This document shows positions 1-64,000 of a DNA stretch of 64,000 nt, piece after piece. The position numbers were made by a program, and so were the translations under genes. How positions within the stretch are numbered: the stretch's first letter is position 1; each line of letters opens with the position of its first letter. Source of the DNA: Pontibacter sp. G13 (GTDB lineage: Bacteria > Bacteroidota > Bacteroidia > J057). The stretch is from the NCBI RefSeq assembly GCF_031851795.1, contig NZ_CP134696.1:6262001-6326000 (forward strand). Reading direction: 5' to 3'. The notes beneath the pieces are model-generated. The model saw only the letters and a program-made list of their open reading frames with translations, had not been told where the DNA came from and did no database searches.

Positions 1-462
1 GGCCCGATCGGCCAAATCATCCATTCCTGTAGGGAATTGGGGTTGTCTGTGACTTTTCATCGAGCGATCGATATGGCGGCTGATCCAGTGACCCAAGTTC
101 AGAAATTGGCTGAAATGGGCGTGGATCGAATCTTGACTTCTGGGGGAGCAGCTTCTGCGCTGGATGGGATAGAAGCGCTATCTGCCATGGTTGATGCCGT
201 GCAGGACAGCGAAACCACCATCTTGGCTGGGGGAGGGGTGAGGGCTCAGAATCTAGGGGTGATTGCTCGAAGGACGGGCATTCGCGCCTTTCATTCATCT
301 GCCAAAAAGCGGGTGCCCAGCCTGATGGAATTTCGGGGGAATGTTCAGATGGGTACAGCTTCCTTGGCGTCCGAATTCTCGAAATGGATGGTGGATCAGG
401 AGGAAGTCAAGGCCATGCATCTCGAATTGATGGGCATGATGGAGGAGACGGATCTTCGGTAA
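1..462 (+). CDS. cutC: CutC-family protein, C-terminal part (5' end outside window)
   Basis: The reading frame is open from base 1, so only the last 153 residues of a protein usually about 230-250 long are present. The fragment has the CutC TIM-barrel signatures: VTFHRAIDM near the start, then DRILTSGGA, a glycine-rich TILAGGGV segment, and FHSSAKKR. CutC proteins were historically linked to copper homeostasis, but their biochemical role is unsettled, so only the family is claimed. The gene ends at TAA 460-462. An internal TTG (37) would give a shorter frame, but the residues before it continue the family sequence, so the gene is cut by the window edge rather than started there. No co-transcribed neighbour is evident; the next gene lies on the other strand. 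Confidence 0.85.
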   Translation, partial: GPIGQIIHSCRELGLSVTFHRAIDMAADPVTQVQKLAEMGVDRILTSGGAASALDGIEALSAMVDAVQDSETTILAGGGVRAQNLGVIARRTGIRAFHSSAKKRVPSLMEFRGNVQMGTASLASEFSKWMVDQEEVKAMHLELMGMMEETDLR

Positions 463-463
463 A

Positions 464-672
464 TGTGCGGCTGCATGTGTGGCATGAGCTGCCTGTAGGA
501 GTAGTCGATGGAGGGAAAGATGAGAGATTGACTATCCCAGGAAAGGAACCTCATCCAAGCTTCTCAAACATTCCATCGACCGAGCGCCAGCGAGTACGGA
601 AGGGAGCGACCCAGCGGCAAGCCAGCCCCGCGAGGATCTATTTTTCAAGCCCGCTGGGACATGCCCAAACGC
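464..672. repeat. Degenerate interspersed intergenic repeat, copy A
   Basis: This non-coding stretch after cutC shares ordered blocks with 44193-44386: ATGTGCGGCTG at the left end, a TGAG-TGCCTG block, a conserved core starting ACCGAGCGC at 579 and continuing as an AGCGAG-ACGGAAGGGA block, and a right end resembling CGCTGGGACATGCCCAAACG. Blocks are collinear but separated by diverged sequence of different length. Copy A lacks the long internal inverted repeat seen in copy B. The function is unknown. Confidence 0.55.
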
Positions 673-746
673 TGATGACATTCATTCTCATAAAGAATTC
701 TAGCGTAGGGGAATCTCCTTGTGAGTGCTCTGGTAGGAATGTGCGG

Positions 747-1304
747 TTATCGTTGTAACCAGGCTTTGGTTGGGTGGCCGGTGACTGCATCTCGGAAAAA
801 CCCTTGGAGGGATTGGCCATCGGGCGAGGCCGTCAATTCACCGGTACCATGTGAAAATACGGAGGTCTGGTAATTGAATAGGAATCGGTTACCTTCGAGA
901 TGCCCGTTGCCTGCCGCTGTGAGGCCATACAAGGGGTGATATTCTTGAATCACCAGCGTTCCTTCATGACGTTGAATGGAGTAGGTGGTTCCTCCGACTC
1001 CGAGCCAACTGCCTACAAAATGGCCGTAATTGCCCCGCTGTGCTTGTTCCACCGGTGACGATTCATAGAGAGATTCCTTGATCAGGTCCCGCAGTACCGC
1101 CTGTCCTGCCGTCCGCTCCTCCTCCGTGATCGATTCCTGTGAATATCTGATGGCATCTTCGCGGTCAGTTGGTTCGAATTCTGCGACAAACAACCCCGGG
1201 ATCTCCACCTTTTTGAGGTTCAATCCGCGATACATGGCATACAGGATCAGAGGTAGGACGAGTACCCAGATGATCAGCCGAATAGGAGACTTGGCGTTTG
1301 ACAT
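747..1304 (-). CDS. Hypothetical membrane-anchored protein
   Basis: A 185-residue protein starting at ATG (1302-1304 on the complement). Residues about 8-26 (IRLIIWVLVLPLILYAMYR) form one hydrophobic segment consistent with an N-terminal anchor. The rest is soluble, with a charged helix-like part (residues 45-80) followed by a beta-rich C-terminal half (GSWLGVGGTTYSIQRHEGT, then LEGNRFLFNYQT) that resembles a small barrel or lipocalin-like fold of about 90 residues. I do not recognise a named family. It is monocistronic, convergent with cutC and divergent from the DoxX gene. Codon use looks like its neighbours. Confidence 0.6.
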   Translation of the reverse strand: MSNAKSPIRLIIWVLVLPLILYAMYRGLNLKKVEIPGLFVAEFEPTDREDAIRYSQESITEEERTAGQAVLRDLIKESLYESSPVEQAQRGNYGHFVGSWLGVGGTTYSIQRHEGTLVIQEYHPLYGLTAAGNGHLEGNRFLFNYQTSVFSHGTGELTASPDGQSLQGFFRDAVTGHPTKAWLQR

Positions 1305-1583
1305 AGCGCGAAACGTTGGAATGGGATCAAATTCTCAAACCAAGGGAAGTGGCAGATATTACATGTATGACACGAATAGGGTAGGCGTATAGTCCGCCAT
1401 AAATTCGAAATTTCAGGGCTTAAATGCAATTCATGACTGCGAATGACCGGAAGTTTTTATGTGAATCGCCGGATAAGCGTTTCTAGGGCAGAAAGGTTTT
1501 CGCATTCTTCCAAGTTCCCAGATCGCTCTACCAACGGTAGGTAGAAGTTCAGCGGTTTGGATAGATTGAGGGATCGAATCCAC

Positions 1584-2186
1584 ATGTCTATGCGAACCCT
1601 TGTTTTTCTCGCGAGATTGGGCCTTGGCTTGATCTTCTTTACAGCAGGAATGTCCAAGCTGCTGGACGGGCAATTTCCCGGAATCATTGGACCTGTATGG
1701 TTGGAGGATGCGCTCGCTCCGCATGGCTTGGCGCTATTCGCCCAGTTTGTCGCTTGGTCTCAGGTGTTGATCGGTCTGCTATTGATGACCCAGCGGTTTG
1801 CCACCTTGGGAGCCATCATGGTCTTGCCGATGATTCTCAACATCTGGATGGTGACGATCTCCCAGAATTGGAAGGGGACCCCCTATGTGATTGCCTTTTT
1901 CTTTGCTACGAATCTATTCCTCTTGGCAGCGGATTGGCACCGGTTGAAATTTCTCATTCACCCGGACCCAAAGGCACTGGCGCAGCTTCCGGGACTTGTT
2001 CGAAACTGGCGGGGAGATATGCTCTGGGCAGTGGGGCTCTTGCTCATTTTGGGATCGGTAGGGATGTTCTTTGTTTTGCCTGTATTATGTTATGTAATGG
2101 TAGTTGTAGGCCTGGTAATCATGTTTGGTGTAAACATTTGGACGGGAGATACCCCTCGTAATGAAGGGTCAGACCGAGAAAGCTAA
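1584..2186 (+). CDS. DoxX-family membrane protein
   Basis: A 200-residue integral membrane protein with a DoxX-type N-terminus: an arginine-led first helix (RLGLGLIFFTAGMSKLLDG) followed by a loop and a second helix carrying FAQFVAWSQVLIGLLLM. Four or five hydrophobic segments are visible (about residues 6-25, 50-70, 75-95, 110-125, 150-185). DoxX-family proteins are small quinone- or redox-associated membrane proteins with poorly defined substrates. ATG at 1584 is preferred over an in-frame TTG at 1557 because it places the first helix near the N-terminus and a GAGGGA stretch lies about 10 bases upstream. No partner gene is adjacent. Confidence 0.75.
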   Translation: MSMRTLVFLARLGLGLIFFTAGMSKLLDGQFPGIIGPVWLEDALAPHGLALFAQFVAWSQVLIGLLLMTQRFATLGAIMVLPMILNIWMVTISQNWKGTPYVIAFFFATNLFLLAADWHRLKFLIHPDPKALAQLPGLVRNWRGDMLWAVGLLLILGSVGMFFVLPVLCYVMVVVGLVIMFGVNIWTGDTPRNEGSDRES

Positions 2187-2389
2187 TCTACTGATTTGCA
2201 TAATTTTGCAATTATTTTATATTCCCGTTGCGTCCGTGTGTCCACATGGTTCGATATAAAAGAAGAGGAGATTTCTGGTGAATGCCATCATTTCGAGATG
2301 GTGCAGTAAATCTATGTATCTGTCGTATTGGTAATATTCTAATCCGGAATTATGCAGACGAATCTAGCGCCCATCCAAGAAAAAATAGC

Positions 2390-2427
2390 AAACGCCCGGC
2401 AATGGATCTATTCCTGGCCGGGCGTTT
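2390..2427 (-). terminator. Rho-independent terminator of the T9SS repeat protein
   Basis: Inverted repeat AAACGCCCGGC (2390-2400) and GCCGGGCGTTT (2417-2427) with a 16-base loop. Read on the minus strand it follows the stop of the 2444-5320 gene by about 17 bases and is followed by a T-run (GCTATTTTTTC). Confidence 0.85.
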
Positions 2428-2443
2428 CTCTTGAGTTTTGCAG

Positions 2444-5320
2444 TTATCGAATCAAGACTACCGTCCCCGCCCTCGTCTGCGAAATGCCTGACTCGAAGGT
2501 GTAGCGGAGCAAATACGTGTATACGCCTTCCTGAACTCCTTGGCGCAGATAGGTCCCATCCCAAGCGAGTTCAGGATCAAGGGACTGGAATATTTGTTCC
2601 CCCCAGCTATTGTAGATTTCAAATTGATACTGGGTGACCCCACAAGTCAGTCGCGGACCAAAGCGCTCATTGTGGGCATCGCCATTGGGGGTGAATGCAT
2701 TGGCAATGAACATCCTGCATCGACAATCGGCTTCCCAGATTTCGATCCCATCTGCACGCATTCCACATGCATTCCAAACTTCGATATGGTAAACGCCGGG
2801 GAGTTGAATCGTGAGGGTCTCATCAGTGCTTTGATCCGACCAGCGATAGGTTGCCCCGGAATCCGGTGAGGAAAGCACCATCATATCCCCCGGACAGATC
2901 ATCGTGTCTGGTCCTAGATCCGCGAAGGGCATCCGGCCTTGAACCAAGTTCAGGGTGTCGGTTTTTATGCCACAGACATGATTCATGGTAGCTTCGTAGA
3001 TGCCAGCGAATTCAATGGGTCGCAAAACTTGGTCGTATCCATCAGCCCATAGGATCTGACCTTGTGCGAGCGAGGCATCGACTTCCCAGATTTGGTCGGG
3101 GCATAAGATTCCATCTGGGCCGAGCGTCCAGTCGATGAGTGGGTCGGATTCGATCGTGAGGGTGTCGCTGTCTTCTCCGCATTCTGTTCCTACTTGCACA
3201 TGGTAGATTCCGCTTGTGTAGGCGGTAAATGAAGGACTGGAGGATTGATCCTGCCAGAGAATCCAATCTGCTGAATCTGGGACGCTCCAAGTCATGGATG
3301 CATCCGTGCAGAGAAATGTATCTCTGCCCAAGTCGATATCGGGGATCCAGCCATATCGGACCTGTTGGGTGAAATGGGCAATCTCGCAGGCATCTTCCAA
3401 TACCAGTTGTACATAGGTCGGCGTGTCCACTAAAAAGGTAGTCTGCGAAAATTGTCCTTGCCAAGTGGCATATGCAAAAGGCAAATCTGCGCTCAGAAGA
3501 AGCGTTTCTCCCGGACACAAGGACGTATCTGGCCCCAGTTGAAAGCTGGGAATCACACTGCCGGCCACCAGCAAGGTATCTCGATCCGTACCGCAAATGG
3601 TTGTGGCTTCTGCCCAATAAGTGCCCCAATTGTCAATCTCCACGATGGGTACATGCGGATTTCCATTCCATAGATAGGCTGCTTGAGGATTGGTGAAATC
3701 CAGCTGAATGGTATCTCCAAGGCAGAGCAGGGTATCGGGCCCTAAATCCACGACAGGTAGGGGACGGTGCAAGAGTTGGAGGGAATCCCGATCGGTTTGG
3801 CCACAAAGGTCGGAGATTTCCACCCAATACCATCCCGGCTGAGATGCATGAAATTGAGATTGGACAGATTGATCCTGCCAAGTGAAGGAAACATTGGAGA
3901 CCTGAGGATTCAATAGCAAGGTGTCGTGGGGACAAATCGCCGTATCGATCCCGAGGCGCACAACAGGGGGAGGAATGTGGCTAATCCAGATCGAATCTGT
4001 ATCCTGACTGCCGCACTGATCCGTCGCCATCACCCAATAAAGGCCTGTCTGGGAAGCAGGGTATTGGACAGTGTTGGACTGATCTTGCCATTGATAGGTC
4101 CAGCCAGACTGGGCAACCGAAAGCGAGAGGGTATCTTGAGGGCATATCGCCGTGTCAGGCCCAAGGGAGATCTGTGGAGGGGCTATGTGGTCGATGACGA
4201 TAGTGTCTTTCGCAGTGCCGCAGGCGAATTGAACATCCACCCAATAAAGCCCGGGCTGTGTGACTAGGAGCTGCGAATCGGTACTTTGGTCAGACCAGAG
4301 ATAGGTGCCATCTTCCAGTGAAGCCAACAGTAGAACGGTATCCTGTGGGCAAATCGTGGTATCTGCCCCCAGGGCTATTTCTTCTGGCAGAATATGGACC
4401 GTCACCGTGGCGGTATCATACCAGCCATTGACATGGTAGGTTGTCGTCGTAGTGGGAGCAACCGCGAATATCGAGTCATTAAATAACTGTACATTGGGAT
4501 TGAGGCTGTCCACCCAGCTGTAAGCATACCCCCCGCTTGCCATGAGCATGATGCTATCGCCCGCACAGATGGTCGTGTCATTGGATACCTGCATGGTGAT
4601 TGGGATCACTTCTACCTTGTCAAAGAAATAATATCCTGCATCAAATTGGGTGTAAATGGAAGGCACCTGATAGGTGATGCCGATGGTGGCATTGTTGAAA
4701 AAGCTACCCAGTGTAATGTGTGTATAGGCTGAGTCCGCAGTATAAATGAAATCGACCAATTGCCATCCCGTATTCCAGATTTGATTGGGGTAAAGCAACT
4801 GGGGAATGAGATTCAAGGGGGCCCAAGTGCTCTGATAAATCTGACCTACCGTAAACAATGCGCCAATTCCGTTGGTGCTGTAGCCGGCGATGTGGTTGGC
4901 GCTTCCATTGGTGATGTAGAATGAAACCTTGTAGGTTTTGCCGGGAATCATGGGTGTGGACAGCGGGGAAGAAATGTATTCGCGGAGGTCATATTGGGTG
5001 CCGTGATAGGTGAACAGGCCCATGACTGCTTGGCCCGAATATGGTGAAACTGTGGCTGGAAGGGGATTGGGGAGGGCACCTGTTCCACTTCCCAGCATGT
5101 GCAAATAATCGGGAGTCCCGGCTGCGTTTAGATTATTCCAGCCATTACAATAGTAGTATTGCCCAAACATGTTGGGGAGGGTGGAATATTGTTCAAAGTC
5201 GCCATTGGGAAGAATATTTTGGGCGTGAAGTGGAGCATCCCAAAACGACATGACCAGCCCCATGACCAATATCAGGGCCCGCCATCCCCATTTGAAGGGA
5301 GGAGAAATACTAGGAGACAT
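2444..5320 (-). CDS. Secreted repeat protein with gliding-type (CHU_C) T9SS sorting domain
   Basis: A 958-residue exported protein. Residues 1-33 form a signal peptide ending ...APLHAQ. Residues about 35-240 are a unique adhesin-like region (NGDFEQYSTLPN motif, common in carbohydrate-binding-like N-domains). Then come nine tandem modules of about 65-75 residues; eight start LGxDxxxC and most continue CPxDTL, WQDQS, GxYWV and CG, like Ig/PKD-type modules with a conserved cysteine pair. The C-terminus (from FIANAFTPNGDAHNE to the final VVLIR) matches the gliding-motility-associated C-terminal domain (TIGR04131), a type B T9SS sorting signal. The product should be secreted across the outer membrane and attached or released there, probably as an adhesin. 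It is monocistronic with its own terminator. Confidence 0.88.
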   Translation of the reverse strand: MSPSISPPFKWGWRALILVMGLVMSFWDAPLHAQNILPNGDFEQYSTLPNMFGQYYYCNGWNNLNAAGTPDYLHMLGSGTGALPNPLPATVSPYSGQAVMGLFTYHGTQYDLREYISSPLSTPMIPGKTYKVSFYITNGSANHIAGYSTNGIGALFTVGQIYQSTWAPLNLIPQLLYPNQIWNTGWQLVDFIYTADSAYTHITLGSFFNNATIGITYQVPSIYTQFDAGYYFFDKVEVIPITMQVSNDTTICAGDSIMLMASGGYAYSWVDSLNPNVQLFNDSIFAVAPTTTTTYHVNGWYDTATVTVHILPEEIALGADTTICPQDTVLLLASLEDGTYLWSDQSTDSQLLVTQPGLYWVDVQFACGTAKDTIVIDHIAPPQISLGPDTAICPQDTLSLSVAQSGWTYQWQDQSNTVQYPASQTGLYWVMATDQCGSQDTDSIWISHIPPPVVRLGIDTAICPHDTLLLNPQVSNVSFTWQDQSVQSQFHASQPGWYWVEISDLCGQTDRDSLQLLHRPLPVVDLGPDTLLCLGDTIQLDFTNPQAAYLWNGNPHVPIVEIDNWGTYWAEATTICGTDRDTLLVAGSVIPSFQLGPDTSLCPGETLLLSADLPFAYATWQGQFSQTTFLVDTPTYVQLVLEDACEIAHFTQQVRYGWIPDIDLGRDTFLCTDASMTWSVPDSADWILWQDQSSSPSFTAYTSGIYHVQVGTECGEDSDTLTIESDPLIDWTLGPDGILCPDQIWEVDASLAQGQILWADGYDQVLRPIEFAGIYEATMNHVCGIKTDTLNLVQGRMPFADLGPDTMICPGDMMVLSSPDSGATYRWSDQSTDETLTIQLPGVYHIEVWNACGMRADGIEIWEADCRCRMFIANAFTPNGDAHNERFGPRLTCGVTQYQFEIYNSWGEQIFQSLDPELAWDGTYLRQGVQEGVYTYLLRYTFESGISQTRAGTVVLIR

Positions 5321-5495
5321 GTGAGAATTCGGTTGAGAGTCAGAAAAATATAGTAATTCAATATATAAAAATTTAGATCAATCAATGAAATGGTCTCAAA
5401 AACAGGATCATCGGAATGATAGGATTTTGCTGTCTGGAAATATTCGAATCAGGTAATCAGAGAAATACCCCCAACCACCTTGCCTGAAACACAAA

Positions 5496-5522
5496 GAGCC
5501 GACTCCCAGACGGAATCGGCTC
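5496..5522 (-). terminator. Rho-independent terminator of the GPP34-like gene
   Basis: Inverted repeat GAGCCGA (5496-5502) and TCGGCTC (5516-5522). On the minus strand it lies 27 bases past the stop of the 5550-6251 gene and is followed by TTTGTGTTTC. Confidence 0.75.
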
Positions 5523-5549
5523 CCACGAATCACAAGTTGTTTCTTATAC

Positions 5550-6251
5550 TCAGGAGTTCACACTCATTGTCGCGACATTCGCAGCGGTGGTAGAGGCGAT
5601 GATGGTGGCAATCATAGCGGCTTGCATTTCCTCCATGGCCGTTTCCATTCCTTTGGAGAGGGGGTCCTTGGCCATGAGTTCCGTGATCTTGGATTTAGCC
5701 TCCTTGACTTCGGATTTCCCCTCGGCGATCAATTTGTACAATTTACATCCTTGGATCAGTCCCAAAAATGGCTTGTAAGAAGGATCGAGGTGATTCGAGG
5801 CGAATACCTGCGTCCGCAACGCATCTCTGAACCACTCATGCGTCTCGGGTTTTTCGAGGTGTGTGATTTTATAGGGAATGAAGAGGAACTTCTTTCGCTC
5901 GATACGTAAGACCTCCGCTTCGACCAATTGCTCTTCATACACTTTCCGGAATTTATGGGCGATCATGTTATTGGAAGAAATCCAATAGCTGGGCTTTCTC
6001 AATTTTTTGGACTTGGCCATTCGGTCGAGCATCATCTGGTGTGCTTCCGAAAGGTCGGTTTCAAAACGGTCGATATGGACCTTGCCTTCTTCGAGCCGGA
6101 TATTTTCGGCCTTAACCAAATCCATCATCATGGCTCCGCAAATGCCAATGGAAAGCGTCGAAACGGGAATTGCATAATTGGGCTTCTCCGTTCGATGGGA
6201 GAGGATGATGAGTTGTTCTGCTAGGGAAAAGGAAGCGTTTAATGGGTTCAT
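5550..6251 (-). CDS. GPP34/GOLPH3-like protein
   Basis: A 233-residue soluble protein, ATG at 6249-6251 (complement). Residues about 8-55 resemble the start of the GPP34 (Golgi phosphoprotein 3) domain: SLAEQLIILS, then a hydrophobic helix GICGAMMMDLVKAENIRL followed by EEGKVHI, which matches the usual pattern of an L/E-rich helix, an AllaELa-type helix and a short strand. In eukaryotes the family binds phosphoinositides; bacterial members are uncharacterised. The middle (residues 75-160) is rich in lysine/arginine, and the last 30 residues are an alanine/methionine-rich tail (AAMIATIIASTTAANVATM) that could be a short amphipathic or membrane-contacting helix. It is divergent from the HMG-CoA reductase operon. 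The family call rests on the N-terminal third only. Confidence 0.55.
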   Translation of the reverse strand: MNPLNASFSLAEQLIILSHRTEKPNYAIPVSTLSIGICGAMMMDLVKAENIRLEEGKVHIDRFETDLSEAHQMMLDRMAKSKKLRKPSYWISSNNMIAHKFRKVYEEQLVEAEVLRIERKKFLFIPYKITHLEKPETHEWFRDALRTQVFASNHLDPSYKPFLGLIQGCKLYKLIAEGKSEVKEAKSKITELMAKDPLSKGMETAMEEMQAAMIATIIASTTAANVATMSVNS

Positions 6252-6252
6252 A

Positions 6253-6292
6253 TCGTCTGTTTTCTTAAGGGCATTTCGTCTGTTTCTTAAGG
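6253..6292 (-). repeat. Tandem direct repeat in the leader of the GPP34-like gene
   Basis: TCGTCTGTTTTCTTAAGG (6253-6270) is followed after five bases by TCGTCTGTTTCTTAAGG (6276-6292), one base shorter. The pair abuts the start codon of the minus-strand gene, so it would be in its 5' untranslated RNA or be a tandem protein-binding site. Confidence 0.6.
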
Positions 6293-6356
6293 AAAGGTTA
6301 ACGTCAAATAGGTTGGACGTTTTTCAGGGAATTCGGTCAACCGGAAATTTTGGGAC

Positions 6357-6391
6357 AATTCCGTAAACCCGCAAATTCATTTTACGGAATT
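6357..6391. promoter_or_regulatory. Perfect 11-bp inverted repeat in the divergent intergenic region
   Basis: AATTCCGTAAA (6357-6367) and TTTACGGAATT (6381-6391) flank 13 bases. It lies midway in the 337-bp gap between the GPP34-like gene (minus) and the HMG-CoA reductase operon (plus). No T-run follows, so an operator is more likely than a terminator. Apart from this repeat, the tandem repeat at 6253-6292 and the promoter at 6535-6565, I see nothing in the gap. Confidence 0.45.
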
Positions 6392-6534
6392 TTGCCAAAA
6401 GCCCACCTCCGCTACGACTTTTTGCAAATCCTACCGCTCGCAATCGTCTAGCCTCTGGGAGAGTTTGGTATTTCCTTAGACGAATTGAATCATTCGCAAT
6501 TCGGCCTCGATTTATATGAGGAAATGTCCGTTTA

Positions 6535-6565
6535 TTTGAAGTAAAGCTACTTGATTATCCCTTTG
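6535..6565 (+). promoter_or_regulatory. Candidate Bacteroidota promoter of the HMGR operon
   Basis: TTTG (6535-6538), a 19-base spacer, then TCCCTTTG (6558-6565), one mismatch from the phylum consensus TAnnTTTG. Transcription would begin near 6572, about 17 bases before the ATG at 6589. Confidence 0.45.
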
Positions 6566-6588
6566 ATAATGAATGCTTTTGCTGCAAT

Positions 6589-7836
6589 ATGAAAGGTGGG
6601 ATTGCAACGAATCTGCAAATAGTCGGGTATAAGCCTCCCAACGAGTCGGTCCTGATCGATCGACCATCACCACTCACAGCAGCACAAAATATGAAACCAA
6701 CCTCGATGTCTAAATTTGGATATTTTCCCAGCAAGATGCCTCGGCAGCCTGAAAAGCTGGAATTGCCTACTGGCCCATTTCCCCAAGAGACTTGGACTGG
6801 CCATATCGAGCGATTCGTAGGTATGACACAAGTTCCGACGGGCTTGGTAGGCCCATTGCACATATTGGGGCAGCATATGTCAGGCGAAGTGATGGTCCCT
6901 CTTGCCACGACCGAGGGCGCTTTGGTCGCTTCCTACCATCGAGGAGCCAAAGCTACTCGACTCGCAGGAGGCATCAAGACCTTGATCACGCAAGAGCAAG
7001 TTCAAAGGTGCCCAGTGTTTGTCATGGATCATCTGGGGGATGTAGCAAGCTTCCTGACTTGGCTAGTGGATTGCCTTCCAGAAATGCAACGAATCGCGCG
7101 GCAACAAACTCGATTTGGCTCCCTGATCAGCTGCGAACCACTTGTGGAGGGCAATCAGGTCATCTTGACATTGAATTTTCATACGGGCGATGCTGCCGGG
7201 CAAAATATGGTGACATTCTGTACGGAAGCGATTTGTAGGTACATCCTTGACCAATTGCCTGTACAACCCAAACGCTGGTATATCGAGAGTAACTTTTCTG
7301 GAGATAAAAAAGCCACCCAAAGGGCCATGACTCAGGCACGCGGAAAACGGGTATCTGCGGAATGTGAGCTGTCGGCTGAAGTGGTCCAGGAAGCGCTCAA
7401 GAGTACGCCAGCAGATATTGAGGCATACTGGCGAAGTAGCACGGTCAATACGGTCCAGTCTGGAGCGATTGGAACGATGGGGCATGCTGCGAATGGTCTC
7501 ACGGCCTTATTTCTGGCCACTGGCCAAGATGTCGCCTGCGTGTCCGAGGCCAGTGTGGGAATTACTCGATTGGAAGAAACCGAGTCTGGCGGCCTCTACG
7601 CCACCGTCACCTTGCCCAACCTCATCGTCGGAACCGTGGGAGGAGGAACGGGACTTCCCACCCAAGGAGCCTGCTTGGAATTCATGCAATGCGCTGGGAC
7701 AGGACATGCCCGAAAATTTGCCGAGATCTGCGCTGCGCTGGTATTGGCTGGAGAGCTCTCCATAGCCGCAGCCCTTGCCGCTGGTCATTTCGCACGCGCC
7801 CATCGCAGCTTGGGCCGTACCGCCAAAAAAGCTTGA
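6589..7836 (+). CDS. Hydroxymethylglutaryl-CoA reductase
   Basis: A 415-residue protein with the full catalytic set of HMG-CoA reductase, which makes mevalonate from HMG-CoA. Substrate motif VPTGLVGPL leads to TTEGALVAS with the catalytic Glu109; SGDKKAT supplies Lys240; ATGQDVA supplies Asp314; VGTVGGGTGLPTQ is the nucleotide/CoA loop; and the C-terminal helix GHFARAHRSLGR supplies His405. The C-terminal arrangement is like class I (eukaryote/archaeal-type) enzymes; there is no membrane domain. The first 50 or so residues are not conserved, so an internal start (Met at 6691 or 6706) is possible. It is the first gene of a seven-gene operon; the 24-bp gap to the prenyltransferase gene argues that it serves that pathway as well as, or instead of, housekeeping isoprenoid synthesis. 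Confidence 0.93.
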   Translation: MKGGIATNLQIVGYKPPNESVLIDRPSPLTAAQNMKPTSMSKFGYFPSKMPRQPEKLELPTGPFPQETWTGHIERFVGMTQVPTGLVGPLHILGQHMSGEVMVPLATTEGALVASYHRGAKATRLAGGIKTLITQEQVQRCPVFVMDHLGDVASFLTWLVDCLPEMQRIARQQTRFGSLISCEPLVEGNQVILTLNFHTGDAAGQNMVTFCTEAICRYILDQLPVQPKRWYIESNFSGDKKATQRAMTQARGKRVSAECELSAEVVQEALKSTPADIEAYWRSSTVNTVQSGAIGTMGHAANGLTALFLATGQDVACVSEASVGITRLEETESGGLYATVTLPNLIVGTVGGGTGLPTQGACLEFMQCAGTGHARKFAEICAALVLAGELSIAAALAAGHFARAHRSLGRTAKKA

Positions 7837-7859
7837 TCTACCTTTCAAAATCGATTCAC

Positions 7860-8813
7860 ATGCCTACTACCCACACCGCAGTCAATCCTGTCAGATCAGG
7901 ACTGGCCAAGAGATTCTGGCAATACCTCAAAGAGCGATTTCCGATTCAAAATCACGGCTTACTGATTTTGGTCTTTACCTTCTCTGTGATCAGTTACTCG
8001 CTTCGCCTGCGGGGAGAAACTTCATTTATCTCCACAGGCGCTTTTCTGGGGGCTATTGCCTCCAATTTGGTCCTGTTCTTCGTCCTACGGGTCATGGATG
8101 AATTCAAGGATGCCGAGACAGATGCCGCGTTTCGTTCCCATCTTCCAGTCCCGAGAGGACTTATTCGCCTCAAGGAACTCGCGATCATTGCCGTGATCGT
8201 GGCAATCCTTCACTTTGTGGGACTGCTGGTTTGGTTTCCGGAGATGATGGGACTTTATCTGGTCGTGGTAGGCTATCTCTTTCTGATGCGATACGAGTTT
8301 TTCGTAGGGGAATGGCTTACCCGCCGCCCCGTGATCTATGCGTGGTCTCACATGCTGATCATTCCGTTGGTTGATGTATTTGCGGCAGGATTTGATTGGC
8401 GGATGTCTGGTGAATTTCCCCACCCGGGACTGGGGATTTTCTTTTTGGTTTCGCTATTCAATGGAATGGTGCTTGAAATCGGACGAAAGATCCGTATTCC
8501 GCAAGATGAAGCAGAAGGCGTGATCACTTACTCTGCACAGTACGGCCATGGAAAAGCGCTTGGGATGTGGGCACTGATGCTGTTGGGAACCTTCTGCTTT
8601 GCTTGTTGGGCGGGCCTATTCGTGGAGTTTAGCTGGGTATGGTTCGCACTGTTGACGGTTTGCTTCGGCGCTGCCTTAGCGGTGGGATTTCGATTCTATC
8701 AATCCCCCACTTCCAAAGGGGCCAAGGCCATCGAACGGGTCTCCGGAATCTGGGCATTGGGCATGTACCTCTTGCTAGGTGCAGGGCCGCAATTGATGTC
8801 TTTATTGGCTTGA
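7860..8813 (+). CDS. UbiA-family prenyltransferase
   Basis: A 317-residue polytopic membrane protein with about eight or nine hydrophobic segments. The first aspartate-rich motif of UbiA enzymes is seen as RVMDEFKDAETD (about residues 77-88), at the end of a helix as expected. The second is RKIRIPQDEAEGVITYS (near residue 210), whose GVITYS tail matches the GvrTlp/GVxTYS element. UbiA enzymes transfer a prenyl group from a prenyl diphosphate to an aromatic, glycerol or other acceptor in the membrane; the acceptor cannot be read from sequence. ATG at 7860 is chosen, because the open frame upstream overlaps the HMGR gene in a different frame and has no family sequence. The stop at 8813 is 40 bp before the next gene. 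Confidence 0.85.
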   Translation: MPTTHTAVNPVRSGLAKRFWQYLKERFPIQNHGLLILVFTFSVISYSLRLRGETSFISTGAFLGAIASNLVLFFVLRVMDEFKDAETDAAFRSHLPVPRGLIRLKELAIIAVIVAILHFVGLLVWFPEMMGLYLVVVGYLFLMRYEFFVGEWLTRRPVIYAWSHMLIIPLVDVFAAGFDWRMSGEFPHPGLGIFFLVSLFNGMVLEIGRKIRIPQDEAEGVITYSAQYGHGKALGMWALMLLGTFCFACWAGLFVEFSWVWFALLTVCFGAALAVGFRFYQSPTSKGAKAIERVSGIWALGMYLLLGAGPQLMSLLA

Positions 8814-8852
8814 TGGCCGTTCCTTCGCTGTATTTCACCCTAATCCCTCATC

Positions 8853-11450
8853 ATGCATTTTATCACAGAATCTCAAATAGATAGCGCTTCCTTGCACTTG
8901 CTTGGAGGCAAAGGAGCCCAATTGTGGCAACTTACGCTGCTTGGATTGCCCGTCCCGCATTGGGGAGTTCTGCCATTCCACATTTCTCTGGATGATCACG
9001 CAGAATCCGTGCTAGAAGAGTTGGTGGAATATTTCGGTCCATCTGCACGATTGGCTATTCGGTCCTCTGCAACCGATGAGGATGGAAGTCAATTGTCGTT
9101 TGCAGGTATGTACACCACCTTGTTGCATGTACCCATCCATCAGGCGATTTCTGCCATCCAGGAGGTGCGGGAATCGGTGTTTGCTGCTGAAGCCCACGCT
9201 TACAGGCAGGCGAATGAAACTCACACACCTGCAAAAATGAGTGTCATCATTCAAGAGATGGTGGCCGCAGATGTATCTGGCGTGGCATTCGGATTGGACC
9301 CTGTCTCCGGCAATCGACAAGGACGAGTCATCAATGCGGTATTTGGTCTGGGGGAAGGATTGGTGTCCGGCAAACTTCCCGCCGATACGTTTCGATGGGA
9401 ACAGGGAAGTTGGCATGCACAAGTTGTTGACAAGTCTGTCATGGTGCAGCCTGAGGATTCCGACCAGCTAGGGGTTAGGTTGGGCAAAGTACCAGCGGAT
9501 TTGCGACGGTTACCCACCTTGTCGTCAGCAAAACTTACGGAACTTCGCCAATTGTTAGACCTGTTGGAAAAGGAATGGGGGAGGCCTCAAGATGTGGAAT
9601 TTGCCTACCAAGGGGACCGATTGCAGGTGTTGCAGGCACGTCCAGTCACAGGACTTGATCAATTGCCCGATCGGACTGCCAAGCCAAGGGTCTGGGATAA
9701 TTCCAATATCGTGGAGTCCTATCCCGGACAGACGCTGCCATTGACTTTTTCCTTCATTCTGAGGATGTACGAAGGCGTTTATCGGCAGCTTAGTCTCCTT
9801 TTTGGAATCTCCCAAAAGGTCCTCGACCAACATGCAGGGATTTACCGAAACATGCTGGGACTGATGAAAGGCCGAGTGTACTACAATCTCCGCAGTTGGT
9901 ATGAAGCATTGGCACTGCTACCGGGCTATTCCCTCAATGCCCGATACATGGAAACGATGATGGGAGTGCAGGAGCGATTTGATGTGGACAAGCGTCAGGG
10001 AGGAAAATGGTATGGTTGGTTGGGAATTGGCCGAATGGTCGCAAGGATGGTGTTTGCTTGGCGACGTCTGCCGAAGGAAACCCGAAAATTTCAGCAACAT
10101 CTGGCGGCGGTTCTGGAGGAATACAAAACGGTGGATTGGAATCGAAAATCCATCGAGGAGATTTTGGCGGGAATTGTCGCATTCGAAGGAAAGCTCCTGA
10201 CGAAATGGAAGCCTCCAATGGTCAATGATTTCTTTGCGATGATCTTTTTCGGCCTGCTGAAGAAATCGGTGGAGGGAGTAGGCCCTGAGATACCGGTCAA
10301 TCTGCACAATGATTTGCTCTGTGGGGCATCTGATATTGTTTCGACCGAACCCATCGACCGAATGTTGGCATTGTCCGAGATGATTCAGCAAGACCCTCAT
10401 TGGCACGAATCCTTCCAAAACCTTTCCCCAGAGATACTTTGGAGTTCACTCAAACTGCAGGACTCCTCACCATTGATGGTGGCCATTCAGGCATATCTCG
10501 ACAAGTTTGGAGACCGCTGCATCGGCGAATTGAAATTGGAATCGATTCCTTACCAAGATCATCCCGAGGCAATGATATCTATGCTCCAGTCATTCGTTCG
10601 GCAGGGATTGAAGCCCACGACTGCTGCTGAAGGAAAAGGCAAAGTCATTCGGTCAAAAGCCGAGAAAATTCTGAATGAGCGTACTCGGAGCCGCCCCTTC
10701 AAGCGATGGATGATTGGGGGATTGCTCAGAAACACGCGGCGATTGGTCAGCAATAGAGAGAATCTGCGATTCGCCAGAACCTTGGCTTTTGGGACTGTCA
10801 GAATGCTCTATCGGGAATTGGGCCGCAAACTTTGGGTGGAGAATCTATTGAATGACCGCGAGGACATCTTTTACCTTACCCAGCAGGAGATTACAGGTTT
10901 TGTAGAGGGAACAGCTATCGATGTAGACCTCAAGGGACTCGTGGAATTCCGAAAGCGCCAATACGCAATCTGGTCTGATCAACAACCCGATCCTCGATTC
11001 CGGACTTATGGTCCCGTCCATACCCAGCGAGTCTTCAAGGGGGAGATGAGCCCTTCAGATGCTCCCGCCGAACTGACCGGAATCGGATGCTGCCCCGGAG
11101 TTGTGCGTGCAAGGGTCCGCATGGTCCACCATCCCAAGGATTTGAAAGATTTGGCTGGGGATATTTTGGTGTGTATCAGCACCGATCCGGGGTGGGTTCC
11201 CTTGTTCCCTACAGCAGCGGGACTGCTGGTTGCGAGAGGCAGCTTGCTGAGTCATGCCGCTATTGTTGCGCGAGAGATGGGTAAACCCTGCATTGTGGGT
11301 ATTGATGGATTGATGCAAGGGATCCAAACGGGAGATTGGGTCGAAATGGATGGCGCCACTGGACAGATTCGCAGAATCGATCCTCCTACTGAGACTGAAC
11401 CAATTGATTCCACCCCTTCAACTTCCTACCATCATGTCGAAACTCACTGA
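8853..11450 (+). CDS. PEP synthase-like dikinase (ATP-grasp plus phosphohistidine domain)
   Basis: An 865-residue protein of the phosphoenolpyruvate synthase/pyruvate phosphate dikinase superfamily. The N-terminal ATP-binding domain (about 1-290) shows GGKGAQLWQL, the AIRSSATDED loop, SGVAFGLDP and the closing LQARPVTG. A middle region (about 300-740) is unlike canonical PEP synthase. The C-terminal mobile domain has GCCPGVVRA and GSLLSHAAIVARE with the phospho-accepting His801. The canonical PEP/pyruvate-binding C-terminal barrel is absent, as in rifampin phosphotransferase, so the enzyme probably transfers the beta phosphate of ATP to a non-pyruvate hydroxyl acceptor, releasing AMP and phosphate. 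In this operon the acceptor could be a lipid or prenyl intermediate. Its 3' end overlaps the next gene by 17 bp. Confidence 0.85.
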   Translation: MHFITESQIDSASLHLLGGKGAQLWQLTLLGLPVPHWGVLPFHISLDDHAESVLEELVEYFGPSARLAIRSSATDEDGSQLSFAGMYTTLLHVPIHQAISAIQEVRESVFAAEAHAYRQANETHTPAKMSVIIQEMVAADVSGVAFGLDPVSGNRQGRVINAVFGLGEGLVSGKLPADTFRWEQGSWHAQVVDKSVMVQPEDSDQLGVRLGKVPADLRRLPTLSSAKLTELRQLLDLLEKEWGRPQDVEFAYQGDRLQVLQARPVTGLDQLPDRTAKPRVWDNSNIVESYPGQTLPLTFSFILRMYEGVYRQLSLLFGISQKVLDQHAGIYRNMLGLMKGRVYYNLRSWYEALALLPGYSLNARYMETMMGVQERFDVDKRQGGKWYGWLGIGRMVARMVFAWRRLPKETRKFQQHLAAVLEEYKTVDWNRKSIEEILAGIVAFEGKLLTKWKPPMVNDFFAMIFFGLLKKSVEGVGPEIPVNLHNDLLCGASDIVSTEPIDRMLALSEMIQQDPHWHESFQNLSPEILWSSLKLQDSSPLMVAIQAYLDKFGDRCIGELKLESIPYQDHPEAMISMLQSFVRQGLKPTTAAEGKGKVIRSKAEKILNERTRSRPFKRWMIGGLLRNTRRLVSNRENLRFARTLAFGTVRMLYRELGRKLWVENLLNDREDIFYLTQQEITGFVEGTAIDVDLKGLVEFRKRQYAIWSDQQPDPRFRTYGPVHTQRVFKGEMSPSDAPAELTGIGCCPGVVRARVRMVHHPKDLKDLAGDILVCISTDPGWVPLFPTAAGLLVARGSLLSHAAIVAREMGKPCIVGIDGLMQGIQTGDWVEMDGATGQIRRIDPPTETEPIDSTPSTSYHHVETH

Positions 11451-12564
11451 TCAGGTTGATTTCAGCCTTATCCGATACGCTTCCTGCTGGGAAGATGCGG
11501 AAAGGCTCGTCCAAGGCTTGGAGATCGAGCCGCATCACCGCGTCTTGTCGGTGGCCTCCGCTGGTGACAATAGCCTCTCCTTGCTGACGGCAGGTCCTAG
11601 ATTGGTCAAAGCAGTGGATGTGAGTATGCCTCAACTCTACTTGACGGAGTTGAAGCGGGCAGCATTTGCGTGGTTGTCCTATGAGGAAATGATGGCGTTG
11701 TTGGGGTTTGAGGAATCGGAAAAACGATGGAGTATCTACCAATATCTTAGGCCTCGTTTGCATGCCAATACGCGCACGTATTGGGACGACCATCGAACAC
11801 TCATCGAGAAGGGCCTCATTTATCAAGGGAAATTAGAACAGTATTTCAAGCTGTTTTCAACCAGGGTATTGCCTTGGATTCATGGACCTCGAACCGTTAA
11901 TGCCCTTTTCGACCAAAAGACAGAGACCCAGCAAGCGGAATTTTTCAGGAAGGTATGGAACACGTGGAGGTGGCGGACTTGCTTTCGGATATTCTTCAGT
12001 AAATGGGTGATGGGCAAAATAGGCCGAGATCCTGCTTTTCTGGAGCAAGTGGAAGTTCCGGTTTCGACCTTCATCTTGAATCAGGCCGCCCGACATTTGG
12101 CTGATCCCTACTGCGTGGAGAATCCTTTCCTCCGAATGATCATGACAGGGAGCTTTGATGAATTTCTGCCACACTATGTCAAGCGCATCCATTTCGACCA
12201 AATCAAAGCCCAGATCTATTCGCTGGAAATTGAATCAGGATACGTCCAAGATCATGCGGCTGAAGAAGCATTTGACCGATTTAATCTATCCAACATCTTC
12301 GAATACGTGGATGGCGATACCTTCCGTGCCATCTCCGACAAGCTCCTGAGGCATGCTACTCCCAGAAGTAGGTTTGCCTACTGGAATCTCATGGTTCCAA
12401 GGTCCTTGCAGACGCTTTTTCCAGCGGAAGTTCAATTGATCCAGACTCCGTTCCATCGACCTGATGATGGCTTCTTTTACCGGAGCTTCGAGGTGGTGGA
12501 GCGATTGGCACTTCCCCAAACAGACCGAATCTCTACGTCTCACACCCAAAATCTCTCGCCATGA
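11434..12564 (+). CDS. DUF3419/BtaA-like SAM 3-amino-3-carboxypropyl transferase
   Basis: A 376-residue protein. The N-terminus has YASCWEDAE and VLSVASAGDNSLSLLTAG followed by VKAVDVSMPQLYLTELK, which together match the BtaA (DUF3419) S-adenosylmethionine-binding region. In known BtaA, the 3-amino-3-carboxypropyl group of SAM is moved to diacylglycerol in betaine-lipid synthesis. The partner methyltransferase BtaB is not in this operon, so if the chemistry holds, the product would be an unmethylated homoserine ether lipid, or the acceptor differs. ATG 11434 overlaps the end of the dikinase gene; the frame upstream is not family-like. The last four bases overlap the kinase gene (ATGA), which suggests translational coupling. 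Confidence 0.82.
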   Translation: MSKLTDQVDFSLIRYASCWEDAERLVQGLEIEPHHRVLSVASAGDNSLSLLTAGPRLVKAVDVSMPQLYLTELKRAAFAWLSYEEMMALLGFEESEKRWSIYQYLRPRLHANTRTYWDDHRTLIEKGLIYQGKLEQYFKLFSTRVLPWIHGPRTVNALFDQKTETQQAEFFRKVWNTWRWRTCFRIFFSKWVMGKIGRDPAFLEQVEVPVSTFILNQAARHLADPYCVENPFLRMIMTGSFDEFLPHYVKRIHFDQIKAQIYSLEIESGYVQDHAAEEAFDRFNLSNIFEYVDGDTFRAISDKLLRHATPRSRFAYWNLMVPRSLQTLFPAEVQLIQTPFHRPDDGFFYRSFEVVERLALPQTDRISTSHTQNLSP

Positions 12565-13241
12565 ACCAAACGCTCATTCCGATGGCTACCCTTGCTGCCT
12601 CTTTTCTGACGCTGTTTGGCGGAGCCGAATGGATTCATCGAAAAGGTCGTCTTGAGGCAGAATGGAGCCGCAAGCTCGTCCATATTGTGACGGGGTTGAT
12701 CACCTTGGCCTTTCCGTTGGTCTTGACGAGTCATTGGCAGGTCCTCATCCTATGCGCGTCCTTTGGCGTGATTCTGAGCATTTCGAAGCGGAATGCGTTC
12801 CTCCCTTCCATCAATGGAATTGACCGAAAATCCCACGGATCTATTTTGTACCCGGTTTCGGTATATGGTTGTTTTCTCATGTTCCAATGGCAGGGAGATC
12901 TGATCTGGTTCTATGCACCGATCTTGACGATGGCCATCTGCGATCCCATTGCTGCGTGGGTCGGTTCCCAAACGAATTGGAAACCCTATCAAGTGGGCGC
13001 AGACAAAAAGACACTCGGTGGAAGCTTGGCATTTTTGGGAGCCTCGGCATTACTTCTGACGGGATTGTTTAGCTGGATGCCTTTTCCTGCGGAAGGCTCA
13101 CCCACGATTCTGGCGTTATTTCTGGCTTCGATGGCTACACTGGCAGAAGGAATCAGCCAGCATGGCCGCGACAATTTTTGGATTCCGGTGGCTGTGTCTC
13201 TCGGGATGCTTTTTCCAACTATCATCACGCACCTGATATGA
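12561..13241 (+). CDS. CTP-dependent diacylglycerol/polyprenol kinase family protein
   Basis: A 226-residue membrane protein with seven or so hydrophobic segments. Key motifs are RKLVHIVTGL (residues about 36-45), AICDPIAAWVG and DKKTLGGSLAFL, the signature set of the SEC59/DGK1/VTE5 family of CTP-using kinases related to CDP-diglyceride synthases. Members phosphorylate dolichol, diacylglycerol or phytol. Next to a UbiA prenyltransferase, a prenol-phosphorylating role like plant VTE5 is attractive, but a diacylglycerol kinase role would fit the BtaA-like neighbour equally well. The start overlaps the preceding stop by 4 bp and the stop overlaps the next start (ATGA at 13238), so all three genes are translationally coupled. 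Confidence 0.8.
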   Translation: MNQTLIPMATLAASFLTLFGGAEWIHRKGRLEAEWSRKLVHIVTGLITLAFPLVLTSHWQVLILCASFGVILSISKRNAFLPSINGIDRKSHGSILYPVSVYGCFLMFQWQGDLIWFYAPILTMAICDPIAAWVGSQTNWKPYQVGADKKTLGGSLAFLGASALLLTGLFSWMPFPAEGSPTILALFLASMATLAEGISQHGRDNFWIPVAVSLGMLFPTIITHLI

Positions 13242-14302
13242 AACCCTATTCTTGTGTATCTACCCAGCCAGGAGATCAGCTTTGGGAGTTATGGTGTTCC
13301 ATCCCCGCATTGATTGATCCTCAACATCATCACGAATGGGCCACAAAGCCTCAACCAGATGATGGGAAATTCTGGAAGGGATTGATCCTGTATCAAGACA
13401 GTTTGCCTATCGGCAGATTGGGACTTTACCGACCAGTGGACTTCTCTTTAGATGGTCAAGCCTGTGGAATGGTAGGGCATTATGCTTGTGTGAATAATCC
13501 ACGAGGTGCCTCATATCTGTTGGGAGCGGCTACCCAAATGTTTCATGAGTTGGGCTGGAATCGTTGGATCGGGCCTATGGATGGCAGCACTTGGGACGCT
13601 TACCGATTCCGTTTGGAAAACCGGCCGATTACCTGCTTGGGGGAGCAGCAACACCCAACCTACTTCGCCAACCATTTCCAGCAGGCGGGGTGCGAGGTCA
13701 TGGCCGAATATGTGACCTCCAAATCCTATGAGTTTCCTTGTGATCCGAATTGGAGGGAGACTCAAGCCCGCTTTGAAAGGAGAGGGATCCGCTTCCGGAC
13801 TATGGATATGGACCGATATGAGGAGGAATTGCGGGGAGTGTTCCCATTGTGTAAAGCAGGTTTTCGAAACAACTATGTGTACACAGACATCTCTGAATCA
13901 CATTTTCTGAGCAAATATCTTCCACTCAGGAAGTTCTTGAAGGCTGAATGGATATTTCTGGCCGAGGATGAAGGCGAATTGGTGGGATTGATGTTTGCGT
14001 ACCCCAATCTCCCTCACATTCATCCCAAGTCTGTTGTGGCCAAAACGGTGGTGCGCGCTCCCGGACGAAAATATGCTGGAATTGGACGAGTATTGGCCAA
14101 TCTCCTTCATCATCACATGCAGGAAACGGCAATGGAGGAACTGGTTCATGCTTTCATGATCCTCGATGGAAATGGTCAGGCTCTTTCCCATCGCTATTTC
14201 GGGGAGCTGTATCAACGCTATCATCTGTACGGATTCGGATTTCCGCAATCAACCCCCAAACGCGCTTCTTTTCCCACACTAGAATCCTTGATGCATGGCT
14301 AA
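13238..14302 (+). CDS. GNAT-like acyltransferase protein
   Basis: A 354-residue protein that resembles two-lobed GNAT-like proteins. The N-lobe has ACVNNPRGASYLLGAA and then GPMDGSTWDAYRF, a motif I associate with this family. The C-lobe (about 230-330) has the GNAT-type sequence EGELVGLMFAYPN followed by KTVVRAPGRKYAGIGRVLANLL, matching the acetyl-CoA-binding helix start (RGxGIG-like). It probably transfers an acyl group from a CoA or ACP thioester to an amine or hydroxyl. ATG 13238 is in a 4-bp overlap with the kinase stop. The stop overlaps the acyl-AMP ligase start by 8 bp, which suggests that activation of an acid and its transfer are coupled. Confidence 0.7.
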   Translation: MKPYSCVSTQPGDQLWELWCSIPALIDPQHHHEWATKPQPDDGKFWKGLILYQDSLPIGRLGLYRPVDFSLDGQACGMVGHYACVNNPRGASYLLGAATQMFHELGWNRWIGPMDGSTWDAYRFRLENRPITCLGEQQHPTYFANHFQQAGCEVMAEYVTSKSYEFPCDPNWRETQARFERRGIRFRTMDMDRYEEELRGVFPLCKAGFRNNYVYTDISESHFLSKYLPLRKFLKAEWIFLAEDEGELVGLMFAYPNLPHIHPKSVVAKTVVRAPGRKYAGIGRVLANLLHHHMQETAMEELVHAFMILDGNGQALSHRYFGELYQRYHLYGFGFPQSTPKRASFPTLESLMHG

Positions 14303-15890
14303 ATCCCCAGTTACACTAGACGCTCCGGTGGATCTGCAAGATGCCAATGTGGTTCATCTTTTCCTTCGACAAGCTTCACGGCATGGCGACCGGATTGCCT
14401 TGATCGACCGAGATGGAACCCAGATTTCCTATCGGACCCTTGCTGACCAAATTCGTCAAACGGCTTCGGCCTTTCATCGAAAAGGTGTTCGACGCGGGGA
14501 TCGCATGCTGGTGTTCATTCCCATGTCCATTGATCTATATCGGACTGTATTGGCCTTGTTTTATCTGGGGGCAACAGCGGTATTTCTGGATGAATGGGTG
14601 AGTATCAAACGGCTCTCAATCTGTTGCGACTTGGTCAAGTGTAGAGGTCTCATTGCTGGAGCTAAATTGAGATTTGTGGCGTGGTGGCTTCCTCCGCTTA
14701 GAAGATTGGCCATCCGCATAGGCTCAGAATATGCCCAATCTGAAACGCCTCATCCTGCATCCGCGGAAGTTTCCTCCGAAGACACAGCCCTGATCACATT
14801 TACGACAGGCAGTACTGGAATTCCCAAGGCGGCGGACCGTACCCATGCATTTCTGAATGCCCAGTTTGAAGCCCTTTTTAGTGAGATTCAACCCAAAGCA
14901 GGGGAGGTGGCCATGCCAGCTCTCCCGATCGTTTTGCTGATCAATCTTGCCGCTGGGGCAACCTCTGTCATTGCAGATGTGCCTGCCACGCAACCCCATC
15001 GAATGAAGCCAGAGAAGGTCGCTCGGCAGCTACGTGATCATCAGGTTAAGCGCTTGACATGCTCTCCTTTATTGGTGGACCGCTTGGCAACCTGGGCGAT
15101 AAATTCTCAGGAAGCCTTTCCCGATTTGAAGCAGATTTTCACGGGAGGAGCTCCTGTTTTTCCAGAAATGGCAGCCCGTTTCAAACGAGCTTTCCCACAC
15201 GCGGATATTCGGGTGGCCTATGGCTCCACTGAGGCAGAGCCGATCAGTCTTGCGACCGTCGGTCAGGTTTTGGAGTATGACCTTCCCGGAAAGGGGCTCT
15301 GCGTAGGCCATATCCACAAGCGAACCAAGTTGTCTATTCAGCCTGTAGATGATCAGGCTTGGCCATCTCTGACTTCCCAAGAATGGAAAAATCGGGAATT
15401 AAAAGCTGGACAGGTTGGTGAGATTGTGGTCGCTGGCCCGCATGTGCTAACTCGGTACATTGACAATCCTGAGGCGTGGAACCGTCAAAAGGTGAGGGTT
15501 GGGCAACAAATATGGCACAGGACGGGAGATGCAGGGTTTATTTCAGCGTCAGGGTTGCTCTATCTGGTAGGTAGATGTAATCAGCTGATCGAAACTTCGG
15601 AGTACATGATTGCTCCATTTGTGGTGGAATCTCAGTTGTCGGCGCTTCTGGGAATTTCTGTGGGAACTGTGCTGGAGTTGAATGGGGAAATTTGGATAGC
15701 GGTTGAATGCGCGAAGGAATTGCCTGCCCAAACCTTGGAGGCCATGAAGTCCATTATTCCTAGTTCTGCTGGCTATTTGTCGTTACAGACAATTCCTCGT
15801 GATCCACGGCATCAAGGAAAAATCGACTATGGGAAACTGTCCCAACACCTAGTCAAGCATATTGGAAAAGCCCATCGTTGGAACCGCTAA
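14295..15890 (+). CDS. AMP-dependent acyl ligase (fatty-acid CoA ligase/OleC-like)
   Basis: A 531-residue adenylate-forming enzyme. Residues about 40-60 match the usual N-terminal ISYRTLAD segment. The P-loop is TFTTGSTGIPKAADRTH (about 168-184), A5 is AYGSTEAEP, A7 is WHRTGDAGFIS, and A8 is YLVGRCNQLIE. The expected catalytic lysine near the C-terminus is in HQGKIDYGKL. The closest well-known relatives in layout are long-chain fatty-acid ligases and OleC beta-lactone synthetases; there is no carrier domain. It is the last gene of the operon, so it probably activates a fatty or isoprenoid acid for the adjacent GNAT-like protein. The next gene is convergent and 37 bp away, and I see no clear terminator between them. 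Confidence 0.85.
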   Translation: MAKSPVTLDAPVDLQDANVVHLFLRQASRHGDRIALIDRDGTQISYRTLADQIRQTASAFHRKGVRRGDRMLVFIPMSIDLYRTVLALFYLGATAVFLDEWVSIKRLSICCDLVKCRGLIAGAKLRFVAWWLPPLRRLAIRIGSEYAQSETPHPASAEVSSEDTALITFTTGSTGIPKAADRTHAFLNAQFEALFSEIQPKAGEVAMPALPIVLLINLAAGATSVIADVPATQPHRMKPEKVARQLRDHQVKRLTCSPLLVDRLATWAINSQEAFPDLKQIFTGGAPVFPEMAARFKRAFPHADIRVAYGSTEAEPISLATVGQVLEYDLPGKGLCVGHIHKRTKLSIQPVDDQAWPSLTSQEWKNRELKAGQVGEIVVAGPHVLTRYIDNPEAWNRQKVRVGQQIWHRTGDAGFISASGLLYLVGRCNQLIETSEYMIAPFVVESQLSALLGISVGTVLELNGEIWIAVECAKELPAQTLEAMKSIIPSSAGYLSLQTIPRDPRHQGKIDYGKLSQHLVKHIGKAHRWNR

Positions 15891-15927
15891 TGGCAAACCT
15901 GAGCGTTTTGAGAAAGATTCGGAATAA

Positions 15928-16530
15928 TTAGGAAATGCCCATTTGGGGTTTGTTGAAGGAATCTTGCATGGGCAGTGGCGGAATCTGCATACTCTGAGTA
16001 GGCATCCAATCTGCCATTTCCTCCCAGTGATTCATGAAGGTTGCGATTTGATCGCGGAAGGAGCGAGACTCCCATTCCAGCATGACCTCTGCCAGTTGGA
16101 TCTGACCATAGGCGGCGGAGATGGCGGCCATAGCTACGCAAAAGTAAGTTTGGTCCCAAACTTCGATCTGGTGGAGCTTGATGACCTCCAAAATCTCCCG
16201 AATTTCAGATTCATACACTTCCACTTCTGCTTCAGGGAGCTGAGGATTGTCTGCATGTCGAGCAATCTCAATGACTGCTACGAGTGCCGGAATATCCCAG
16301 TGGGGAAGTGATTTTTCGCGAGCGATTCGGATGAGGTGAGGAAGGGCGTAATAGGAAGCCAATCCCACATTGCCTTGATAGTGAAGCTGTTCCCATAGTT
16401 CCTTCATGATCTGGCTGATCCGGGTTGGATCATCCGCCTGGGCCAATTCCTGTAGGGCTATGGATGCGTCATAGGCGGTTCCATATCCTCCAGTCAAGGT
16501 CTTCCATTTGGGATCATGAAGTGGTAACAT
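15928..16530 (-). CDS. Hypothetical all-helical protein
   Basis: A 200-residue soluble, predominantly helical protein. It has several ALQEL/ALPHLIRIA/ALVAVIEIA-type helices, as in short HEAT-like repeat proteins, and an acidic middle (EAEVEVYESEIREILEVI). I recognise no named family and no catalytic motif. ATG at 16528-16530 is preferred; a TTG at 16605 would add 25 residues that look unlike the rest. The gene is convergent with the acyl ligase gene and stands alone. Repeated tryptophans near helix ends (WDIPAL, VWDQTYF, HWEEMADWM) suggest a protein-binding surface. Confidence 0.6.
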   Translation of the reverse strand: MLPLHDPKWKTLTGGYGTAYDASIALQELAQADDPTRISQIMKELWEQLHYQGNVGLASYYALPHLIRIAREKSLPHWDIPALVAVIEIARHADNPQLPEAEVEVYESEIREILEVIKLHQIEVWDQTYFCVAMAAISAAYGQIQLAEVMLEWESRSFRDQIATFMNHWEEMADWMPTQSMQIPPLPMQDSFNKPQMGIS

Positions 16531-17019
16531 AGGCAATGCGTATTTTCTAGGTCTTCCTGACAAGGGATGCAAGTATACGCCGAAATGCTGGATTTTTTCG
16601 GGCAAAATGAATTTTCAGGTATAAATCACCCGTGATTGGTCAATCTTCAGCTTCGGTCTGGAAAGGATCAAAAATCGTAGTGGACTGGTGTGGTGTAAGT
16701 TGTAGGAAAGTACCTGTCTATAGGCGGGACATTGGGGAGCTAATATTTTTTTTCGAACCATCTCTCCGTCGAAAAAAATTCCCCAGACCATGGTTTTCCC
16801 TACTTTAGAAGGAGCGTGGGCTTGAATAAGCACAGTTTCCTTTTCGTTTCAGGAGGTTCTCTCACACCTCACACAATTCGATGGCTGGGCACCCTCGACT
16901 TATGCTTAGATGATTGTACTTAAATTTTGGAAAACACGCAAGGTATGAGACCATTAAATAACCCCCTGCCTGAATCTTTTTATTGATTCTGTCTCCTGCG
17001 AATAATCTCCCCACCGCAA
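16531..17019. other. Gene-free stretch
   Basis: I see no convincing gene here; a 72-codon open frame on the minus strand (16615-16833) has no family-like features. An AT-rich inverted repeat, TTTTTTTCGA (16747-16756) and TCGAAAAAAA (16769-16778), lies in the middle. It is the 5' flank of the 15928-16530 gene and the 3' flank of cobA. Confidence 0.5.
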
Positions 17020-17844
17020 TCACGATTGAATCATCTGCTGAATGATTCTCTTTCGAGCCGACTGAAAAGCTGGATGCAGTCCCACGGTCTCGCCAATGAC
17101 AATGATCCCGGGTGTACCGATCTTTTCTGCAATCACTTGGTCGGCCAGGGTATGGACGGTTCCGACAACGGATCGTTTGTTGGGAAGTGATCCATGTTGA
17201 ATGACCATCGCAGGCGTATCCGATTGTCCGTGGTCAGCAAAAACCTGAGTAATCTCCCTGATTCGGCGAATTCCCATAAGAATGACCACTGTAGCCGACG
17301 ATTGTGCCGCTAGTTCAAGATCTTTCGATAATGCCAAATCCTGCGTAGTTCCCGTCACCACCCAAAAGCTTTCATTGATCCCTCTACAGGTAAGCGGTAC
17401 CTGTTCCAAACCCGGTAAGCTTGTGCTACTGGAAATCCCCGGAATGATCTCTACTGGGATATCGCATGCCTTGGCAAATTCCAACTCTTCGTACCCACGC
17501 CCGAAAATAAATGGATCGCCGCCTTTGAGTCGGACGACATGGCCATGTTGGTAGGCATGCTCGACCATGAGGAACTGTATTTCTTGTTGGGAGAATCGGT
17601 GACGATCTGCACGCTTCCCCACAAAAATTCGCTTCGCATTCCGCGGGAGATACTCGAGTAGTGCGGGATTGGCGAGGGCGTCATATAGGACCACATCGGC
17701 GGATTGGAGTGCTTTCACTCCTTTAAGTGTAATCAACTCTGGGTCTCCTGGACCGGCTCCTACTAGCGTAATCCTAGGGGTAGATAGAGAAGACGACGCT
17801 GAGGATTGCGGCGTGGATTCGAAGGGAGTGGTACGTAGGGTCAT
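17020..17844 (-). CDS. cobA: Uroporphyrinogen-III C-methyltransferase (SUMT)
   Basis: A 274-residue SUMT, which makes precorrin-2 from uroporphyrinogen III using SAM, the first committed step to siroheme. Motifs: ITLVGAGPGDPELITLKG, ADVVLYDAL, LKGGDPFIFGRGYEE, IIPGISSS and VTGTTQD. It is the plain CobA type without CysG dehydrogenase/chelatase domains. ATG at 17842-17844 is chosen because an in-frame ATG at 17910 would put the start inside the TACGTA-containing control region. It diverges from nirB, whose product needs siroheme, so it belongs functionally to the nitrite island. A separate precorrin-2 dehydrogenase/ferrochelatase is not seen here and must lie elsewhere. Confidence 0.92.
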   Translation of the reverse strand: MTLRTTPFESTPQSSASSSLSTPRITLVGAGPGDPELITLKGVKALQSADVVLYDALANPALLEYLPRNAKRIFVGKRADRHRFSQQEIQFLMVEHAYQHGHVVRLKGGDPFIFGRGYEELEFAKACDIPVEIIPGISSSTSLPGLEQVPLTCRGINESFWVVTGTTQDLALSKDLELAAQSSATVVILMGIRRIREITQVFADHGQSDTPAMVIQHGSLPNKRSVVGTVHTLADQVIAEKIGTPGIIVIGETVGLHPAFQSARKRIIQQMIQS

Positions 17845-17887
17845 GATGCGTGACTGTTGAGAGGTTGATACGCAATGATAGGAAAAA

Positions 17888-17918
17888 TTACGTAAAAATT
17901 TAGGTATCATTACGTAAT
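17888..17918. promoter_or_regulatory. Putative NarL-type regulator sites between cobA and nirB
   Basis: TTACGTAA (17888-17895), TAGGTA (17901-17906) and ATTACGTAAT (17909-17918) lie in the divergent cobA-nirB control region. The same words occur near the regulator gene and the porin gene of the same island. Confidence 0.5.
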
Positions 17919-17927
17919 TTTTCTATG

Positions 17928-17958
17928 TTTGGTCATCGGTACTGTCCGGATAATACGT
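17928..17958 (+). promoter_or_regulatory. Candidate nirB promoter with TACGTA at the -7 element
   Basis: TTTG (17928-17931), a 19-base spacer, then TAATACGT (17951-17958) inside ATACGTAAT. The first half fits the phylum -7 element but the TTTG half is replaced by ACGT, suggesting an activator-dependent promoter. Predicted start is near 17965, 17 bases before the nirB ATG. Confidence 0.45.
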
Positions 17959-17981
17959 AATATTTCTCAATCGCTACGCAT

Positions 17982-20492
17982 ATGGAACGAGTCGTTGTTG
18001 TGGGGAATGGCATGGTGGGGTACAAATTCTGCGAAAAGTTCGTGGCCCAAAAGGGAACCGATCGCTTTCAATTGGTGGTCTTCGGGGAAGAACCGCGACC
18101 TGCCTACGATCGGGTGCATTTGAGCGCCTACTTTGAAGGTAAATCTGCCGAAGATTTGACCATGGCACCCGCAGGTTGGTATCAGGAGCAGGGGATCGAA
18201 CTCCTATGTGGGGAACGAATTGTAGATATCGATCGCTCAGCCAAAGAGGTGGTCTCCGATCAGGGACGCCGCCTTAAGTATGACAAATTGGTATTGGCTA
18301 CTGGATCAGTCCCTTTTGTTCCGCCCATTCCCGGGGTGGAAAAGGAAGGAGTACTCGTATATCGGACGATTGAGGATCTGGAAGCCATCAAGGCCTATGG
18401 AGAAAAAGTGCGGAGTCAGGGCAATGGGAAAGCTGCCGTGTTGGGGGGAGGTCTTCTGGGGTTGGAAGCTGCAAAGGCTGTGAGAGATCTGGGATTGGAA
18501 ACCCATGTGGTGGAATTTGCTCCGAGACTCATGCCTAGACAGTTGGATGATGCAGGTGCCGGATTGCTGAAGCGGATGATTGAATCCATGCAGATCGGGA
18601 TTCATACCAATAAGGCCACGACCGAGATCACCGGAAATGGAAAGATGGAAGGAATGACTTTCAAAGATGGTGATTCACTCGACGTGGAGATGCTGGTGAT
18701 TTCTGCTGGCATTCGTCCACGCGATGAATTGGCTAGGCATACGGCGTTGGAAGTGGGACCGCGTGGCGGAATTACAGTCAATGAACGGATGCAGACCTCG
18801 GACCCCGAGATTTATGCGATTGGTGAATCGGCCTTGTACCAAGGAATGATCTACGGATTGGTCGCACCTGGATATGAAATGGCGGAAGTCGCTGTCTCGG
18901 ATATTTTGGGAGGGTCAACGACCATGTCCGACGCGGTGGATATGTCCACCAAGCTCAAATTGATCGGAGTAGATGTGGCCAGTTTCGGTGATCCCATGCC
19001 GAATAATTCACAAATCCGGACGATCGCCTACGAAGACGCACTGAATCAAACTTACAAGCGAATCAATGTTTCCGAAGATGGGAAGCAGTTGTTGGGGGGG
19101 ATTCTGGTCGGTGATGCCGATGACTATAATTTTCTCCTACAGATGGTACAGAATGCCATGCCTCTGCCGCCTGAGCCTGCGGATTTGATCTTGGGACCTA
19201 GGGGTGGGGGGGAAGCCGCAGCGGGATCTGTGATGGACTTTCCCGATGAGGCCGTGATCTGCTCTTGCGAACAGGTGACCAAGCTGGGTATTTGTGAAGC
19301 CATCACCTCTGGAACTGCCGAAAACCTGAAGGGAGTGAGTGCCTGTACCGGAGCGACCACGGGATGTGGAGGTTGTAAACCCATGGTGGCCGATCTTGTG
19401 AAGGCGACCCTGGAATCCATGGGTCAGGTAGTGAAGGAAGAAATCTGTGAGCATTTCCCTTATAATCGCCGCGAGTTGTACGACTTGATCAAGATTCAGG
19501 GAATCAAGACCTATGACGAGGCTTTGGATGCGTTTGGAAGTGGGGACGGATGTGAGGTGTGTAAGCCGGTGTTGGCTTCGGTATTCGCAGGAATCTATAA
19601 TGAGACGGCCGTGGTCCAGGAAACCATTCAAGATACCAATGACCGATACTTAGCCAATATCCAGCGGAATGGGACCTACTCGGTGGTTCCTCGTGTACCC
19701 GGAGGGGAAATCACCCCAGAGAAATTGATGGTGATTGGCCAAGTCGCCCAGAAATACGACCTCTACACCAAAATTACCGGAGGTCAGAGAATCGATTTGT
19801 TTGGTGCCAGGGTGGACCAACTTCCTGATATCTGGGAAGAATTGATTGAAGCGGGCTTTGAATCCGGCCATGCCTACGGAAAAGCTTTGCGGACTGTCAA
19901 GAGCTGTGTAGGTTCCACATGGTGCAGATATGGAATGGATGAATCCGTGAGTTTCGCCATCGAGTTGGAAGAACGATATAAGGGAATCCGATCGCCTCAC
20001 AAGCTCAAAGGAGGGGTGTCTGGATGTATCCGCGAATGCGCGGAGGCGCGTTGTAAAGACTTTGGGGTCATAGCAACCGAGAAGGGCTGGAATCTCTATG
20101 TCTGTGGAAATGGAGGAGCTAATCCCAAGCATGCCAAACTTCTGGCTGAGGATCTGGACCGTGAGACCTGCACCCGGTATCTGGATCGATTCCTCATATA
20201 CTATTTGCGTACTGCTGCTCCTTTGATGCGGACTGCGGCTTGGCTGGAAAAATTGGACGGAGGCTTCGAGTATCTCAAGCAGGTAGTGGTGGAAGATTCG
20301 CTAGGACTCGGGGAAACGATGGAGACAGAGATGCGGCAAATGGTCAATACCTACAAGTGTGAATGGAGGGAAGTCGTAGAGAATCCTGAGCTTCGGAAAC
20401 GATTCAGACATTTTGTGAATTCCGAAGATGCTGACGACAACTTGGAATATGTTCCGATGCGGGAGCAGAAAATGCCTGCACCTTGGGCATAG
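17982..20492 (+). CDS. nirB: NAD(P)H nitrite reductase, large subunit
   Basis: An 836-residue cytoplasmic assimilatory nitrite reductase that reduces nitrite to ammonium. Domain order: FAD/NAD(P) pyridine nucleotide-disulphide oxidoreductase (about 1-400; VVVGNGMVGYKFCEK, then VLGGGLLGLEAAKAV), a BFD-like [2Fe-2S] domain (CSCEQV ... GCGGCKP, about 425-475), a second short BFD-like segment (GCEVCKP), then the ferredoxin-like and siroheme/[4Fe-4S] domain (about 540-800) with CVGSTWC and GCIRECAE supplying the cluster/siroheme cysteines. Its length equals typical NirB. It is the first gene of nirB-nirD-DUF4202, followed closely by the two-component system. Divergent cobA supplies siroheme. Confidence 0.96.
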   Translation: MERVVVVGNGMVGYKFCEKFVAQKGTDRFQLVVFGEEPRPAYDRVHLSAYFEGKSAEDLTMAPAGWYQEQGIELLCGERIVDIDRSAKEVVSDQGRRLKYDKLVLATGSVPFVPPIPGVEKEGVLVYRTIEDLEAIKAYGEKVRSQGNGKAAVLGGGLLGLEAAKAVRDLGLETHVVEFAPRLMPRQLDDAGAGLLKRMIESMQIGIHTNKATTEITGNGKMEGMTFKDGDSLDVEMLVISAGIRPRDELARHTALEVGPRGGITVNERMQTSDPEIYAIGESALYQGMIYGLVAPGYEMAEVAVSDILGGSTTMSDAVDMSTKLKLIGVDVASFGDPMPNNSQIRTIAYEDALNQTYKRINVSEDGKQLLGGILVGDADDYNFLLQMVQNAMPLPPEPADLILGPRGGGEAAAGSVMDFPDEAVICSCEQVTKLGICEAITSGTAENLKGVSACTGATTGCGGCKPMVADLVKATLESMGQVVKEEICEHFPYNRRELYDLIKIQGIKTYDEALDAFGSGDGCEVCKPVLASVFAGIYNETAVVQETIQDTNDRYLANIQRNGTYSVVPRVPGGEITPEKLMVIGQVAQKYDLYTKITGGQRIDLFGARVDQLPDIWEELIEAGFESGHAYGKALRTVKSCVGSTWCRYGMDESVSFAIELEERYKGIRSPHKLKGGVSGCIRECAEARCKDFGVIATEKGWNLYVCGNGGANPKHAKLLAEDLDRETCTRYLDRFLIYYLRTAAPLMRTAAWLEKLDGGFEYLKQVVVEDSLGLGETMETEMRQMVNTYKCEWREVVENPELRKRFRHFVNSEDADDNLEYVPMREQKMPAPWA

Positions 20493-20537
20493 CCATCTTT
20501 ATCTCAACACACGTTTAGAACTTCAACATTTATCCTC

Positions 20538-20915
20538 ATGGAAACCCTTTTGACTCAATATCAGACGGTCTCTGATGAATCCGTCAAGGTCTGGTTCAAG
20601 GCAGCAAGCGTAGAGGACATTCCTGCCGATGGAGGTGCATGCGTCAAATACAAGGACAAGCAAATCGCCATATTTCATTTCCGTCGCAAGCAGGCGTGGT
20701 ATGCTACGCAGAACCTATGTCCCCATAAAATGGAGATGGTGTTGGCTCGGGGATTGATAGGGGAGTCCGCTGGAATTCCCAAGGTGGCCTGTCCCCTTCA
20801 TAAGCGTACTTTTTCATTGGAAACTGGCGAAAACCTCAATGGATCTGAACCCGCGATTGCAGTTTACCCAGTTAAGGTAGAGAATGGGTATATTTACATA
20901 GGATTTGAGGAGTAG
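20538..20915 (+). CDS. nirD: Nitrite reductase small subunit (Rieske-like)
   Basis: A 125-residue NirD-type protein, 45 bp after nirB. The fold is Rieske-like (VKYKDKQIAIFHFRRKQAWYATQNLCPHKM ... VACPLHKRTFSLETGE when read in pieces). The cluster-ligand pattern Cys-x-His ... Cys-x2-His of true Rieske proteins is only partly kept: CPHK and CPLHK remain, so cluster binding is uncertain, as is usual for NirD. It partners NirB in the cytoplasm. Confidence 0.92.
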   Translation: METLLTQYQTVSDESVKVWFKAASVEDIPADGGACVKYKDKQIAIFHFRRKQAWYATQNLCPHKMEMVLARGLIGESAGIPKVACPLHKRTFSLETGENLNGSEPAIAVYPVKVENGYIYIGFEE

Positions 20916-20938
20916 GACCACCTTAACCGCGCATTACG

Positions 20939-21532
20939 ATGCATCATGTTAGTTTTTCCCAAGCCATTCAGGCGTTTGATCAAGCCAATGCCCAAGACCC
21001 CAATTCGGTTAGATGGCAGGGAACGGATTGGCCCAAAGAGCTCCTCTATGCGCATCGAATGTCCGAGTGTTTGGAGTCATTTGAACCAGACGCCACCGAA
21101 GCCCTTCGATTGGCGGTCAGATGTCAACATATTCGGAGATGGGAAATTCCAAGATCATCTTATCCAGATGGAAAGAAGGGATATTATGCCTGGCGAAACG
21201 AGTTGAAGCGATTTCATGGGGAAGCCGCAGCTGAAATCCTAACCTCAGTGGGATATGATGATGAGATGGTGGCCAAGGTTCAGAAATTGCTCAACAAGGA
21301 GCAGTTGAAGAAGAATCCCGACACCCAAACACTGGAAGATGTCATCTGTCTGGTGTTTTTGCAGTACTATCTTGGCGAGTTCGCAGAACAACATGCTGAT
21401 GAAAAAGTAGTTGACATTCTCCGGAAAACTTGGCGGAAAATGTCCCTCAAAGGACAGGAACGTGCCAAAACCATAGCTTTCCCCTCTCCATTGGGACAAT
21501 TGGTGATTGCGGCCATTTCTGCTCCTTCCTGA
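20939..21532 (+). CDS. DUF4202 protein linked to nitrite assimilation
   Basis: A 197-residue soluble protein matching DUF4202: LLYAHRMSECLESF, then LRLAVRCQHIRRWEIPRSSYP, a WRNELKRFH block, and EDVICLVFLQYYLGEF. The conserved histidines and the acidic residues in these blocks look like an HD-domain-type metal site, which is my inference. It lies 23 bp after nirD. The family is often found beside nitrite or nitrate assimilation genes, but its reaction is not known to me. The stop is 12 bp before the sensor kinase start. Confidence 0.85.
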   Translation: MHHVSFSQAIQAFDQANAQDPNSVRWQGTDWPKELLYAHRMSECLESFEPDATEALRLAVRCQHIRRWEIPRSSYPDGKKGYYAWRNELKRFHGEAAAEILTSVGYDDEMVAKVQKLLNKEQLKKNPDTQTLEDVICLVFLQYYLGEFAEQHADEKVVDILRKTWRKMSLKGQERAKTIAFPSPLGQLVIAAISAPS

Positions 21533-21543
21533 ATTTTTGTTCT

Positions 21544-23406
21544 ATGAATCATTCAGCAGCGATTTCTAGCCAAAGTGCATCCGTATTCAAGCGCCTTAGT
21601 AGGTGGTACTTGATTGCTTTGAGTGTGATTGGAGTGGTGTTCATTGCCAGTCATGCACTTATTCAAGGCCATCTCGACAAACAGGAAAATGATTCCAGAA
21701 TCGTCAATGTAGCGGGTAGGCAAAGGATGCTCAGTCAGCGCCTATCCAAGGAAATCCTCATGCTGACGACTGCAGAGGAACCTACCAAGAGGCAAGAAAT
21801 CAAATCCCAGATCAAAGAGACTCTGGAAATCTGGACCTCTTCTCATGATGGGTTGAAGTTTGGTAGCGAAGAGTTGGGCTTGCCCGGTGTGAATAGTGTA
21901 TCGGTACTGAAGATGTTCGCCGATATTCAACCGCATTATGATGCGATGGTAACCGGGACACTCCACATTTTGAAGACGCTCAATCAAAATCCTTTGGTGG
22001 ATCTCTCAGAGATCGAACCTGATATGGATTTGGTCTTGGATCATGAGCAGGATTTCCTGCATGGGATGGATAAGTTGGTGTTTCAGTATGATGCTGAGGC
22101 CAAAAACAAGGTTTTGGAATTGCGGAAGGTGGAATATCTGCTGTTGTTTTTTGCTTTGGCTACTTTGGTTGTAGAGTTGCTGTTCATTTTTCGTCCAACT
22201 GCCCTGTATGCCAAGCAGAATATTCAACAATTGGTAGAAGCCGAAAAAGCAGCGCTAAGCAATGCAGAGGAAATACGTGAGCTATATGAGGTGAAGGAAA
22301 AGTCAGTACAAGAACTTCGAGCCCTGAATTTTGCTGTAGACCAAGCTGCGTTATTTGCCAGTATCCGGTTGGATGGCTCCTTGATTTATATGAGTGAAAA
22401 GCTCAAGCTATTTTTGGGCTACCGCCATAAAAAACCCATGGGACAATTTGCTGAGATTATGACTACCCATGAGGGAGAACAACAATATCTTAGTCAAATC
22501 ATTCGGACACCAAGGTCTACCATTTGGACCGGTGAGGTGTCCATTACTTCGCTGAATGGCACCAAGCATTGGCTCGAACTATCGATTGTACCAGTTAATA
22601 GAAGTGGTATCCAGCAGGATTATCTCATATTGTGCTCGGATATTTCGGCTCGAAAGAAAACTGAAAAGGCACTCCAGCAACTCAATGAGGAAAAGTTCGA
22701 GGAACGGTTTCGGTTGCAGAAACTGCGTTCTCTTCATGTTGTGGAGGCTCAGGAGAATGAGCGGAAACGCATTGCTAGAGACATGCACGATGGCATCGGG
22801 CAGATGCTGACCGCGTTGAAGTTTAATCTGGAGTCCGTTAATCCGGAAAAGCCAGAGCGAGCGCGAGAAAAAATCACGAGCTTGAAGCAATTGGCCAGTA
22901 ATCTGATTAAGGGAGTTCGAATTGCTACCTTCAATCTAACACCCCCTGAATTGACAGATTATGGTCTTCCTTCGGCACTAGCCAAACTCTGTTCGGAATT
23001 GAAGAAATTGACCTCCGAGCCGATATTATTTGAAAACAGAACTCAGTTTCAAGGCAGATTTGATCCAATTGTAGAGACTAATATCTATCGGATCACCCAA
23101 GAAGCGGTGAATAATGCCATCAAATACTCAGAGGGTTCTTATATACTCGTTACGCTTTCTCACAGCCGAGACCTGGTCAGTATCATGGTGGAGGATGATG
23201 GGAAGGGCTTTGATCAGAACCAAGTGGTGATAGAGCCGCAAGATCCTGAAGGGACCAATCTGGGACTCTCATTCATGCGAGAGCGGGTAGCCTATATCAA
23301 TGGCAGATTATTTATCCGATCCAAATCTGGTGAGGGGACGCGAATTACCGTCAATATACCCATCAGTACTGAATCTAAGGAGGGTCGTATGTTAGGTAAT
23401 ACGTAG
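21544..23406 (+). CDS. Sensor histidine kinase with PilJ/NIT-like nitrate-sensor domain
   Basis: A 620-residue membrane kinase. Transmembrane helix 1 (about 20-40) and helix 2 (about 200-220) bracket a periplasmic helical domain that begins IVNVAGRQRMLSQRLSKE. This matches the type IV pili methyl-accepting (PilJ-type) domain and the nitrate-binding P-box of NarX/NarQ. It is followed by a coiled segment (about 225-265), a PAS domain (about 275-385), a HisKA_3 dimerisation domain with ERKRIARDMHDGIGQ (His415), and a HATPase_c domain (EAVNNAIKYS, DDGKGFD, GLSFMRERV). It should sense nitrate/nitrite and phosphorylate the NarL-type regulator that follows 48 bp later. ATG 21544 gives the correct short N-terminal tail; upstream frame lies inside DUF4202. 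Confidence 0.9.
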   Translation: MNHSAAISSQSASVFKRLSRWYLIALSVIGVVFIASHALIQGHLDKQENDSRIVNVAGRQRMLSQRLSKEILMLTTAEEPTKRQEIKSQIKETLEIWTSSHDGLKFGSEELGLPGVNSVSVLKMFADIQPHYDAMVTGTLHILKTLNQNPLVDLSEIEPDMDLVLDHEQDFLHGMDKLVFQYDAEAKNKVLELRKVEYLLLFFALATLVVELLFIFRPTALYAKQNIQQLVEAEKAALSNAEEIRELYEVKEKSVQELRALNFAVDQAALFASIRLDGSLIYMSEKLKLFLGYRHKKPMGQFAEIMTTHEGEQQYLSQIIRTPRSTIWTGEVSITSLNGTKHWLELSIVPVNRSGIQQDYLILCSDISARKKTEKALQQLNEEKFEERFRLQKLRSLHVVEAQENERKRIARDMHDGIGQMLTALKFNLESVNPEKPERAREKITSLKQLASNLIKGVRIATFNLTPPELTDYGLPSALAKLCSELKKLTSEPILFENRTQFQGRFDPIVETNIYRITQEAVNNAIKYSEGSYILVTLSHSRDLVSIMVEDDGKGFDQNQVVIEPQDPEGTNLGLSFMRERVAYINGRLFIRSKSGEGTRITVNIPISTESKEGRMLGNT

Positions 23407-23415
23407 GAATACGTA
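23393..23415. promoter_or_regulatory. TAGGTA/TACGTA sites before the response regulator gene
   Basis: TAGGTA (23393-23398), TACGTA (23400-23405) and TACGTA (23410-23415) lie across the kinase stop codon. The two TACGTA words are spaced 10 bp, one helical turn. A weak promoter here could give autoregulation of the regulator gene. Confidence 0.4.
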
Positions 23416-23454
23416 TATTGCCATTCACTCTAAGATCCCCATATAACGAATTCC

Positions 23455-24165
23455 ATGTCAACCATTCAATCCGGGCACATTCAAGTCGTATTGGCGGATG
23501 ACCACGCGTTGGTCCGTGATGGGATTAGGTCCTTGCTGGAAGAAGACCCCACTATTGAGGTGATTGCCGAAGCTTCCAATGGAGAAGAGGCGCTTCAACA
23601 GGTGGAGATCCATCAGCCTGATTTGTTGATCGTAGATATCCGGATGCCCAAAATGAACGGCATTCAGACTGTATCTGCCCTCACCCAGACCCCTTCGGAG
23701 ACCAAGGCGCTGGTACTTTCCATGCACGATTCGGAGGAATATGTGCTTCAATCTGTCGAAGCAGGTGCCTTTGGATACCTGCTCAAAGATATCAGCAAGG
23801 ACGAATTCCTGAAGGCCATTCACACCATTCATGGTGGCGGGAAGTATTTTTGTGGGGAGATTTCCCCCATCCTTGTGCAGAAGTATCTAGAAAATGTGGG
23901 AGGAAGTGAGCGTGCACCCAAAGTGGCTGAGCCTGCACCTGAATATCAGGCTTCCGTCCCAACGACAGATTTTCAACTCACGAAACGCCAAAAGGAAATT
24001 CTCGCTTTGGTGGTGAATGGCATGAGCAATAAAGAAATCGCAGAGCACTTGGACAAAAGTGTCAGGACCGTAGAGGCTCATCGATTTTCACTAATGAAAA
24101 AGATGGGAGTCAAAAACTTGTTGGAACTCAGTAACAAGGCCCGAGAACACGGACTCATTAAGTAG
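23455..24165 (+). CDS. NarL/FixJ-family response regulator
   Basis: A 236-residue regulator. Receiver domain residues 1-125: acidic pocket VVLADDHALVRDG, phospho-acceptor Asp61 in LLIVDIRMPKMNG, and the conserved Lys in YLLKDIS. A linker (about 135-165) is followed by a LuxR-type helix-turn-helix (LTKRQKEILALVVNGMSNKEIAEHL, read in parts; then VRTVEAHR) at about 168-230. It should bind as a dimer to NarL-like heptamers; candidate sites are described near 17.9, 23.4 and 24.3 kb. It pairs with the upstream kinase and ends at a strong terminator, so the porin/transport genes need their own promoter. Confidence 0.93.
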   Translation: MSTIQSGHIQVVLADDHALVRDGIRSLLEEDPTIEVIAEASNGEEALQQVEIHQPDLLIVDIRMPKMNGIQTVSALTQTPSETKALVLSMHDSEEYVLQSVEAGAFGYLLKDISKDEFLKAIHTIHGGGKYFCGEISPILVQKYLENVGGSERAPKVAEPAPEYQASVPTTDFQLTKRQKEILALVVNGMSNKEIAEHLDKSVRTVEAHRFSLMKKMGVKNLLELSNKAREHGLIK

Positions 24166-24204
24166 TCTCAAAGAATTTACCTATTCGGATAAGAATGAAT
24201 GCCT

Positions 24205-24236
24205 TCCGGAATTCTACTGGTCAGTAGAATTCCGGA
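24205..24236 (+). terminator. Rho-independent terminator after the response regulator
   Basis: Perfect inverted repeat TCCGGAATTCTACTG (24205-24219) and CAGTAGAATTCCGGA (24222-24236) followed directly by a T-run. Confidence 0.9.
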
Positions 24237-24288
24237 TTTTTTTGTATTCCATTTTCGCGGTTTCTAGGTAGTGGGCTCTGTTTTGAAT

Positions 24289-24352
24289 AAAAATTAAGTA
24301 TTGATACTTAATTTTTGATAAACATTTTTAGGTATCGTATTGAAATACTTAT
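24289..24352. promoter_or_regulatory. Inverted repeat and NarL-like heptamers upstream of the porin operon
   Basis: AAAAATTAAGTAT (24289-24301) and ATACTTAATTTTT (24304-24316) form a perfect 13-2-13 repeat whose inner part has a 7-2-7 layout. TAGGTA (24329-24334) and TACTTAT (24346-24352) follow; the latter matches the NarL heptamer TACYYMT exactly. This places likely regulator sites 15 to 80 bases before the -33 element. Confidence 0.5.
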
Positions 24353-24365
24353 ATATTGTGGTCAG

Positions 24366-24398
24366 TTGAATCGATGAGACTAAGGATTACTACGTAAT
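24366..24398 (+). promoter_or_regulatory. Candidate porin/transport operon promoter
   Basis: TTG (24366-24368), 19 bases, then TACTACGT within TACTACGTAAT (24388-24398). The arrangement is the same as at nirB. The predicted start near 24402 leaves a leader of about 23 bases. Confidence 0.45.
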
Positions 24399-24424
24399 TG
24401 TATGGTCAAAGCAACCGTATTACG

Positions 24425-25726
24425 ATGAAACCTAATCAACTCCTATTAATGTTCGGCATGCTGGCTTGTTTGGCGGGAAGTACCCTGCCCCTGCATGCAC
24501 AATTCAAACTGACTGCGGAAGTTCGTCCGCGGACTGAGTTTCGCCAAGGGTTCAAGACTCCTACCTCGGATGGCTTTGAACCGGCATTTTTCACTGAGCA
24601 GCGAAGCCGCTTGTATTTTGACTACAAAGAAGAAAAATACAAGTTTCGTGTATCGCTTCAGGATGTTCGTATTTGGGGGGAAGTGCCTCAGATCTTCAAG
24701 CAGGAGGATGGTAACACATTCCTGAGTGAGGCATGGGGACAGTACTACTTCACCAAAGAATTGTCTGTAAAGGCAGGACGTCAAATCATTTCCTACGACA
24801 ACCAGCGATTCCTCGGTGGCTTGGAATGGGCACAGCAAGGGAGACGTCACGACGCTTTCTTGTTCGCCTTTGAAGACGATGAAAAGGACCACAAGCTACA
24901 CCTTGCGGTAGCCATGAATGCAGACGATGAAACGGCAGAGCCTGGAAATCTTCAGGGACCCAATGCCTCCTACTATGCGGTCGCCGGCAACTACAAGAAT
25001 ATGCAGTATGCTTGGTATCACAAGGGATCAGATAAGGGGGCAATCTCCTTGTTGGCCTTGAATGCTCAGTACCAAAACCGGGCGGACACCAGTGTATTTG
25101 CCAAGCAGACCCTAGGTGCAGTGGGATCACTGAAATTCGGGAAAGTGACTGTAGGTGGTGATTTGTACTACCAAACAGGCAAGCAAGGAAGCGCTGATGT
25201 GAATGCATGGTTGGCAGGAGCAAACGTGACCCTCAAAACCAAGCTCACTCCGCTGAAATTGGGAGTAGAATACATTTCTGGTAAAAATGATACGGATGGT
25301 GCAGACGATTTGACTGTTACCAACTTCTCTCCAGATTTCGGTACTAACCATGCCCATAATGGATTCATGGATTATTTCTTCGTAGGTCCTGCTAACGGAA
25401 ATGTCGGAGTGACAGACATCTATCTGAAGACTAAATGGAAGCTGAAGAAAGGTGCCTTGATTGCCAACTTCCATGAGTTTTTGACAGGTTCCACCCAGCT
25501 GGACGGCAATGGCAACGAATTGGCCAAACCAATGGGATTCGAGGCAGACTTGGTTTACGCAGTGAAGTTGGCACCCTCGGTAACGTTCAATTTGGGATAC
25601 TCCCACTTGGTGGCTTCCGAGACGATGCTTTCCCTTCGGCCTGGCAATGCACAAAACAACCACTGGGGCTGGATGATGATTACCTTCAAGCCTACCCTGT
25701 ATCAGACTCCCAAGCCTGAATCCTGA
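24425..25726 (+). CDS. Outer-membrane porin-like protein, alginate-export type
   Basis: A 433-residue protein with a signal peptide ending LPLHAQ (about residue 25). The mature part is all beta, with alternating-residue strands and a C-terminal GWMMITFKPTLYQ-like segment. The EVRPRTEFRQGF and FFTEQRSRLYFDY opening, then VSLQDVRIWG and KAGRQIISYDNQRFLG, resemble alginate-export (AlgE-like) barrel proteins. In this island it is immediately upstream of the nitrate ABC transporter, so it probably lets nitrate/nitrite across the outer membrane; that is context inference. ATG 24425 is used because it starts the signal peptide; a TTG-led extension upstream has none. Confidence 0.78.
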   Translation: MKPNQLLLMFGMLACLAGSTLPLHAQFKLTAEVRPRTEFRQGFKTPTSDGFEPAFFTEQRSRLYFDYKEEKYKFRVSLQDVRIWGEVPQIFKQEDGNTFLSEAWGQYYFTKELSVKAGRQIISYDNQRFLGGLEWAQQGRRHDAFLFAFEDDEKDHKLHLAVAMNADDETAEPGNLQGPNASYYAVAGNYKNMQYAWYHKGSDKGAISLLALNAQYQNRADTSVFAKQTLGAVGSLKFGKVTVGGDLYYQTGKQGSADVNAWLAGANVTLKTKLTPLKLGVEYISGKNDTDGADDLTVTNFSPDFGTNHAHNGFMDYFFVGPANGNVGVTDIYLKTKWKLKKGALIANFHEFLTGSTQLDGNGNELAKPMGFEADLVYAVKLAPSVTFNLGYSHLVASETMLSLRPGNAQNNHWGWMMITFKPTLYQTPKPES

Positions 25727-25767
25727 TCTTCTCTTTCCTTTCTCGAACCGAATAATCGCTTTCAAAG

Positions 25768-27138
25768 ATGAATAAGCTTTACATGCTCCTGATGGGAGTC
25801 GTGATCCTCGGTGCATCTGCATGTGGAGGAGGTGCCGGAACTGGTGCCACACAGACTGAAGTCGCCACCCCGGCGCTTGCAATCGAAAAGCCACAGCTCA
25901 CCTTTGGCTTCATCAAGCTGACAGATATGGCTCCCCTCGCAATCGCGAAGGAGCTGGGGTACTTTGAGGATGAAGGCCTTTTCGTGACTATTGAGGCTCA
26001 ATCCAACTGGAAAAACGTTTTGGACCGGGTCATTGACGGTCAGTTGGACGGATCTCATATGCTATCTGGTCAGCCTATTGCTGCCGGTGCAGGATTTGGC
26101 CGTCAAGCAGAGCTCATCACTCCATTTTCCATGGATCTCAATGGAAATGGCATTACGGTGTCAAATGATGTGTGGTCTGCTATGAAACCGCATATTACTA
26201 TGGGGAGCGATGGATTGCCTGTCCATCCGATTAAGGCGGATGCCTTGAAGCCAGTAGTCGCTGACTACAAGTCCAATGGTAAGCCATTCAAAATGGGCAT
26301 GGTCTTCCCGGTATCTACTCACAATTACGAAATTCGGTACTGGTTGGCAGCCGCTGGAATCCACCCAGGAATGTACACTGCCGACAATATCCAAGGACAA
26401 GTGGATGCTGATGTGTTGCTGTCTGTAACCCCTCCGCCACAAATGCCTGCAACCTTGGAGGCCGGTACCATCTACGGATACTGTGTGGGTGAGCCTTGGA
26501 ATCAACAAGCTGTATTTAAAGGCATTGGAGTACCGGTAACCACGAACTATGATATTTGGAAGAACAACCCTGAAAAGGTGTTTGTGATGCGCAAGGACTT
26601 TGCAGAAAAGTACCCCAACACGACTATCGCCATTACCAAAGCATTGATTCGTGCAGCCAAATGGTTGGACAATCCGAGTAATCGTCCTGCAGCTGTTGGG
26701 ATTCTCTCCAAGCCAGATTACGTAGGTGCAGATTCCGTCGTGATCGCTAACTCTATGACCGGAACCTTTGAGTTTGAGCGTGGCGACAAACGTTCCATGC
26801 CAGACTTCAACGTATTCTTCCGCTATCACGCGACCTATCCATTCTACTCTGACGGAATCTGGTTCTTGACTCAGATGCGTCGCTGGGGACAGATTCCAGA
26901 TCCTAAACCTGCTGATTGGTATCACTCCAAGATCAAGGAGATATATCGTCCTGACCTTTGGATGCAGGCTGCCGAAGCGCTGGTGGCGGAAGGTAAATTG
27001 ACGATGGAGGAAATTCCGGAAACTGATGGATACAAGGCCCCAACGACCGACTTCATCGATGGGAACAGCTATGACGGCAAGGACCCGATTGGATACATCA
27101 ACAGCTTCCAAATCGGTATCAAGGAAGAAGCCCTTTAA
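25768..27138 (+). CDS. nrtA: Nitrate ABC transporter substrate-binding lipoprotein
   Basis: A 456-residue lipoprotein. A hydrophobic signal ends in the lipobox GASAC (Cys19) followed by glycines and a flexible linker. The core belongs to the CmpA/NrtA family: [38 protein letters not shown], and a C-terminal [23 protein letters not shown]-type region (read in parts). It should capture nitrate (less likely bicarbonate) in the periplasm and deliver it to the adjacent permease. The gap to nrtB is 28 bp. The nitrate call comes from its neighbours (nitrate reductase and nirBD) rather than from pocket residues. Confidence 0.9.
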
Positions 27139-27166
27139 CCAGCAACAAGCGTCAAACTGAACGGAT

Positions 27167-28261
27167 ATGAAAGAAGCAACCATACCAGCCAATCGCGAAT
27201 CCCAATTCGTGGCTCGATTGAGCCAATGGGCAAGCCGCTTTGTTCCTAACAAGGCCAAGACGATTCATTTCCTCCGGAATTCAGGGATCTCGCTAGCCTC
27301 AATGGGGGTATTTCTGTTGATTTGGCAATTGGGTTCTGCCGGACTCTATCAGGTAGAGGCAAATGCCCGAATTCAAAAGGCATTGACAGACCAAGGTCAG
27401 GCAGCTGCGGAGGAAGTCAAGGCATGTATTGCTTCTGGCGACCTGAGTTGTCAGCCCAATACCCTTCCAGCACCGGGACAAGTTCTCCACGCGGCCAAAG
27501 CATTGTGGCTGGACCATCTGGAGATTTCCCAGAAGAAGGCAGACTTTGCGTTGAAGGTTGGAGCAACCAACGCACAGCGTGAAGCTCAAGGGCTAGCTGC
27601 TATTATCTACACAGGAAGGCCTTCCTTCATCGACCAGATCTTTACCAGCTTGAAAACTGTGCTGGTGGGATTTTTGATCGCAATGTTGATCGCCATTCCA
27701 ATTGGTGTGGTCATCGGATTGAATGATACTCTTCGGACGGCATTCAATTGGTTGATTCAGGTGTTCAAACCTGTCTCACCGGTGGTTTGGTTGCTTTTGG
27801 TATTCATGATTGTCAAGACATTGACGCTGAATGTGGATATGGATACCTCTTTTATCATCTCCAGTATCAGTGTAGGACTCTGCGCCATGTGGGCGACCTT
27901 GGTCAACACCAGCCTGGGAGTTTCTTCTGTGAATAAAGATTATCTCAACGTCGCTAAGGTCCTCAAGCTAGGAGTAGGTAAAAAAGTCTTCAAAGTGATT
28001 TTGCCTTCATCCATCCCGCTGATCTTCACGGGAATGAGGATTACAGTTTCTGTGGCTTGGATGGTGTTGATTGCAATCGAACTTCTGGCTCAAAGCCCTG
28101 GACTAGGATCGTTCGTTTGGGAGGAATTCCAAAATGGAGCGAATGATTCCAATGCAAAAATTATCGTCGCGATGTTCGTGATTGGCCTGATCGGATTCCT
28201 GTTGGACCGAGTCATGTTCTGGGTACAACGCTCTGTATCATTCGAGAAGGCAATGGCCTAA
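27167..28261 (+). CDS. nrtB: Nitrate ABC transporter permease
   Basis: A 364-residue inner-membrane permease. Transmembrane helix 1 is at about 45-63; then comes a periplasmic insert of about 90 residues (including CIASGDLSCQPNTLPAPG) before the core of five helices (about 165-350). The EAA-type loop for ATPase contact is seen as DYLNVAKVLKLGVGKKVFK followed by LPSSIPLIFTGMR. It fits the NrtB/CmpB/SsuC group. The insert with two cysteines is longer than in many permeases and might form a disulphide-bonded cap toward NrtA. A stem-loop follows before the ATPase genes. Confidence 0.9.
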   Translation: MKEATIPANRESQFVARLSQWASRFVPNKAKTIHFLRNSGISLASMGVFLLIWQLGSAGLYQVEANARIQKALTDQGQAAAEEVKACIASGDLSCQPNTLPAPGQVLHAAKALWLDHLEISQKKADFALKVGATNAQREAQGLAAIIYTGRPSFIDQIFTSLKTVLVGFLIAMLIAIPIGVVIGLNDTLRTAFNWLIQVFKPVSPVVWLLLVFMIVKTLTLNVDMDTSFIISSISVGLCAMWATLVNTSLGVSSVNKDYLNVAKVLKLGVGKKVFKVILPSSIPLIFTGMRITVSVAWMVLIAIELLAQSPGLGSFVWEEFQNGANDSNAKIIVAMFVIGLIGFLLDRVMFWVQRSVSFEKAMA

Positions 28262-28282
28262 TCTGACGTTTAGGAAACCGTA

Positions 28283-28367
28283 CCTGATGGACTCATGGAA
28301 ATTACTGCTACAGATAGTCAATAGTCTTTGGTTTAAAACAGCCGTTCGTTTCATGAGACCCATCAGG
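28283..28367 (+). other. Long-range stem-loop between nrtB and the ATPase genes
   Basis: CCTGATGG-A-CTCATG (28283-28297) pairs with CATGAG-AC-CCATCAGG (28352-28367): 6 and 8 base pairs separated by a small internal loop, closing about 54 bases. No T-run follows, so it is more likely an RNA-processing or stability element in the transcript than a terminator. Confidence 0.5.
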
Positions 28368-28410
28368 GCGGAGTCCGCTTCTCTTTTTCCTTGTTTTCAC
28401 TTGAATTACT

Positions 28411-29283
28411 ATGGAACCGATAATAGAATTCAGAAATGTCAGTAAGTGGTATGGCGAAGGGGATAACCGTACCTACGTGCTCAAGGATATCAACCTGAGC
28501 ATTTATGAAGGAGAATTCCTTGCCATTGTTGGATTTACAGGATCTGGAAAAACCACCTTGGTAAATCTGATGAGCGGTCTTCTCAAGCCGAGCAAAGGAG
28601 AGGTCTTGTTCAAGGGCAAACCGATCCAAGGGCCAAGCCTTGAACGCGGCATTATTTTTCAGAATTATTCGCTGTTGCCTTGGTTCACAGTATACCAAAA
28701 TGTGGCCCTAGCGGTAGATGCAGTCTTCCCTTCGTGGACGAACGAGCAGAAAGATTCGCATATTCGGAATTTTGTGGAAATGGTGAACCTTACCCCAGCT
28801 ATCCAGAAAAAGCCAAATGAGCTATCTGGCGGTATGCGACAAAGGGTGGCAGTAGCAAGGGTCCTCTCCACCGATCCCGAACTTTTGCTCATGGATGAGC
28901 CATTGGGAGCGTTGGATGCACTCACCAGAGGTAATCTCCAAACAGAGATTCTTAAAATATGGAGTGCAAACCAACGGACAGCAGTACTGATCACCAACGA
29001 TGTGGACGAAGGCATACTTATGGCAGATCGGATCATTCCGCTCACTCCTGGGCCAGATGCAGTGCTGGGGCCCGAGTTTTCCATCCACGTGGAAAGACCT
29101 CGGGATAAAACCACCCTGAACACCGATCCCAATTTCAAACGAGTCAGAACGGATATTCTCAATTATCTCGTTGAACTTGGAGAAGCCTCTAAGCTGACTC
29201 AAAAAGGCCAATATGAGCTGCCGGATTTGACCCCGATCCTACCCGGCAAGAATTCCTTTAATCCATTCAGAAAAGCTGTTTAG
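28411..29283 (+). CDS. Nitrate ABC transporter ATP-binding protein 1
   Basis: A 290-residue ABC ATPase. Walker A GFTGSGKTTL, Q-loop in FQNYSLLPW, signature LSGGMRQRVAVARVL, Walker B ELLLMDEPLGALDALTR, and the switch position is TNDVDEG where most paralogues have a His (ITHDxxEA). That replacement of the switch histidine by Asn is notable and suggests reduced hydrolysis in this half of a heterodimeric ATPase. There is no C-terminal NrtA-like solute-binding domain, unlike cyanobacterial NrtC. It sits 149 bp after nrtB and 23 bp before the second ATPase. Confidence 0.88.
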   Translation: MEPIIEFRNVSKWYGEGDNRTYVLKDINLSIYEGEFLAIVGFTGSGKTTLVNLMSGLLKPSKGEVLFKGKPIQGPSLERGIIFQNYSLLPWFTVYQNVALAVDAVFPSWTNEQKDSHIRNFVEMVNLTPAIQKKPNELSGGMRQRVAVARVLSTDPELLLMDEPLGALDALTRGNLQTEILKIWSANQRTAVLITNDVDEGILMADRIIPLTPGPDAVLGPEFSIHVERPRDKTTLNTDPNFKRVRTDILNYLVELGEASKLTQKGQYELPDLTPILPGKNSFNPFRKAV

Positions 29284-29306
29284 TCCAACCCTCCAACCAC
29301 CGAGTC

Positions 29307-30119
29307 ATGGAACAAGCCACTATTTCCACTTCTCCAAACACCATAGTCGAACCTCGTACAATGCTTCACATGAAGGATTTGACTAAGGTGTATCCAACTC
29401 CAAAAGGTGATTATGTAGTTCTTGAAAACCTTCAGCTGCAGATTATGCAGGAGGAATTCGTCTCAATAATTGGTCATTCTGGATGCGGAAAAACGACTCT
29501 TTTGACGATGATCGCTGGGCTGAATGAAATTTCCGGAGGACACATCCTGATCAATCAACATCCCATCGAAGGCCCCGGTCCTGATCGAGCGGTTATCTTT
29601 CAAGCTCCGAGTCTGTTGCCTTGGATGACAGCCTTGGAGAACGTGCTCTTAGGCGTGAAACAGGTTTTTCCGCATGGCACAACGAAACAGCAGATAGATA
29701 TCTGTAAATACTACCTCAGCAAAGTAGGGCTGGAATCTGCCTTTGATCGCAAAGCAACCGAGCTTTCTCAAGGCATGCAGCAACGTGTGGGGATTGCAAG
29801 AGCCTTTGCACTCAAACCCAAAATTCTTCTGCTGGATGAACCATTTGGAATGCTTGATTCCTTGACGAGAGCTGAGCTTCAGGACGTGCTGTTGGAGGTC
29901 TGGGACAAAGAAAAGATCACAGCAGTCCAAATTACCCACGATGTGGATGAAGCCATTTTCTTGGCAGACAGAGTGATCATGATGACTTCCGGTCCTCGTG
30001 CGCAGATTGGAGATATCCTATCCATTGATTTCGAGCGGCCTCGATCACGGAAAGAAATTCTCAATCATGCAGATTATTACCATTATCGCAATCACTTGAT
30101 TGATTTTCTGGAAAATTGA
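29307..30119 (+). CDS. nrtD: Nitrate ABC transporter ATP-binding protein 2
   Basis: A 270-residue ABC ATPase. Walker A GHSGCGKTTL, Q-loop FQAPSLLPW, signature LSQGMQQRVGIARAF, Walker B ILLLDEPFGMLDSLTR, and an intact switch histidine in ITHDVDEAIFLADR. The signature has Q for the second G (LSQGM), also seen in NrtD-like proteins. It matches the NrtD group and presumably pairs with the preceding ATPase, whose switch histidine is replaced. It completes a four-gene nitrate importer. Confidence 0.9.
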   Translation: MEQATISTSPNTIVEPRTMLHMKDLTKVYPTPKGDYVVLENLQLQIMQEEFVSIIGHSGCGKTTLLTMIAGLNEISGGHILINQHPIEGPGPDRAVIFQAPSLLPWMTALENVLLGVKQVFPHGTTKQQIDICKYYLSKVGLESAFDRKATELSQGMQQRVGIARAFALKPKILLLDEPFGMLDSLTRAELQDVLLEVWDKEKITAVQITHDVDEAIFLADRVIMMTSGPRAQIGDILSIDFERPRSRKEILNHADYYHYRNHLIDFLEN

Positions 30120-30163
30120 TATTCATTGTTATTTTTAATGATGAGTATTGAAAATATTCTTGA

Positions 30164-30237
30164 ACCCCCGGCAACCAGTAAGGGGTACATGAGGGGCGAT
30201 CTCCGGCTGTTGAATGGCAGAATTCAACCAGCCGGAG
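30164..30237 (+). promoter_or_regulatory. Structured leader upstream of the nitrate reductase gene
   Basis: Two hairpins are visible: ACCCC (30164-30168) with GGGGT (30182-30186), and a strong stem CTCCGGCTG-TTGAAT (30201-30215) with ATTCAA-C-CAGCCGGAG (30222-30237), one bulged C and a six-base loop. An in-frame ATG at 30214 falls in the stem and loop, which disfavours it as the start. Confidence 0.5.
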
Positions 30238-30306
30238 GTCGTGCGAAAACTCATCCCTATCATACGGGCAGAAGTATACTCAATTGAGCCGATAGGACCT
30301 GGAATC

Positions 30307-33300
30307 ATGAGAAATGAAACATTCAAATCGACTTGCTCATACTGTGGAGTAGGATGTGGAATATTGGTCCACAAGGACGCCAAAGGCGGGGTAGAGGTTT
30401 CGGGAGATCCTGATCACCCTGTCAACAAAGGCATGTTGTGCTCCAAAGGCCGGACGCTTCATCATGTGGTCCAAGACACTTCAGATCGGATAAAGTATCC
30501 CCAAATGCGATGGAGTCGAAATCATCCGCTTGAACGTGTATCATGGGATCAAGGCCTAGAGCGAGCAGCTGCTGTATTCCGATCAATTGCAAGGAATCAT
30601 GGCCCTGATTCGGTGGGATTCTATGTTTCTGGACAGTGTCTAACTGAAGAATATTACCTTGTCAATAAACTGGTGAAAGGATATCTCGGAACCAATAATG
30701 TCGATACCAACTCGAGACTCTGTATGAGTTCAGCGGTGGCGGGATACATCAAGACGTTTGGGGAGGATGCTGTACCGATTTCCTATGACGATATCGAACT
30801 GGCTGATTGTTTTCTCATTGCAGGGGCTAATCCAGCTTGGTGTCACCCGATCCTATTTAGACGAATCGAGAAACATAAACTCCGACATCCAGATACCAAA
30901 ATTGTCGTGGTGGACCCCCGACAGACAGCCAGTTGCTCGATTGCAGATCTACACCTCCAAATCAATCCAGGAACTGATACACTTCTTTATCTAGCGATCG
31001 GAAAGCGCCTATTAGAAGCTGGCTGGGTAGATCAAGCATTTATTGATTTACATACAGAGGGATTCGAGGCCTACAAATCCCTTTTGGCTGACATCTCCCT
31101 AAAAAAAGCCGCCAAAGCATGTGGAGTTTCAGTGGCCGATATAAAATTGGCAGCTCAATATATCGGGAAAGCTAAGGGGTTTATCTCCATGTGGGCAATG
31201 GGGCTGAACCAAAGCGTAGTTGGGGTAGACAAGAATGTGGCCTTATTGAACCTATCTCTCCTCACTGGACAGGTCGGAAAGCCGGGGGCTGGACCATTTT
31301 CCTTGACTGGCCAACCTAATGCCATGGGAGGAAGGGAAGTAGGGGGAATGTCCACCCTGCTTGCGGCACATAAGAATCAACAGAATCCGGAACACAGACA
31401 GGAAGTGGCTGACTTTTGGGGGGTTGAATCTTTGCCTGATCAACCCGGTCTGACCGCAACTCAAATGTTTGATGCCCTCGAGGATGGGACTCTGAAGGCT
31501 ATTTGGATTATCTGCACCAATCCCATGGTGAGCCTCCCAAATTCTAGAAGCATGGAGCGCGCACTCAAGGCGGCTAAGTTTGTGGTGGTTCAGGACATTT
31601 CCTACAGGTCAGATACTGCAGCCTTCGCTGATCTTCTACTCCCAGCCGCGGGGTGGTTGGAGAAGGCGGGCACAATGACCAATTCTGATCGAAGAATCAG
31701 TTTATTGCCCAAGGTGCTGGATGCACCGGGAGAAGCATTGCCTGATGCCGAAATACTTTGGCGATTTGCCCGAAAAATGGGATTCAAGGGATTCGATTAC
31801 AGAGATGTCAAGGAAGTGTATGATGAGCATTGCCGTTTAACCAAAGGAACAGAGATAGACATATCGGGATTGAGTCATCAGCGGTTGAAAAATGAAGGTA
31901 CTTTCCAATGGCCTGTGCCATTTCAAGATCATCAGGGAACCGCTAGACTTTTTGAAGATGGCAGGTTTTTTACGGAAACTGGACGGGCACGCTTCAATAA
32001 TCCCCAATACCTCCAAAATCAATCTCCCCCTCCTAGTACTCAATTTCCTTTGATCCTGACTACAGGTCGCGTTCGTGATCAATGGCATACCATGACACGG
32101 ACTGGGAAGGTCAATAAGCTCTTGACCCATGCACCAATTCCTTTTTTGGAGATTCATCCTGAAGATGCCCTGAAGCGACAATTGCGGAATGGGCAGGTGG
32201 CCTTGGTGAAAAATGACAATGGGACAGTAAGAGTCAAGGTACGAACCACCAAAACAATCAAAGAAGGGGTCGTATTCCTACCTATGCATTGGGGAAAGAT
32301 TTTGGGGAAGGATTTTGGCCGGGCTAACAATCTAACGGATAACCGATATGACCCCATCTCCAAGGAGCCGGATTTTAAATATTCACGCGTACAGGTAGAA
32401 CCATATTCGAAGCCCAAGCAGCGAATATGTGTGATTGGAGCTGGAGCTGCAGCGTACAGATTCGTTCAAAGCTATCGAAAGTTAAATCGGGTAGATGAGA
32501 TTCAGGTATTCTCTAAGGAATCAGACCCTTTTTATAATCGTGTATTGCTCCCCGAGTATGTCAGTGAAGACTTGAAATGGGAAGATCTTCAAAAGCTGAA
32601 AAAAGGAGAATTAGCAAAACTAAAGATCCGAATTCATGCTGGTACAGGAATCCAGAATATTGATAGATCTGCCCAAACCATCACAGATGATCAAGGCCAA
32701 GTTCATCCTTACGACATTTTGATTGGGGCTACCGGGAGTAGGCCTTTCGTTCCGAGAGATGTGGCGATTCACCTTCCGGGCGTATTCACCATGAGATATC
32801 GGACGGATGCTGATGACTTGCGCGAATATCTCAATGCCTCAGGTTTGCCTAAACCACGGCAAAATGTTCTCATCGTAGGGGGGGGATTGCTAGGACTTGA
32901 ATTGGCAGCAGCTCTTCGTAAACAAGGGGTTTCGATTACCATCGTTCATCGCGCTTCTCGATTGATGATTCGGCAATTGGATACTGTTGCTTCCAACCTA
33001 CTGGCTGAAGATGTGTTGGAAAGGGGCATTCAAGTGTATTTCGACAATGAGGTTAGTACCATCGTAGAATCTGATTCCCAAAAGGGACTGACTGCTACCT
33101 TGAAAAGTGGAAAGATCATTTCTTGTACTGCGGTGGTATACGCCATCGGTACAAGACCCAATATTGACCTTTTCAAACAATCGGGTTTATCCTGCGGAAG
33201 AGGAGTGTTAGTTAATGAATATCTTCAGTCTTCTGATCATCAGGTGTTTGCTGTTGGGGAAATTGCCGAGTTTCAACAAAAACTTTACGGGATTACAGCC

Positions 33301-33834
33301 GCCGCGGAACAACAAGCTGATGTGTTGTCACAGTATTTAGCAGGAGATTGGGGAAGTGGATATCGTGGTTCTGTTCCCATGAATATCCTAAAATTCGAAG
33401 ACTTGAATCTTTGCTCAATAGGTGAAGTTCAAGTTCCCAAACACGATGCTGAATACGAGGAGGTGATTTTTACCGACCTGAGTAAACGGTACTACAAGAA
33501 ATGTGTCATCAAAAATGACAGGCTTGTAGGTGCTATCTTGTTAGGAGACAAATCTGAGTTTGCGGAATTCAAAATGCTCATAGAGGATCGCATCGAGCTA
33601 TCCGAAAAACGAAATGAATTGTTGCGATCTCAATCAGGTGCAGAGCCTGTAGAGGGGCGCTTGGTATGTTCCTGTAATCCAGTTGGGGAAGGAAATATTT
33701 CCAGGAAGGTAGCAGGAGGTACTACTGAGTTTGATGTCCTTTGTAAGGAAACAGGTGCGGGGCTAGGATGTGGAAGTTGCAAGCCTGAAATTCAAGAAAT
33801 CCTAGAAAACTCCTTGAAAGCAATCACCACATAG
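30307..33834 (+). CDS. nasA: Assimilatory nitrate reductase fused to FAD reductase and BFD domains
   Basis: A 1175-residue cytoplasmic enzyme in three parts. Residues 1-700: molybdopterin oxidoreductase with a [4Fe-4S] motif (Cys10, Cys13, Cys17, Cys45), the molybdenum-ligand Cys139 in SRLCMSSAV, and a C-terminal dinucleotide-binding domain (ILTTGRVRDQWHTMTRTGK). Residues 705-1110: pyridine nucleotide-disulphide reductase (RICVIGAGAAAY and NVLIVGGGLLGLELA) like NirB/NasC. Residues 1115-1175: BFD-like [2Fe-2S] domain (CSCNPV, with Cys1121, Cys1123, Cys1155 and Cys1158). It should reduce nitrate to nitrite with electrons from NAD(P)H by intramolecular transfer. ATG 30307 is preferred to 30214 because the latter lies in a hairpin. 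The next gene starts 4 bp after the stop. Confidence 0.9.
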   Translation: MRNETFKSTCSYCGVGCGILVHKDAKGGVEVSGDPDHPVNKGMLCSKGRTLHHVVQDTSDRIKYPQMRWSRNHPLERVSWDQGLERAAAVFRSIARNHGPDSVGFYVSGQCLTEEYYLVNKLVKGYLGTNNVDTNSRLCMSSAVAGYIKTFGEDAVPISYDDIELADCFLIAGANPAWCHPILFRRIEKHKLRHPDTKIVVVDPRQTASCSIADLHLQINPGTDTLLYLAIGKRLLEAGWVDQAFIDLHTEGFEAYKSLLADISLKKAAKACGVSVADIKLAAQYIGKAKGFISMWAMGLNQSVVGVDKNVALLNLSLLTGQVGKPGAGPFSLTGQPNAMGGREVGGMSTLLAAHKNQQNPEHRQEVADFWGVESLPDQPGLTATQMFDALEDGTLKAIWIICTNPMVSLPNSRSMERALKAAKFVVVQDISYRSDTAAFADLLLPAAGWLEKAGTMTNSDRRISLLPKVLDAPGEALPDAEILWRFARKMGFKGFDYRDVKEVYDEHCRLTKGTEIDISGLSHQRLKNEGTFQWPVPFQDHQGTARLFEDGRFFTETGRARFNNPQYLQNQSPPPSTQFPLILTTGRVRDQWHTMTRTGKVNKLLTHAPIPFLEIHPEDALKRQLRNGQVALVKNDNGTVRVKVRTTKTIKEGVVFLPMHWGKILGKDFGRANNLTDNRYDPISKEPDFKYSRVQVEPYSKPKQRICVIGAGAAAYRFVQSYRKLNRVDEIQVFSKESDPFYNRVLLPEYVSEDLKWEDLQKLKKGELAKLKIRIHAGTGIQNIDRSAQTITDDQGQVHPYDILIGATGSRPFVPRDVAIHLPGVFTMRYRTDADDLREYLNASGLPKPRQNVLIVGGGLLGLELAAALRKQGVSITIVHRASRLMIRQLDTVASNLLAEDVLERGIQVYFDNEVSTIVESDSQKGLTATLKSGKIISCTAVVYAIGTRPNIDLFKQSGLSCGRGVLVNEYLQSSDHQVFAVGEIAEFQQKLYGITAAAEQQADVLSQYLAGDWGSGYRGSVPMNILKFEDLNLCSIGEVQVPKHDAEYEEVIFTDLSKRYYKKCVIKNDRLVGAILLGDKSEFAEFKMLIEDRIELSEKRNELLRSQSGAEPVEGRLVCSCNPVGEGNISRKVAGGTTEFDVLCKETGAGLGCGSCKPEIQEILENSLKAITT

Positions 33835-33837
33835 GCT

Positions 33838-35301
33838 ATGAAGATGAATCTACAAAGGATACTGGTCAAAGGTGGCGTGCTGTCCCCAAGTGAGCTCAAG
33901 CAAATCATTGAGATGGCCGAATTGATGGGACTAGATTCCATTCATTTGGGGTCCCGTCAGGATATCATATTTCCTAAGGCTGAAAAAGCAGTGGATGTCC
34001 AAGAGCAGTTCCCGGGGCTCACGCTTGAATACGTCAAGGATCGCAAATTCCAGAACATTGTTAGCTCCTATGTTTCCGCTGATATTTCTCCTTCCACCCC
34101 TTGGCTCAGTGGGGCGGTGTATCTCAATATCCTAGAGCAATTCAATGAAGACAGTAGGATTGAGATTAATTTGACAGATCCCCTTCAACCCTTAGTACCG
34201 CTATTCTCTGGAAACCTCAATTTCATAGCCTCTGAAGAAGAAGATTATTGGTATTTGTATCTCCGGTTTGATCATTGGAGTCAAATTCATTGTTACCCCG
34301 TTTTGATATTCTCTTGGGATATCGCGCGTGTCGCCCAAACCATAGAAGGATTGTATGAAGATGCCTCGGATGCTCAGAGTCTTTTCGAGATGGTCAATCA
34401 AATCCTTGATGCCAATAACCGGACCCTTTCGGGTCCCTTGAAGCTGCCATTTCAGACTTTCCCCTATTATGAAGGGATGAATAAAATGAGCATAGATCAA
34501 TACTGGCTCGGATTATATTGGAGAAACAACCGATATGATCTTAAGTTTCTGAAAGCGATGTGTGATCTCAGTCTGGAGGGAAAAATCGGGAAAATCTGTC
34601 TGACACCATGGAAATCTTTGGTGGTAAAAGGAATCAGTAGGCAACAAAAACTGGCTTGGGAAAAGTTGTTGGGGAGGTTTGGAATCAACGTCCGACATTC
34701 ATCTCTAGAACTGAATTGGCACCTTCCCTTGGCCGATGAGGAAGCCCTTGAGTTGAAGCGATACATCGTGAGGAATTTCGACCAGAATGACATCAGTACC
34801 TACGGACTGACCTTTTCCATCCGCAGTGACTATGGTGTGAATTTTACCTCGATCGTCATCGAAAAAAATCCCATTCCGTCTATTGTACGTCAATATCAGA
34901 TTCGGCCTACCTATAACGTCCTTTACTGTGAGGACTTCAATCCCAATCGTCAACAATACATTACCTATGCTCAGGATGTAGACAAAATTGAATTGCCCGG
35001 CCTACTGATGGAGCTCAGCCAATTATATTTTGAGCAACTGGGGGAGACTTCTGAGGTAGAGCCTGAGATTCAGGATGGTATCGTTACATCCTCGACCCAG
35101 GTGGAGATTGATGATTATCAATGCTTGGACTGTCATACCATTTACGATAGTCGGTATGGTGATATAGAACAATCTATCCCCGTGGGAATGCCCTTCGAAC
35201 AGCTACCTGATACGTATGTTTGTCCCGTCTGCGAAGCTCCCAAGGATCGATACCGATCTCGTAGACTTCAATCTTCAGATTTCGCGGAAATTGTGGAATA
35301 G
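33838..35301 (+). CDS. Rubredoxin fused to a degenerate nitrite/sulfite-reductase-like scaffold
   Basis: A 487-residue protein. The C-terminus (about 425-475) is a rubredoxin with Cys429, Cys432, Cys462 and Cys465 (CLDC ... CPVC) for one iron. The first 400 residues look like the two half-domains of a siroheme nitrite/sulfite reductase: LKQIIEMAELMGLDSIHLGSRQDI resembles the ferredoxin-like half-domain, and IGKICLTPWKSLVVKGI resembles the vrlTpwqnl..gi segment. The Cys-x5-Cys ... Cys-x3-Cys siroheme/[4Fe-4S] motif is absent, so it should not reduce nitrite. It is 3 bp after the nitrate reductase gene, suggesting a role in electron delivery to it or in its assembly. Confidence 0.75.
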   Translation: MKMNLQRILVKGGVLSPSELKQIIEMAELMGLDSIHLGSRQDIIFPKAEKAVDVQEQFPGLTLEYVKDRKFQNIVSSYVSADISPSTPWLSGAVYLNILEQFNEDSRIEINLTDPLQPLVPLFSGNLNFIASEEEDYWYLYLRFDHWSQIHCYPVLIFSWDIARVAQTIEGLYEDASDAQSLFEMVNQILDANNRTLSGPLKLPFQTFPYYEGMNKMSIDQYWLGLYWRNNRYDLKFLKAMCDLSLEGKIGKICLTPWKSLVVKGISRQQKLAWEKLLGRFGINVRHSSLELNWHLPLADEEALELKRYIVRNFDQNDISTYGLTFSIRSDYGVNFTSIVIEKNPIPSIVRQYQIRPTYNVLYCEDFNPNRQQYITYAQDVDKIELPGLLMELSQLYFEQLGETSEVEPEIQDGIVTSSTQVEIDDYQCLDCHTIYDSRYGDIEQSIPVGMPFEQLPDTYVCPVCEAPKDRYRSRRLQSSDFAEIVE

Positions 35302-35414
35302 CAGGCTTTTTGACAATAACTATATATCTCTTCCTCTGGACAGTTGGAGTCCCTATGATAGATCCACGGAGGAGATTGCTTGGAGAAGATAGATGACATA
35401 TCTTTCAAGGAGAT

Positions 35415-36155
35415 ATGAACACATACTCTTTCTTGAAACGTGGATATTTCCACCCTAATCACTGCGAAGACTTCTTAATGACTGCCAAGCTCTCTCCGGA
35501 AAAGACAATGGCGGTAGTTTTGGATGGATGCAGTATGGGAGTATACTCGGTATTTGCAGCCCATTTGCTCGGCAAAGTTCTGCGTGCTTCGGCACAGTCG
35601 GTATATGCACAAAACTTCCGGAACTCTTCGGCACTAACTTTGGGAGAATCATTGACCGAAATCATGCAAATTACATGGTCAGAATTAATTAGGATTCGTC
35701 AACAACTACAATTGACAAGAACTGAGTTGCTGACTACCATGATTTTAGCGGTAGTCGATGAGGATGAAAAGCAGGCAGAGATCTTGATCGCCGGAGATGG
35801 TGTGGTACAGGTCGACCAAGATTTTATAGAATTTGATCAAGGAAACAAACCTGACTATCTGGGATATCATTTGAACAAAACCTTCGAAGATTGGAGAGCT
35901 GATCACACTCAGCAGTTATCTGTACCTGAATTTAGAGATCTATCCATTTCCACCGATGGAATCTTGTCTTTTCAAAATTTGGAAGCCAAAGAACTTCATT
36001 TCCCTATTGAAGAAGCCATCCACGAATTATTGGTGGATCGATCTGGTAGCGACTCTTCCCAAATGCTCAAGCATAAAGCCCATCAGCTTGAAAGACATAA
36101 AGGCCTTGTTTGCACAGACGATTTGGCAATTATTCGCATGATTGCTCAGGAATGA
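35415..36155 (+). CDS. PP2C-like protein phosphatase
   Basis: A 246-residue soluble protein with the PPM/PP2C layout: NHCEDFLMTAK (metal-binding acidic pair), AVVLDGCSMGVYS (the VxDGxGG-equivalent), TTMILAVVDED, ILIAGDGVV, LSISTDGILSF and TDDLAIIRM at the end. Such enzymes remove phosphate from serine/threonine, or act in stress signalling. The GG of the DGxGG motif is GCSMG here, as in some bacterial variants. AAGGAG lies just before the ATG at 35415. It starts 113 bp after the rubredoxin gene, and no kinase is adjacent, so its target is unknown. Confidence 0.72.
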   Translation: MNTYSFLKRGYFHPNHCEDFLMTAKLSPEKTMAVVLDGCSMGVYSVFAAHLLGKVLRASAQSVYAQNFRNSSALTLGESLTEIMQITWSELIRIRQQLQLTRTELLTTMILAVVDEDEKQAEILIAGDGVVQVDQDFIEFDQGNKPDYLGYHLNKTFEDWRADHTQQLSVPEFRDLSISTDGILSFQNLEAKELHFPIEEAIHELLVDRSGSDSSQMLKHKAHQLERHKGLVCTDDLAIIRMIAQE

Positions 36156-36200
36156 ATTTTCTTTTTTTTGAAACACGTATTCATTTTCCCAAATACAACC

Positions 36201-36809
36201 ATGAGCACATCCAATAGAACCCGTCGACTCTATGCCAGGATGAATGATTTACAATTGATCCATCTGGCCGAAAATTCAGCACCTTTCTTAGCACCGGATT
36301 GTCTAAAGGCTTTGCATGATGAATGTAGGAAGAGAGATTTGAGGCCAGCTAATTGGGATTGGATGGTAGGACAGTTACCAGAACCCATTGATTGTGCCTT
36401 TTTGGACTCACTCATAGCAGAATTGCGCCAAATGCCATGTCCTGAGTGTGGAAAATATAATGGTGCCAATCTTTGCTATGCAATGTCTAACGGGCTGAAT
36501 AGAGAGCAAAAATTGATTACTTGTAGGGATTGTCAAAGGAGGGGATTAGTTTTTTCTATGGGGGCAGGGGTATTGCGAGCCTTTTTGGGGATATACCAAT
36601 TACCATTGCTTCCCTTTTGGCTGATAGGGGACCTATACTATCTGTTTACAAATCCTTCCAAATATGAAGATGATCTGTTGGAATATGGCAAATGGGTATA
36701 TCCACAAATTCGAGAGATGGAGAAAATGGGGAAGGCTTACGATTTAAGTGCATTGATCAAGCAACACAATTTGCCAACAGCGAAACTCTCACGTAACCGA
36801 AATTCATAG
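36201..36809 (+). CDS. Hypothetical protein with zinc-ribbon-like motif and a membrane segment
   Basis: A 202-residue protein. A helical N-terminal part (about 1-85) precedes Cys-x2-Cys (CPEC, about residue 93) and Cys-x2-Cys (CRDC, about 120), which resemble a zinc ribbon interrupted by a 24-residue loop. A hydrophobic stretch follows (FSMGAGVLRAFLGIYQLPLL and PFWLIGDLYYL), consistent with one or two membrane helices. The end is charged. I do not recognise a family. ATG 36201 is preferred to a TTG at 36168. It lies 45 bp after the PP2C-like gene and 26 bp before the methyltransferase gene, so the three may be one transcript. Confidence 0.6.
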   Translation: MSTSNRTRRLYARMNDLQLIHLAENSAPFLAPDCLKALHDECRKRDLRPANWDWMVGQLPEPIDCAFLDSLIAELRQMPCPECGKYNGANLCYAMSNGLNREQKLITCRDCQRRGLVFSMGAGVLRAFLGIYQLPLLPFWLIGDLYYLFTNPSKYEDDLLEYGKWVYPQIREMEKMGKAYDLSALIKQHNLPTAKLSRNRNS

Positions 36810-36835
36810 TCTTCGAATCCAAAAAGGTGAATTTC

Positions 36836-37618
36836 ATGCAAAATCCTATAGACAGATTTTCAGATGCTTCCCAAGATTACCGCAAATACCGTCCAGTGTA
36901 TCCTGATTCTCTTTTTGAGGAAGTCCTTCAGTGGGTTCCCTTTAGGGGAAATGCTTGGGACTGCGGAACGGGAAATGGACAGGTTGCCAGTGTATTGGCG
37001 AAAAGCTTCAAATGGGTGGATGCGACTGATCTGAGTGAGGCCCAGCTTGCACAAGCCACTCAAATGGATAATGTTCGATATCAGGTAGCTAGATCAGAAC
37101 AGACCCCATTTAGGGATCATCAGTTTGATTTGATTACGGTGGCTCAAGCAGTTCATTGGTTTGACATAGAAGCTTTTGAACGAGAGATTAATCGGGTTGC
37201 CAAACCAGGGGCAGTTTTGGCTATTTGGGGATATGGGCTATTGAGGGTATCCGCTGAAATCGATCATTTTATCGGATCCTTTTATAGGGATATAATTGGG
37301 CCCTATTGGGACCCCCAAAGGTCTCATATCGATGATGGGTATTCCCGAATTCGATTTGGATTTCGAAGGATTGGCACATTTAGACAGCATCAGATTCAAG
37401 TTAGATGGTCATTTTCTGAATTGTTAGGATATCTTAACTCGTGGTCGAGTGTCAAAAAAGCAAAAAAACTTCATCCAACTTGGGACCCTGTGTCTGAACT
37501 TAGCAAGGAAATCAAGCCATTCTGGAGTCCCAATTCTCATAAGCCCATCTCCTTTCCAATTTTTGTTCATTTATGGAAAATAGATGAAGCGGCGAATGAT
37601 TCGGGAATTGTTGATTGA
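36836..37618 (+). CDS. SAM-dependent class I methyltransferase
   Basis: A 260-residue methyltransferase. Residues 5-20 (IDRFSDASQDYRKYRPVYP) match the YgjP/Methyltransf_11 'YxxYRP' opening. Motif I is AWDCGTGNGQVA, motif II DATDLSEAQL, motif III/IV TPFRDHQFDLITVAQAVHWFD, then RVAKPGAVLAIWGYG. The HWFD sequence is shared with the family around trans-aconitate methyltransferases and plant/fungal YMR209-like proteins. The substrate cannot be deduced. An in-frame GTG at 36827 is possible as start. The 282 bases after it (37619-37900) are AT-rich, with no gene. Confidence 0.85.
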   Translation: MQNPIDRFSDASQDYRKYRPVYPDSLFEEVLQWVPFRGNAWDCGTGNGQVASVLAKSFKWVDATDLSEAQLAQATQMDNVRYQVARSEQTPFRDHQFDLITVAQAVHWFDIEAFEREINRVAKPGAVLAIWGYGLLRVSAEIDHFIGSFYRDIIGPYWDPQRSHIDDGYSRIRFGFRRIGTFRQHQIQVRWSFSELLGYLNSWSSVKKAKKLHPTWDPVSELSKEIKPFWSPNSHKPISFPIFVHLWKIDEAANDSGIVD

Positions 37619-37900
37619 TTGCGCTTATTGATCCTCTTTCGATGTTGAAGATGTAGCTTTTTTTGACAGTGAATTTTGGTCTATTTTGTAATAGTTTATT
37701 GATTTTTAGGATTTTATGTAAATGTTCGGTTTGTGAAGTATACATGCTTTTCTGAGATGAAGTGAAAAATTTTTCTATTTTGTGTGGGGATGCAGAATAA
37801 ATGGTTCGGGATTTAATCATAATATTCGTACATTTCGAAACTGCACATCCGCTAATGGTGCCCATTAAATATTTTTTTCCGACACAATTAATCACCGATT

Positions 37901-38998
37901 ATGAACCTGCGGGCATACTCCTTCCCAATATGGGCCCTGACCATGATCTTTTGGTTGGGTCTTAACGTTAATGCTCTGGCTCAGTCCAATCACTTGGCGG
38001 TGTCTGGATTGGGAAACTCTTTTCCGAGTTATACCTTTACAGGTGATGAGTTCACCTTGGCTATCGAGGTTCGAAATCTCGATCAGAACCAATCGTGGTC
38101 TCAACCTATTGATATCCTTTATCAAGTAGACAATGGTCCTACTTTGGTAATGGCTCAAAATTTTCAGCCAATCAACCCCGTTCTGCCTGGGGCTTCCACC
38201 ACAATTATTATTGAGGACTTCACCCTCGAAGAAGCCTCTATTCTAGGTGGCGGCGGCGGTGGTGCCATTAACCACACGATTATCGTTTGGCCAATGCGAC
38301 CCGGACTTGGGCAGTCAGATGAGGATGAATTCTCCTTTAGTTTTGAGTTCCTCCCGGATTGGGTTGCTCGTACCCTTACGATCTCCAATCCTTCTATCCC
38401 TGGGACGATTAATCCTACCCAAAGTGTGGATGTCGCATTCACTGTCACTAATGCAGATCCCAATTTGATCCTGCATCACGACATCGAAATCTGGTATTCA
38501 ATTGATGGCGGCCCCGGTCAACTGATGGGAACTCACGAGTTGGAAGAAGTGGTCCTGCCCGGTGGAGAAGTAGTAGTTGAACTTTCAGATGTAACGCTCA
38601 ATGTCGGTGGCGGCGGTGGGGGAGGCCTGAACCACACCATCATCGTATGGCCGATGGCATTTGCTGTAGAGCAATTTGGAAATGTAATACATAATTTCAC
38701 GGTTGAGAATCCAGGCAAGCGGAATGGCATTCTGCCCTCAACTTGGTTCAACCCGGTTTCCAATCAGTTGGCCCAAATTATTCAATCTGGTGGTTCCAAT
38801 CCTTCCCTCGAAATCTCTCCAGCTTTGGAGCGAACGGCTTCTGTTCGAGTATTTGATTTGCAAGGGAAAGTATTGCTGAATACAAAAGCATCTGCCAATG
38901 ATCGGATCGAACTTGACCAGTTGCCAACCGGATTGTACATCTATCAAGTATCCCTTGATGAGATCCAATCTCAGGCTATATTCTCTGTCAGAAAGTAA
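37901..38998 (+). CDS. Secreted T9SS type A protein with two Gly-run beta modules
   Basis: A 365-residue exported protein. Signal peptide residues 1-27 end in NALAQ. Two tandem CARDB-like beta-sandwich modules (about 28-145 and 150-270) each contain the same unusual element: a run of five to seven glycines followed by NHTIIVWPM. The C-terminus (about 285-365) is a type A T9SS sorting domain (VRVFDLQGKVLLN ... LPTGLYIYQVS ... FSVRK). It would be exported across the outer membrane. The function is unknown. It is monocistronic and closed by a good terminator. The glycine tracts are coded by GGC/GGT/GGG mixtures rather than a pure simple repeat. Confidence 0.8.
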   Translation: MNLRAYSFPIWALTMIFWLGLNVNALAQSNHLAVSGLGNSFPSYTFTGDEFTLAIEVRNLDQNQSWSQPIDILYQVDNGPTLVMAQNFQPINPVLPGASTTIIIEDFTLEEASILGGGGGGAINHTIIVWPMRPGLGQSDEDEFSFSFEFLPDWVARTLTISNPSIPGTINPTQSVDVAFTVTNADPNLILHHDIEIWYSIDGGPGQLMGTHELEEVVLPGGEVVVELSDVTLNVGGGGGGGLNHTIIVWPMAFAVEQFGNVIHNFTVENPGKRNGILPSTWFNPVSNQLAQIIQSGGSNPSLEISPALERTASVRVFDLQGKVLLNTKASANDRIELDQLPTGLYIYQVSLDEIQSQAIFSVRK

Positions 38999-39037
38999 TT
39001 GAAGGTATACCTGATTCATATTTTCCAGAATACTTCA

Positions 39038-39063
39038 ATGGGCTGCCCTGAAGGGCAGCCCAT
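39038..39063 (+). terminator. Rho-independent terminator after the Gly-run T9SS gene
   Basis: ATGGGCTGCCCT (39038-39049) and AGGGCAGCCCAT (39052-39063), perfect, followed by TCATTTTTA. Confidence 0.85.
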
Positions 39064-39092
39064 TCATTTTTACCTCTTTTGGACTTCAAGAC

Positions 39093-39833
39093 ATGAAACA
39101 ATCGCTTTCCTATCACAATCGATATTTCAGGGTCAAGCAAAACTCGGATACGGGCGAACTTGAACCCGGTCTGATTTTTCATTACCAACAGGTTGGAAGT
39201 GTCCTTACCTGTAGGTACCATGGAGGAAAGGTAGTTCAAGGTCAGTTGATCGGGACAGTCGATGAGGAAGGAACCATCGATATGAGATACCATCAAGTTC
39301 TTCAATCAGGAGAGCTACAGACTGGAACGTGCATCAGTCGACCACAATTCAATGATCATGGTAACCTTGAATTACATGAATCCTGGCAGTGGACCTCTGG
39401 AAGCATGGAAGCCGGTTCTTCGATTTTGGAGGAAGTCTTAGGTATACTCCCTGGCAGACTGAAAATGGGATTGGTCGTGATTCGAACAGAACAGCTAGAT
39501 TCGCTCAAGGATCAATACGAAGGCTTGGGAATCAAATTTCAGTATCATAGACATGGAAAAGGCCCATTCCATTATGCCGCTGAAATAGGAGAATTGGTAT
39601 TTGAGATATATCCAACCAATTCATCTAATCCAAAACCCGATTCATCTACGAGATTGGGCTTCTCGATTGATAAAACATCGGATCGATTGGCCGCTCTTCC
39701 TGCATTGGGTTGGGAGAAATGCGCTGAAAGAAAAGAGAAATCTGGAGCCATTACGTACATTTTCAGGGATTTAGATGGGCGAAAAGTTGAATTGTACGAT
39801 TGCGAAATTTTGCCCAAAAATGAAACTAATTGA
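39093..39833 (+). CDS. NAGS-like beta-barrel fused to a VOC/glyoxalase-like domain
   Basis: A 246-residue protein of two parts. Residues 1-115 match the small protein that is often labelled 'n-acetylglutamate synthase' in Bacteroidota and Firmicutes: SYHNRYFRVKQNSDTGE, GSVLTCRYHGGKVVQG, DMRYHQVLQSGELQTG and HESWQWTSGS, then the usual SILEEV end. Instead of stopping there, it continues through a linker into a vicinal-oxygen-chelate domain (about 118-240): GLVVIRTEQLDSLKDQYEGLG, HYAAEIGELVFEIYP, then LGFSI and FRDLDGRKVELYD. The usual label is unlikely to reflect real N-acetylglutamate synthesis, since the barrel lacks a GNAT fold. The fusion suggests the two domains act on one ligand. Confidence 0.78.
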   Translation: MKQSLSYHNRYFRVKQNSDTGELEPGLIFHYQQVGSVLTCRYHGGKVVQGQLIGTVDEEGTIDMRYHQVLQSGELQTGTCISRPQFNDHGNLELHESWQWTSGSMEAGSSILEEVLGILPGRLKMGLVVIRTEQLDSLKDQYEGLGIKFQYHRHGKGPFHYAAEIGELVFEIYPTNSSNPKPDSSTRLGFSIDKTSDRLAALPALGWEKCAERKEKSGAITYIFRDLDGRKVELYDCEILPKNETN

Positions 39834-39920
39834 TTCGATTCCGTAGACTTTTCCAATAAATCCACTGTACACGGCGGTGGTCCGAGCACGAGCTCGAATT
39901 GTTGTACCTAACGTCACTCC

Positions 39921-42900
39921 ATGAATTATGTCTGTCTTGAATGCGGGTCCATGCCCGTCTCTTTACATGAACCATGCCCCGCCTGCCGCAAGCAGGTATT
40001 GACGCTGGACGAGACTTTGAATCCCCTCCGGGATTCGCTCAAATACGCGCAAAGAACATTGGATAAAGCCCAGGCTAGAATCCAGCAAGTAGAACAGTTT
40101 GCCCACAACTGGATCAGCCATCCTTCGAAGGTTCCCGAGGTCATCCCAAAACCAGATCTCACTCCTACTCCTCCGGAAACCATCCCTCCGGCCAATCTTT
40201 CGATTCCAAAACCTTCGAAAGAAATGGCCATACCTTCCCTTCCTCCAGAGCCAGTCAAGGAATCCTCCCCAAAGACTGTAGAGGACTCGCCCAAATCTAA
40301 AGTTCCCGTTTCGCCCGTTTCCCATACTCCGAAAGCTGCTAGTCCTTCTCCTTTAAGTATTTGGTTGGCAGACTTCATGAAAGCTTGGGTCGGAGGTCCG
40401 ATCGGCCAGCTTTGGTCTCATTTGATCATGATATGGAAGCATTATTCCGAAAAAGGACAAGTGCCTGCCCTGCTGATGACACTTGGGGGGGTATTAACCC
40501 TCTTGTTTGGATTCGGATACCTGTTGCAATTCACCGAGGGAGCCATTTTTGAATCTCTGCGAATTGGAGCGACCCTTGCCAGCGCCACTGGATTGATGTG
40601 GTGGGGGATGAGATTGAGCCGTGGAAATCTGATCTTTAGGGAGTTTGGCGCCGCCCTCATGGGACTCTCCATATCCCTCAATTATCTGGTATGCTGGTTT
40701 GTATCTGCTGATGCAGGGGGAACCCTTCTTCCAGTCAGTTGGGCTGAACCCATCGGGATGCTCGGAATCGTCCTGAATACAGCTTGGGCTTTGTGGGTGG
40801 CAATTCGATTCGAGACCAGAATTGTGGCTGTCGTCATGTTGTTCGGCGGATCGCTTACTCCCTATGTCCTCGCTCAATTTCAGTTTGGATGGTTTCATGG
40901 AGTATACATGATCCTCCTGACTGTAGGTACACTTTACCTTGCACAGAAAATCGATTGGCGACCTCTCGCTTTTCTGGGTTGGGTAAGCGGTGCAGTATTG
41001 TTTGATTGGGCTATTTGGCAAGATCATGTGATTGCGCCGCTATGGATCATGATTCTTTCGTTGGAAGTGTTTGCTGGATTGTTCATCTGGTTCAGTATGT
41101 TCCAATATGGCCGCCCACGAACCACCCTGCAACGGGATGATTTGTTCTTGATTTGCGGGAGTGTGGCATGGCTCATGTTGAGCCTATTCGGATATGTCGA
41201 ATCTCAGGAACTCTTGGGCGGTCTGTATGTGCTCAACGCCATTGGGTTTTTGGCCATATTTGGAGGACTCAGATCCGAACTCCCCCAAAAGGTCCAATTC
41301 CTACTATTCCTGCTGGCAGGAGCATTTGTCGGATTGGCGGTTCCAGCTTTGGTAGGAGCTTCCGTGATGGGAGGCGTTTGGGCAGCAGAAGGATTGGCAT
41401 TGGCCGCTGCAGGATTGCTGTTTGCCTTGCCCAATGTGCGCCGGGAAGGACTGGTGGTTGCGACGATCGGAGCGGGGACCCTGCTCTGGAATAGTCGTGA
41501 AATCCTCCTCAAATGGTCTGAAACGCTCTGGCATCCGGGTTTCGCCCAATTCATGGTATTTGGTACGGTCCTGATGGTAGCCGTTGGCTTGTTCCAGAAG
41601 TATCGCACAGAGGCCAAAGATTGGGAGACCAAGCGACTGCTCCCCACGCTTTGGGAAGCTCTCAATATCTGGGCTGTAGCGGCCATCCTTCTTCCGCTAG
41701 GATTTCTTTTCCAGGAATGGGGCTGGCTTACAGGCTGGCTGCTGGGTTACGGAGCCATTTTTTGGGCGCTGAAAAATGGGCATCGCTTCACCGAAAAAGT
41801 AGGTTGGGGATTGTTGGCGATTCCTCTGGGCCTGTATGTGTGGGGATGCATCGAATCTGAATCATTCCGATGGATGCAATTGCCTCATTGGGCTCAGCTA
41901 GGAAGTATCCTGACGTTATTCACCTGCTGGCATATTCAATCTTTCTACCAGCATACTTCTCCCAAGCCCGAAGCCACAGAGAATGCCCGATTCTTCCGAG
42001 CGCTCTTTTTCTCGCTACTTCCATTGATTGGATTGCCAAGCCTCTTCAGGAGAGCACCAGATTTCGGGGCACTGGGCTTGGTAGCAGCTACCGCTCTGGC
42101 GATGGTTCTCCATGCCCGCCTACGCAATCAATCATGGAAATGGCTGCTGCAAGCCCTTCGCATTGAACAATTGCTGCTCACGATAGCTGCCTTGGTGGTG
42201 ATTGTCATCTCCTGGCTTCAGTTCCCACCGCATTGGCATGAGTCCTTCTTGGCTGGATGGCAAGGAGGTGGCACGCTCTTGCATGTCGGATTCGGAAATC
42301 TATTGCTGCTCGGAGGGATGCTTTTCGCCATTCACCAATGGAAACTCCTCGATACTTGGCAACAAGCGACTGTCAGCTTGCCCAAACTCCCCCTATACCT
42401 TTTCAGTGCATTCAAGATCTGGTTGACCATCACCATCATGGTCGTGGGATTCTTCTTCCTTGGGCCGTATGCTTGGCTCTTGGGGGCTGGATTTCTGTAT
42501 ATCGGCACGTGGTGGGAACTCACACAAAAGCCCAGCGGTACGACCCTCTGGTTGAAGGCCGGTCGATTAATCCTGTGGGCAGGGCTGGCATGGTCCCTAC
42601 TTTGGGCTACAACTGTATCGTGGCACGCATTATCAGCGCCCCACTTGGCTACTCGGATCGTCTGGCTTATTTCGCTCTTTGGACATTTTGGCTTCTGCCG
42701 CTGGCTATGCGGAAAACAGGATCATGCAGATACCTTTCAGACAACCCTCCATTGGATGATTGGCTGGTTCTTGGTTCCGTTGCTCGTCCTTACCGACTGG
42801 AATCTGCTGATGCCTACGCATTTTTCGGTGGGGCTCTGGATTTCGGCCATTATCGCCTATGCCATCAAGAAGACCAAATTGCTCGAAATCCATCAATTTG

Positions 42901-43769
42901 CCGTCTTGGAACTGCTCGCCACTGGAGCACTCATCTGGGAACAGTCGCTTTGGGGATTTGCGCTGGGGCTAGTTTGGCTACCGATTCGGTTTATCGTGGG
43001 CGGACACTATCATCCGGTACCCCATGACAAACCCGCATTCCGGCTCGCCTTGCTGTATCCCGGCTTTGTAGCCAGTGCAGCATTTATCTCCGAGTGGGTC
43101 GAACTTTCCGGAGCAGGGTGGGGGATCATCATGTGGCTTCCAACCGCTTGGCTGGCATGTCTGCTATTGTTTTCCCGCAAGCTTCCCCAGATCCAAGATC
43201 GACCCATTCTGCATCTGATTTTGGCGGAATGGCTGATGCTGATCGGGCTGGGAATGGCGGCACTCGGCAATGATTTCACTTCCCGTTCGCCGTCGATCAT
43301 CGAAACGGTGGTCCTTGGGTTTTTGGCGCTCCTTTCACTGGTGGGCCTCTTTGTCCACCTCCATCGAAACGAAGTTCTTTGGCAAGACAATCCCCAGCGA
43401 AAACGCGCTTGGCATTTCCATCTCGTGATGACCCATATTCTCACCATCCTGAGCTATGGTCTGTTCTTACAGCTGGTAGACTACGGCAATGTCCTCCTGA
43501 CCCTCATGCTGTTTTTGCATGGTATTATCGCCCTTTTCCTATCGGTGCGGACTCCTTTCGAGTTTCTGCTCCGAATGGCATTGGCGATTCTATTGCTAGC
43601 GTTCCTCAAATTGTTCCTACTCGATTTCAGGGATCTGGCGCTCCCACTCAAGGTCGGTCTGGGCATGGGAACGGGCGTCATGATGATCATCGGTGCGCGT
43701 GTCTTCCTGTCTTTCCGTAAGCGCCTCGATCAATCCGAGGGTGATTCCACTTCCACGAGTGAAGACTAA
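39921..43769 (+). CDS. Giant DUF2339 polytopic membrane protein
   Basis: A 1282-residue protein. The N-terminus is a zinc-ribbon-like element (CLECGSMPVSLHEPCPAC, Cys-x2-Cys twice), then a short coiled coil (about 35-70) and a proline-rich linker (about 75-145). The rest is some 35-40 hydrophobic helices typical of DUF2339: GGVLTLLFGFGYLLQ opens the membrane part and repeated GW/AWL-type helices continue to residue 1260. The family's function is not known; cell-envelope roles have been guessed. It is monocistronic, with a terminator immediately after. Its size is at the upper end for the family. Confidence 0.85.
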   Translation: MNYVCLECGSMPVSLHEPCPACRKQVLTLDETLNPLRDSLKYAQRTLDKAQARIQQVEQFAHNWISHPSKVPEVIPKPDLTPTPPETIPPANLSIPKPSKEMAIPSLPPEPVKESSPKTVEDSPKSKVPVSPVSHTPKAASPSPLSIWLADFMKAWVGGPIGQLWSHLIMIWKHYSEKGQVPALLMTLGGVLTLLFGFGYLLQFTEGAIFESLRIGATLASATGLMWWGMRLSRGNLIFREFGAALMGLSISLNYLVCWFVSADAGGTLLPVSWAEPIGMLGIVLNTAWALWVAIRFETRIVAVVMLFGGSLTPYVLAQFQFGWFHGVYMILLTVGTLYLAQKIDWRPLAFLGWVSGAVLFDWAIWQDHVIAPLWIMILSLEVFAGLFIWFSMFQYGRPRTTLQRDDLFLICGSVAWLMLSLFGYVESQELLGGLYVLNAIGFLAIFGGLRSELPQKVQFLLFLLAGAFVGLAVPALVGASVMGGVWAAEGLALAAAGLLFALPNVRREGLVVATIGAGTLLWNSREILLKWSETLWHPGFAQFMVFGTVLMVAVGLFQKYRTEAKDWETKRLLPTLWEALNIWAVAAILLPLGFLFQEWGWLTGWLLGYGAIFWALKNGHRFTEKVGWGLLAIPLGLYVWGCIESESFRWMQLPHWAQLGSILTLFTCWHIQSFYQHTSPKPEATENARFFRALFFSLLPLIGLPSLFRRAPDFGALGLVAATALAMVLHARLRNQSWKWLLQALRIEQLLLTIAALVVIVISWLQFPPHWHESFLAGWQGGGTLLHVGFGNLLLLGGMLFAIHQWKLLDTWQQATVSLPKLPLYLFSAFKIWLTITIMVVGFFFLGPYAWLLGAGFLYIGTWWELTQKPSGTTLWLKAGRLILWAGLAWSLLWATTVSWHALSAPHLATRIVWLISLFGHFGFCRWLCGKQDHADTFQTTLHWMIGWFLVPLLVLTDWNLLMPTHFSVGLWISAIIAYAIKKTKLLEIHQFAVLELLATGALIWEQSLWGFALGLVWLPIRFIVGGHYHPVPHDKPAFRLALLYPGFVASAAFISEWVELSGAGWGIIMWLPTAWLACLLLFSRKLPQIQDRPILHLILAEWLMLIGLGMAALGNDFTSRSPSIIETVVLGFLALLSLVGLFVHLHRNEVLWQDNPQRKRAWHFHLVMTHILTILSYGLFLQLVDYGNVLLTLMLFLHGIIALFLSVRTPFEFLLRMALAILLLAFLKLFLLDFRDLALPLKVGLGMGTGVMMIIGARVFLSFRKRLDQSEGDSTSTSED

Positions 43770-43821
43770 TCCCTCGGCAATTGGGCCATTAAAGCGCCAT
43801 CTTTGATTGGAGAGATTTATC

Positions 43822-43856
43822 ATCCGGCAAGTTCCAGCATTTGGGGCTTGCCGGAT
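43822..43856 (+). terminator. Rho-independent terminator after the DUF2339 gene
   Basis: ATCCGGCAAG (43822-43831) and CTTGCCGGAT (43847-43856) with a 15-base loop, followed by TTTTTTG. Confidence 0.88.
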
Positions 43857-43861
43857 TTTTT

Positions 43862-44084
43862 GGGCGTATCCCGGCGATGGAGTAGGAGGGTACCGCCTAG
43901 CCCAATGGTCGCCGGGTCGGGCTGTTCCACGAGTCGGCTATCGCCTCCGTCCTCGGGATCAAGCTAGGAGTTGGAATTGGGCATGGGATCATAGAAAGCT
44001 CTTGGCATGGCCAGAGGCCTTGGACCTCGCCCAGCCTTCCCCTCAATCCGATCGTGGGCTCGTCGTTCCCATCCCTTACGCCGC
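43862..44084. repeat. Bacteroidota-type intergenic element GGGCGT...CCCATCCCTTACGCC
   Basis: This 223-bp element begins GGGCGTATCCC (43862) and ends CCCATCCCTTACGCCG (about 44070-44084), with GGGTCGGGCTGTTCC and CCTCGGGA in between. The layout resembles GC-rich repeats I recall between genes of many Bacteroidota (GGGCGT..CCC, GGTCGGGCT.TTC, CCCATCCCTAACGCC). It follows directly after a terminator T-run. The remainder of the gap 43770-44605 holds copy B of the other repeat and the terminator of the sugar-acid operon; I see no gene in it. Confidence 0.5.
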
Positions 44085-44192
44085 CGCAGGCCATCCGCAC
44101 CTGAGCATGAGGTGTTCATTTTCTTCAGCTGAAAAAGCGCGGGTGTTCAGGAGGCTCTTTCCATAATCCCCGAAATAAAGAGGAACTCTATC

Positions 44193-44386
44193 TAATGTGC
44201 GGCTGGCTTGTGAGGCGTGAGGTGCCTGAAGTGGCCGCCGTTAGGCGGAGTCTGGGAACAGGTGGCGGCGATATCCCGCCACCTGTTCTCAGACCGAGCG
44301 CAGCGAGCACGGAAGGGACCGACTCGGCGACTCAATTCTTCAGTATCCTCCAGTATGCCCCGCTCGCCGAGGCACGCCCAAATCAT
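44193..44386. repeat. Degenerate interspersed intergenic repeat, copy B
   Basis: Shares ordered blocks with 464-672, including the ATGTGCGGCTG left end, GTGAGGTGCCTG, the ACCGAGCGCAGCGAGCACGG core at 44293 and a right end GAGGCACGCCCAAAT. Between left block and core it carries an inverted repeat (GAACAGGTGGCGG at about 44258 with CCGCCACCTGTTC at about 44276), absent from copy A. An open frame runs through it on both strands, but nothing in the frames looks protein-like. Confidence 0.55.
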
Positions 44387-44515
44387 TCGCTTGAAGTCCC
44401 ATTTCTCTTCTCGCTTGATGCCGACCCCGAAAGTAAAGGGTTTCCCTCATGGGTTTCTCAGTTGGCAAATCTCCTCATGCCTCACGCCCAAGGGAGCCAG
44501 TCCCCAAAAAAAGCA

Positions 44516-44543
44516 GGGGAAGCTTGATCGAGCAAGCTTCCCC
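44516..44543 (-). terminator. Rho-independent terminator of the sugar-acid operon
   Basis: GGGGAAGCTTG (44516-44526) and CAAGCTTCCCC (44533-44543), perfect. On the minus strand it is followed by TGCTTTTTTTGGGG and lies 62 bases past the last stop. Confidence 0.88.
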
Positions 44544-44605
44544 ATCTATACAACCAAAGATTGAATGCGTAATGGATTGCGAATGATTCAATTAGTACGG
44601 GAATC

Positions 44606-45682
44606 TCAACGGATGGGTTCTTGGGACGTCCGGATTCCTTTGATCCAATCTAGTGTGTCCTGAACCGCGACTTCACGGCGCTCGACATGGCTTTGGTAGA
44701 CGGCTTCCTGGACGAGCAGATTGTGGAGATAGTCCCAGATTTCGTGCTCGAAAGGCACTTTGTTGAGATATTGAGCCACAAAATGACGTTGGGTGAAATA
44801 CACGCAGTCGCCAGCAAATCCGCGATCCTCATGTAGATAATCAAACTCATAGGGAGCATGGCCAAGCGGATGAACTTCTATCCCTCCGTCAAGGGCCAAG
44901 CGGATGGTCCCACCATTGGCTTCCAGCGTGGTCGTCCCAAACGTATACCGGGGATTCGGATGGGCAGATTCGTTGTAGCGATTGGCATCCCAGACCGCCT
45001 CGCCACCAGATGCCAAGTCAAACAGGATCAGGCCGCTATCTTCACCAGCGATCGCAGAATTCAAGGTCGAAAGCCTCGCGTACACCGAGGTGATCTCACC
45101 TCCCAGATACCGGAATACATCGATGAAGTGAACGCCTGTCTCATGGACCAACATCCGAGGCATGGTCCGAAAATAGGGCTGACGATTCAGATAGGCATCC
45201 TGTCCCCACCCGTCACCCATCCGCATGTGTTGGGTGATCCGGTGAATTTGGTTCCCTACCACGCCTGATCGCCATAGTTGTTTCATGATCCGGTACCAAG
45301 GTTGGAAGCGAAAGTTCTCATGCACCATGAACCGCACGCCAGTTTGTTCGATCACCCGAATAAGTTTGCGGACATCCTCCAAGGTGGGGACAAGCGGTTT
45401 CTGGCAAATGATGTGTTTGCCGGCCTGGGCTAGCATGGTGCTCAGAGTCAGGTGAGTTTCCGGAGGAGTGATGATATCTGCCACGTCAAAATCTACCTGT
45501 CGGCAGAGTTTCTCAACTGATCCGGAAATGTGTGGGATGCCAAATTCACTCGCCAAAGCCTGGGCTTTTTCAAGATCTCGATCACATATTGCGACTACTT
45601 CGACCTCCGGAATACGATTCCAGGCGTCCAAATGAAAACGTGCGAAATATCCTGCTCCAATGCAGGCGATGCGGATACTCAT
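44606..45682 (-). CDS. Gfo/Idh/MocA-family oxidoreductase
   Basis: A 358-residue NAD(P)-dependent dehydrogenase. The Rossmann domain opens IACIGAGYFARFHLDAW, with DRDLEKAQALA and DIITPPETHLTL. The catalytic lysine is in ICQKPLVP (CQKP in place of the common EKP). The C-terminal domain carries ETGVHFIDVFRYLGG with the conserved His and Asp. The family oxidises sugar or polyol substrates at a ring or chain hydroxyl. It is the last gene of the operon; the start at 45680-45682 is used as it begins the Rossmann strand directly. The 28-bp gap to the upstream MFS gene supports co-transcription. The substrate is not identified. Confidence 0.88.
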   Translation of the reverse strand: MSIRIACIGAGYFARFHLDAWNRIPEVEVVAICDRDLEKAQALASEFGIPHISGSVEKLCRQVDFDVADIITPPETHLTLSTMLAQAGKHIICQKPLVPTLEDVRKLIRVIEQTGVRFMVHENFRFQPWYRIMKQLWRSGVVGNQIHRITQHMRMGDGWGQDAYLNRQPYFRTMPRMLVHETGVHFIDVFRYLGGEITSVYARLSTLNSAIAGEDSGLILFDLASGGEAVWDANRYNESAHPNPRYTFGTTTLEANGGTIRLALDGGIEVHPLGHAPYEFDYLHEDRGFAGDCVYFTQRHFVAQYLNKVPFEHEIWDYLHNLLVQEAVYQSHVERREVAVQDTLDWIKGIRTSQEPIR

Positions 45683-45710
45683 GGATGGAAGGATTGAAAC
45701 GAATATGAGA

Positions 45711-46961
45711 TCAATGTGCGAGTCCAGCCTTGGCCTGTACACGCCACCATAGCAAGATGGCCAGTACGTTCAGTCCGGCGGCCGTGTAGAAGAAGAAATC
45801 CACCGAGCCTGTCCAAGCAGTCAGGTACGGAAAGGCGAGTGCAGTAAGAAAGGAACCAATGTTTCCGGCCATGTTCATGGTGCCGGAAACCGCTCCGGCG
45901 TTTTTCTGGCCAATGTCCACACAAAGTGCCCACGAAGGAGGTAGGGTCATGTCTGCGCCCATGACCGCAATGCTGAGCATCAAAACGGCTCCCAAGGGCG
46001 TCTCCATCATCAAGCTGCCCAGCAAGCCCGCAGCTGCCAGCGCAAAACCCACCATGGCAGGAAGTTGGCGAGACCGATTCCAGAACCCTTTGGCAAAGGT
46101 ACGATCCACCCAGAGACCGGCGATCCAATTGCCGATGGCCCCTGCCACAAATGGAGCGGTGGCATACCAGCCAGCCTCTAGGGTTTCCAACTGATAGGTC
46201 TCCTTGAGATGTGGAAAGAGCCAGGTCAGTGCGAAGAAAAAGGTGAAATTCGAGCAAAAGTACTGTCCAATGGCGGACCACATGTTGCGTGATTGAAGCA
46301 TGGTGGAGAGCGAGAGGACTTCGCTTCCCTCCGAAGTAGGAATCTGTCGTCCCTCGATGATCTCCTTGCGTTCCTCATCTGAAAGTCCGACCTGCTCCTC
46401 GGGGGTATCCCGAAACGCCAAGTACCACAATATCGCCCAGCCAATGCCAACCGCGCCAAGGACCATGAACGTATTGCGCCAGCCAAAGCTGGTCAGCAAA
46501 TAGGCTACTAAAGGCAGGGCAAAGGCGGCACCTAACCGTGAACCTGAAAAATTCAGGCCGAGGACCAAGCCTCGTTCTCGCAGAGGAATCCACGAATAGA
46601 TGGCTCGGGACATTCCCGGAAAGGCACCTGCCTCGCCCGCACCAAATAGGAAACGCATGATACCGATGGAGGCGAAGTTCCATGCTGTCCCGGTCATGGC
46701 AGTCATGCCCGACCAAAAGGTAACGATGCCCGCAAGCACCTTTCGCGGTCCAAAACGATCGGACATCCAACCACTTGGAACCTGAAACAGGGCATAGCCC
46801 AACGCAAAAGCTGAGAGGACCCAGCCCATAGTCTTATCGTCAAGCGCAAGATCTCCTCCTATGGAGTCCTTGGCGACGGAAATACAAATTCGATCGATGT
46901 AGAGTAGTAGCGAGAGCAAAAACATCCCAGCCACGACCAGATAACGGCCTCGGAATTTCAT
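45711..46961 (-). CDS. MFS transporter, anion:cation symporter-like
   Basis: A 416-residue, 12-helix transporter. The loop 2-3 motif of the major facilitator superfamily is seen as SGWMSDRFGPRKVLA. Together with LYIDRICISVAKDSIGGDL and AGAVSGTMNMAGNIG it resembles the ACS family (hexuronate, galactarate, tartrate-type acids). In this operon it should import the sugar acid that the kinase and dehydrogenase use. ATG at 46959-46961 is chosen, one base from the kinase stop, which suggests coupling; the upstream open frame lies in the kinase gene. Confidence 0.85.
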   Translation of the reverse strand: MKFRGRYLVVAGMFLLSLLLYIDRICISVAKDSIGGDLALDDKTMGWVLSAFALGYALFQVPSGWMSDRFGPRKVLAGIVTFWSGMTAMTGTAWNFASIGIMRFLFGAGEAGAFPGMSRAIYSWIPLRERGLVLGLNFSGSRLGAAFALPLVAYLLTSFGWRNTFMVLGAVGIGWAILWYLAFRDTPEEQVGLSDEERKEIIEGRQIPTSEGSEVLSLSTMLQSRNMWSAIGQYFCSNFTFFFALTWLFPHLKETYQLETLEAGWYATAPFVAGAIGNWIAGLWVDRTFAKGFWNRSRQLPAMVGFALAAAGLLGSLMMETPLGAVLMLSIAVMGADMTLPPSWALCVDIGQKNAGAVSGTMNMAGNIGSFLTALAFPYLTAWTGSVDFFFYTAAGLNVLAILLWWRVQAKAGLAH

Positions 46962-46962
46962 G

Positions 46963-48372
46963 TTAGGATGGGTTAGTAGGTACAGCGGGTAGTAACGATT
47001 GCAAAATATGGGTGATGCTTTCTGTCTGGCCGACATTGCCGGGAAAGATCAGATAGGGCATGCCCGGGAATCGGGTTTCCGGTCCCAATTCCCAGACAGG
47101 TACTCCCGGGATCACTTGTCCCTTGGCCCAACCTCGTTTGACGTTCAAGGCCCTTGTGGCGATATCGCTGGAGGTAATCCCGCCCTTGGCCAGCAAGAAA
47201 CCGGGTGCGACTGTCAGGTTTGAGACCAATTGAGTAAGGAAGTCTGAGACTCGATTGCCGATGGCCAGACTCTCCTCTGGAGTATCAGCATGGATGAGTT
47301 TTCGACTTGTGAAAACCAATACCGATTGTCCTTGGCGGATATGTGATTCGATTTGTTCAGAAACCTCCTTCGACGTGGGATGATTGCCCTCGATCATCGC
47401 CGGAACGTCTATTTCAAATTCCACCAAATCGGCATGGGCACGGAGGTGGGCCAGTTGTTCGGAGGATTTTGGGACGTACGAACCAACCATCACAAGTCCA
47501 CCATGAGCAGAATTCAACCCTAGATCTTTGGGCCGAAGGAGGGGTTTGGAGGGCTTTGCATCGATGGCCGCCACAAAGGATGCAGCTGTCCGGCAGATTG
47601 GGTTGACTTGGCTTTGAAGTAGAGCTGCTGCAAATTGTTGCAGATCGGAATATTCGGCGGCATTGACGATGCATACATCTCCTGGCGAAAGTGTATCGAT
47701 CTGATGGGTCAATGCTTCGACGGACCGAGTTCGAATATCCGTGATGGAGATGCTTGCTACAAAATCCACTGGTACGGCTCCTCCGGTCTTTTCCTCGACC
47801 CATTTTCGGAGATCTGCATGTTGATAGCCAAATGCCTTGTCTTGGGCAAACGGGGTTTCATTGGCGGGAATCATCTGTTCCCCCTGCCTGACATAGTGGA
47901 CATTGCCGATGGTATATCTGCCTCCTTCGAAAAATGCAGGGATGATGAAATGTACCCCACGTTGTCCTGAGCCATCTTCCAAGGCCAATACCTCAGATGG
48001 ATAATGGCCGCGTAAGGTGCTGTCTCCGCGGCTGATCACTAAGGTACGTTTGTTTGTCGCTTGTTGGGCCGCATGTATTTTCTGCCCCAACCGGAGCCCC
48101 AGAAAATACGCCTCGGGCTCGGGCAGACTACGGGAATTGGTCAGTAGATAGCAAGTAGGAGTTCCCGCCACGAGTTCCTGCTCTATCTCTCCCTCCTGCC
48201 AGGAAGTGATCACAGGGAGGTCATAGACGGTCTGCGTACCGGTGGGATCGTCATCCAGCACGAGGATGGTATCGAATTTCCGATTTTTGACCTGCTGGAC
48301 TGTTTCGATGAGATCGGGCAGGACATTGGGCAAATGGCGAGTTAGTTCTGCGAAAGTAGCGTAGTCAGGCAT
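46963..48372 (-). CDS. DUF1537 four-carbon acid sugar kinase-like protein
   Basis: A 469-residue kinase of the four-carbon acid sugar kinase family (OtnK/DtnK type, SBD_N plus NBD_C). The N-terminal substrate domain has LVLDDDPTGTQTV and SRGDSTLRGHYPSE; the C-terminal nucleotide domain has GITSSDIATRAL and GQVIPGVPVWELG, then PYLIFPGNVGQ. Characterised members phosphorylate D-threonate, L-threonate or D-erythronate at O4 with ATP. The usual partners (PdxA2-like or LtnD dehydrogenase, OtnC aldolase, OtnI isomerase) are not here; a TtuC-like dehydrogenase is instead. ATG at 48370-48372 is preferred since the upstream frame overlaps the cyclase gene. Confidence 0.88.
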   Translation of the reverse strand: MPDYATFAELTRHLPNVLPDLIETVQQVKNRKFDTILVLDDDPTGTQTVYDLPVITSWQEGEIEQELVAGTPTCYLLTNSRSLPEPEAYFLGLRLGQKIHAAQQATNKRTLVISRGDSTLRGHYPSEVLALEDGSGQRGVHFIIPAFFEGGRYTIGNVHYVRQGEQMIPANETPFAQDKAFGYQHADLRKWVEEKTGGAVPVDFVASISITDIRTRSVEALTHQIDTLSPGDVCIVNAAEYSDLQQFAAALLQSQVNPICRTAASFVAAIDAKPSKPLLRPKDLGLNSAHGGLVMVGSYVPKSSEQLAHLRAHADLVEFEIDVPAMIEGNHPTSKEVSEQIESHIRQGQSVLVFTSRKLIHADTPEESLAIGNRVSDFLTQLVSNLTVAPGFLLAKGGITSSDIATRALNVKRGWAKGQVIPGVPVWELGPETRFPGMPYLIFPGNVGQTESITHILQSLLPAVPTNPS

Positions 48373-48382
48373 GATCGAGGAG

Positions 48383-49039
48383 CTAGATATGTTTGGGTTC
48401 AAAAGCGAGGACACGAGCCGGAGCGCCGTCCCCTCCAGCAACTTTGAGTGGAAGGGCCATGAGATAGACTTGATCTGATCGGATGGCATCCAGCTGGGTG
48501 AGTCCTTCTACAATTCGAACATCCCCTCCCAGCAGAATTTCGTGAATTTTGGTCACTTCTGGTAAGTCATTCACATTGGCCACAGAAGGAGGTTCGACTC
48601 CCAAAATCCTCACCCCTCGCTCCACGCACCAATGAGCCAATTCCTCTGAGATTCTGGGCAAATCGTCTCGATAAGCCGCCTCTCCCAACTGCTCACTCCA
48701 TCCGGTATGGATGATGAGGCTGTCTCCTGCTACAAATGTCTTCGAGAGGTGCTCAACGATGGAGGGAGTCAGTAGCGCGCCCGGTTCTGGGGCTGGAACA
48801 CGGACGATCCAGCAATTTCCCATCAAGGTCTCTGGCGTAAATTGATCGATGGTTGTGCCATTTACACCAAAATGTAGCGGGGCATCCATGTGAGTGCCCG
48901 CATGGGAATAGATCTTGAGCCATCGGGCATTCCACCCATCTCCCTCCAATGTCTTGGCAGGCGTATGTGAGTACCCCGCCACTCGATCATCGAGCGGCAG
49001 GGTAAGATCGTGAATTTGGTAACCGGAAAGGTCCAGCAT
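48383..49039 (-). CDS. Cyclase-family metal hydrolase (kynurenine formamidase-like)
   Basis: A 218-residue protein of the cyclase family (PF04199). The opening is IHDLTLPLDD, and the metal motif is HAGTHMDAPLHF (His-x-Gly-Thr-His-x-Asp). GDSLIIHTGWSEQ and GVEPPSVANVNDLPE continue the family pattern. Members hydrolyse amides or lactones such as N-formylkynurenine and isatin, or act as cyclases. In a sugar-acid operon a lactonase-type job is possible, but that is inference. It lies 17 bp after the dehydrogenase gene and 10 bp before the kinase gene. Confidence 0.87.
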   Translation of the reverse strand: MLDLSGYQIHDLTLPLDDRVAGYSHTPAKTLEGDGWNARWLKIYSHAGTHMDAPLHFGVNGTTIDQFTPETLMGNCWIVRVPAPEPGALLTPSIVEHLSKTFVAGDSLIIHTGWSEQLGEAAYRDDLPRISEELAHWCVERGVRILGVEPPSVANVNDLPEVTKIHEILLGGDVRIVEGLTQLDAIRSDQVYLMALPLKVAGGDGAPARVLAFEPKHI

Positions 49040-49056
49040 CGCGATAGTTTTGGAGG

Positions 49057-50130
49057 TTATGCATTTACAGGATTGACGGCCAACGCATCAATGGCGCGAT
49101 TGGCGATGTCGTCCGTGGTGGCGTTTCCGCCCATATCTTTGGTCAAGTTGCCGGATGCAGTCACTTGATTGATCGCATACATGACGTCTTGGGCTGCGGC
49201 AGTTTCTCCGAGATGTTCCAACATGATCGCTCCCGACCAGATTTGGCCGACTGGATTGGCGATGTTCAGTCCGGCAATATCAGGGGCAGAACCGTGGATA
49301 GGCTCAAACATGGATGGGAAAGTTCCCTCGGGATTGAGGTTGCCACTTCCACCCAGACCGAGGCTCCCCATGATGGCCCCACCCAAGTCCGAGAGGATAT
49401 CGCCAATCATATTGGTGGTGAGGATCACGTCGAAATATTCAGGATGCAGCACGAAATTCGCAGAGGCTGCGTCCACATACATTTTCTTGTAGGCAACGTC
49501 CGGGTATTGCTCGGCTACCTCGGCGATGATTCGGTCCCAATAGGCCAAGGTGTGAATCAAGGTATTGGACTTGGTGACATTGGTCAGGGACTTGCGGCGC
49601 TTTTGTGCCAATTTGAAGGCATAGTGCGCCACTCGCTCAATGCCCGCACGGGTCATGATGGTGGTGTCGCATGCCATACCCTCTGGATTGTCCGGATACA
49701 GTTGCCTTCCGGTCTGCACAAATTCCCCCTCGTTATTCTCCCGGATGATCACAAAGTCGATGTCCGATTGGGTCTTGCTGCGAAGCGGGCTTTCGATCCC
49801 GTCGAACAGCTTGACTGGACGATAATTGACGTATTGCTTGAATGCTGTCCGCACCAGATTGGTGAACAACTTGAATGGGAGGGTGTCATCCACCTCTGGC
49901 AATCCCACGGCCCCAAAGTACACGGCATCAAAAGATTTCATGATCTCCAACCCATTTTCGGGAAGAAAATCACCATGTTCCTGATAATATCCTGCGCCCC
50001 AAAGAAAGGTCTCCGATTCAAGGGTGAATCCATGTTTTTGGGCGGCAGCGTGAAGGACTTTCATACCTGCAGGCACGATTTCATGACCAATGCCATCTCC
50101 GTGGACGGCTGCAATGCGATAGGTATTCAT
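49057..50130 (-). CDS. Tartrate/D-malate dehydrogenase-like beta-decarboxylating enzyme
   Basis: A 357-residue member of the isocitrate/isopropylmalate dehydrogenase family. Motifs: AVHGDGIGHEIVPAG, an arginine-containing NYRPVKLFDGIESPL segment, VIIRENNEGEF, NVTKSNTLIHTLAYWD (catalytic Lys), TNMIGDILSDLGG (metal Asp residues), and FEPIHGSAPDIAG followed by NPVGQIWSGAIMLEHLG. The last two and the NEGEF sequence resemble TtuC/DmlA (tartrate or D-malate) rather than LeuB. It would oxidise and decarboxylate a 2-hydroxy acid with NAD. It is the first gene of the operon, with a leader of about 200 nt. Confidence 0.88.
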   Translation of the reverse strand: MNTYRIAAVHGDGIGHEIVPAGMKVLHAAAQKHGFTLESETFLWGAGYYQEHGDFLPENGLEIMKSFDAVYFGAVGLPEVDDTLPFKLFTNLVRTAFKQYVNYRPVKLFDGIESPLRSKTQSDIDFVIIRENNEGEFVQTGRQLYPDNPEGMACDTTIMTRAGIERVAHYAFKLAQKRRKSLTNVTKSNTLIHTLAYWDRIIAEVAEQYPDVAYKKMYVDAASANFVLHPEYFDVILTTNMIGDILSDLGGAIMGSLGLGGSGNLNPEGTFPSMFEPIHGSAPDIAGLNIANPVGQIWSGAIMLEHLGETAAAQDVMYAINQVTASGNLTKDMGGNATTDDIANRAIDALAVNPVNA

Positions 50131-50333
50131 GAGAAGAATGGTAAACGGTTGGGTGGGGGATAAGATGGTGTCTGCTTTCCCTCAAAATCAATGGCTCCTT
50201 CCCGTCTGATTACTCGCTCGGATACGGGGCCATACCCTCCGTACTTGGCGGTAGAAATTGGATTCTTCGCCCCCTCGCAAGATCCCGAACATTCGGGAGC
50301 CATGACTGACTTCTAATTACTTAGCTTGAGTTT

Positions 50334-50364
50334 CAAATATGCCATTTTGAATTTTGAATTCAAA
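50334..50364 (-). promoter_or_regulatory. Candidate promoter of the sugar-acid operon
   Basis: Read on the minus strand: TTTG (complement of 50361-50364), a 19-base spacer, then CATATTTG (complement of 50334-50341), one mismatch from TAnnTTTG. It overlaps the 24-bp palindrome. Confidence 0.55.
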
Positions 50365-50370
50365 ATTCAA
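50347..50370. promoter_or_regulatory. Perfect 24-bp palindrome, likely GntR operator
   Basis: The half-site TTGAATTTTGAA (50347-50358) is followed at once by its exact reverse complement (50359-50370). It covers the -33 element of the minus-strand operon promoter and ends 2 bases before the -33 of the plus-strand regulator promoter, so one bound dimer could block both. Confidence 0.75.
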
Positions 50371-50372
50371 TG

Positions 50373-50402
50373 TTGTGTCTCTTCAAAGTTTAGCTAATTT
50401 CG
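50373..50402 (+). promoter_or_regulatory. Candidate promoter of the GntR regulator gene
   Basis: TTG (50373-50375), 19 bases, TAATTTCG (50395-50402), one mismatch from TAnnTTTG. The predicted start near 50409 gives a leader of about 10 bases. No other structure is evident in 50131-50330. Confidence 0.45.
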
Positions 50403-50418
50403 CATCAAAGGAATATAC

Positions 50419-51042
50419 ATGGAGCATGTCGAGTTGGTGGATCGGATCTATCTGAAAATCAGGCAAATGATTTTCAATCAAGAATTGAAGCCCGGTCAGA
50501 AATTGGTTCAGGAAAAGTTGGCTGCACAATTGGGGATCAGCCGGAGTCCGTTGCTCAAGGCCCTCCAGAAGCTGGAATCTGAGATGTTGGTGGAGAGCAT
50601 TCCTCGACGGGGAATGTATGTCAAGCAGATGGATCCTGCTGAAATTCAGGATATTTTCCAGTGCCGCGCGGTGATCGAAGGTCTGTCCGCTAGATTGTGT
50701 GCCGAACGACTGACCCCTGACCAGATTCAGACCTTGAAGGATTGTTTCGCCGGATTCGACGGGGATGGTCCCATTGACCCAAAAACCTATGCCGAATCCG
50801 ATCGGGCATTTCACACACACCTCATGCAGTGGAGCGGAAACGCCGTGGTCCTTCGCCTCGAAATCTTGAGCCACATTCATTTGAGCGCCTATCAAGTGGG
50901 CCTGCTCCGTACGCCTTCCGAGACACTGGGCGAGCACTTGGCCATCATCGATGCGCTTGAAGCGGGAAATGGAACACTCGCCGAACAGCTGATGCGAACG
51001 CATATCGAGGATTCATTGGCGGCATTTTTGGCGAGATCGTAA
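50419..51042 (+). CDS. GntR-family regulator, FadR (FCD) type
   Basis: A 207-residue transcription factor. The winged helix (about 1-70) shows LKPGQKLVQEKLAAQLGISRSPLLKAL and a wing ending VESIPRRGMYV; the C-terminal FCD domain (about 75-200) has FQCRAVIEGLSARLCAE, DRAFHTHLMQWSGN and EHLAIIDALEAGN with the Asp/His residues that bind metal or ligand. It is divergent from the sugar-acid operon and next to the 24-bp palindrome, so it should be its local repressor released by a pathway intermediate, and probably autoregulates. Confidence 0.92.
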   Translation: MEHVELVDRIYLKIRQMIFNQELKPGQKLVQEKLAAQLGISRSPLLKALQKLESEMLVESIPRRGMYVKQMDPAEIQDIFQCRAVIEGLSARLCAERLTPDQIQTLKDCFAGFDGDGPIDPKTYAESDRAFHTHLMQWSGNAVVLRLEILSHIHLSAYQVGLLRTPSETLGEHLAIIDALEAGNGTLAEQLMRTHIEDSLAAFLARS

Positions 51043-51258
51043 ACGGCTCTGGATGAATTCGTCTATTAGAGAATTGATTTTGGCGTGTAGCGGGGATGTG
51101 CATGGACGAATAGCTGAATGCTGGGGGCAGCTCCTTCCGCCAGTCACTCATTTTGGCCGAGATTCTGCCAAGTATTTGCCCTATTCCATTCGTCCCGACG
51201 CTTAGGTTCCTTCCAAAATGCGTGACGGAATCCATGTCAGTTTATGTAGAATGAAGGC

Positions 51259-51693
51259 ATGGTAGCGCTCATTTTTTCCGATTCATATAGACACCATCTT
51301 CCCGGAGAATTCGATGGTTCACGCGGGGCTGAAGCGGTTTCACCTCAAGACGCAGATACAAGGCGAAGTCAACATCTGATGATGACTTTCAAAGCCGAAG
51401 CAGAAGCGCAGGATGCTGAAATCGAACATGTGACCAAACACTTAGGAACCGGCAGCGCTCGGAATTTCGATGGAGGGATGGATACTAACGTCCTTCAGAC
51501 GCTTTCCATCATCTTCGGGTCCGGAGGATTGGCACTCGCCTATCTGGCTGCGCTTAAACCGCTGATCGTAGAGTGGTTGAAGAATCGAAATGGGAGAACC
51601 ATGCGGATCAAAAAGGGGGAAGTCGAAATCGAGCTGAAGGGCCTCCAGGATTTTGAAGAGGCCATCACGGTGTTGAAGCGATTGGATGATTAG
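51259..51693 (+). CDS. EACC1-like small membrane protein
   Basis: A 144-residue protein. The last 70 residues (MDTNVLQTLSIIFGSGGLALAYL, then a charged EWLKNRNGRTMRIKKGEVEIELKG part and EEAITVLKRL) resemble effector-associated constant component 1 (EACC1), a small module with one membrane helix after a GSGG turn and a soluble beta tail. EACC1 is usually found with effector proteins in actinobacterial conflict or signalling systems; none is adjacent here. The first 70 residues are low in hydrophobics and not recognised. ATG at 51259 is used, but starts at 51378 or 51381 are possible. Confidence 0.45.
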   Translation: MVALIFSDSYRHHLPGEFDGSRGAEAVSPQDADTRRSQHLMMTFKAEAEAQDAEIEHVTKHLGTGSARNFDGGMDTNVLQTLSIIFGSGGLALAYLAALKPLIVEWLKNRNGRTMRIKKGEVEIELKGLQDFEEAITVLKRLDD

Positions 51694-51759
51694 CATGAGA
51701 ATCGTGCAAGGGATATATTGGTCCCTCAAAATCCCTTGAACCAGACCAACTCCACGAGC

Positions 51760-52626
51760 ATGAATAGATTCTCCTCGTCCATGATCCTTTTGGCAATCGT
51801 ACTGTCTTCCTGCAACCCTCCATCCTCACAACCTTCCAAGGAAAGCCTTCCCCATATCGAGCGTCCCACCAATGAGGTCATCCTGAGCTCGGAGATCGTT
51901 TGGGAGCCATTGAACCCTGCACGTGGCGACAAAAGTCCCCAAGCCGGAACCATTTGGGGAGATCGAAAAGGGACTGTAGCCACCGGATTCCTAGCGAAGT
52001 TTGTCGATGGATTCTCCTCTCCTCCTCACATTCACAATGTCACCTACAGGGCTGTGGTGCTCAGAGGATTGGTCCACAACGACGACGCCGATGCTGAGGA
52101 AATGTGGATGCCTTCGGGCTCTTTTTGGACGCAGCCACTGGGCCAACCGCATATCACGTCTGCCAAAGGAGCCGAGAATATTGCCTATGTGGAAATTGAC
52201 AGTGGACCTTATCTGGTCAAGCCCGTTGACGAATCCTTCGATAACGGCGAGCGTCCTGTGAACATCGATGCCTCCAACGTGGTATGGCTAGATCACAGTG
52301 AGACGAACTGGGTGGCAGCAAATGGTTCGGCGGAGATCAGTTTTCTGTGGGACAGTCAAGGAAATGATCACTTCCGTGGTTTATTCGTGAAAATTCCCGC
52401 GGGCTTTGACGGAATAATGGAAACTCAAGGCGAGGTCTTTCGGTCGATCATCATCCAAGGGAATCTGAATTACGAGATGCCTGTCGATCATGAAATCAAG
52501 ATGCTAGATGCCGGAAGCTCCTTTTCCTCTACCGGATTGGCATTGCATCACCTGACCAATCCCTCGGAGGAATCAGCCCTGATCTATGTTCGGACGGATG
52601 GAGAATTGGAGGTCCAGGATCTTTAG
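51760..52626 (+). CDS. DUF4437 cupin-like lipoprotein
   Basis: A 288-residue protein. A short signal ends in a lipobox-like VLSSC (Cys near residue 18), so it is probably a lipoprotein. Two cupin-like repeats follow. The first (about 45-150) has [22 protein letters not shown], with HIH metal ligands, and [15 protein letters not shown]. The second (about 185-280) has [31 protein letters not shown] and ALHHLTN. This fits DUF4437, with no known reaction. ATG 51760 is preferred over 51718 as it starts the signal. Confidence 0.8.
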
Positions 52627-52706
52627 AGTTTATGATTCCTGTAGACGAAAATCTGTTATATTCATTCGACAGATCCTCCCATTGACCTTTCAAATTTCTA
52701 CCGCTT

Positions 52707-53351
52707 ATGTCGCTTTCCCCCAAAGCCCAAGCCATCTATGATCAGATTGACCCAGCGTCCACCAAACTGGGAGATCTGAAGAAAATGGCCAAAGAAATCA
52801 AGCGAGATCACGATCTGGCTCTGGAGCTTTGGTCCTCCGGTGAATACTTGCCTAGACAATTGGCGGTGTTGGTGATGGACAAGAATCTCCTGACTCAAGA
52901 AGTACTGGATCAATTGGACGCGGATATGCAGATACATCCCTCTGCCGAGCAAACCCGAATGATGGAATGGCTGATGGCCAATCAATTGATGAAAGGCAAA
53001 AAGACTACCGCGCTGATCGAATCATGGGCAGATAGTCCTCGCCCTCTGCAAAGGCGAACGTTTTGGTACCATCAGGGCCGCCTTCGATGGACCGGGAAGA
53101 CGCTTCACGAAAATACATCAGAACTACTAGACGCCATCGAATCCCAGATTGCCGACGAGGTGCCCGAGGTGCAATGGGCCATGAACTTCACCGCTGCCTG
53201 GATTGGGATATTTGATGAACCATACCGAGACCGGTGCATCCAGATTGGGGAGACGAATGGATTGTACAAAGATGAGGTGGTGCCCAAAAATTGTACGCCT
53301 AATTATCTGCCGGAATTCATCCGAATAGAAGTGGGGAAGCGGAATCAGTAG
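52707..53351 (+). CDS. DNA alkylation repair-like HEAT protein
   Basis: A 214-residue all-helical protein of AlkC/AlkD-type HEAT-like repeats: LGDLKKMAKEIKRDHDLALELWSSGEYLPRQLAVLVMDK (in pieces) is the family-type opening, with further repeats such as NQLMKGKKTTALIESWADS and PLQRRTFWYHQGRLRW. AlkD-like proteins excise N3/N7-alkylated bases, but the aromatic and aspartate residues that define AlkD's cleft are not clear here, so a non-enzymatic member is possible. It stands alone, 80 bp after the DUF4437 gene. Confidence 0.68.
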   Translation: MSLSPKAQAIYDQIDPASTKLGDLKKMAKEIKRDHDLALELWSSGEYLPRQLAVLVMDKNLLTQEVLDQLDADMQIHPSAEQTRMMEWLMANQLMKGKKTTALIESWADSPRPLQRRTFWYHQGRLRWTGKTLHENTSELLDAIESQIADEVPEVQWAMNFTAAWIGIFDEPYRDRCIQIGETNGLYKDEVVPKNCTPNYLPEFIRIEVGKRNQ

Positions 53352-53508
53352 GGGACGGAGTGACAGCGTGGTTCGCCCGCTTGGGAGCCTAATCATTGAG
53401 ACTATTGATTTGAATAATGAAAATACCAATGATTGTAGGATTTGGCTGGCTTATTGGACGGATTTTTTCGAGGAAGAAGGCACATTGAGCCATCGAAAAA
53501 CCCGATAT

Positions 53509-54837
53509 ATGAATGCTTTAAGATTCATGCTAGTGGGGATGATCACCCTCATGACCTTCTTCCCAATTCTTGCCCAAAACCCTGTAACGACCACGCTTAT
53601 CATCAATGCTGACATCTTCGACGGACAGCATGAATCGCTTAAGAAAGGGCAGAGCGTGTTGATAGAAGGCAATATTATCAAGGAGATTGCCCCCCAAATC
53701 AATGTTTCCGAAGGTGCAAGGATCATAAATGCGAAGGGAGCTACGCTTTCTCCTGGATTCATCGGTGCCCATGAGCATGTCATGTTTCAGGTATCTCCCG
53801 CTGACTTCCTGACGGCTGACACTCGGTATTTCGCCTACGTGGCTACAGTTACTGCTGAGACCTACCTCATGAATGGTTGGACCTCCATCAGAGATGCATC
53901 CGGGAATTCCTTTTCACTCAAAAGAGCGATTGATGAGGACATCATACCCGGACCCCGGATTTTTCCTTCTGGCGGTATGCTGTCCCAAACGGCTGGGCAT
54001 GCTGATATTAGAATTCCTTCCAACTTGGGATCTTTTGCAGGTGGTCCCCCAAGCCATGCCCAATTATTTGGAGATTTGGTGGTTGCAGACGGGCCGGATG
54101 AAGTGATGAAAGCTGCACGGGAACAAATGCGACTTGGAGCTACTCAAATCAAGATCGCGGTAGGAGGTTCTTCACTGAGCCCCGGTGATCCGCTGGATGT
54201 GATCGAATTTACCGAAGGGGAAATTCAAGCAGCAGTAAAGGCGGCTGAGGACTATCAGACCTATGTCATGGCGCATGTATACACGCCTGTAGGAATCAAA
54301 AGATCGATTGAAAATGGAGTCAAATGTATTGAACATGCGTGTTTTGCCGACCGAGAGACCATTTCCCTCATGCAGGAAAAAGGGGTTTGGTTGTCCGTGC
54401 AAATACTCGGATTTCAGCCTTCGAAGGCAGAAGGTCTAACTCAAGCGCAGATCGATCAATGGAATGAGACTACTGCTGGAATTGATGGTATGCTCAAGCT
54501 GACTAAGGAATTGAATTTTGACAAAATTGGTTTTGGCACAGATGTGGTCTATGCACCAGATTTGATCAAGACGATCAACAAGGAATTTACCCTCCGGACC
54601 CAGTGGTTCAGCACCTTCGAGATCATGAAGCAAGCTACCTGCAACTCTGGACAGATCATCAACTTGTCCAATCGGATGATCCCTGGAAAATTGGGAGTGA
54701 TCGAGGAAGGCGCACTTGCAGACATTCTGTTGATCAATGGGAATCCCATGGAGGATCTCAACCTCCTCCTTCATCCAGAGGAAAACCTGCTCATGATCAT
54801 GAAGGATGGAAAGATCTACAAGAATATCTTGAAGTAG
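53509..54837 (+). CDS. Secreted metal-dependent amidohydrolase
   Basis: A 442-residue protein. Signal peptide about residues 1-22 ends FFPILAQ. The amidohydrolase core follows: GQSVLIEGNIIKEI, the His-x-His metal pair in SPGFIGAHEHVMF, SIRDASGNSFSL, ATQIKIAVGGSS (position of the usual bridging lysine), YVMAHVYTP, CIEHACFAD and GFGTDVVYAP with the late metal-binding Asp. It ends with ILLINGNPMEDLNLL. It resembles imidazolonepropionase-/prolidase-like secreted amidohydrolases acting on cyclic amides or peptides. ATG 53509 is chosen because it begins the signal peptide. Confidence 0.87.
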   Translation: MNALRFMLVGMITLMTFFPILAQNPVTTTLIINADIFDGQHESLKKGQSVLIEGNIIKEIAPQINVSEGARIINAKGATLSPGFIGAHEHVMFQVSPADFLTADTRYFAYVATVTAETYLMNGWTSIRDASGNSFSLKRAIDEDIIPGPRIFPSGGMLSQTAGHADIRIPSNLGSFAGGPPSHAQLFGDLVVADGPDEVMKAAREQMRLGATQIKIAVGGSSLSPGDPLDVIEFTEGEIQAAVKAAEDYQTYVMAHVYTPVGIKRSIENGVKCIEHACFADRETISLMQEKGVWLSVQILGFQPSKAEGLTQAQIDQWNETTAGIDGMLKLTKELNFDKIGFGTDVVYAPDLIKTINKEFTLRTQWFSTFEIMKQATCNSGQIINLSNRMIPGKLGVIEEGALADILLINGNPMEDLNLLLHPEENLLMIMKDGKIYKNILK

Positions 54838-54947
54838 CATACTCGAGGGCCGCCAGTGGAGAGTCTACATTCCTTCCTCGAACCTAATGCCTCGCTATCG
54901 GTTATTTGCTGAAAAACGCCCTGTTCCTTCACTTAATCCGAAGTATC

Positions 54948-55715
54948 ATGAACAGGATAATCTTCAGCGCATGCATGGCATTCTCATTGTTTCTGATGGA
55001 TCTACAGAGTTTTGCCCAGAATCCGAATCAGGTACAGGAGGCGCTTGGCAAAACTTGGTATGCAGTCAAGGTCGGTGAGCCCGAAGGGGGCGAAATGAGG
55101 CCCACTCGCCGTGAGGAAGTCCTCATGTTCAATCTGGACGGAACGATGAAAATCAAGGCAGATGGCGGCAATGAATACAACGGTACATGGGAGTATCAGC
55201 CTGAATCTAGTACCATCCATGCTGAAATCAGCTTTCAGGGAATGGAGCGAGAGACAGAACTCAAGATTCGGAAATTGACTGATGACCAGTTGGTTTTGGT
55301 TGACCCGCAGCGGGCTACGGAATATTCTACTTCCCCACGAGATCCCAATGTCAAACCCAAAGAAGCACCTACAGTCGTCAATTCGGTGAGTACCATCGAG
55401 GTGGAAAACTGGACCGGCCTACATCCTTTCAACCAAAAAGTCATGACCTCGGCAGATGATCAGCGCCAAAAAGTGGAATCTATCGGAGTCATTGTCCTGA
55501 TCCGAAACGGAAACCAGAAAGTTTTACGGATCAATGACGATGGTGTGACTACGGATATTCCAGTGTCGGAAGGTTCGGAAATTGCTGGAGAGCGCCATTT
55601 TGGATTCGTGACCGATGATCCGACAATGGCAGGAGAAGTGGTTTTTCGGGAAGATGGAAGCTTTTACATTTATCGCGACCAAGATCAGTCCGTGACAGAA
55701 TATGTGAAGGAGTAA
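54948..55715 (+). CDS. Hypothetical exported protein with lipocalin-like half
   Basis: A 255-residue exported protein; signal peptide residues 1-23 end LQSFAQ. The first mature half (about 25-120) reads like a lipocalin-like domain: LGKTWYAVKVGEPEGG, EVLMFNLDGTMKIKADGG, GTWEYQPES, LTDDQLVLVD. The second half (about 130-255) is beta-rich with a metal-poor, polar character. I do not recognise a family for it. ATG 54948 is selected since it begins the signal peptide. It lies 110 bp after the amidohydrolase gene and ends at a strong stem-loop shared with the convergent phosphoesterase gene. Confidence 0.65.
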   Translation: MNRIIFSACMAFSLFLMDLQSFAQNPNQVQEALGKTWYAVKVGEPEGGEMRPTRREEVLMFNLDGTMKIKADGGNEYNGTWEYQPESSTIHAEISFQGMERETELKIRKLTDDQLVLVDPQRATEYSTSPRDPNVKPKEAPTVVNSVSTIEVENWTGLHPFNQKVMTSADDQRQKVESIGVIVLIRNGNQKVLRINDDGVTTDIPVSEGSEIAGERHFGFVTDDPTMAGEVVFREDGSFYIYRDQDQSVTEYVKE

Positions 55716-55740
55716 TGCATGCTCTGTCCTTGGATAGATC

Positions 55741-55780
55741 ATCAACAACAGGGAATGAGCCATCATTCCCTGTTGTTGAT
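55741..55780. terminator. Bidirectional terminator stem-loop between convergent genes
   Basis: ATCAACAACAGGGAATG (55741-55757) and CATTCCCTGTTGTTGAT (55764-55780), perfect 17 bp with a 6-base loop. It lies between convergent stops at 55715 and 55806; T-richness is weak on both sides. Confidence 0.75.
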
Positions 55781-55805
55781 TTATGGGTGAAAGTGCCTTG
55801 ATGGC

Positions 55806-58800
55806 TTAATTCCTGATCACCTTGACGTTCTCGATTTCTCCACTTTCGAAGGTCAATCTCAGCACGTAAATCCCAGCGGGGAGATTTTCCAAGTTGATCT
55901 TCTGCAAGGTGGATGTTTGAGTAAAGGAAACGGTAAGATAGGCCCGCCCCGTCAAATCCATCACCACCACCTCTTGGGCATTTTGAGCTGCTTCAATGGT
56001 TTCCAGATAGATCACGCCATTGCTTGGGTTGGGATAGACCGCCAAATCGCCCGCTTCGATCCCATTCGAAGTGCCCGCCAATCTGCTGCTCTGCGTCAAA
56101 CTAAAGCTTGCTGGCACACTCCAATCACTCCATTCCAAGGCTTGGTCTCTGTATCGGACTCTCCAGTAGTAGGTTGTCCCAGCATTCAAGCCCGTAGCCT
56201 CGATGTCCGTCAAGTCATCCCCCGCTTGGCTATCTTGGTTGAAGAACCAGTTTTCATGCTGTTTCCACTGGTCGAATACGATATTCGAGAAGCTACTATT
56301 GGTACTGACCTGCCAATGCGCCGCGCCAAATCCATCGTTGTCGGAATCGGAGAAGGCAGAGGCTTTCAAGGTAGCATCATTCGAAGTGCCAATCGGAGAA
56401 ATGGCGGTTGGCGTTTGAGGGGCATTGTTGAATCGCTTGACAACCATGTGGTCACGCAGTGCGATAGGGGTCATGTTGTTTTCTTGTCCCATGCCCAGTT
56501 TCTTGAGTTCGAACTTAGGGGTTGGGCCAGCTTCGACCTTGACGAATACAAATCCAAATTCGTCCTGTGAGACACTGAATTCCTCGTAGTCATTTTGGAT
56601 CCAGTTCCCTTCGCCCCAGTTGTCCAGCGCACCACCACCGCCACCGACATTGACCATGACGTGGTGATGATCTCTGGATTGACCGCGTGAGTAACCATGC
56701 GTATGTCCAAAGAAATGGATGCTTGGTTTGCCATAATTCGAGGAGAATTGCTCTAGTTTTCCCACTACATCAGTGGAGAAATTGGACTCTCCTTGCGCCC
56801 ACAATTCGGATTTGTGCGGGTGGTGAAGCTGCGCAAATACAAAATCAATCGTCGGGTCTATCCCAGCATCCAACAGCACTTGATCCAACCATGCCAATTG
56901 GGTGGCACTTACCGGATCGGTGGAGTTTAGCCCTATGACTCGAAGGTTGGAATAGTCATAATAGTACCATTGCTCAAGGTAGCCGGAGGTGCCATTGGTC
57001 GGTAGATCGAAGTATTTCAGGTAATTGGCTGTACCGCTGCCATAATCGTCATGGTTTCCGATCACCGGATAGAGGGGAACTTGGGCCAGCAACTGATGAC
57101 TCGGTGCGAAGAAGTCATTAGCCCACTGTGAATACGTTCCCCCATTGGTCACGAGGTCGCCCGGAATTAAGACCATCCCAAGGTCCATGGGAAGATCGCC
57201 GTTCAGGCTGTCATTGACATACTTGATGATTCCGCTCGTGATGACCGTTTCGAAGCGCACATTGTTGGATTGCATATCGCTCAAGGCCACCAAGTTGAAG
57301 GATTGTTCGGAGGTCTTGGTCGGTGGAGTCTTGAACTCTTTGATAGCGGACTCGTCGCTTCCGGTTTGAGCTTTGTAGAAATATCGCGTATTGGCGCTCA
57401 AGCCGGTTAATTGAACCGTGTGAATACGTGAATTTCCGTTTCCTGTGGCCGAAGTCCCGGTAGCCGTATTCCCCAAAGATGCGGTAGTTCCCCACTGCAC
57501 GATGCTGGTGCCTGCTGCGGCAGTTTCCCACATTACCTTGATAGAGGCCGGAGTTGCATGCTGAAGATAGGGCTGGACGACGAACTGTGCATTGCCCGTA
57601 CCTCCGTCGATGAATTCATTGGTGACACGGAGGAACAATTCATCCATGTAGCTGTCATTGTCCGTCCCGTCGTTCCGGGTGCCTTGGATGAAGTAGCGGA
57701 TGGTTCTGGTGCCGGAAGGGATTGCCTCGCTCAAGGAAACCTCCGTCCAAGTGGCGGATTGGCTAGAAATAGAAGCCCCTGTGGAAATGACCTGATTGGA
57801 TCCATTGAGGAATTCCAAATACACCTCTGGAACATCGGAGCCACTCCAATCGCGGAGACGTCCACCGAAATATGCGTACAGTTCGTTGTTGTCGATGCGA
57901 GTGGCGTATGGGGAAATGTCCACGTCCTGATGGGCGAGGCCCAAAGCTGAATGCGAACATGCGCCTCCCACCACGAAAAATCGATCGCCAGCGTAGGCTG
58001 GCACAGTGCCGCATTCTGAACTCAGCAATGCTTCCACGACCCCTTGATCGAGGGTCCAATGGGTGAGTTGGTCTTCGGCCCCGCCATTGAGGAGTAGGGA
58101 TACATCCAAGGGGTCGTTTCCTCCTCCGCCATTGCCAGATTGATCTGTGAGTTTGACAAACAACTCGTCCATGTAGCTATCGTTGTCATTTCCGGCATTT
58201 CGCGTGCCTTTGATGAAAAATTGGATAGTTCTTGTGCCTGATGGGACATTGACTGCCAATGAGTCAAGTACCCAACTTGCCTGCTGCCCCGTGATGGAAG
58301 CCGTTGTTTCCAATGGCAGGGAGCTTCCATCCAAGAAGGTCAGATAGATCTCTGGAATGTCCGTTCCATCCCAGTCCCGTTGTTGCCCTCCAAAAACAGC
58401 GCTCAATTCATCGTTGTCGATTTGTTGGGAAAATGCACTTACGTCCACATCTTGATGAGCCAGCCCCAATGCAGAATGCGAACAAGCACCGCCTACTACA
58501 AACAATCTGCTCCCCGCAAAAGCCGGAACAGTTCCGCATTCTGAGCTCAGAAGCGCCTCGACTACGCCTTGATCTACGGTCCAGTCGGTGAGCTGATCCT
58601 CTGCACCTCCATTTATCAAGAGATTGGTATTCAGTCCAGCAGCAGGAGGAGAGGGGGAGTTGACAATGGTCAACGTCATGGAGAGGGCGTCGATATAAGA
58701 ATCGTTGTCTGATCCTGAATTCCGGGTCCCTTTGAGGTAAAATCGAATACTTCTGGTGTTGGCTGGGACTAGTTCGGAAGCATTTTTTAGCGTCCAAGTC

Positions 58801-59237
58801 GCATTTTGATGGGAGAGGGTAGGGGAGGTGCCGATCTCTTGCGCGTTGGCATCGAGATAGCGCAGGTAAATCTCTGGCAGGTCCTTTCCGTTCCAATCCC
58901 GCAGATAGCCCTCGAAATGTACAGTTACGTCTGCAGCGTCAATTTCAGTGGCATAGGTGCTGACATCTACCTGTTGATAGGCAATTCCCAATGCCGAATG
59001 AGAACATGCCCCGCCTACTACGAATAGAAATCCTCCATCCTGTGCAGGAACGGTGCCGCATTGGTTGCTGGCAAGGGCTTCGACAACCCCCTGTTCGATC
59101 GTCCAATCGGTCAGTCCCGATTCAGCTCCAGGGTTTCCCAAGAGATTGCTTGTCGTGGTTTGCCCCAACAGTTGACCGACTAGGGATGCTGAGAGCAATA
59201 GCCCGCTCAAGCAAATCAGTCGCTTTGAAAAGTTCAT
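55806..59237 (-). CDS. Secreted T9SS metallophosphoesterase with three tandem modules
   Basis: An 1143-residue secreted protein. The signal peptide ends LLGQ (about 25). Three close repeats of about 165-170 residues follow (about 30-195, 205-370, 380-545); each runs from LLxNxGAE through DWTxxQGVVEAL, CGTVPA, FVVGGACSHSALG, DxPEIYL to GTRxxGxDNDSYxD. Then a fibronectin III/purple-acid-phosphatase N-domain (about 550-640), a calcineurin-like phosphoesterase (about 645-900; VALSDMQSN, IPGDLVTNGG, IGNHDDYG, QLHHPH, FGHTHGYSRG), a second FN3-like domain (about 940-1045) and a type A T9SS tail (AVYPNPSNG ... VKVIRN). It is likely surface-exposed and involved in phosphate release or extracellular nucleotide breakdown. 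Confidence 0.87.
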   Translation of the reverse strand: MNFSKRLICLSGLLLSASLVGQLLGQTTTSNLLGNPGAESGLTDWTIEQGVVEALASNQCGTVPAQDGGFLFVVGGACSHSALGIAYQQVDVSTYATEIDAADVTVHFEGYLRDWNGKDLPEIYLRYLDANAQEIGTSPTLSHQNATWTLKNASELVPANTRSIRFYLKGTRNSGSDNDSYIDALSMTLTIVNSPSPPAAGLNTNLLINGGAEDQLTDWTVDQGVVEALLSSECGTVPAFAGSRLFVVGGACSHSALGLAHQDVDVSAFSQQIDNDELSAVFGGQQRDWDGTDIPEIYLTFLDGSSLPLETTASITGQQASWVLDSLAVNVPSGTRTIQFFIKGTRNAGNDNDSYMDELFVKLTDQSGNGGGGNDPLDVSLLLNGGAEDQLTHWTLDQGVVEALLSSECGTVPAYAGDRFFVVGGACSHSALGLAHQDVDISPYATRIDNNELYAYFGGRLRDWSGSDVPEVYLEFLNGSNQVISTGASISSQSATWTEVSLSEAIPSGTRTIRYFIQGTRNDGTDNDSYMDELFLRVTNEFIDGGTGNAQFVVQPYLQHATPASIKVMWETAAAGTSIVQWGTTASLGNTATGTSATGNGNSRIHTVQLTGLSANTRYFYKAQTGSDESAIKEFKTPPTKTSEQSFNLVALSDMQSNNVRFETVITSGIIKYVNDSLNGDLPMDLGMVLIPGDLVTNGGTYSQWANDFFAPSHQLLAQVPLYPVIGNHDDYGSGTANYLKYFDLPTNGTSGYLEQWYYYDYSNLRVIGLNSTDPVSATQLAWLDQVLLDAGIDPTIDFVFAQLHHPHKSELWAQGESNFSTDVVGKLEQFSSNYGKPSIHFFGHTHGYSRGQSRDHHHVMVNVGGGGGALDNWGEGNWIQNDYEEFSVSQDEFGFVFVKVEAGPTPKFELKKLGMGQENNMTPIALRDHMVVKRFNNAPQTPTAISPIGTSNDATLKASAFSDSDNDGFGAAHWQVSTNSSFSNIVFDQWKQHENWFFNQDSQAGDDLTDIEATGLNAGTTYYWRVRYRDQALEWSDWSVPASFSLTQSSRLAGTSNGIEAGDLAVYPNPSNGVIYLETIEAAQNAQEVVVMDLTGRAYLTVSFTQTSTLQKINLENLPAGIYVLRLTFESGEIENVKVIRN

Positions 59238-59497
59238 AAAATGTCGTGTAAAGAAGAGTTAGGAGGGAAAGGTATTTGACTTATATGAAAAAAATATGGG
59301 GTGGAAATGACTAGAATGTGAACATGAGTTAAAAAATGTGACTTTTGGAAACATTCAATTTATCTGGACTCTTCCGTGAAAGACCAACTATCTGGACGGG
59401 CTTTCATTCGGAAATTTGAAATGAATTGACCCCCAAAAAATTAGCCATGCACGATGGAGCTTTTTTCCTGATTTCCCCAATACTCTGATCTTTTTCC

Positions 59498-59515
59498 AAA
59501 TTGGTAAACCAATTT
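59498..59515. promoter_or_regulatory. UxuR/ExuR-like operator upstream of the PL6 gene
   Basis: AAATTGGT-AA-ACCAATTT is an 8-2-8 perfect palindrome, one base from the E. coli UxuR/ExuR-type consensus AAATTGGTATACCAATTT as I recall it. It is 90 bp before the lyase start. The rest of the 367-bp gap 59238-59604 is AT-rich with no gene seen. Confidence 0.65.
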
Positions 59516-59525
59516 TATTTATCTG

Positions 59526-59533
59526 TATATTTG
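59526..59533 (+). promoter_or_regulatory. Candidate -7 element of the PL6 gene promoter
   Basis: TATATTTG fits TAnnTTTG exactly. The nearest -33-like TTG (59501-59503), inside the palindrome, is 22 bases away, slightly longer than the usual 19, so binding of a regulator there could block or alter polymerase. Confidence 0.5.
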
Positions 59534-59604
59534 CGTGCAACTGCGAATTCGGAAGGAAGCGATTCCGACCTTACTTTTTCGATTTCCTATTATTGCTATC
59601 CCCT

Positions 59605-61290
59605 ATGAGATTTTGCTCATTTCTGCTTTTCGCGGCGCTTAGCACAGCCCTCCTGCCAGCGCAAGTCACCTATGTCAGTTCCCAGCAAGAGTTTGACGAT
59701 GCCCATGACAATGCCGGGCAAGTCGATACCATCGTTTGGTTGTCGGGCACCTATTCGGACATCTTGATGGAGATTGACAATGACAGTCTGTACATCACTG
59801 CCGAGGTTTTGGGAGGTACAATCTTCACAGGTGATTCACGGGTGGACATCACTGGCGATCATATCACGATTCGAGGTTTTCAATTTCTGAATGGAGACAT
59901 CGGGACCGAGGATGTCATCCATACACGTGGAAGCTACAATGTCTTTACCGAAATCAACATCGCCGATTATCGGAGCTACAAATATCTCCGGGTACGCGAG
60001 GAGAGTCAGTACTGTGTGATTTCTTACTGTAATTTCGAGAATCGCCTCAATCTGGACGATCAGAATATCCTGTCTCTGCTCGTGGATGACAATCAGCCCG
60101 GATACCACAAGATCCAATATTGTTCCTTCAAGAATTTCGATGGAACCGGCAATGATATGGGCATTGAGCCTATCCGAATTGGCGTTAGTACTCAAGCGGA
60201 TTTCATCAGCCGATCTGTGGTGGAATACTGCTATTTCACCCAATGCAACGGCGACGGAGAATTGATTTCCAGCAAGGCCACCCAGAACGTTTATCGCTAT
60301 AATACCTTCGAAAACAACCCCAAGGCCGAATTGGTCCTCAGGCATGGTTCCGAGGCCATTGTGTATGGCAATTTCTTCCTGCAGGGAAAAGGCGGCGTGC
60401 GTGTCCGAGAAGGGCAGGATCACTATATCTACAACAACTATTTTGAGAATCTGGATGATCGGGCCATTTTTCTCCAGAATGAGGATTCTGACCCCTTGGA
60501 TAATATCCAGATCGCCTTCAATACGATTGTTGACTGCTCCGAAATCATCCTCGGAGGAAGCGGCAACGACAAGCCCACCAACGTCACCTTCGCCAACAAT
60601 ATCTTCTCGGAGCCGGATGACGATTTGTTTGAAGATCCTACTGGAACTGAAACCTGGATCGGCAATATCGCTTTCGGAAGCCTCGGGATGACTTTGCCAG
60701 TCTCAGGGATCATAGTGGCGGATCCGATGTTTGTCAGCAATGGGTCGGGGCTTTCAGAACTGGACTCACTCAGTCCTGCAATTGACGGAGCTCAGGCAGG
60801 GTACGCTCCGCTTCCTGCATTTATGGGCATTGACGGCATAGATACCGCTATGATGCTTGACATCATGATGCAGAGCCGACCTGCGGTTGATAGTGCCAAG
60901 GATCTCGGATGTAGCGAGTATCCCCATCTGGTGCCTGTCCAGCCAATAGCCACAGAGGAAAACACCGGCCCCAGCTACTTGGGTTCTTCCCTCTCAGTGG
61001 GTGAATTATGGCCGTGGGAAGCTCAGTTTAGCCTTGCGCCAAACCCCGCAGCTAACGAGCTCCGACTCAACATCCAGACAGAAGCGCCCCTCCATCTCAG
61101 CATCGCCATCTACACCCTTGAAGGCAAGCAAATAAAATCTGTGGGCGACCAGCAGCCCTATACAGGAGATACTGAAGTCCGCATGGATATCGCTGATCTT
61201 CCTAATGGCATGTATCTGCTTCAGATCTTGAATCACCAAGCAGCGGATAGCACCCAGAAATTCCATGCGCTGAAATTCCTGAAGCAGTAA
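59605..61290 (+). CDS. Polysaccharide lyase family 6 (alginate/chondroitinase-B type), T9SS
   Basis: A 561-residue secreted lyase. The signal peptide ends ALLPAQ (about 20). The right-handed beta-helix of PL6 follows, with QVTYVSSQQEFDDA opening, ITIRGFQFLNG, catalytic Lys224 in ISSKATQN and Arg246 in LVLRHGSE, then GNFFLQGKGGVRVREG and YNNYFENL. PL6 enzymes cleave alginate (mannuronate/guluronate) or dermatan sulfate by beta-elimination. The C-terminus (about 480-561; SLAPNPAANELRL ... DLPNGMYLLQIL) is a type A T9SS sorting domain. ATG 59605 begins the signal peptide. No SusCD pair or other alginate gene is adjacent. A UxuR-like operator upstream fits uronate control. Confidence 0.87.
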   Translation: MRFCSFLLFAALSTALLPAQVTYVSSQQEFDDAHDNAGQVDTIVWLSGTYSDILMEIDNDSLYITAEVLGGTIFTGDSRVDITGDHITIRGFQFLNGDIGTEDVIHTRGSYNVFTEINIADYRSYKYLRVREESQYCVISYCNFENRLNLDDQNILSLLVDDNQPGYHKIQYCSFKNFDGTGNDMGIEPIRIGVSTQADFISRSVVEYCYFTQCNGDGELISSKATQNVYRYNTFENNPKAELVLRHGSEAIVYGNFFLQGKGGVRVREGQDHYIYNNYFENLDDRAIFLQNEDSDPLDNIQIAFNTIVDCSEIILGGSGNDKPTNVTFANNIFSEPDDDLFEDPTGTETWIGNIAFGSLGMTLPVSGIIVADPMFVSNGSGLSELDSLSPAIDGAQAGYAPLPAFMGIDGIDTAMMLDIMMQSRPAVDSAKDLGCSEYPHLVPVQPIATEENTGPSYLGSSLSVGELWPWEAQFSLAPNPAANELRLNIQTEAPLHLSIAIYTLEGKQIKSVGDQQPYTGDTEVRMDIADLPNGMYLLQILNHQAADSTQKFHALKFLKQ

Positions 61291-61344
61291 GTAAAATCGT
61301 CTGCCTGTTGCGACTTTTTCAAAGGTAGGGCTTTTGTGATGCGC

Positions 61345-61394
61345 GAGGCGTTGTTAAACGTTTACTTACGTAAGTAAACGTTTAACAACGCCTC
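61345..61394. repeat. Perfect 50-bp palindrome with no loop
   Basis: GAGGCGTTGTTAAACGTTTA starts at 61345 and the sequence is its own reverse complement to 61394, centred on TTACGTAA at 61369/61370. It includes two inner AAACGTTT words. It lies 55 bp after the PL6 stop and 86 bp before the GNAT gene. There is no T-run after it, so a cruciform/operator or processed stem is as likely as a terminator. Confidence 0.9.
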
Positions 61395-61480
61395 ATTTGA
61401 TGTGAGAGCCCTTTATTTGAAGAGTAAGTGGTATCTTTCATTGGTCAGCGAGCCTCTACTGCATTCCTAAGCCTGACAAT

Positions 61481-61966
61481 ATGTTGGATTTGACCATTGA
61501 TCGATATTCGGAGAAGAACCAAGGAGATTTTGAGCGTCTTTGGGTGCCGTGGCTCAAAGACTCCATGGGAATTGTTCCGCAGAAAGAGGATGTAGAGGAA
61601 GTGCGCAATCCCGAGGAAAAATACATCCGAGGTGGGGGAATGGCTTTTTACGCCAATATGGAAGCCGAATGTGTCGGTGTAGTTGCGGTGAAAAAGCTGA
61701 ATGAGTCCGAGTATGAGTTTTGCAAACTGGTCGTGCATGAAAAGGCTCGTGGGCGCGGACTGGGCAAAAAACTGGTGCAAAGATGTATCGATTTTGTCAA
61801 AGAGGTCGATGGGACAGCTCTCTATCTTCAAAGCTTCCATCAATTGGCTGTTGCGGTGAATATGTACCAGAAAATGGGTTTTGAGGATTGTGACGCTCCC
61901 AAAGGAATGTTGGTGGTCGCACGAACTGAAATCATCATGAAAATGGATATTGGATCAGCGTCGTAA
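61481..61966 (+). CDS. GNAT-family N-acetyltransferase
   Basis: A 161-residue acetyltransferase of the standard GNAT length. The acetyl-CoA-binding loop is VHEKARGRGLGKKLVQRCI (RGRGLGKKL for the R/Q-x-x-G-x-G/A signature), with CVGVVAVKKLNESEYEFCKLVV before it (in pieces) and a late QLAVAVNMYQKMGFED, which is typical of the C-terminal helix and strand. It transfers an acetyl group to an amine; the substrate is unknown. It is monocistronic. Confidence 0.88.
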   Translation: MLDLTIDRYSEKNQGDFERLWVPWLKDSMGIVPQKEDVEEVRNPEEKYIRGGGMAFYANMEAECVGVVAVKKLNESEYEFCKLVVHEKARGRGLGKKLVQRCIDFVKEVDGTALYLQSFHQLAVAVNMYQKMGFEDCDAPKGMLVVARTEIIMKMDIGSAS

Positions 61967-62072
61967 ATGGAGGATTTGTTTAGGCTGTAAAACCAATCAC
62001 TTCTTCGAAAAATTCTTCCCAAGTAGGGAATCCCCCCTCCTGTCGTTAATCCATACATAAACGACTATTCAA

Positions 62073-62990
62073 ATGCGATCATTTCTCCTCCTCCTTATTG
62101 CGACGATCTCCTGTTTGGGCACCTACGCCCAAGACACTATCAGAATTGGACCTAGTGTTCATTACAGCGCGGAAGAAGTTCACAGATTAAGTGGTAAAGG
62201 GTTTAGCGGAAAGTATGGGCAAGAACATATTGTTTTTTCTCCCAATCATATCGAGGTAGTGAATTGCTATTATTCCGGATCTGCCCGGACCTGTAATGGA
62301 TATCATTACCAGATTTTCCATGATTATCTTTTGACGATTCGTCATGCCATTGAGGATGAGCCACTTGAAATCTGGACGTTCAAGAAACTGCCTCATAATC
62401 AGTATGCTGTTTGGCGGGAGGTAAATGGGTTGATCGAGTCCGGGATCGTAGATACGCTGATTCCGTTGCGGCAAGTTGGGCCTTTTACCACCACCTCCTT
62501 GGACAGAAAGGACACGCTGTGGCAGACGAATGACTTTACCTGCATGAACCGAAGGTATGGATATTACACGGCCGATTTCAACGTGTCCCATGTTGATGGC
62601 GAAGTCTATGACTATCATGAGGTTGATACCGCGCCTGTCCAATTGAACGGAGCGGACCTTCCAGCGGTAGAAATTCACGGAACACATCCATGTTATTCGC
62701 AGCCTATAATGTCGATTAATACCATTACCTGCATCATTACCACGGAAGGCAAAATCGTGAATATTGAACAGGCATTGGGGGGATTGGAAGACAATTGCGC
62801 CTACACCCTCATGGACATCAATCGACTGATTTCAGATTGGGGACGGGTCCAGCCGGCTACGCGAAATGGAGAGCCCGTAAATGTGAGGTGGTTCATAAAA
62901 ATCCATGATTTGGAACAACCAGAGATTCATCCGTCCTTTGCAGATACCGAAGAAAATAGAATGAGATTCCTGAAAAGTCGGAAAAATTGA
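62073..62990 (+). CDS. Hypothetical exported protein with TonB-C-like end
   Basis: A 305-residue exported protein; signal peptide residues 1-19 end LGTYAQ. The middle (about 25-200) is beta-rich and contains cysteine pairs (VNCYYSGSARTCNGYH, FTCMNRRYG). The last 90 residues, including MSINTITCIITTEGKIVNIEQAL and INRLISDWGRVQPATRNGEPVNVRWFIKI (in parts), resemble a TonB C-terminal fold: strand, G-rich turn, helix, W-x-P-A-x-x-x-G-x-P-V strand. Such domains in Bacteroidota are often found in periplasmic proteins not involved in TonB energy transfer. I do not recognise the family. Confidence 0.6.
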   Translation: MRSFLLLLIATISCLGTYAQDTIRIGPSVHYSAEEVHRLSGKGFSGKYGQEHIVFSPNHIEVVNCYYSGSARTCNGYHYQIFHDYLLTIRHAIEDEPLEIWTFKKLPHNQYAVWREVNGLIESGIVDTLIPLRQVGPFTTTSLDRKDTLWQTNDFTCMNRRYGYYTADFNVSHVDGEVYDYHEVDTAPVQLNGADLPAVEIHGTHPCYSQPIMSINTITCIITTEGKIVNIEQALGGLEDNCAYTLMDINRLISDWGRVQPATRNGEPVNVRWFIKIHDLEQPEIHPSFADTEENRMRFLKSRKN

Positions 62991-63056
62991 TATTCGTTTT
63001 TTTGTACGACTTTTTGGAATCTGGAAATGTGAAAAATAGAAATCAATTCAACAGCC

Positions 63057-64000
63057 ATGAGCAAGATTCGAGGATGTATATTTGGGATGGCCATTGGAGA
63101 TGGGTTTGGTTATCCTACGGAGTTCCTGAGTGTGGAAGAAATTCAAGAGCGGTGGCAGCCAAATGGTCCTCAATCTCCAATGGGTGATCCAATTTTGGTG
63201 ACGGATGATACCCAGATGGCAATTGCAGTAGGGCGTGCCTTGCTTCAAAGCCGAAGGGATGATTTCGCCCCATCAGTATTGGGTAAACACCTGATCGAAA
63301 ACTTCATAGAATGGCTCAATGATCCCCAGAACAACCGCGCTCCGGGTATGACTTGCTTGACCGCATGTGAAAGACTGGAACGAGGCCTTGACTGGGAGAA
63401 GGCGACAGCCCTTCATTCAAAAGGCAGTGGCGCCAACATGCGGGTGCTTCCGGTCGGCTTGTTAACTCGGTGGGGGGTACCGATTGATCAAATTGGTGCT
63501 ATAGCTCAGTTCCAATCTGCGATTACGCATGGTCACCCTACTGCCCTAGCGGCTGCGGATCTCACGGCCATCACCATCGTGAAAATTCTGAATGGCACTC
63601 CTGCTCATTTTCTGTTGGATCAACTGGAGGAATATGTACACGCCCAATTGGGGAACTATCATGGTCCCTATTTACTCGAAATATGGGACCGCCCCCCTTT
63701 TAGGACTTCAGCGGATTTCATCAACTTTGGTTGGGAGGAATTGAGTAAGATGCTTTTGCGGGTTAGACAAGGAATTCAGGAAAAGAATAAAGAGATCGAT
63801 CCATGTCTGGTTACAGGCGCAGGTTGGACCGCTGAAGAATCTTTTGCGACTGCCTTATACTGCTTTTTACTGTATCCTGATGATCCTATTCAAGCTTTGC
63901 GTAGGGCAGTATTTACCTCTGGGGACTCGGATTCCATTGCTTGTTTGACGGGTGGATTTTCAGGAGCCTATTGTGGGACGGAACACTTACCAAAGGATTG
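63057..64000 (+). CDS. ADP-ribosylglycohydrolase family protein (3' end outside window)
   Basis: At least 314 residues are visible, running off the window without a stop. The frame begins MSKIRGCIFGMAIGDGFGYP, and the family's metal/substrate motifs are present: GDGFGYPTEF, VTDDTQMAIAVGRALL (TDDT), then GANMRVLPVGLL, ITHGHPTALAAAD, and GDSDSIACLTGGFSGAYCG at about residues 290-308 (GDSDSIA). This is the ARH fold that hydrolyses ADP-ribose linkages on proteins or on dinitrogenase reductase. ATG 63057 begins the domain directly. A different short open frame crossing its start (from 62987) is not a gene. Confidence 0.9.
   Translation, partial: MSKIRGCIFGMAIGDGFGYPTEFLSVEEIQERWQPNGPQSPMGDPILVTDDTQMAIAVGRALLQSRRDDFAPSVLGKHLIENFIEWLNDPQNNRAPGMTCLTACERLERGLDWEKATALHSKGSGANMRVLPVGLLTRWGVPIDQIGAIAQFQSAITHGHPTALAAADLTAITIVKILNGTPAHFLLDQLEEYVHAQLGNYHGPYLLEIWDRPPFRTSADFINFGWEELSKMLLRVRQGIQEKNKEIDPCLVTGAGWTAEESFATALYCFLLYPDDPIQALRRAVFTSGDSDSIACLTGGFSGAYCGTEHLPKD

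Follow-up and report, generated by a model that had tools for sequence, protein, structure and literature searches.

Positions 6589-15890 of the Pontibacter sp. G13 window (the whole stretch of 64,000 nucleotides that was analysed) hold seven open reading frames on one strand (+), in the places given to them by the preliminary description:

6589..7836, + strand, HMGR-like reductase with a class I fold (PF00368, E 3e-111)
7860..8813, + strand, UbiA-fold transferase (PF01040, E 7e-13)
8853..11450, + strand, PEP-synthase-like dikinase (PPDK_N and PEP-utilizers domains)
11434..12564, + strand, DUF3419 protein (PF11899, E 4e-61)
12561..13241, + strand, membrane CTP-dependent kinase-like protein of the VTE5/DGK1/CdsA type (PF01148 in 4/27 relatives)
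13238..14302, + strand, predicted tandem-GNAT N-acyltransferase (hhalign to the YghO family)
14295..15890, + strand, fatty-acid-type AMP-forming ligase, PRK09274/OleC-like (PF00501, E 3e-43)

The overlaps among the later genes (17, 4, 4 and 8 nt) also agree with that description. Spacers do separate the first three genes, but they measure 23 nt (HMGR-UbiA) and 39 nt (UbiA-dikinase); the 24 and 40 bp reported earlier are coordinate differences. The single promoter proposed for the whole set was not supported: neither a sigma-70-type nor a TAnnTTTG-type site was found on the + strand at 6252-6588, the region scanned 5′ of the HMGR gene. The window's CTP-kinase-like and GNAT genes had no Pfam match at E 0.01. 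CTP_transf_1 (PF01148) was matched by four of 27 scanned relatives of the former (best E 6e-5), and Acetyltransf_1 by 25 of 50 scanned relatives of the latter.

Conservation of the seven genes as a group had been named beforehand as the point on which the proposal could fail, and the group is conserved. A scan using the UbiA gene alone collected 264 relatives, of which the best 80 loci were kept; 40 of these were uncut by contig ends, and 33 of the 40 carried all seven genes. Because these loci were collected by UbiA alone, such co-occurrence means that the grouping exceeds chance, and since only the best 80 of 264 relatives were examined, the rate holds for the nearest UbiA relatives. A single-sequence GNAT search matched 210 of 296 genomes at E 1e-3, and the full set was present in all seven other genomes with a match below E 1e-30 (three of these seven contigs were also among the 80 UbiA loci). 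Eight weaker GNAT matches that were inspected were YghO-type in appearance, and the weaker loci L040, L042, L043 and L044 had no further cassette gene except GNAT-like matches. Bacteroidota, Verrucomicrobia, Planctomycetota and Gemmatimonadetes all include carriers of the complete set, and a Roseinatronobacter plasmid carries the cassette with HMGR only partially visible. The genes are tightly packed, with median gaps of -4 to +11 nt across cassette loci (first start codons used), and pairwise distance correlations between them range from 0.64 to 0.91 in 44 distinct complete sets. Three contigs had been doubled in earlier counts (L035=L071, L037=L111 and L038=L107); their removal moved the correlations from 0.71-0.92 to the values given here and left 65 HMGRs along with the 44 sets.

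The cassette is not indivisible. HMGR is separable from the rest, because it is absent from 6/40 uncut loci (at one of which UbiA stands alone) and because genome G025, which has no DUF3419 gene, holds an orphan cassette-type HMGR. At locus L129, UbiA, dikinase and DUF3419 are present and the other three genes are absent from the 6 kb downstream. An additional SRPBCC-like family, one member of which matches Polyketide_cyc2, was found in 17 of the 80 loci (14 inside the cassette, 3 beside it) and may be taken as a lipid hint. No gene fusion hinting at step order was found among cassette loci, and the long AMP-ligase ORF of locus L125 has no in-frame GNAT domain.

The HMGR-like reductase belongs to the same sequence family as class I HMG-CoA reductase. 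All 65 distinct cassette proteins retain Glu559, Lys691, Asp767 and His866 (human numbering), which we take to be the catalytic residues. At Ser684 and Lys735, presumably the positions that bind the HMG carboxylate, they differ: Ser684 is replaced by Glu and Lys735 is lost in 65/65, whereas the PDB HMGR chains 6hr7, 8ecg and 7uli retain both. Residue counts here exclude short proteins (HMGR <350 aa, for example), and L108 and L113 have an identical HMGR end; the residues in the position-735 column differ between two alignments, with Lys in neither. The three proteins scanned all fell below the cut-off (441.8) of the NCBI equivalog TIGR00533, at 287 bits for the window HMGR, 341 for L034 and 311 for L035. 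The genomes that carry the cassette point the same way: in six of the eight checked, the window's own included, DXR is present and mevalonate decarboxylase (MvaD) unmatched, and the two with an MvaD match (below the curated cut-off) each also have a separate class II HMGR. HMG-CoA synthase (PF01154) was found in none of the eight, but this search carries no weight here, since the two MvaD-matching genomes were missed as well. A second HMGR in the window's own genome was considered as the canonical copy and rejected, as it carries identical substitutions; it is a member of a second HMGR-like subfamily of ~515 aa (22 sequences examined), in which Glu684 occurs in 21/22 and Lys735 in 0/22. Mevalonate supply, the role first assigned to the cassette HMGR, was rejected because of the residue changes, the sub-cut-off scores and the presence of DXR without an MvaD match. 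The enzyme is probably not a mevalonate enzyme; its job seems to have changed from that of HMG-CoA reductase, and we predict an acyl-CoA reductase without specificity for HMG-CoA.

The UbiA-fold transferase is also altered. Its first motif reads DExKDxxxD in 88/88 rows (85 distinct) instead of the usual NDxxDxxxD, a shift from Asn-Asp to Asp-Glu with the subsequent acids retained, and D80, E81, K83, D84, D88, G208, R209, K210 and E217 are invariant in the same rows. In the second Asp-rich motif, an Asp of chlorophyll synthase (9sau) aligns with Gly208 of a GRK sequence. UbiA enzymes normally require an allylic diphosphate donor, and the reaction of the cassette enzyme may differ from the usual one because this second metal motif is altered.

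Two proteins of the cassette resemble kinases. The dikinase consists of an ATP-binding domain, a middle region and a phospho-His domain without a PEP barrel, which is the rifampin-phosphotransferase architecture; its best PDB matches are 5hv2/5fbs, and H801 is present in 73/73 rows (70 distinct). It shares domain order with RPH and with the prodigiosin ligase PigC but scores far below the equivalog cut-offs of both. The CTP-kinase-like protein has invariant R37, K38, H41, D128, K150 and G154 in 63/63 rows (60 distinct), and in other lineages takes a long form with an additional C-terminal membrane domain. For this long form there was no PDB sequence match and no convincing fold match, the comparison with CdsA 4q2e being weak (Foldseek probability 0.77, E 0.75). 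The structure alignment for this family combined the window protein with 26 of the 55 locus members available.

The DUF3419 protein, present as a single copy in each of the eight cassette genomes and with no PDB sequence match by phmmer, is predicted to be a SAM-dependent 3-amino-3-carboxypropyl transferase. Its N-terminal region aligns to a BtaA-like protein of the same family that adjoins a putative BtaB (methyltransferase), but the identity is only 22.5% and the extra segments of the BtaA-like protein are lacking. No BtaB-type methyltransferase was found by Pfam among the seven genes and two neighbours in the window. A standard betaine lipid is thus an unlikely product, in agreement with the preliminary description, which had set that route aside.

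The GNAT offers a parallel to a known lipid pathway. By hhalign, the cassette GNAT profile and the YghO-family profile, the one profile against which it was compared, align over 334 columns with a probability of 100% (E 3.5e-41, 15% identity). A structural model from 50 rows (the window protein plus 49 of the 53 locus members available; pLDDT 89.6) matched the tandem GNAT 7q3a with Z 20.7, and at the head of the list of structures stood tandem GNATs with different functions (MshD, glucosamine acetyltransferase). Judged by its profile, the cassette GNAT is distantly related, over its full length, to the YghO family of presumptive bacterial ceramide synthases, a better placement for it than the general pairing with the AMP ligase, to activate and transfer an acid, that had been suggested. 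The bacterial sphingolipid pathway comprises SPT, AcpR, AasR, a keto-sphinganine reductase and an N-acyltransferase (YghO/ECD_02850, CC_1154), and in E. coli yghO adjoins SPT-type, ACP, epimerase and acyl-AMP-ligase genes; CC_1154 is presumably the protein later named bCerS. One paper suggests that ECD_02850 acts as an N-acyltransferase leading to dihydroceramide, and includes CC_1154 in its list of the genes required for it (PMC9386255). The cassette resembles this pathway in having an acyl-activating ligase and a remote N-acyltransferase relative, and an amide lipid would be expected from both. However, serine palmitoyltransferase, ACP and a reductase of that type are all missing from the window's cassette genes; DUF3419 is predicted to supply the amine from SAM; and UbiA, HMGR-like, dikinase and CTP-kinase-like proteins are added. 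The AMP ligase itself shares just 21% identity with its acyl-AMP ligase counterpart in the E. coli sphingolipid locus, and its score against NF006754 (328 bits) is below the cut-off of 478.

Taken together, we tentatively favour a single pathway, dedicated and membrane-associated, that would yield an amide-bearing amino lipid not yet described; for it we infer all substrates, the step order and the product. The AMP ligase would activate an acid, and the HMGR-like enzyme, its selectivity for HMG-CoA gone, would turn an acyl-CoA into a primary alcohol by reduction. Hydroxyls would be phosphorylated by the dikinase and the CTP-kinase-like protein, the UbiA-fold enzyme would join an alkyl or prenyl chain, DUF3419 would contribute SAM's 3-amino-3-carboxypropyl group, and the GNAT would acylate the amine so introduced, much as ceramides are formed. 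The amino-lipid part of the isoprenoid/amino-lipid pathway first proposed thereby survives; its mevalonate part fails, and what is left of its isoprenoid part comes from the UbiA family. A specific version, to which we give a fairly small chance, is a ceramide-phosphate mimic made without SPT, by a route quite unlike that to ceramides, which would form a new class of bacterial membrane lipid. DUF3419 would attach SAM's aminobutyrate unit to an oxygen of a lipid; the carboxyl of that unit would be reduced by the ligase and the HMGR-like enzyme, leaving a primary alcohol for the kinases to phosphorylate, and the GNAT would acylate its amine.

Other arrangements of the same enzymes are conceivable. 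The ligase and HMGR-like enzyme could make an allylic alcohol from an unsaturated acid, which the two kinases would convert to a diphosphate and UbiA would move onto an acceptor, as in quinone-, tocopherol- or chlorophyll-like tail addition, with DUF3419 and the GNAT decorating the acceptor. Among PDB sequences the UbiA profile matches chlorophyll synthase and DGGGP synthase (6m31, weak) and nothing else, and both the CTP_transf_1 matches and the long-form membrane domain, with its very weak match to DUF92 (which we take to be VTE6), fit this scheme; the DUF92 matches are, however, non-significant (E 3.5 and 0.9), and none of the neighbour families common to ≥3 loci looked, by eye, like aromatic-acceptor synthesis. 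We consider this scheme unlikely. A secreted or diffusible natural product instead of a membrane lipid seems more doubtful still. AMP ligases, GNATs, UbiA enzymes and PigC/RPH-type dikinases are all known from secondary metabolism; the dikinase matches PigC/RedH models (far under their cut-offs), one cassette is plasmid-borne and an ABC-ATPase family flanks 4/80 loci, yet within the cassette, families other than the SRPBCC-like one each turn up at one or two of the 80 loci at most. The first reading, a mevalonate-supplied, prenylated homoserine-ether (betaine-like) lipid, has its enzyme families present, but the loss of the HMG-binding residues, the genome content and the distance of DUF3419 from the BtaA-like protein make it very improbable. 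Archaeal-type ether lipid synthesis (GGGPS, DGGGPS), already disfavoured in the preliminary description, was rejected as highly improbable: the cassette has a UbiA-fold enzyme that could be read as a DGGGP synthase from its weak 6m31 match, and the GGGP synthase family is present in 4/8 cassette genomes (the window's own included), but it is absent from the other 4/8, yet present in 11/16 genomes without the full cassette, and the second UbiA motif is altered.

Each enzyme is of a known superfamily, but the cassette fails a defining feature of every pathway considered, and the set matches no described pathway found; no description of the gene set or its lipid was found in open-access PMC papers. 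If the favoured amide-lipid reading is right, the cassette would represent a new membrane-lipid pathway spanning several phyla and would give the HMG-CoA reductase family a role outside mevalonate synthesis, with many annotations to correct. Were the ceramide-mimic version true, a branch of lipid acyl-CoA reductases, widespread but so far unrecognised, would exist within the HMG-CoA reductase superfamily. Cultured carriers of all seven genes (Dyadobacter jiangsuensis DSM 29057, Sphingobacterium olei HAL-9, Rhabdobacter roseus DSM 105074 and Portibacter lacus YM8-076) bring lipidomics of this pathway within direct reach.

The seven genes at positions 6589-15890 of the window encode an HMGR-like reductase, a UbiA-fold enzyme, a dikinase, a DUF3419 protein, a CTP-kinase-like protein, a GNAT and an AMP ligase, and this gene set (the cassette) is real and widely conserved. 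A search with the GNAT across 296 genomes of the phylum identified seven other genomes at E < 1e-30, all of which have the whole set as adjacent genes; gene order is not the same in all of them. A UbiA-only scan of the GTDB genome collection returned 264 relatives. Among the best 80 of these 264 loci, UbiA was accompanied by the dikinase in 75, DUF3419 in 64, HMGR in 62, the CTP kinase in 56, the GNAT in 54 and the AMP ligase in 52; all seven genes were found in 41 and the window's gene order in 37, although contig ends truncate many of these loci and a few genes are masked by overlapping ORFs (e.g., UbiA in L055 and the CTP kinase in L100). Forty loci were uncut (≥6 kb upstream and ≥8 kb downstream), and 33 of these were complete; the exceptions lacked HMGR (L054, L067, L082, L117), HMGR and the CTP kinase (L074) or the AMP ligase (L086), or had a lone UbiA (L094). 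The expectation of the preliminary description that the genes are conserved together was thus borne out in both samples, which overlap in that three of the seven GNAT-matched genomes recur among the 80 loci. Median spacers between cassette genes ranged from -4 to +11 nt. Pairwise distances among the seven proteins were correlated (0.64-0.91, 44 distinct complete sets), taken as support only, because shared ancestry alone raises such correlations. Four loci (L072, L080, L094, L118) carry a cassette-type UbiA with the other six genes not found in the surrounding DNA examined. Seventeen of the 80 loci have, within the cassette or next to it, a member of a ~190-aa protein family that includes one protein matching Polyketide_cyc2, and in three of the 80, two membrane genes near HMGR resemble, as judged by eye, CdsA and a CDP-alcohol phosphatidyltransferase.

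According to record titles, from which taxon names were taken and in which MAG labels can be wrong, the UbiA loci belong to Bacteroidota, Chlorobi/Kapabacteria, Verrucomicrobia, Planctomycetota, Gemmatimonadetes, Latescibacterota, Chloroflexi-type MAGs and one gammaproteobacterial MAG. Beyond Bacteroidota, the full set was found in L120 (Planctomycetota), L127 (Gemmatimonadetes), L128 (the gammaproteobacterial MAG), and L132 and L133 (Verrucomicrobia), the remaining loci being partial or cut. In the alphaproteobacterium Roseinatronobacter sp. S2, from culture, the set sits on a plasmid of 136.7 kb, where its genes are labelled only UbiA family, PEP/pyruvate-binding, DUF3419, hypothetical (twice) and AMP-binding. 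Its HMGR was seen in part: the final 174 codons lie at the edge of the record, and the 5′ part would span the start of the circular record.

In the window, the seven genes lie on the + strand with the overlaps of 17, 4, 4 and 8 nt first described, while the two spacers are 23 and 39 nt rather than 24 and 40. Family assignments held for HMGR, UbiA, the dikinase, DUF3419 and the AMP ligase; the CTP-kinase-like protein and the GNAT had no Pfam match in the window at E 0.01, and among their relatives CTP_transf_1 was matched in 4 of 27 and Acetyltransf_1 in 25 of 50. The single candidate promoter proposed earlier was not recovered, as no promoter-like site was found just upstream of the cassette on the + strand. 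A divergent gene at 5550-6251 encodes a GPP34 (Golgi phosphoprotein 3-like) protein, and 2444-5320 encodes a large surface protein that contains a run of repeats resembling one another and a CHU_C type IX secretion signal. After the cassette region, 17020-20492 carries a tetrapyrrole methylase (- strand) and a nitrite/sulphite reductase (+ strand).

The preliminary description had the cassette HMGR supplying mevalonate, which its sequence and genomic context argue against. All 65 distinct cassette HMGRs retain the catalytic Glu, Lys, Asp and His; in the same 65, position 684 is Glu instead of Ser and Lys735 is absent (human HMGR numbering), while the PDB HMGR chains 6hr7, 8ecg and 7uli carry Ser and Lys there. 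The three cassette HMGRs scanned scored 287, 341 and 311 bits against TIGR00533 (cut-off 441.8). DXR is present in six of the eight cassette genomes with no match to MvaD (mevalonate decarboxylase); the other two match MvaD at E ~1e-47, short of the curated cut-off, and also encode a separate class II HMGR that passes the TIGR00532 cut-off. Five of the seven other carriers have no HMGR besides the one in the cassette. The window's genome has another HMGR-like gene with the same substitutions:

Contig C1 of G000 (the window's genome), 4488200-4489363 (L031, L041): second HMGR-like gene, of a ~515-aa subfamily with Ser684-to-Glu, beside an MBOAT acyltransferase gene.

HMGR-like matches occurred in 32 of 395 genomes of the phylum, 23 of which had only the ~515-aa type or a weaker match. 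In a tree rooted on 6hr7, the second type forms 22 rows (support 1.0) and the cassette type 69 (support 0.79), including three doubled contigs and an orphan from genome G025; cassette rows alone are not monophyletic, the orphan nesting inside. In G025 (L164/L142), the other six genes are absent from the surrounding 19 kb and the genome is without DUF3419.

The dikinase has a middle region flanked by ATP-binding and phospho-His domains, the phospho-His being invariant (73/73 rows); in the PDB it is closest to 5hv2 and 5fbs, two rifampin phosphotransferases deposited under the name PEP synthase. UbiA keeps the acids of its first motif and carries GRK where chlorophyll synthase has Asp. Exactly one DUF3419 gene, always in the cassette, was found in each of the eight cassette genomes. 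Its product shares only 22.5% identity with a Rhizobium leguminosarum DUF3419 protein whose gene is followed by a SAM methyltransferase gene, a pair taken as BtaA/BtaB. Another uncharacterised use of the family is seen on Rhizobium sp. plasmid pMK-2 (L182), in an unrelated set with ketoacyl-ACP synthase III and CoF synthetase. The CTP-kinase-like protein exceeds 300 aa in 14 of 60 distinct members, with an extra C-terminal membrane domain (~220 aa) for which no convincing fold or family match was found in L107:14514-15896 and other long forms.

The GNAT model is a tandem GNAT (pLDDT 89.6), similar to 7q3a (Z 20.7, rmsd 4.4 over 289 residues) and MshD 2c27 (Z 18.8). Those weaker GNAT relatives in the phylum that were inspected are ~380 aa and of the YghO kind, a family of presumptive bacterial ceramide synthases, and profile comparison matched this family to the cassette GNAT (probability 100%, E 3.5e-41, 334 columns, 15% identity). 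On an E. coli plasmid, genes for an SPT-type enzyme, ACP, epimerase and fatty acyl-AMP ligase precede yghO; this order agrees with ECD_02854 to ECD_02850 in PMC9386255, so yghO probably corresponds to ECD_02850. That study suggests ECD_02850 as an N-acyltransferase on sphinganine and places Caulobacter CC_1154 among genes required for dihydroceramide (PMC9386255). Two further YghO-family genes in the plasmid collection lie next to a PLP-enzyme gene. This ceramide-synthase-like GNAT strengthens the original idea of an amino lipid.

Readings of the cassette as mevalonate supply, standard betaine-lipid synthesis or archaeal-lipid synthesis each failed their tests, in agreement, for the latter two, with the preliminary description. 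In the pathway we propose, the AMP ligase would activate an acid, the HMGR-like enzyme would convert a thioester to an alcohol, the dikinase and CTP-kinase-like protein would perform two phosphoryl transfers, and the UbiA-fold enzyme, DUF3419 and GNAT would carry out chain transfer, aminocarboxypropyl transfer and amine acylation, respectively. The reductase may make a lipid alcohol that DUF3419 then alkylates, or may reduce the carboxyl of the aminocarboxypropyl unit. Taken together, these activities point to an amino lipid as the product, carrying an amide and a phosphorylated alcohol. Consistent with the earlier claim that no such pathway is known, no description of the gene set was found in open-access papers. 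While each enzyme comes from a known superfamily, the cassette lacks a defining feature of each pathway considered.

Follow-up and report, generated by a model that had tools for sequence, protein, structure and literature searches.

The short words that recur in the promoters of this nitrate island are probably binding half-sites of the narRR-type response regulator encoded within it (23455-24165), which probably activates these promoters. We base this on sequence comparison within the window, the whole 64,000-nucleotide stretch analysed, and across related genomes. The half-site would be TACKTA, or its complement TAMGTA, with TAGGTA as a variant. The predicted main site is an inverted pair of half-sites with a 10-bp spacing, TAAGTA-N4-TACTTA, placed at fixed helical steps 5' of the promoter element TAnnTTTG (offset 14, 22-25 or 32-35 bp). 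Further half-sites would lie upstream and often one just 3' of the transcription start, with all of them sharing one helix face.

Repeated words in the island form an inverted repeat

Read from the sequence, TACGTA lies at 17889, 17911, 17954, 23400, 23410 and 24391, TAGGTA at 17901, 23393 and 24329, and TACTTAT at 24346. All the words listed in a first-pass annotation of this DNA are present, one TACGTA starting at 17889 rather than at the 17888 given there. The window holds 12 copies of TACGTA where 2.2 are expected, and no shuffle reached 12; TAGGTA has 22 copies against 7.7, many of them intragenic. We conclude that the island words are genuine and well beyond what chance would give.

Pattern searches of the whole genome (7.67 Mb) placed these words in a larger element. 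TAnTACGTAAT has two matches, at nirB and the porin operon only, against seven for the backwards pattern. The same two promoters hold the only perfect matches to TTAnGTA-N4-TACnTAA (17900-17917 and 24294-24311), and allowing one mismatch adds a single site, C1:2242688, which looks like a chance palindrome. That pattern proved too narrow as an ortholog motif (3 of 76 upstream regions), and we worked with the six-base half-site in its place. The resulting repeat, TAVGTA-N4-TACBTA, is matched exactly at four places in the genome. Three fall within 6.4 kb here, upstream of nirB, the regulator gene and the porin gene. The fourth (C1:4159228) lies about 190 bp 5' of an operon for a membrane protein, a kinase and a LuxR-type regulator; as a single site, with 12 genome matches to the control pattern, it gives no evidence of function.

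The nirB promoter carries a complete −7 box

17879-17894, unstranded: imperfect upstream half-site pair of the nirB promoter, TAGGAA-N4-TACGTA (direct repeat; one mismatch)
17901-17916, unstranded: inverted repeat TAGGTATCATTACGTA, predicted response-regulator site of nirB (one of four in the genome)
17924-17931, + strand: Bacteroidota −7 box TATGTTTG of nirB (complete TAnnTTTG, in a register preferred in orthologs)
17951-17961, + strand: TAATACGTAAT, predicted downstream half-site of nirB (TACGTA at 17954-17959, about +19; orthologs also keep a downstream TACGTA)
17982-20492, + strand: nirB, nitrite reductase large subunit (TIGR02374, 1045 bits)
20538-20915, + strand: nirD, Rieske-type small subunit (Rieske_2)
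20939-21532, + strand: DUF4202 protein, kept across these islands (PF13875)

The first-pass annotation had read the nirB upstream region as a promoter of the form TTG-N19-TAnTACGTAAT, with ACGT in place of the TTTG of the −7 box. The pattern itself is there: TTTG at 17928-17931, 19 bases, and TAATACGTAAT at 17951-17961, ending 20 bases 5' of the ATG (17982). Its TTTG, though, is the tail of a complete box, TATGTTTG, which matches the Bacteroidota sigma-A −7 pattern TAnnTTTG and lies exactly 23 bp from the start of the inverted repeat, a preferred offset in orthologs. Such boxes stand at −12 to −5 (PMC9723704), and the nirB transcription start is predicted at about 17936. A second half-site pair lies upstream in orthologs as well, at a similar distance (−47/−37). 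In flavobacterial orthologs TACGTA begins 9-10 bases before the nirB ATG, 3' of a perfect TAnnTTTG, and therefore cannot be the −7 box there, contrary to the proposed replacement. We conclude that the word TACGTAAT is not a degenerate −7 box but a probable downstream operator half-site. The earlier proposal had also staked itself on TACGTAAT recurring upstream of orthologous operons, and here it fared well: TACGTA lies within 60 bp of the start in 66 of 75 orthologous nirB genes, against 1.35 expected.

The sensor kinase and regulator belong to the narHK/narRR class

21544-23406, + strand: nitrate-sensor histidine kinase, narHK type (Pfam domains PilJ-PAS-HisKA_3-HATPase; N-box VNVAGRQRMLSQ)
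23400-23415, unstranded: inverted repeat TACGTAGGAATACGTA, 5' of the regulator gene and overlapping the end of the kinase gene (pattern match)
23414-23421, + strand: possible −7 box TATATTGC, TAnnTTGY type, at offset 14 from the repeat (sequence; weak)
23455-24165, + strand: NarL/LuxR-type response regulator, narRR type (Response_reg and GerE)
24205-24244, + strand: likely intrinsic terminator after the regulator gene (15-bp perfect hairpin and T run)

The kinase N-box VNVAGRQRMLSQ matches the consensus of nitrate-sensing PilJ-domain kinases, [IVL]-[ND]-x-A-G-x-Q-R-M-L-[ST]-Q, the nitrate-binding consensus of McpN (PMC6381276). Kinase and regulator together have the features that define the Bacteroidetes narHK/narRR class (PMC8199190): PilJ, PAS and HisKA_3 domains without HAMP or GAF, an adjacent response regulator, and a nitrate island. 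The regulator falls in the NarL/FixJ family (Response_reg 5.6e-30, GerE 5.4e-18), with NarL 1a04 as its nearest solved structure (E 3e-34), and scores below the NCBIfam NarL equivalog cut-off (NF007935, 147 bits vs 250). Its recognition helix, RT-x-E-x-HRFNLMKK, is nearly invariant among orthologs and differs in paralogs. A repeat 5' of the regulator gene is found in many orthologs too (33 cases), and the candidate box beside it here is of a type described in PMC9723704.

The porin promoter of the nitrate uptake operon

24295-24310, unstranded: inverted repeat TAAGTATTGATACTTA of the porin operon, core of a perfect inverted repeat with 13-bp arms at 24289-24316 (pattern match)
24329-24351, unstranded: extra porin-promoter half-sites TAGGTA (24329) and TACTTA (24346) (sequence)
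24352-24359, + strand: probable porin −7 box TATATTGT, 23 bp from TAGGTA as at nirB (shared register; imperfect, tentative)
24388-24398, + strand: TACTACGTAAT, putative downstream half-site of the porin operon (TACGTA at 24391; genome pattern search)
24425-25726, + strand: alginate-export-type porin, leading the nitrate uptake operon (PF13372)
25768-30119, + strand: nrtA-nrtB-nrtC-nrtD nitrate ABC transporter (PF13379, TIGR01183, TIGR01184)
30214-33834, + strand: nasA-like reductase gene with a NirB-like C-terminal part, kept in islands (tblastn; function inferred from similarity and context)

Here the proposed pattern consists of TTG at 24366-24368, 19 bases, and TACTACGTAAT at 24388-24398. 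The word ends 26 bases 5' of the ATG at 24425, compared with the about 17-23 bases given in the first-pass annotation; an ATG at 24402 opens a frame that a stop closes after 8 codons. In the window, the −7 boxes of the porin and regulator promoters are all imperfect, and in orthologous porin promoters TACTTA abuts the box.

The repeat tracks the regulator and keeps a helical register

In 80 islands with a regulator ortholog (1.52 Mb), the inverted repeat occurs at 222 intergenic and 3 coding sites, and the backwards control at none, although these genomes are related and their counts are not independent. The genes behind the sites are nirB (63), NarK-type MFS transporters (45), the response regulator (33), the porin (25), nrtA (20) and nasA (18), and further MoeA, MobA, a periplasmic double-PilJ protein and a globin. 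Seven genomes with at least four sites have 5/5, 4/4, 4/5, 3/4, 3/4, 3/4 and 5/8 of them in the nitrate island; concentration is weaker in Galbibacter (G269, 3/7) and in G273 (3/5). Several whole-genome sites outside islands are intragenic and were taken as chance. Among nirB genomes, the repeat is present in 5 of 5 with a regulator ortholog (once as N5) and in 0 of 13 without one. This tracking, with the concentration at nitrate genes, lends comparative support to the first-pass suggestion that the local NarL-type regulator recognises the words.

Sites one DNA turn apart recur in dozens of related bacteria. Half-site spacing has a period of 10.6 bp (R 0.45, 1065 pairs) that holds in subsets, and in Lewinella-type genomes half-sites lie 11-12 bp apart, not 10. 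The offset from the repeat to TAnnTTTG is 14 in 119 cases, 22-25 in 37 and 32-35 in 8, against a background of about 0.5 each. A repeat at offset 14 spans about −26 to −11 and shares its last positions with the beginning of the −7 box. We found no enrichment of a −33 TTG in promoters with the motif, and dropped its lack as an argument for activation because control TAnnTTTG sites of the same loci have none either.

Alternative explanations

That AT-rich words simply cluster by chance in intergenic DNA of like composition, conceivable for a six-base, AT-rich half-site, can practically be dismissed: it conflicts with the window shuffles, the counts across the genome, the controls with reversed patterns and the conservation in orthologs, and the intergenic bias with its empty control refutes it. 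A true TTG-N19-TAnnACGT promoter, in which ACGT replaces TTTG and the regulator compensates, draws on the identical spacing at nirB and the porin and on the restriction of TAnTACGTAAT to these two places. It is very unlikely given the complete nirB box in conserved register and a flavobacterial TACGTA too close to the ATG for a −7 box. In addition, locus L036 has TTTG-N17-TAATACGTAAT, L037 lacks the TAnn part, and the porin TTG is a weak match of merely three bases with no ortholog support.

It is also quite improbable that another factor, such as a Crp/Fnr-type regulator, binds the sites and the response regulator merely adjoins them. Crp/Fnr sites are likewise inverted repeats with a 4-base gap, and a Crp/Fnr gene itself bears the repeat in 4 of 80 islands; yet those four are the only islands with such a gene behind a site, the motif tracks the response regulator ortholog, and single half-sites arrayed at helical steps seem better suited to LuxR-type response regulators. 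Mainly repressive binding, relieved by nitrate, deserves more weight and is still unlikely. Sites at offset 14 overlap the −7 box, a position often occupied by repressors, others reach the transcription start, and several nrtA promoters have the repeat immediately 3' of TATATTTG. A repressor, however, would not need fixed helical steps, yet the offsets cluster, and NarL-type regulators at nitrate genes are usually activators.

Proposed mechanism and significance

We favor activation. The comparisons show the motif, its clustering at nitrate genes, its association with the regulator gene and the spacing, and from them we infer regulator binding to the repeat, the need for phosphorylation and the activating effect. 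The kinase would sense nitrate through its PilJ domain; with nitrate present, the regulator would be phosphorylated, bind the phased half-sites cooperatively and recruit RNA polymerase to promoters without a clear −33 element. Its targets, nirBD, its own gene, the porin and the nrt/nas operon, would then be switched on. We consider it an evenly balanced proposition that this reflects a phylum-wide Bacteroidota nitrate regulon, with a LuxR-type regulator, half-sites in the order opposite to NarL, and a helically phased array running from 5' of the −7 box past the transcription start, which abuts or overlaps the box and may take over the role of the −33 contact.

DNA sites are known for few regulators of Bacteroidota. 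For nitrate assimilation in flavobacteria, Algoriphagus-type Cytophagales and Saprospiria, the repeat offers a specific operator that can be put to the test, and it predicts the regulon in sequenced relatives, including uptake, reduction and molybdenum-cofactor genes. It would be a clean case for studying how activators act at the unusual TAnnTTTG promoter, points to a promoter responsive to nitrate for use in the laboratory with these bacteria, and may provide a readable code for the switching of nitrate use in a major marine and soil phylum.

Comparison with known systems

Literature searches, with subscription papers mostly outside their coverage, gave no DNA site for a Bacteroidota nitrate regulator; in the searched literature we found no promoter architecture with a phased array spanning the −7 box, and nothing usable on RcsB-type operators whose half-sites are similarly ordered. 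The closest system is Bacteroidetes narHK/narRR (PMC8199190), of the same sensor class with a nitrate P-box and PAS and no HAMP or GAF; its Galbibacter record JH651379 is the contig of our locus L047. That paper gives genes and domains, and its text, searched for promoter and binding site, contains no DNA site for narRR; site, regulon and spacing are added here.

E. coli NarX-NarL likewise pairs a nitrate sensor with a LuxR-type regulator, and its 7-2-7 site TACCCCTAAAGGGGTA (PMC4549865) has TAC-containing half-sites with hexamer starts 10 bp apart. The order there is TACYYMT-N2-AKRRGTA, whereas here it is reversed, TAAGTA-N4-TACTTA; the NarL geometry, TACTTA..TAAGTA at 10 bp, gave 0 pairs against 104 in the reverse order. 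The recognition helix differs as well (TVEAHRFSLMKK against TVKVHVKHMLKK). Staphylococcus NreC (PMC8139620, PMC5694512) is also a nitrate-linked response regulator with a palindrome at nitrate genes (nar/nir/narT), but that palindrome is described as GC-rich and its kinase senses oxygen, whereas here the repeat is AT-rich and the sensor a PilJ nitrate sensor. The window nirB promoter and most ortholog promoters share TAnnTTTG at −12 to −5 with the Bacteroidota sigma-A promoter (PMC9723704); here regulator sites stand at fixed helical steps from the box, and no −33 TTG is seen, as in the control sites. The sensor-regulator class was known already; we did not find the site, its half-site order or its phasing in the literature searched.

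An inverted repeat shared by the nitrate-island promoters

The nitrate island contains cobA (divergent), nirB, nirD, a DUF4202 gene, a PilJ-PAS-HisKA_3 kinase gene (21544-23406), a NarL-type response regulator gene (23455-24165), a porin gene, nrtABCD and a nasA-like reductase gene. The kinase has VNVAGRQRMLSQ, which matches the nitrate-binding N-box as defined for McpN (PMC6381276). The nasA-like reductase (30214-33834) is apparently fused to a NirB-like part in a single protein of 1206 residues, with residues 737-1204 matching nirB.

The first-pass annotation read TTG-N19-TAnTACGTAAT as the promoter motif of this island. The words it reported are present in the sequence, with one position off by one (TACGTA lies at 17889, not 17888), and its distance of 17-23 bases to the start codon does not hold for the porin word, which ends 26 bases before the ATG. 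The window contains 12 copies of TACGTA versus 2.2 expected, far beyond chance, and TAnTACGTAAT has only two matches in the 7.67-Mb genome, at the nirB and porin promoters (reversed pattern, seven). Comparing these promoters, we identified a common inverted repeat that the annotation had not named:

17900-17917, nirB promoter, TTAGGTA-TCAT-TACGTAA
24294-24311, porin promoter, TTAAGTA-TTGA-TACTTAA
23400-23415, third island copy of the core repeat, directly ahead of the regulator gene

The only perfect genome-wide matches to TTAnGTA-N4-TACnTAA are the nirB and porin copies, and three of the four matches to the core, TAVGTA-N4-TACBTA, lie within the island. The only copy outside it, TAAGTATTTATACCTA (G000:C1:4159228-4159243; 9229-9244 of locus L131), lies ~190 bp ahead of an operon encoding a membrane protein, a histidine-kinase-like protein and the regulator's closest paralog.

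Association of the repeat with the regulator

We compared 18 further genomes that have nirB. All five that encode an ortholog of the regulator (identity 55-58%) carry the repeat, in one case with a gap of 5 bases, and none of the 13 lacking the ortholog does (Fisher's test ~1e-4, a rough figure as the genomes are related). The recognition helix, RT-x-E-x-HRFNLMKK, is nearly unchanged among orthologs and different in paralogs. Lewinella-type loci (L069, L070, L105, L160) have half-sites 11-12 bp apart, not 10, and a variant regulator (HRFNMMKK, VSNSSEL); regulator and site possibly changed together.

Using the regulator as the query, we retrieved 80 islands from named genomes, and in most of them gene order matches that of the window; the DUF4202 gene (20939-21532 here) is kept between nirD and the kinase gene in most. 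Upstream of nirB, 67 of 75 regions contain the repeat (gap of 4 or 5 bases) within 200 bp, compared with 0.05 expected from shuffled sequence, and TACGTA falls within 60 bp of the nirB start in 66 of 75 (1.35 expected). Across 1.52 Mb of island loci, we counted 222 intergenic versus 3 intragenic repeats and no sites for a reversed control pattern. Genes behind the sites include nirB, NarK-type transporters, the regulator itself, porin, nrtA and nasA, together with MoeA, MobA, a periplasmic double-PilJ protein, globin and Crp/Fnr, these last five named by eye from protein sequences rather than by profile search. Whole-genome sites were concentrated in the nitrate island (for example, 5/5 in genome G271, 4/4 in G270, 4/5 in G272; 3/7 in G269), and MoeA recurred behind a site outside it. 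In Aquimarina (L067, L075, L081, L111), the operator precedes a gene whose product has a signal-like start, two nitrate-box stretches (xNxSGKQRMLxQ) and no kinase part, possibly a periplasmic nitrate-binding protein.

Promoter architecture and half-site phasing

The Bacteroidota -7 box, TAnnTTTG, occupies -12 to -5 in F. psychrophilum (PMC9723704). Measured from repeat start to box start, its offsets were 14 (119 cases), 22-25 (37) and 32-35 bp (8), over a background of ~0.5 per position. At the window's nirB, the repeat begins at position 17901 and TATGTTTG at 17924, an offset of 23 that exactly fits the orthologs, so the TTTG annotated as a -33 element is in fact the second half of the -7 box. 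The porin promoter has TATATTGT 23 bp from TAGGTA (24329), the same offset as in nirB; because this box is imperfect, we assign it as the -7 box only tentatively. Motif promoters apparently have no -33 element, which is uninformative because control promoters also lack it.

The TACGTAAT words are downstream half-sites. In 53 of 75 nirB promoters, such a half-site follows the start of the -7 box by 16-18 bp; in the window, L036 and L037, the distance is 28-31 bp. In L074, L094 and L108, the nirB start is ~90 bases further downstream than usual and the distance from half-site to -7 box is unchanged, so the half-site belongs to the promoter, not the start codon. An early ATG after TACGTA in L094 and L108 opens only a very short frame.

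When all 1065 half-site pairs are pooled, their spacing peaks at 10, 22, 32, 43, 53 and 63 bp and has a 10.6-bp period (R 0.45; subsets 0.44-0.48; control words ~0.25, at other periods). Thus, half-sites tend toward one helix face.

Proposed mechanism and comparison with known systems

In our best reading, nitrate would trigger the kinase, the phosphorylated regulator would bind the phased half-sites, and RNA polymerase would be recruited at the adjoining -7 box; that the regulator binds these sites, and that it activates, are predictions. Where sites overlap the -7 box, the regulator might instead repress, although this is less likely. Searching the open-access literature, we found no account of the operator, its reversed half-site order, the phasing or the predicted regulon. 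The class of sensor-regulator pair is already recognised as narHK/narRR, and the kinase's domain layout agrees with the Bacteroidetes narHK class (PMC8199190). The half-site order is opposite to that of the NarL site (taken from PMC4549865): at 10 bp, TAAGTA..TACTTA occurs 104 times and the NarL order, TACTTA..TAAGTA, never.
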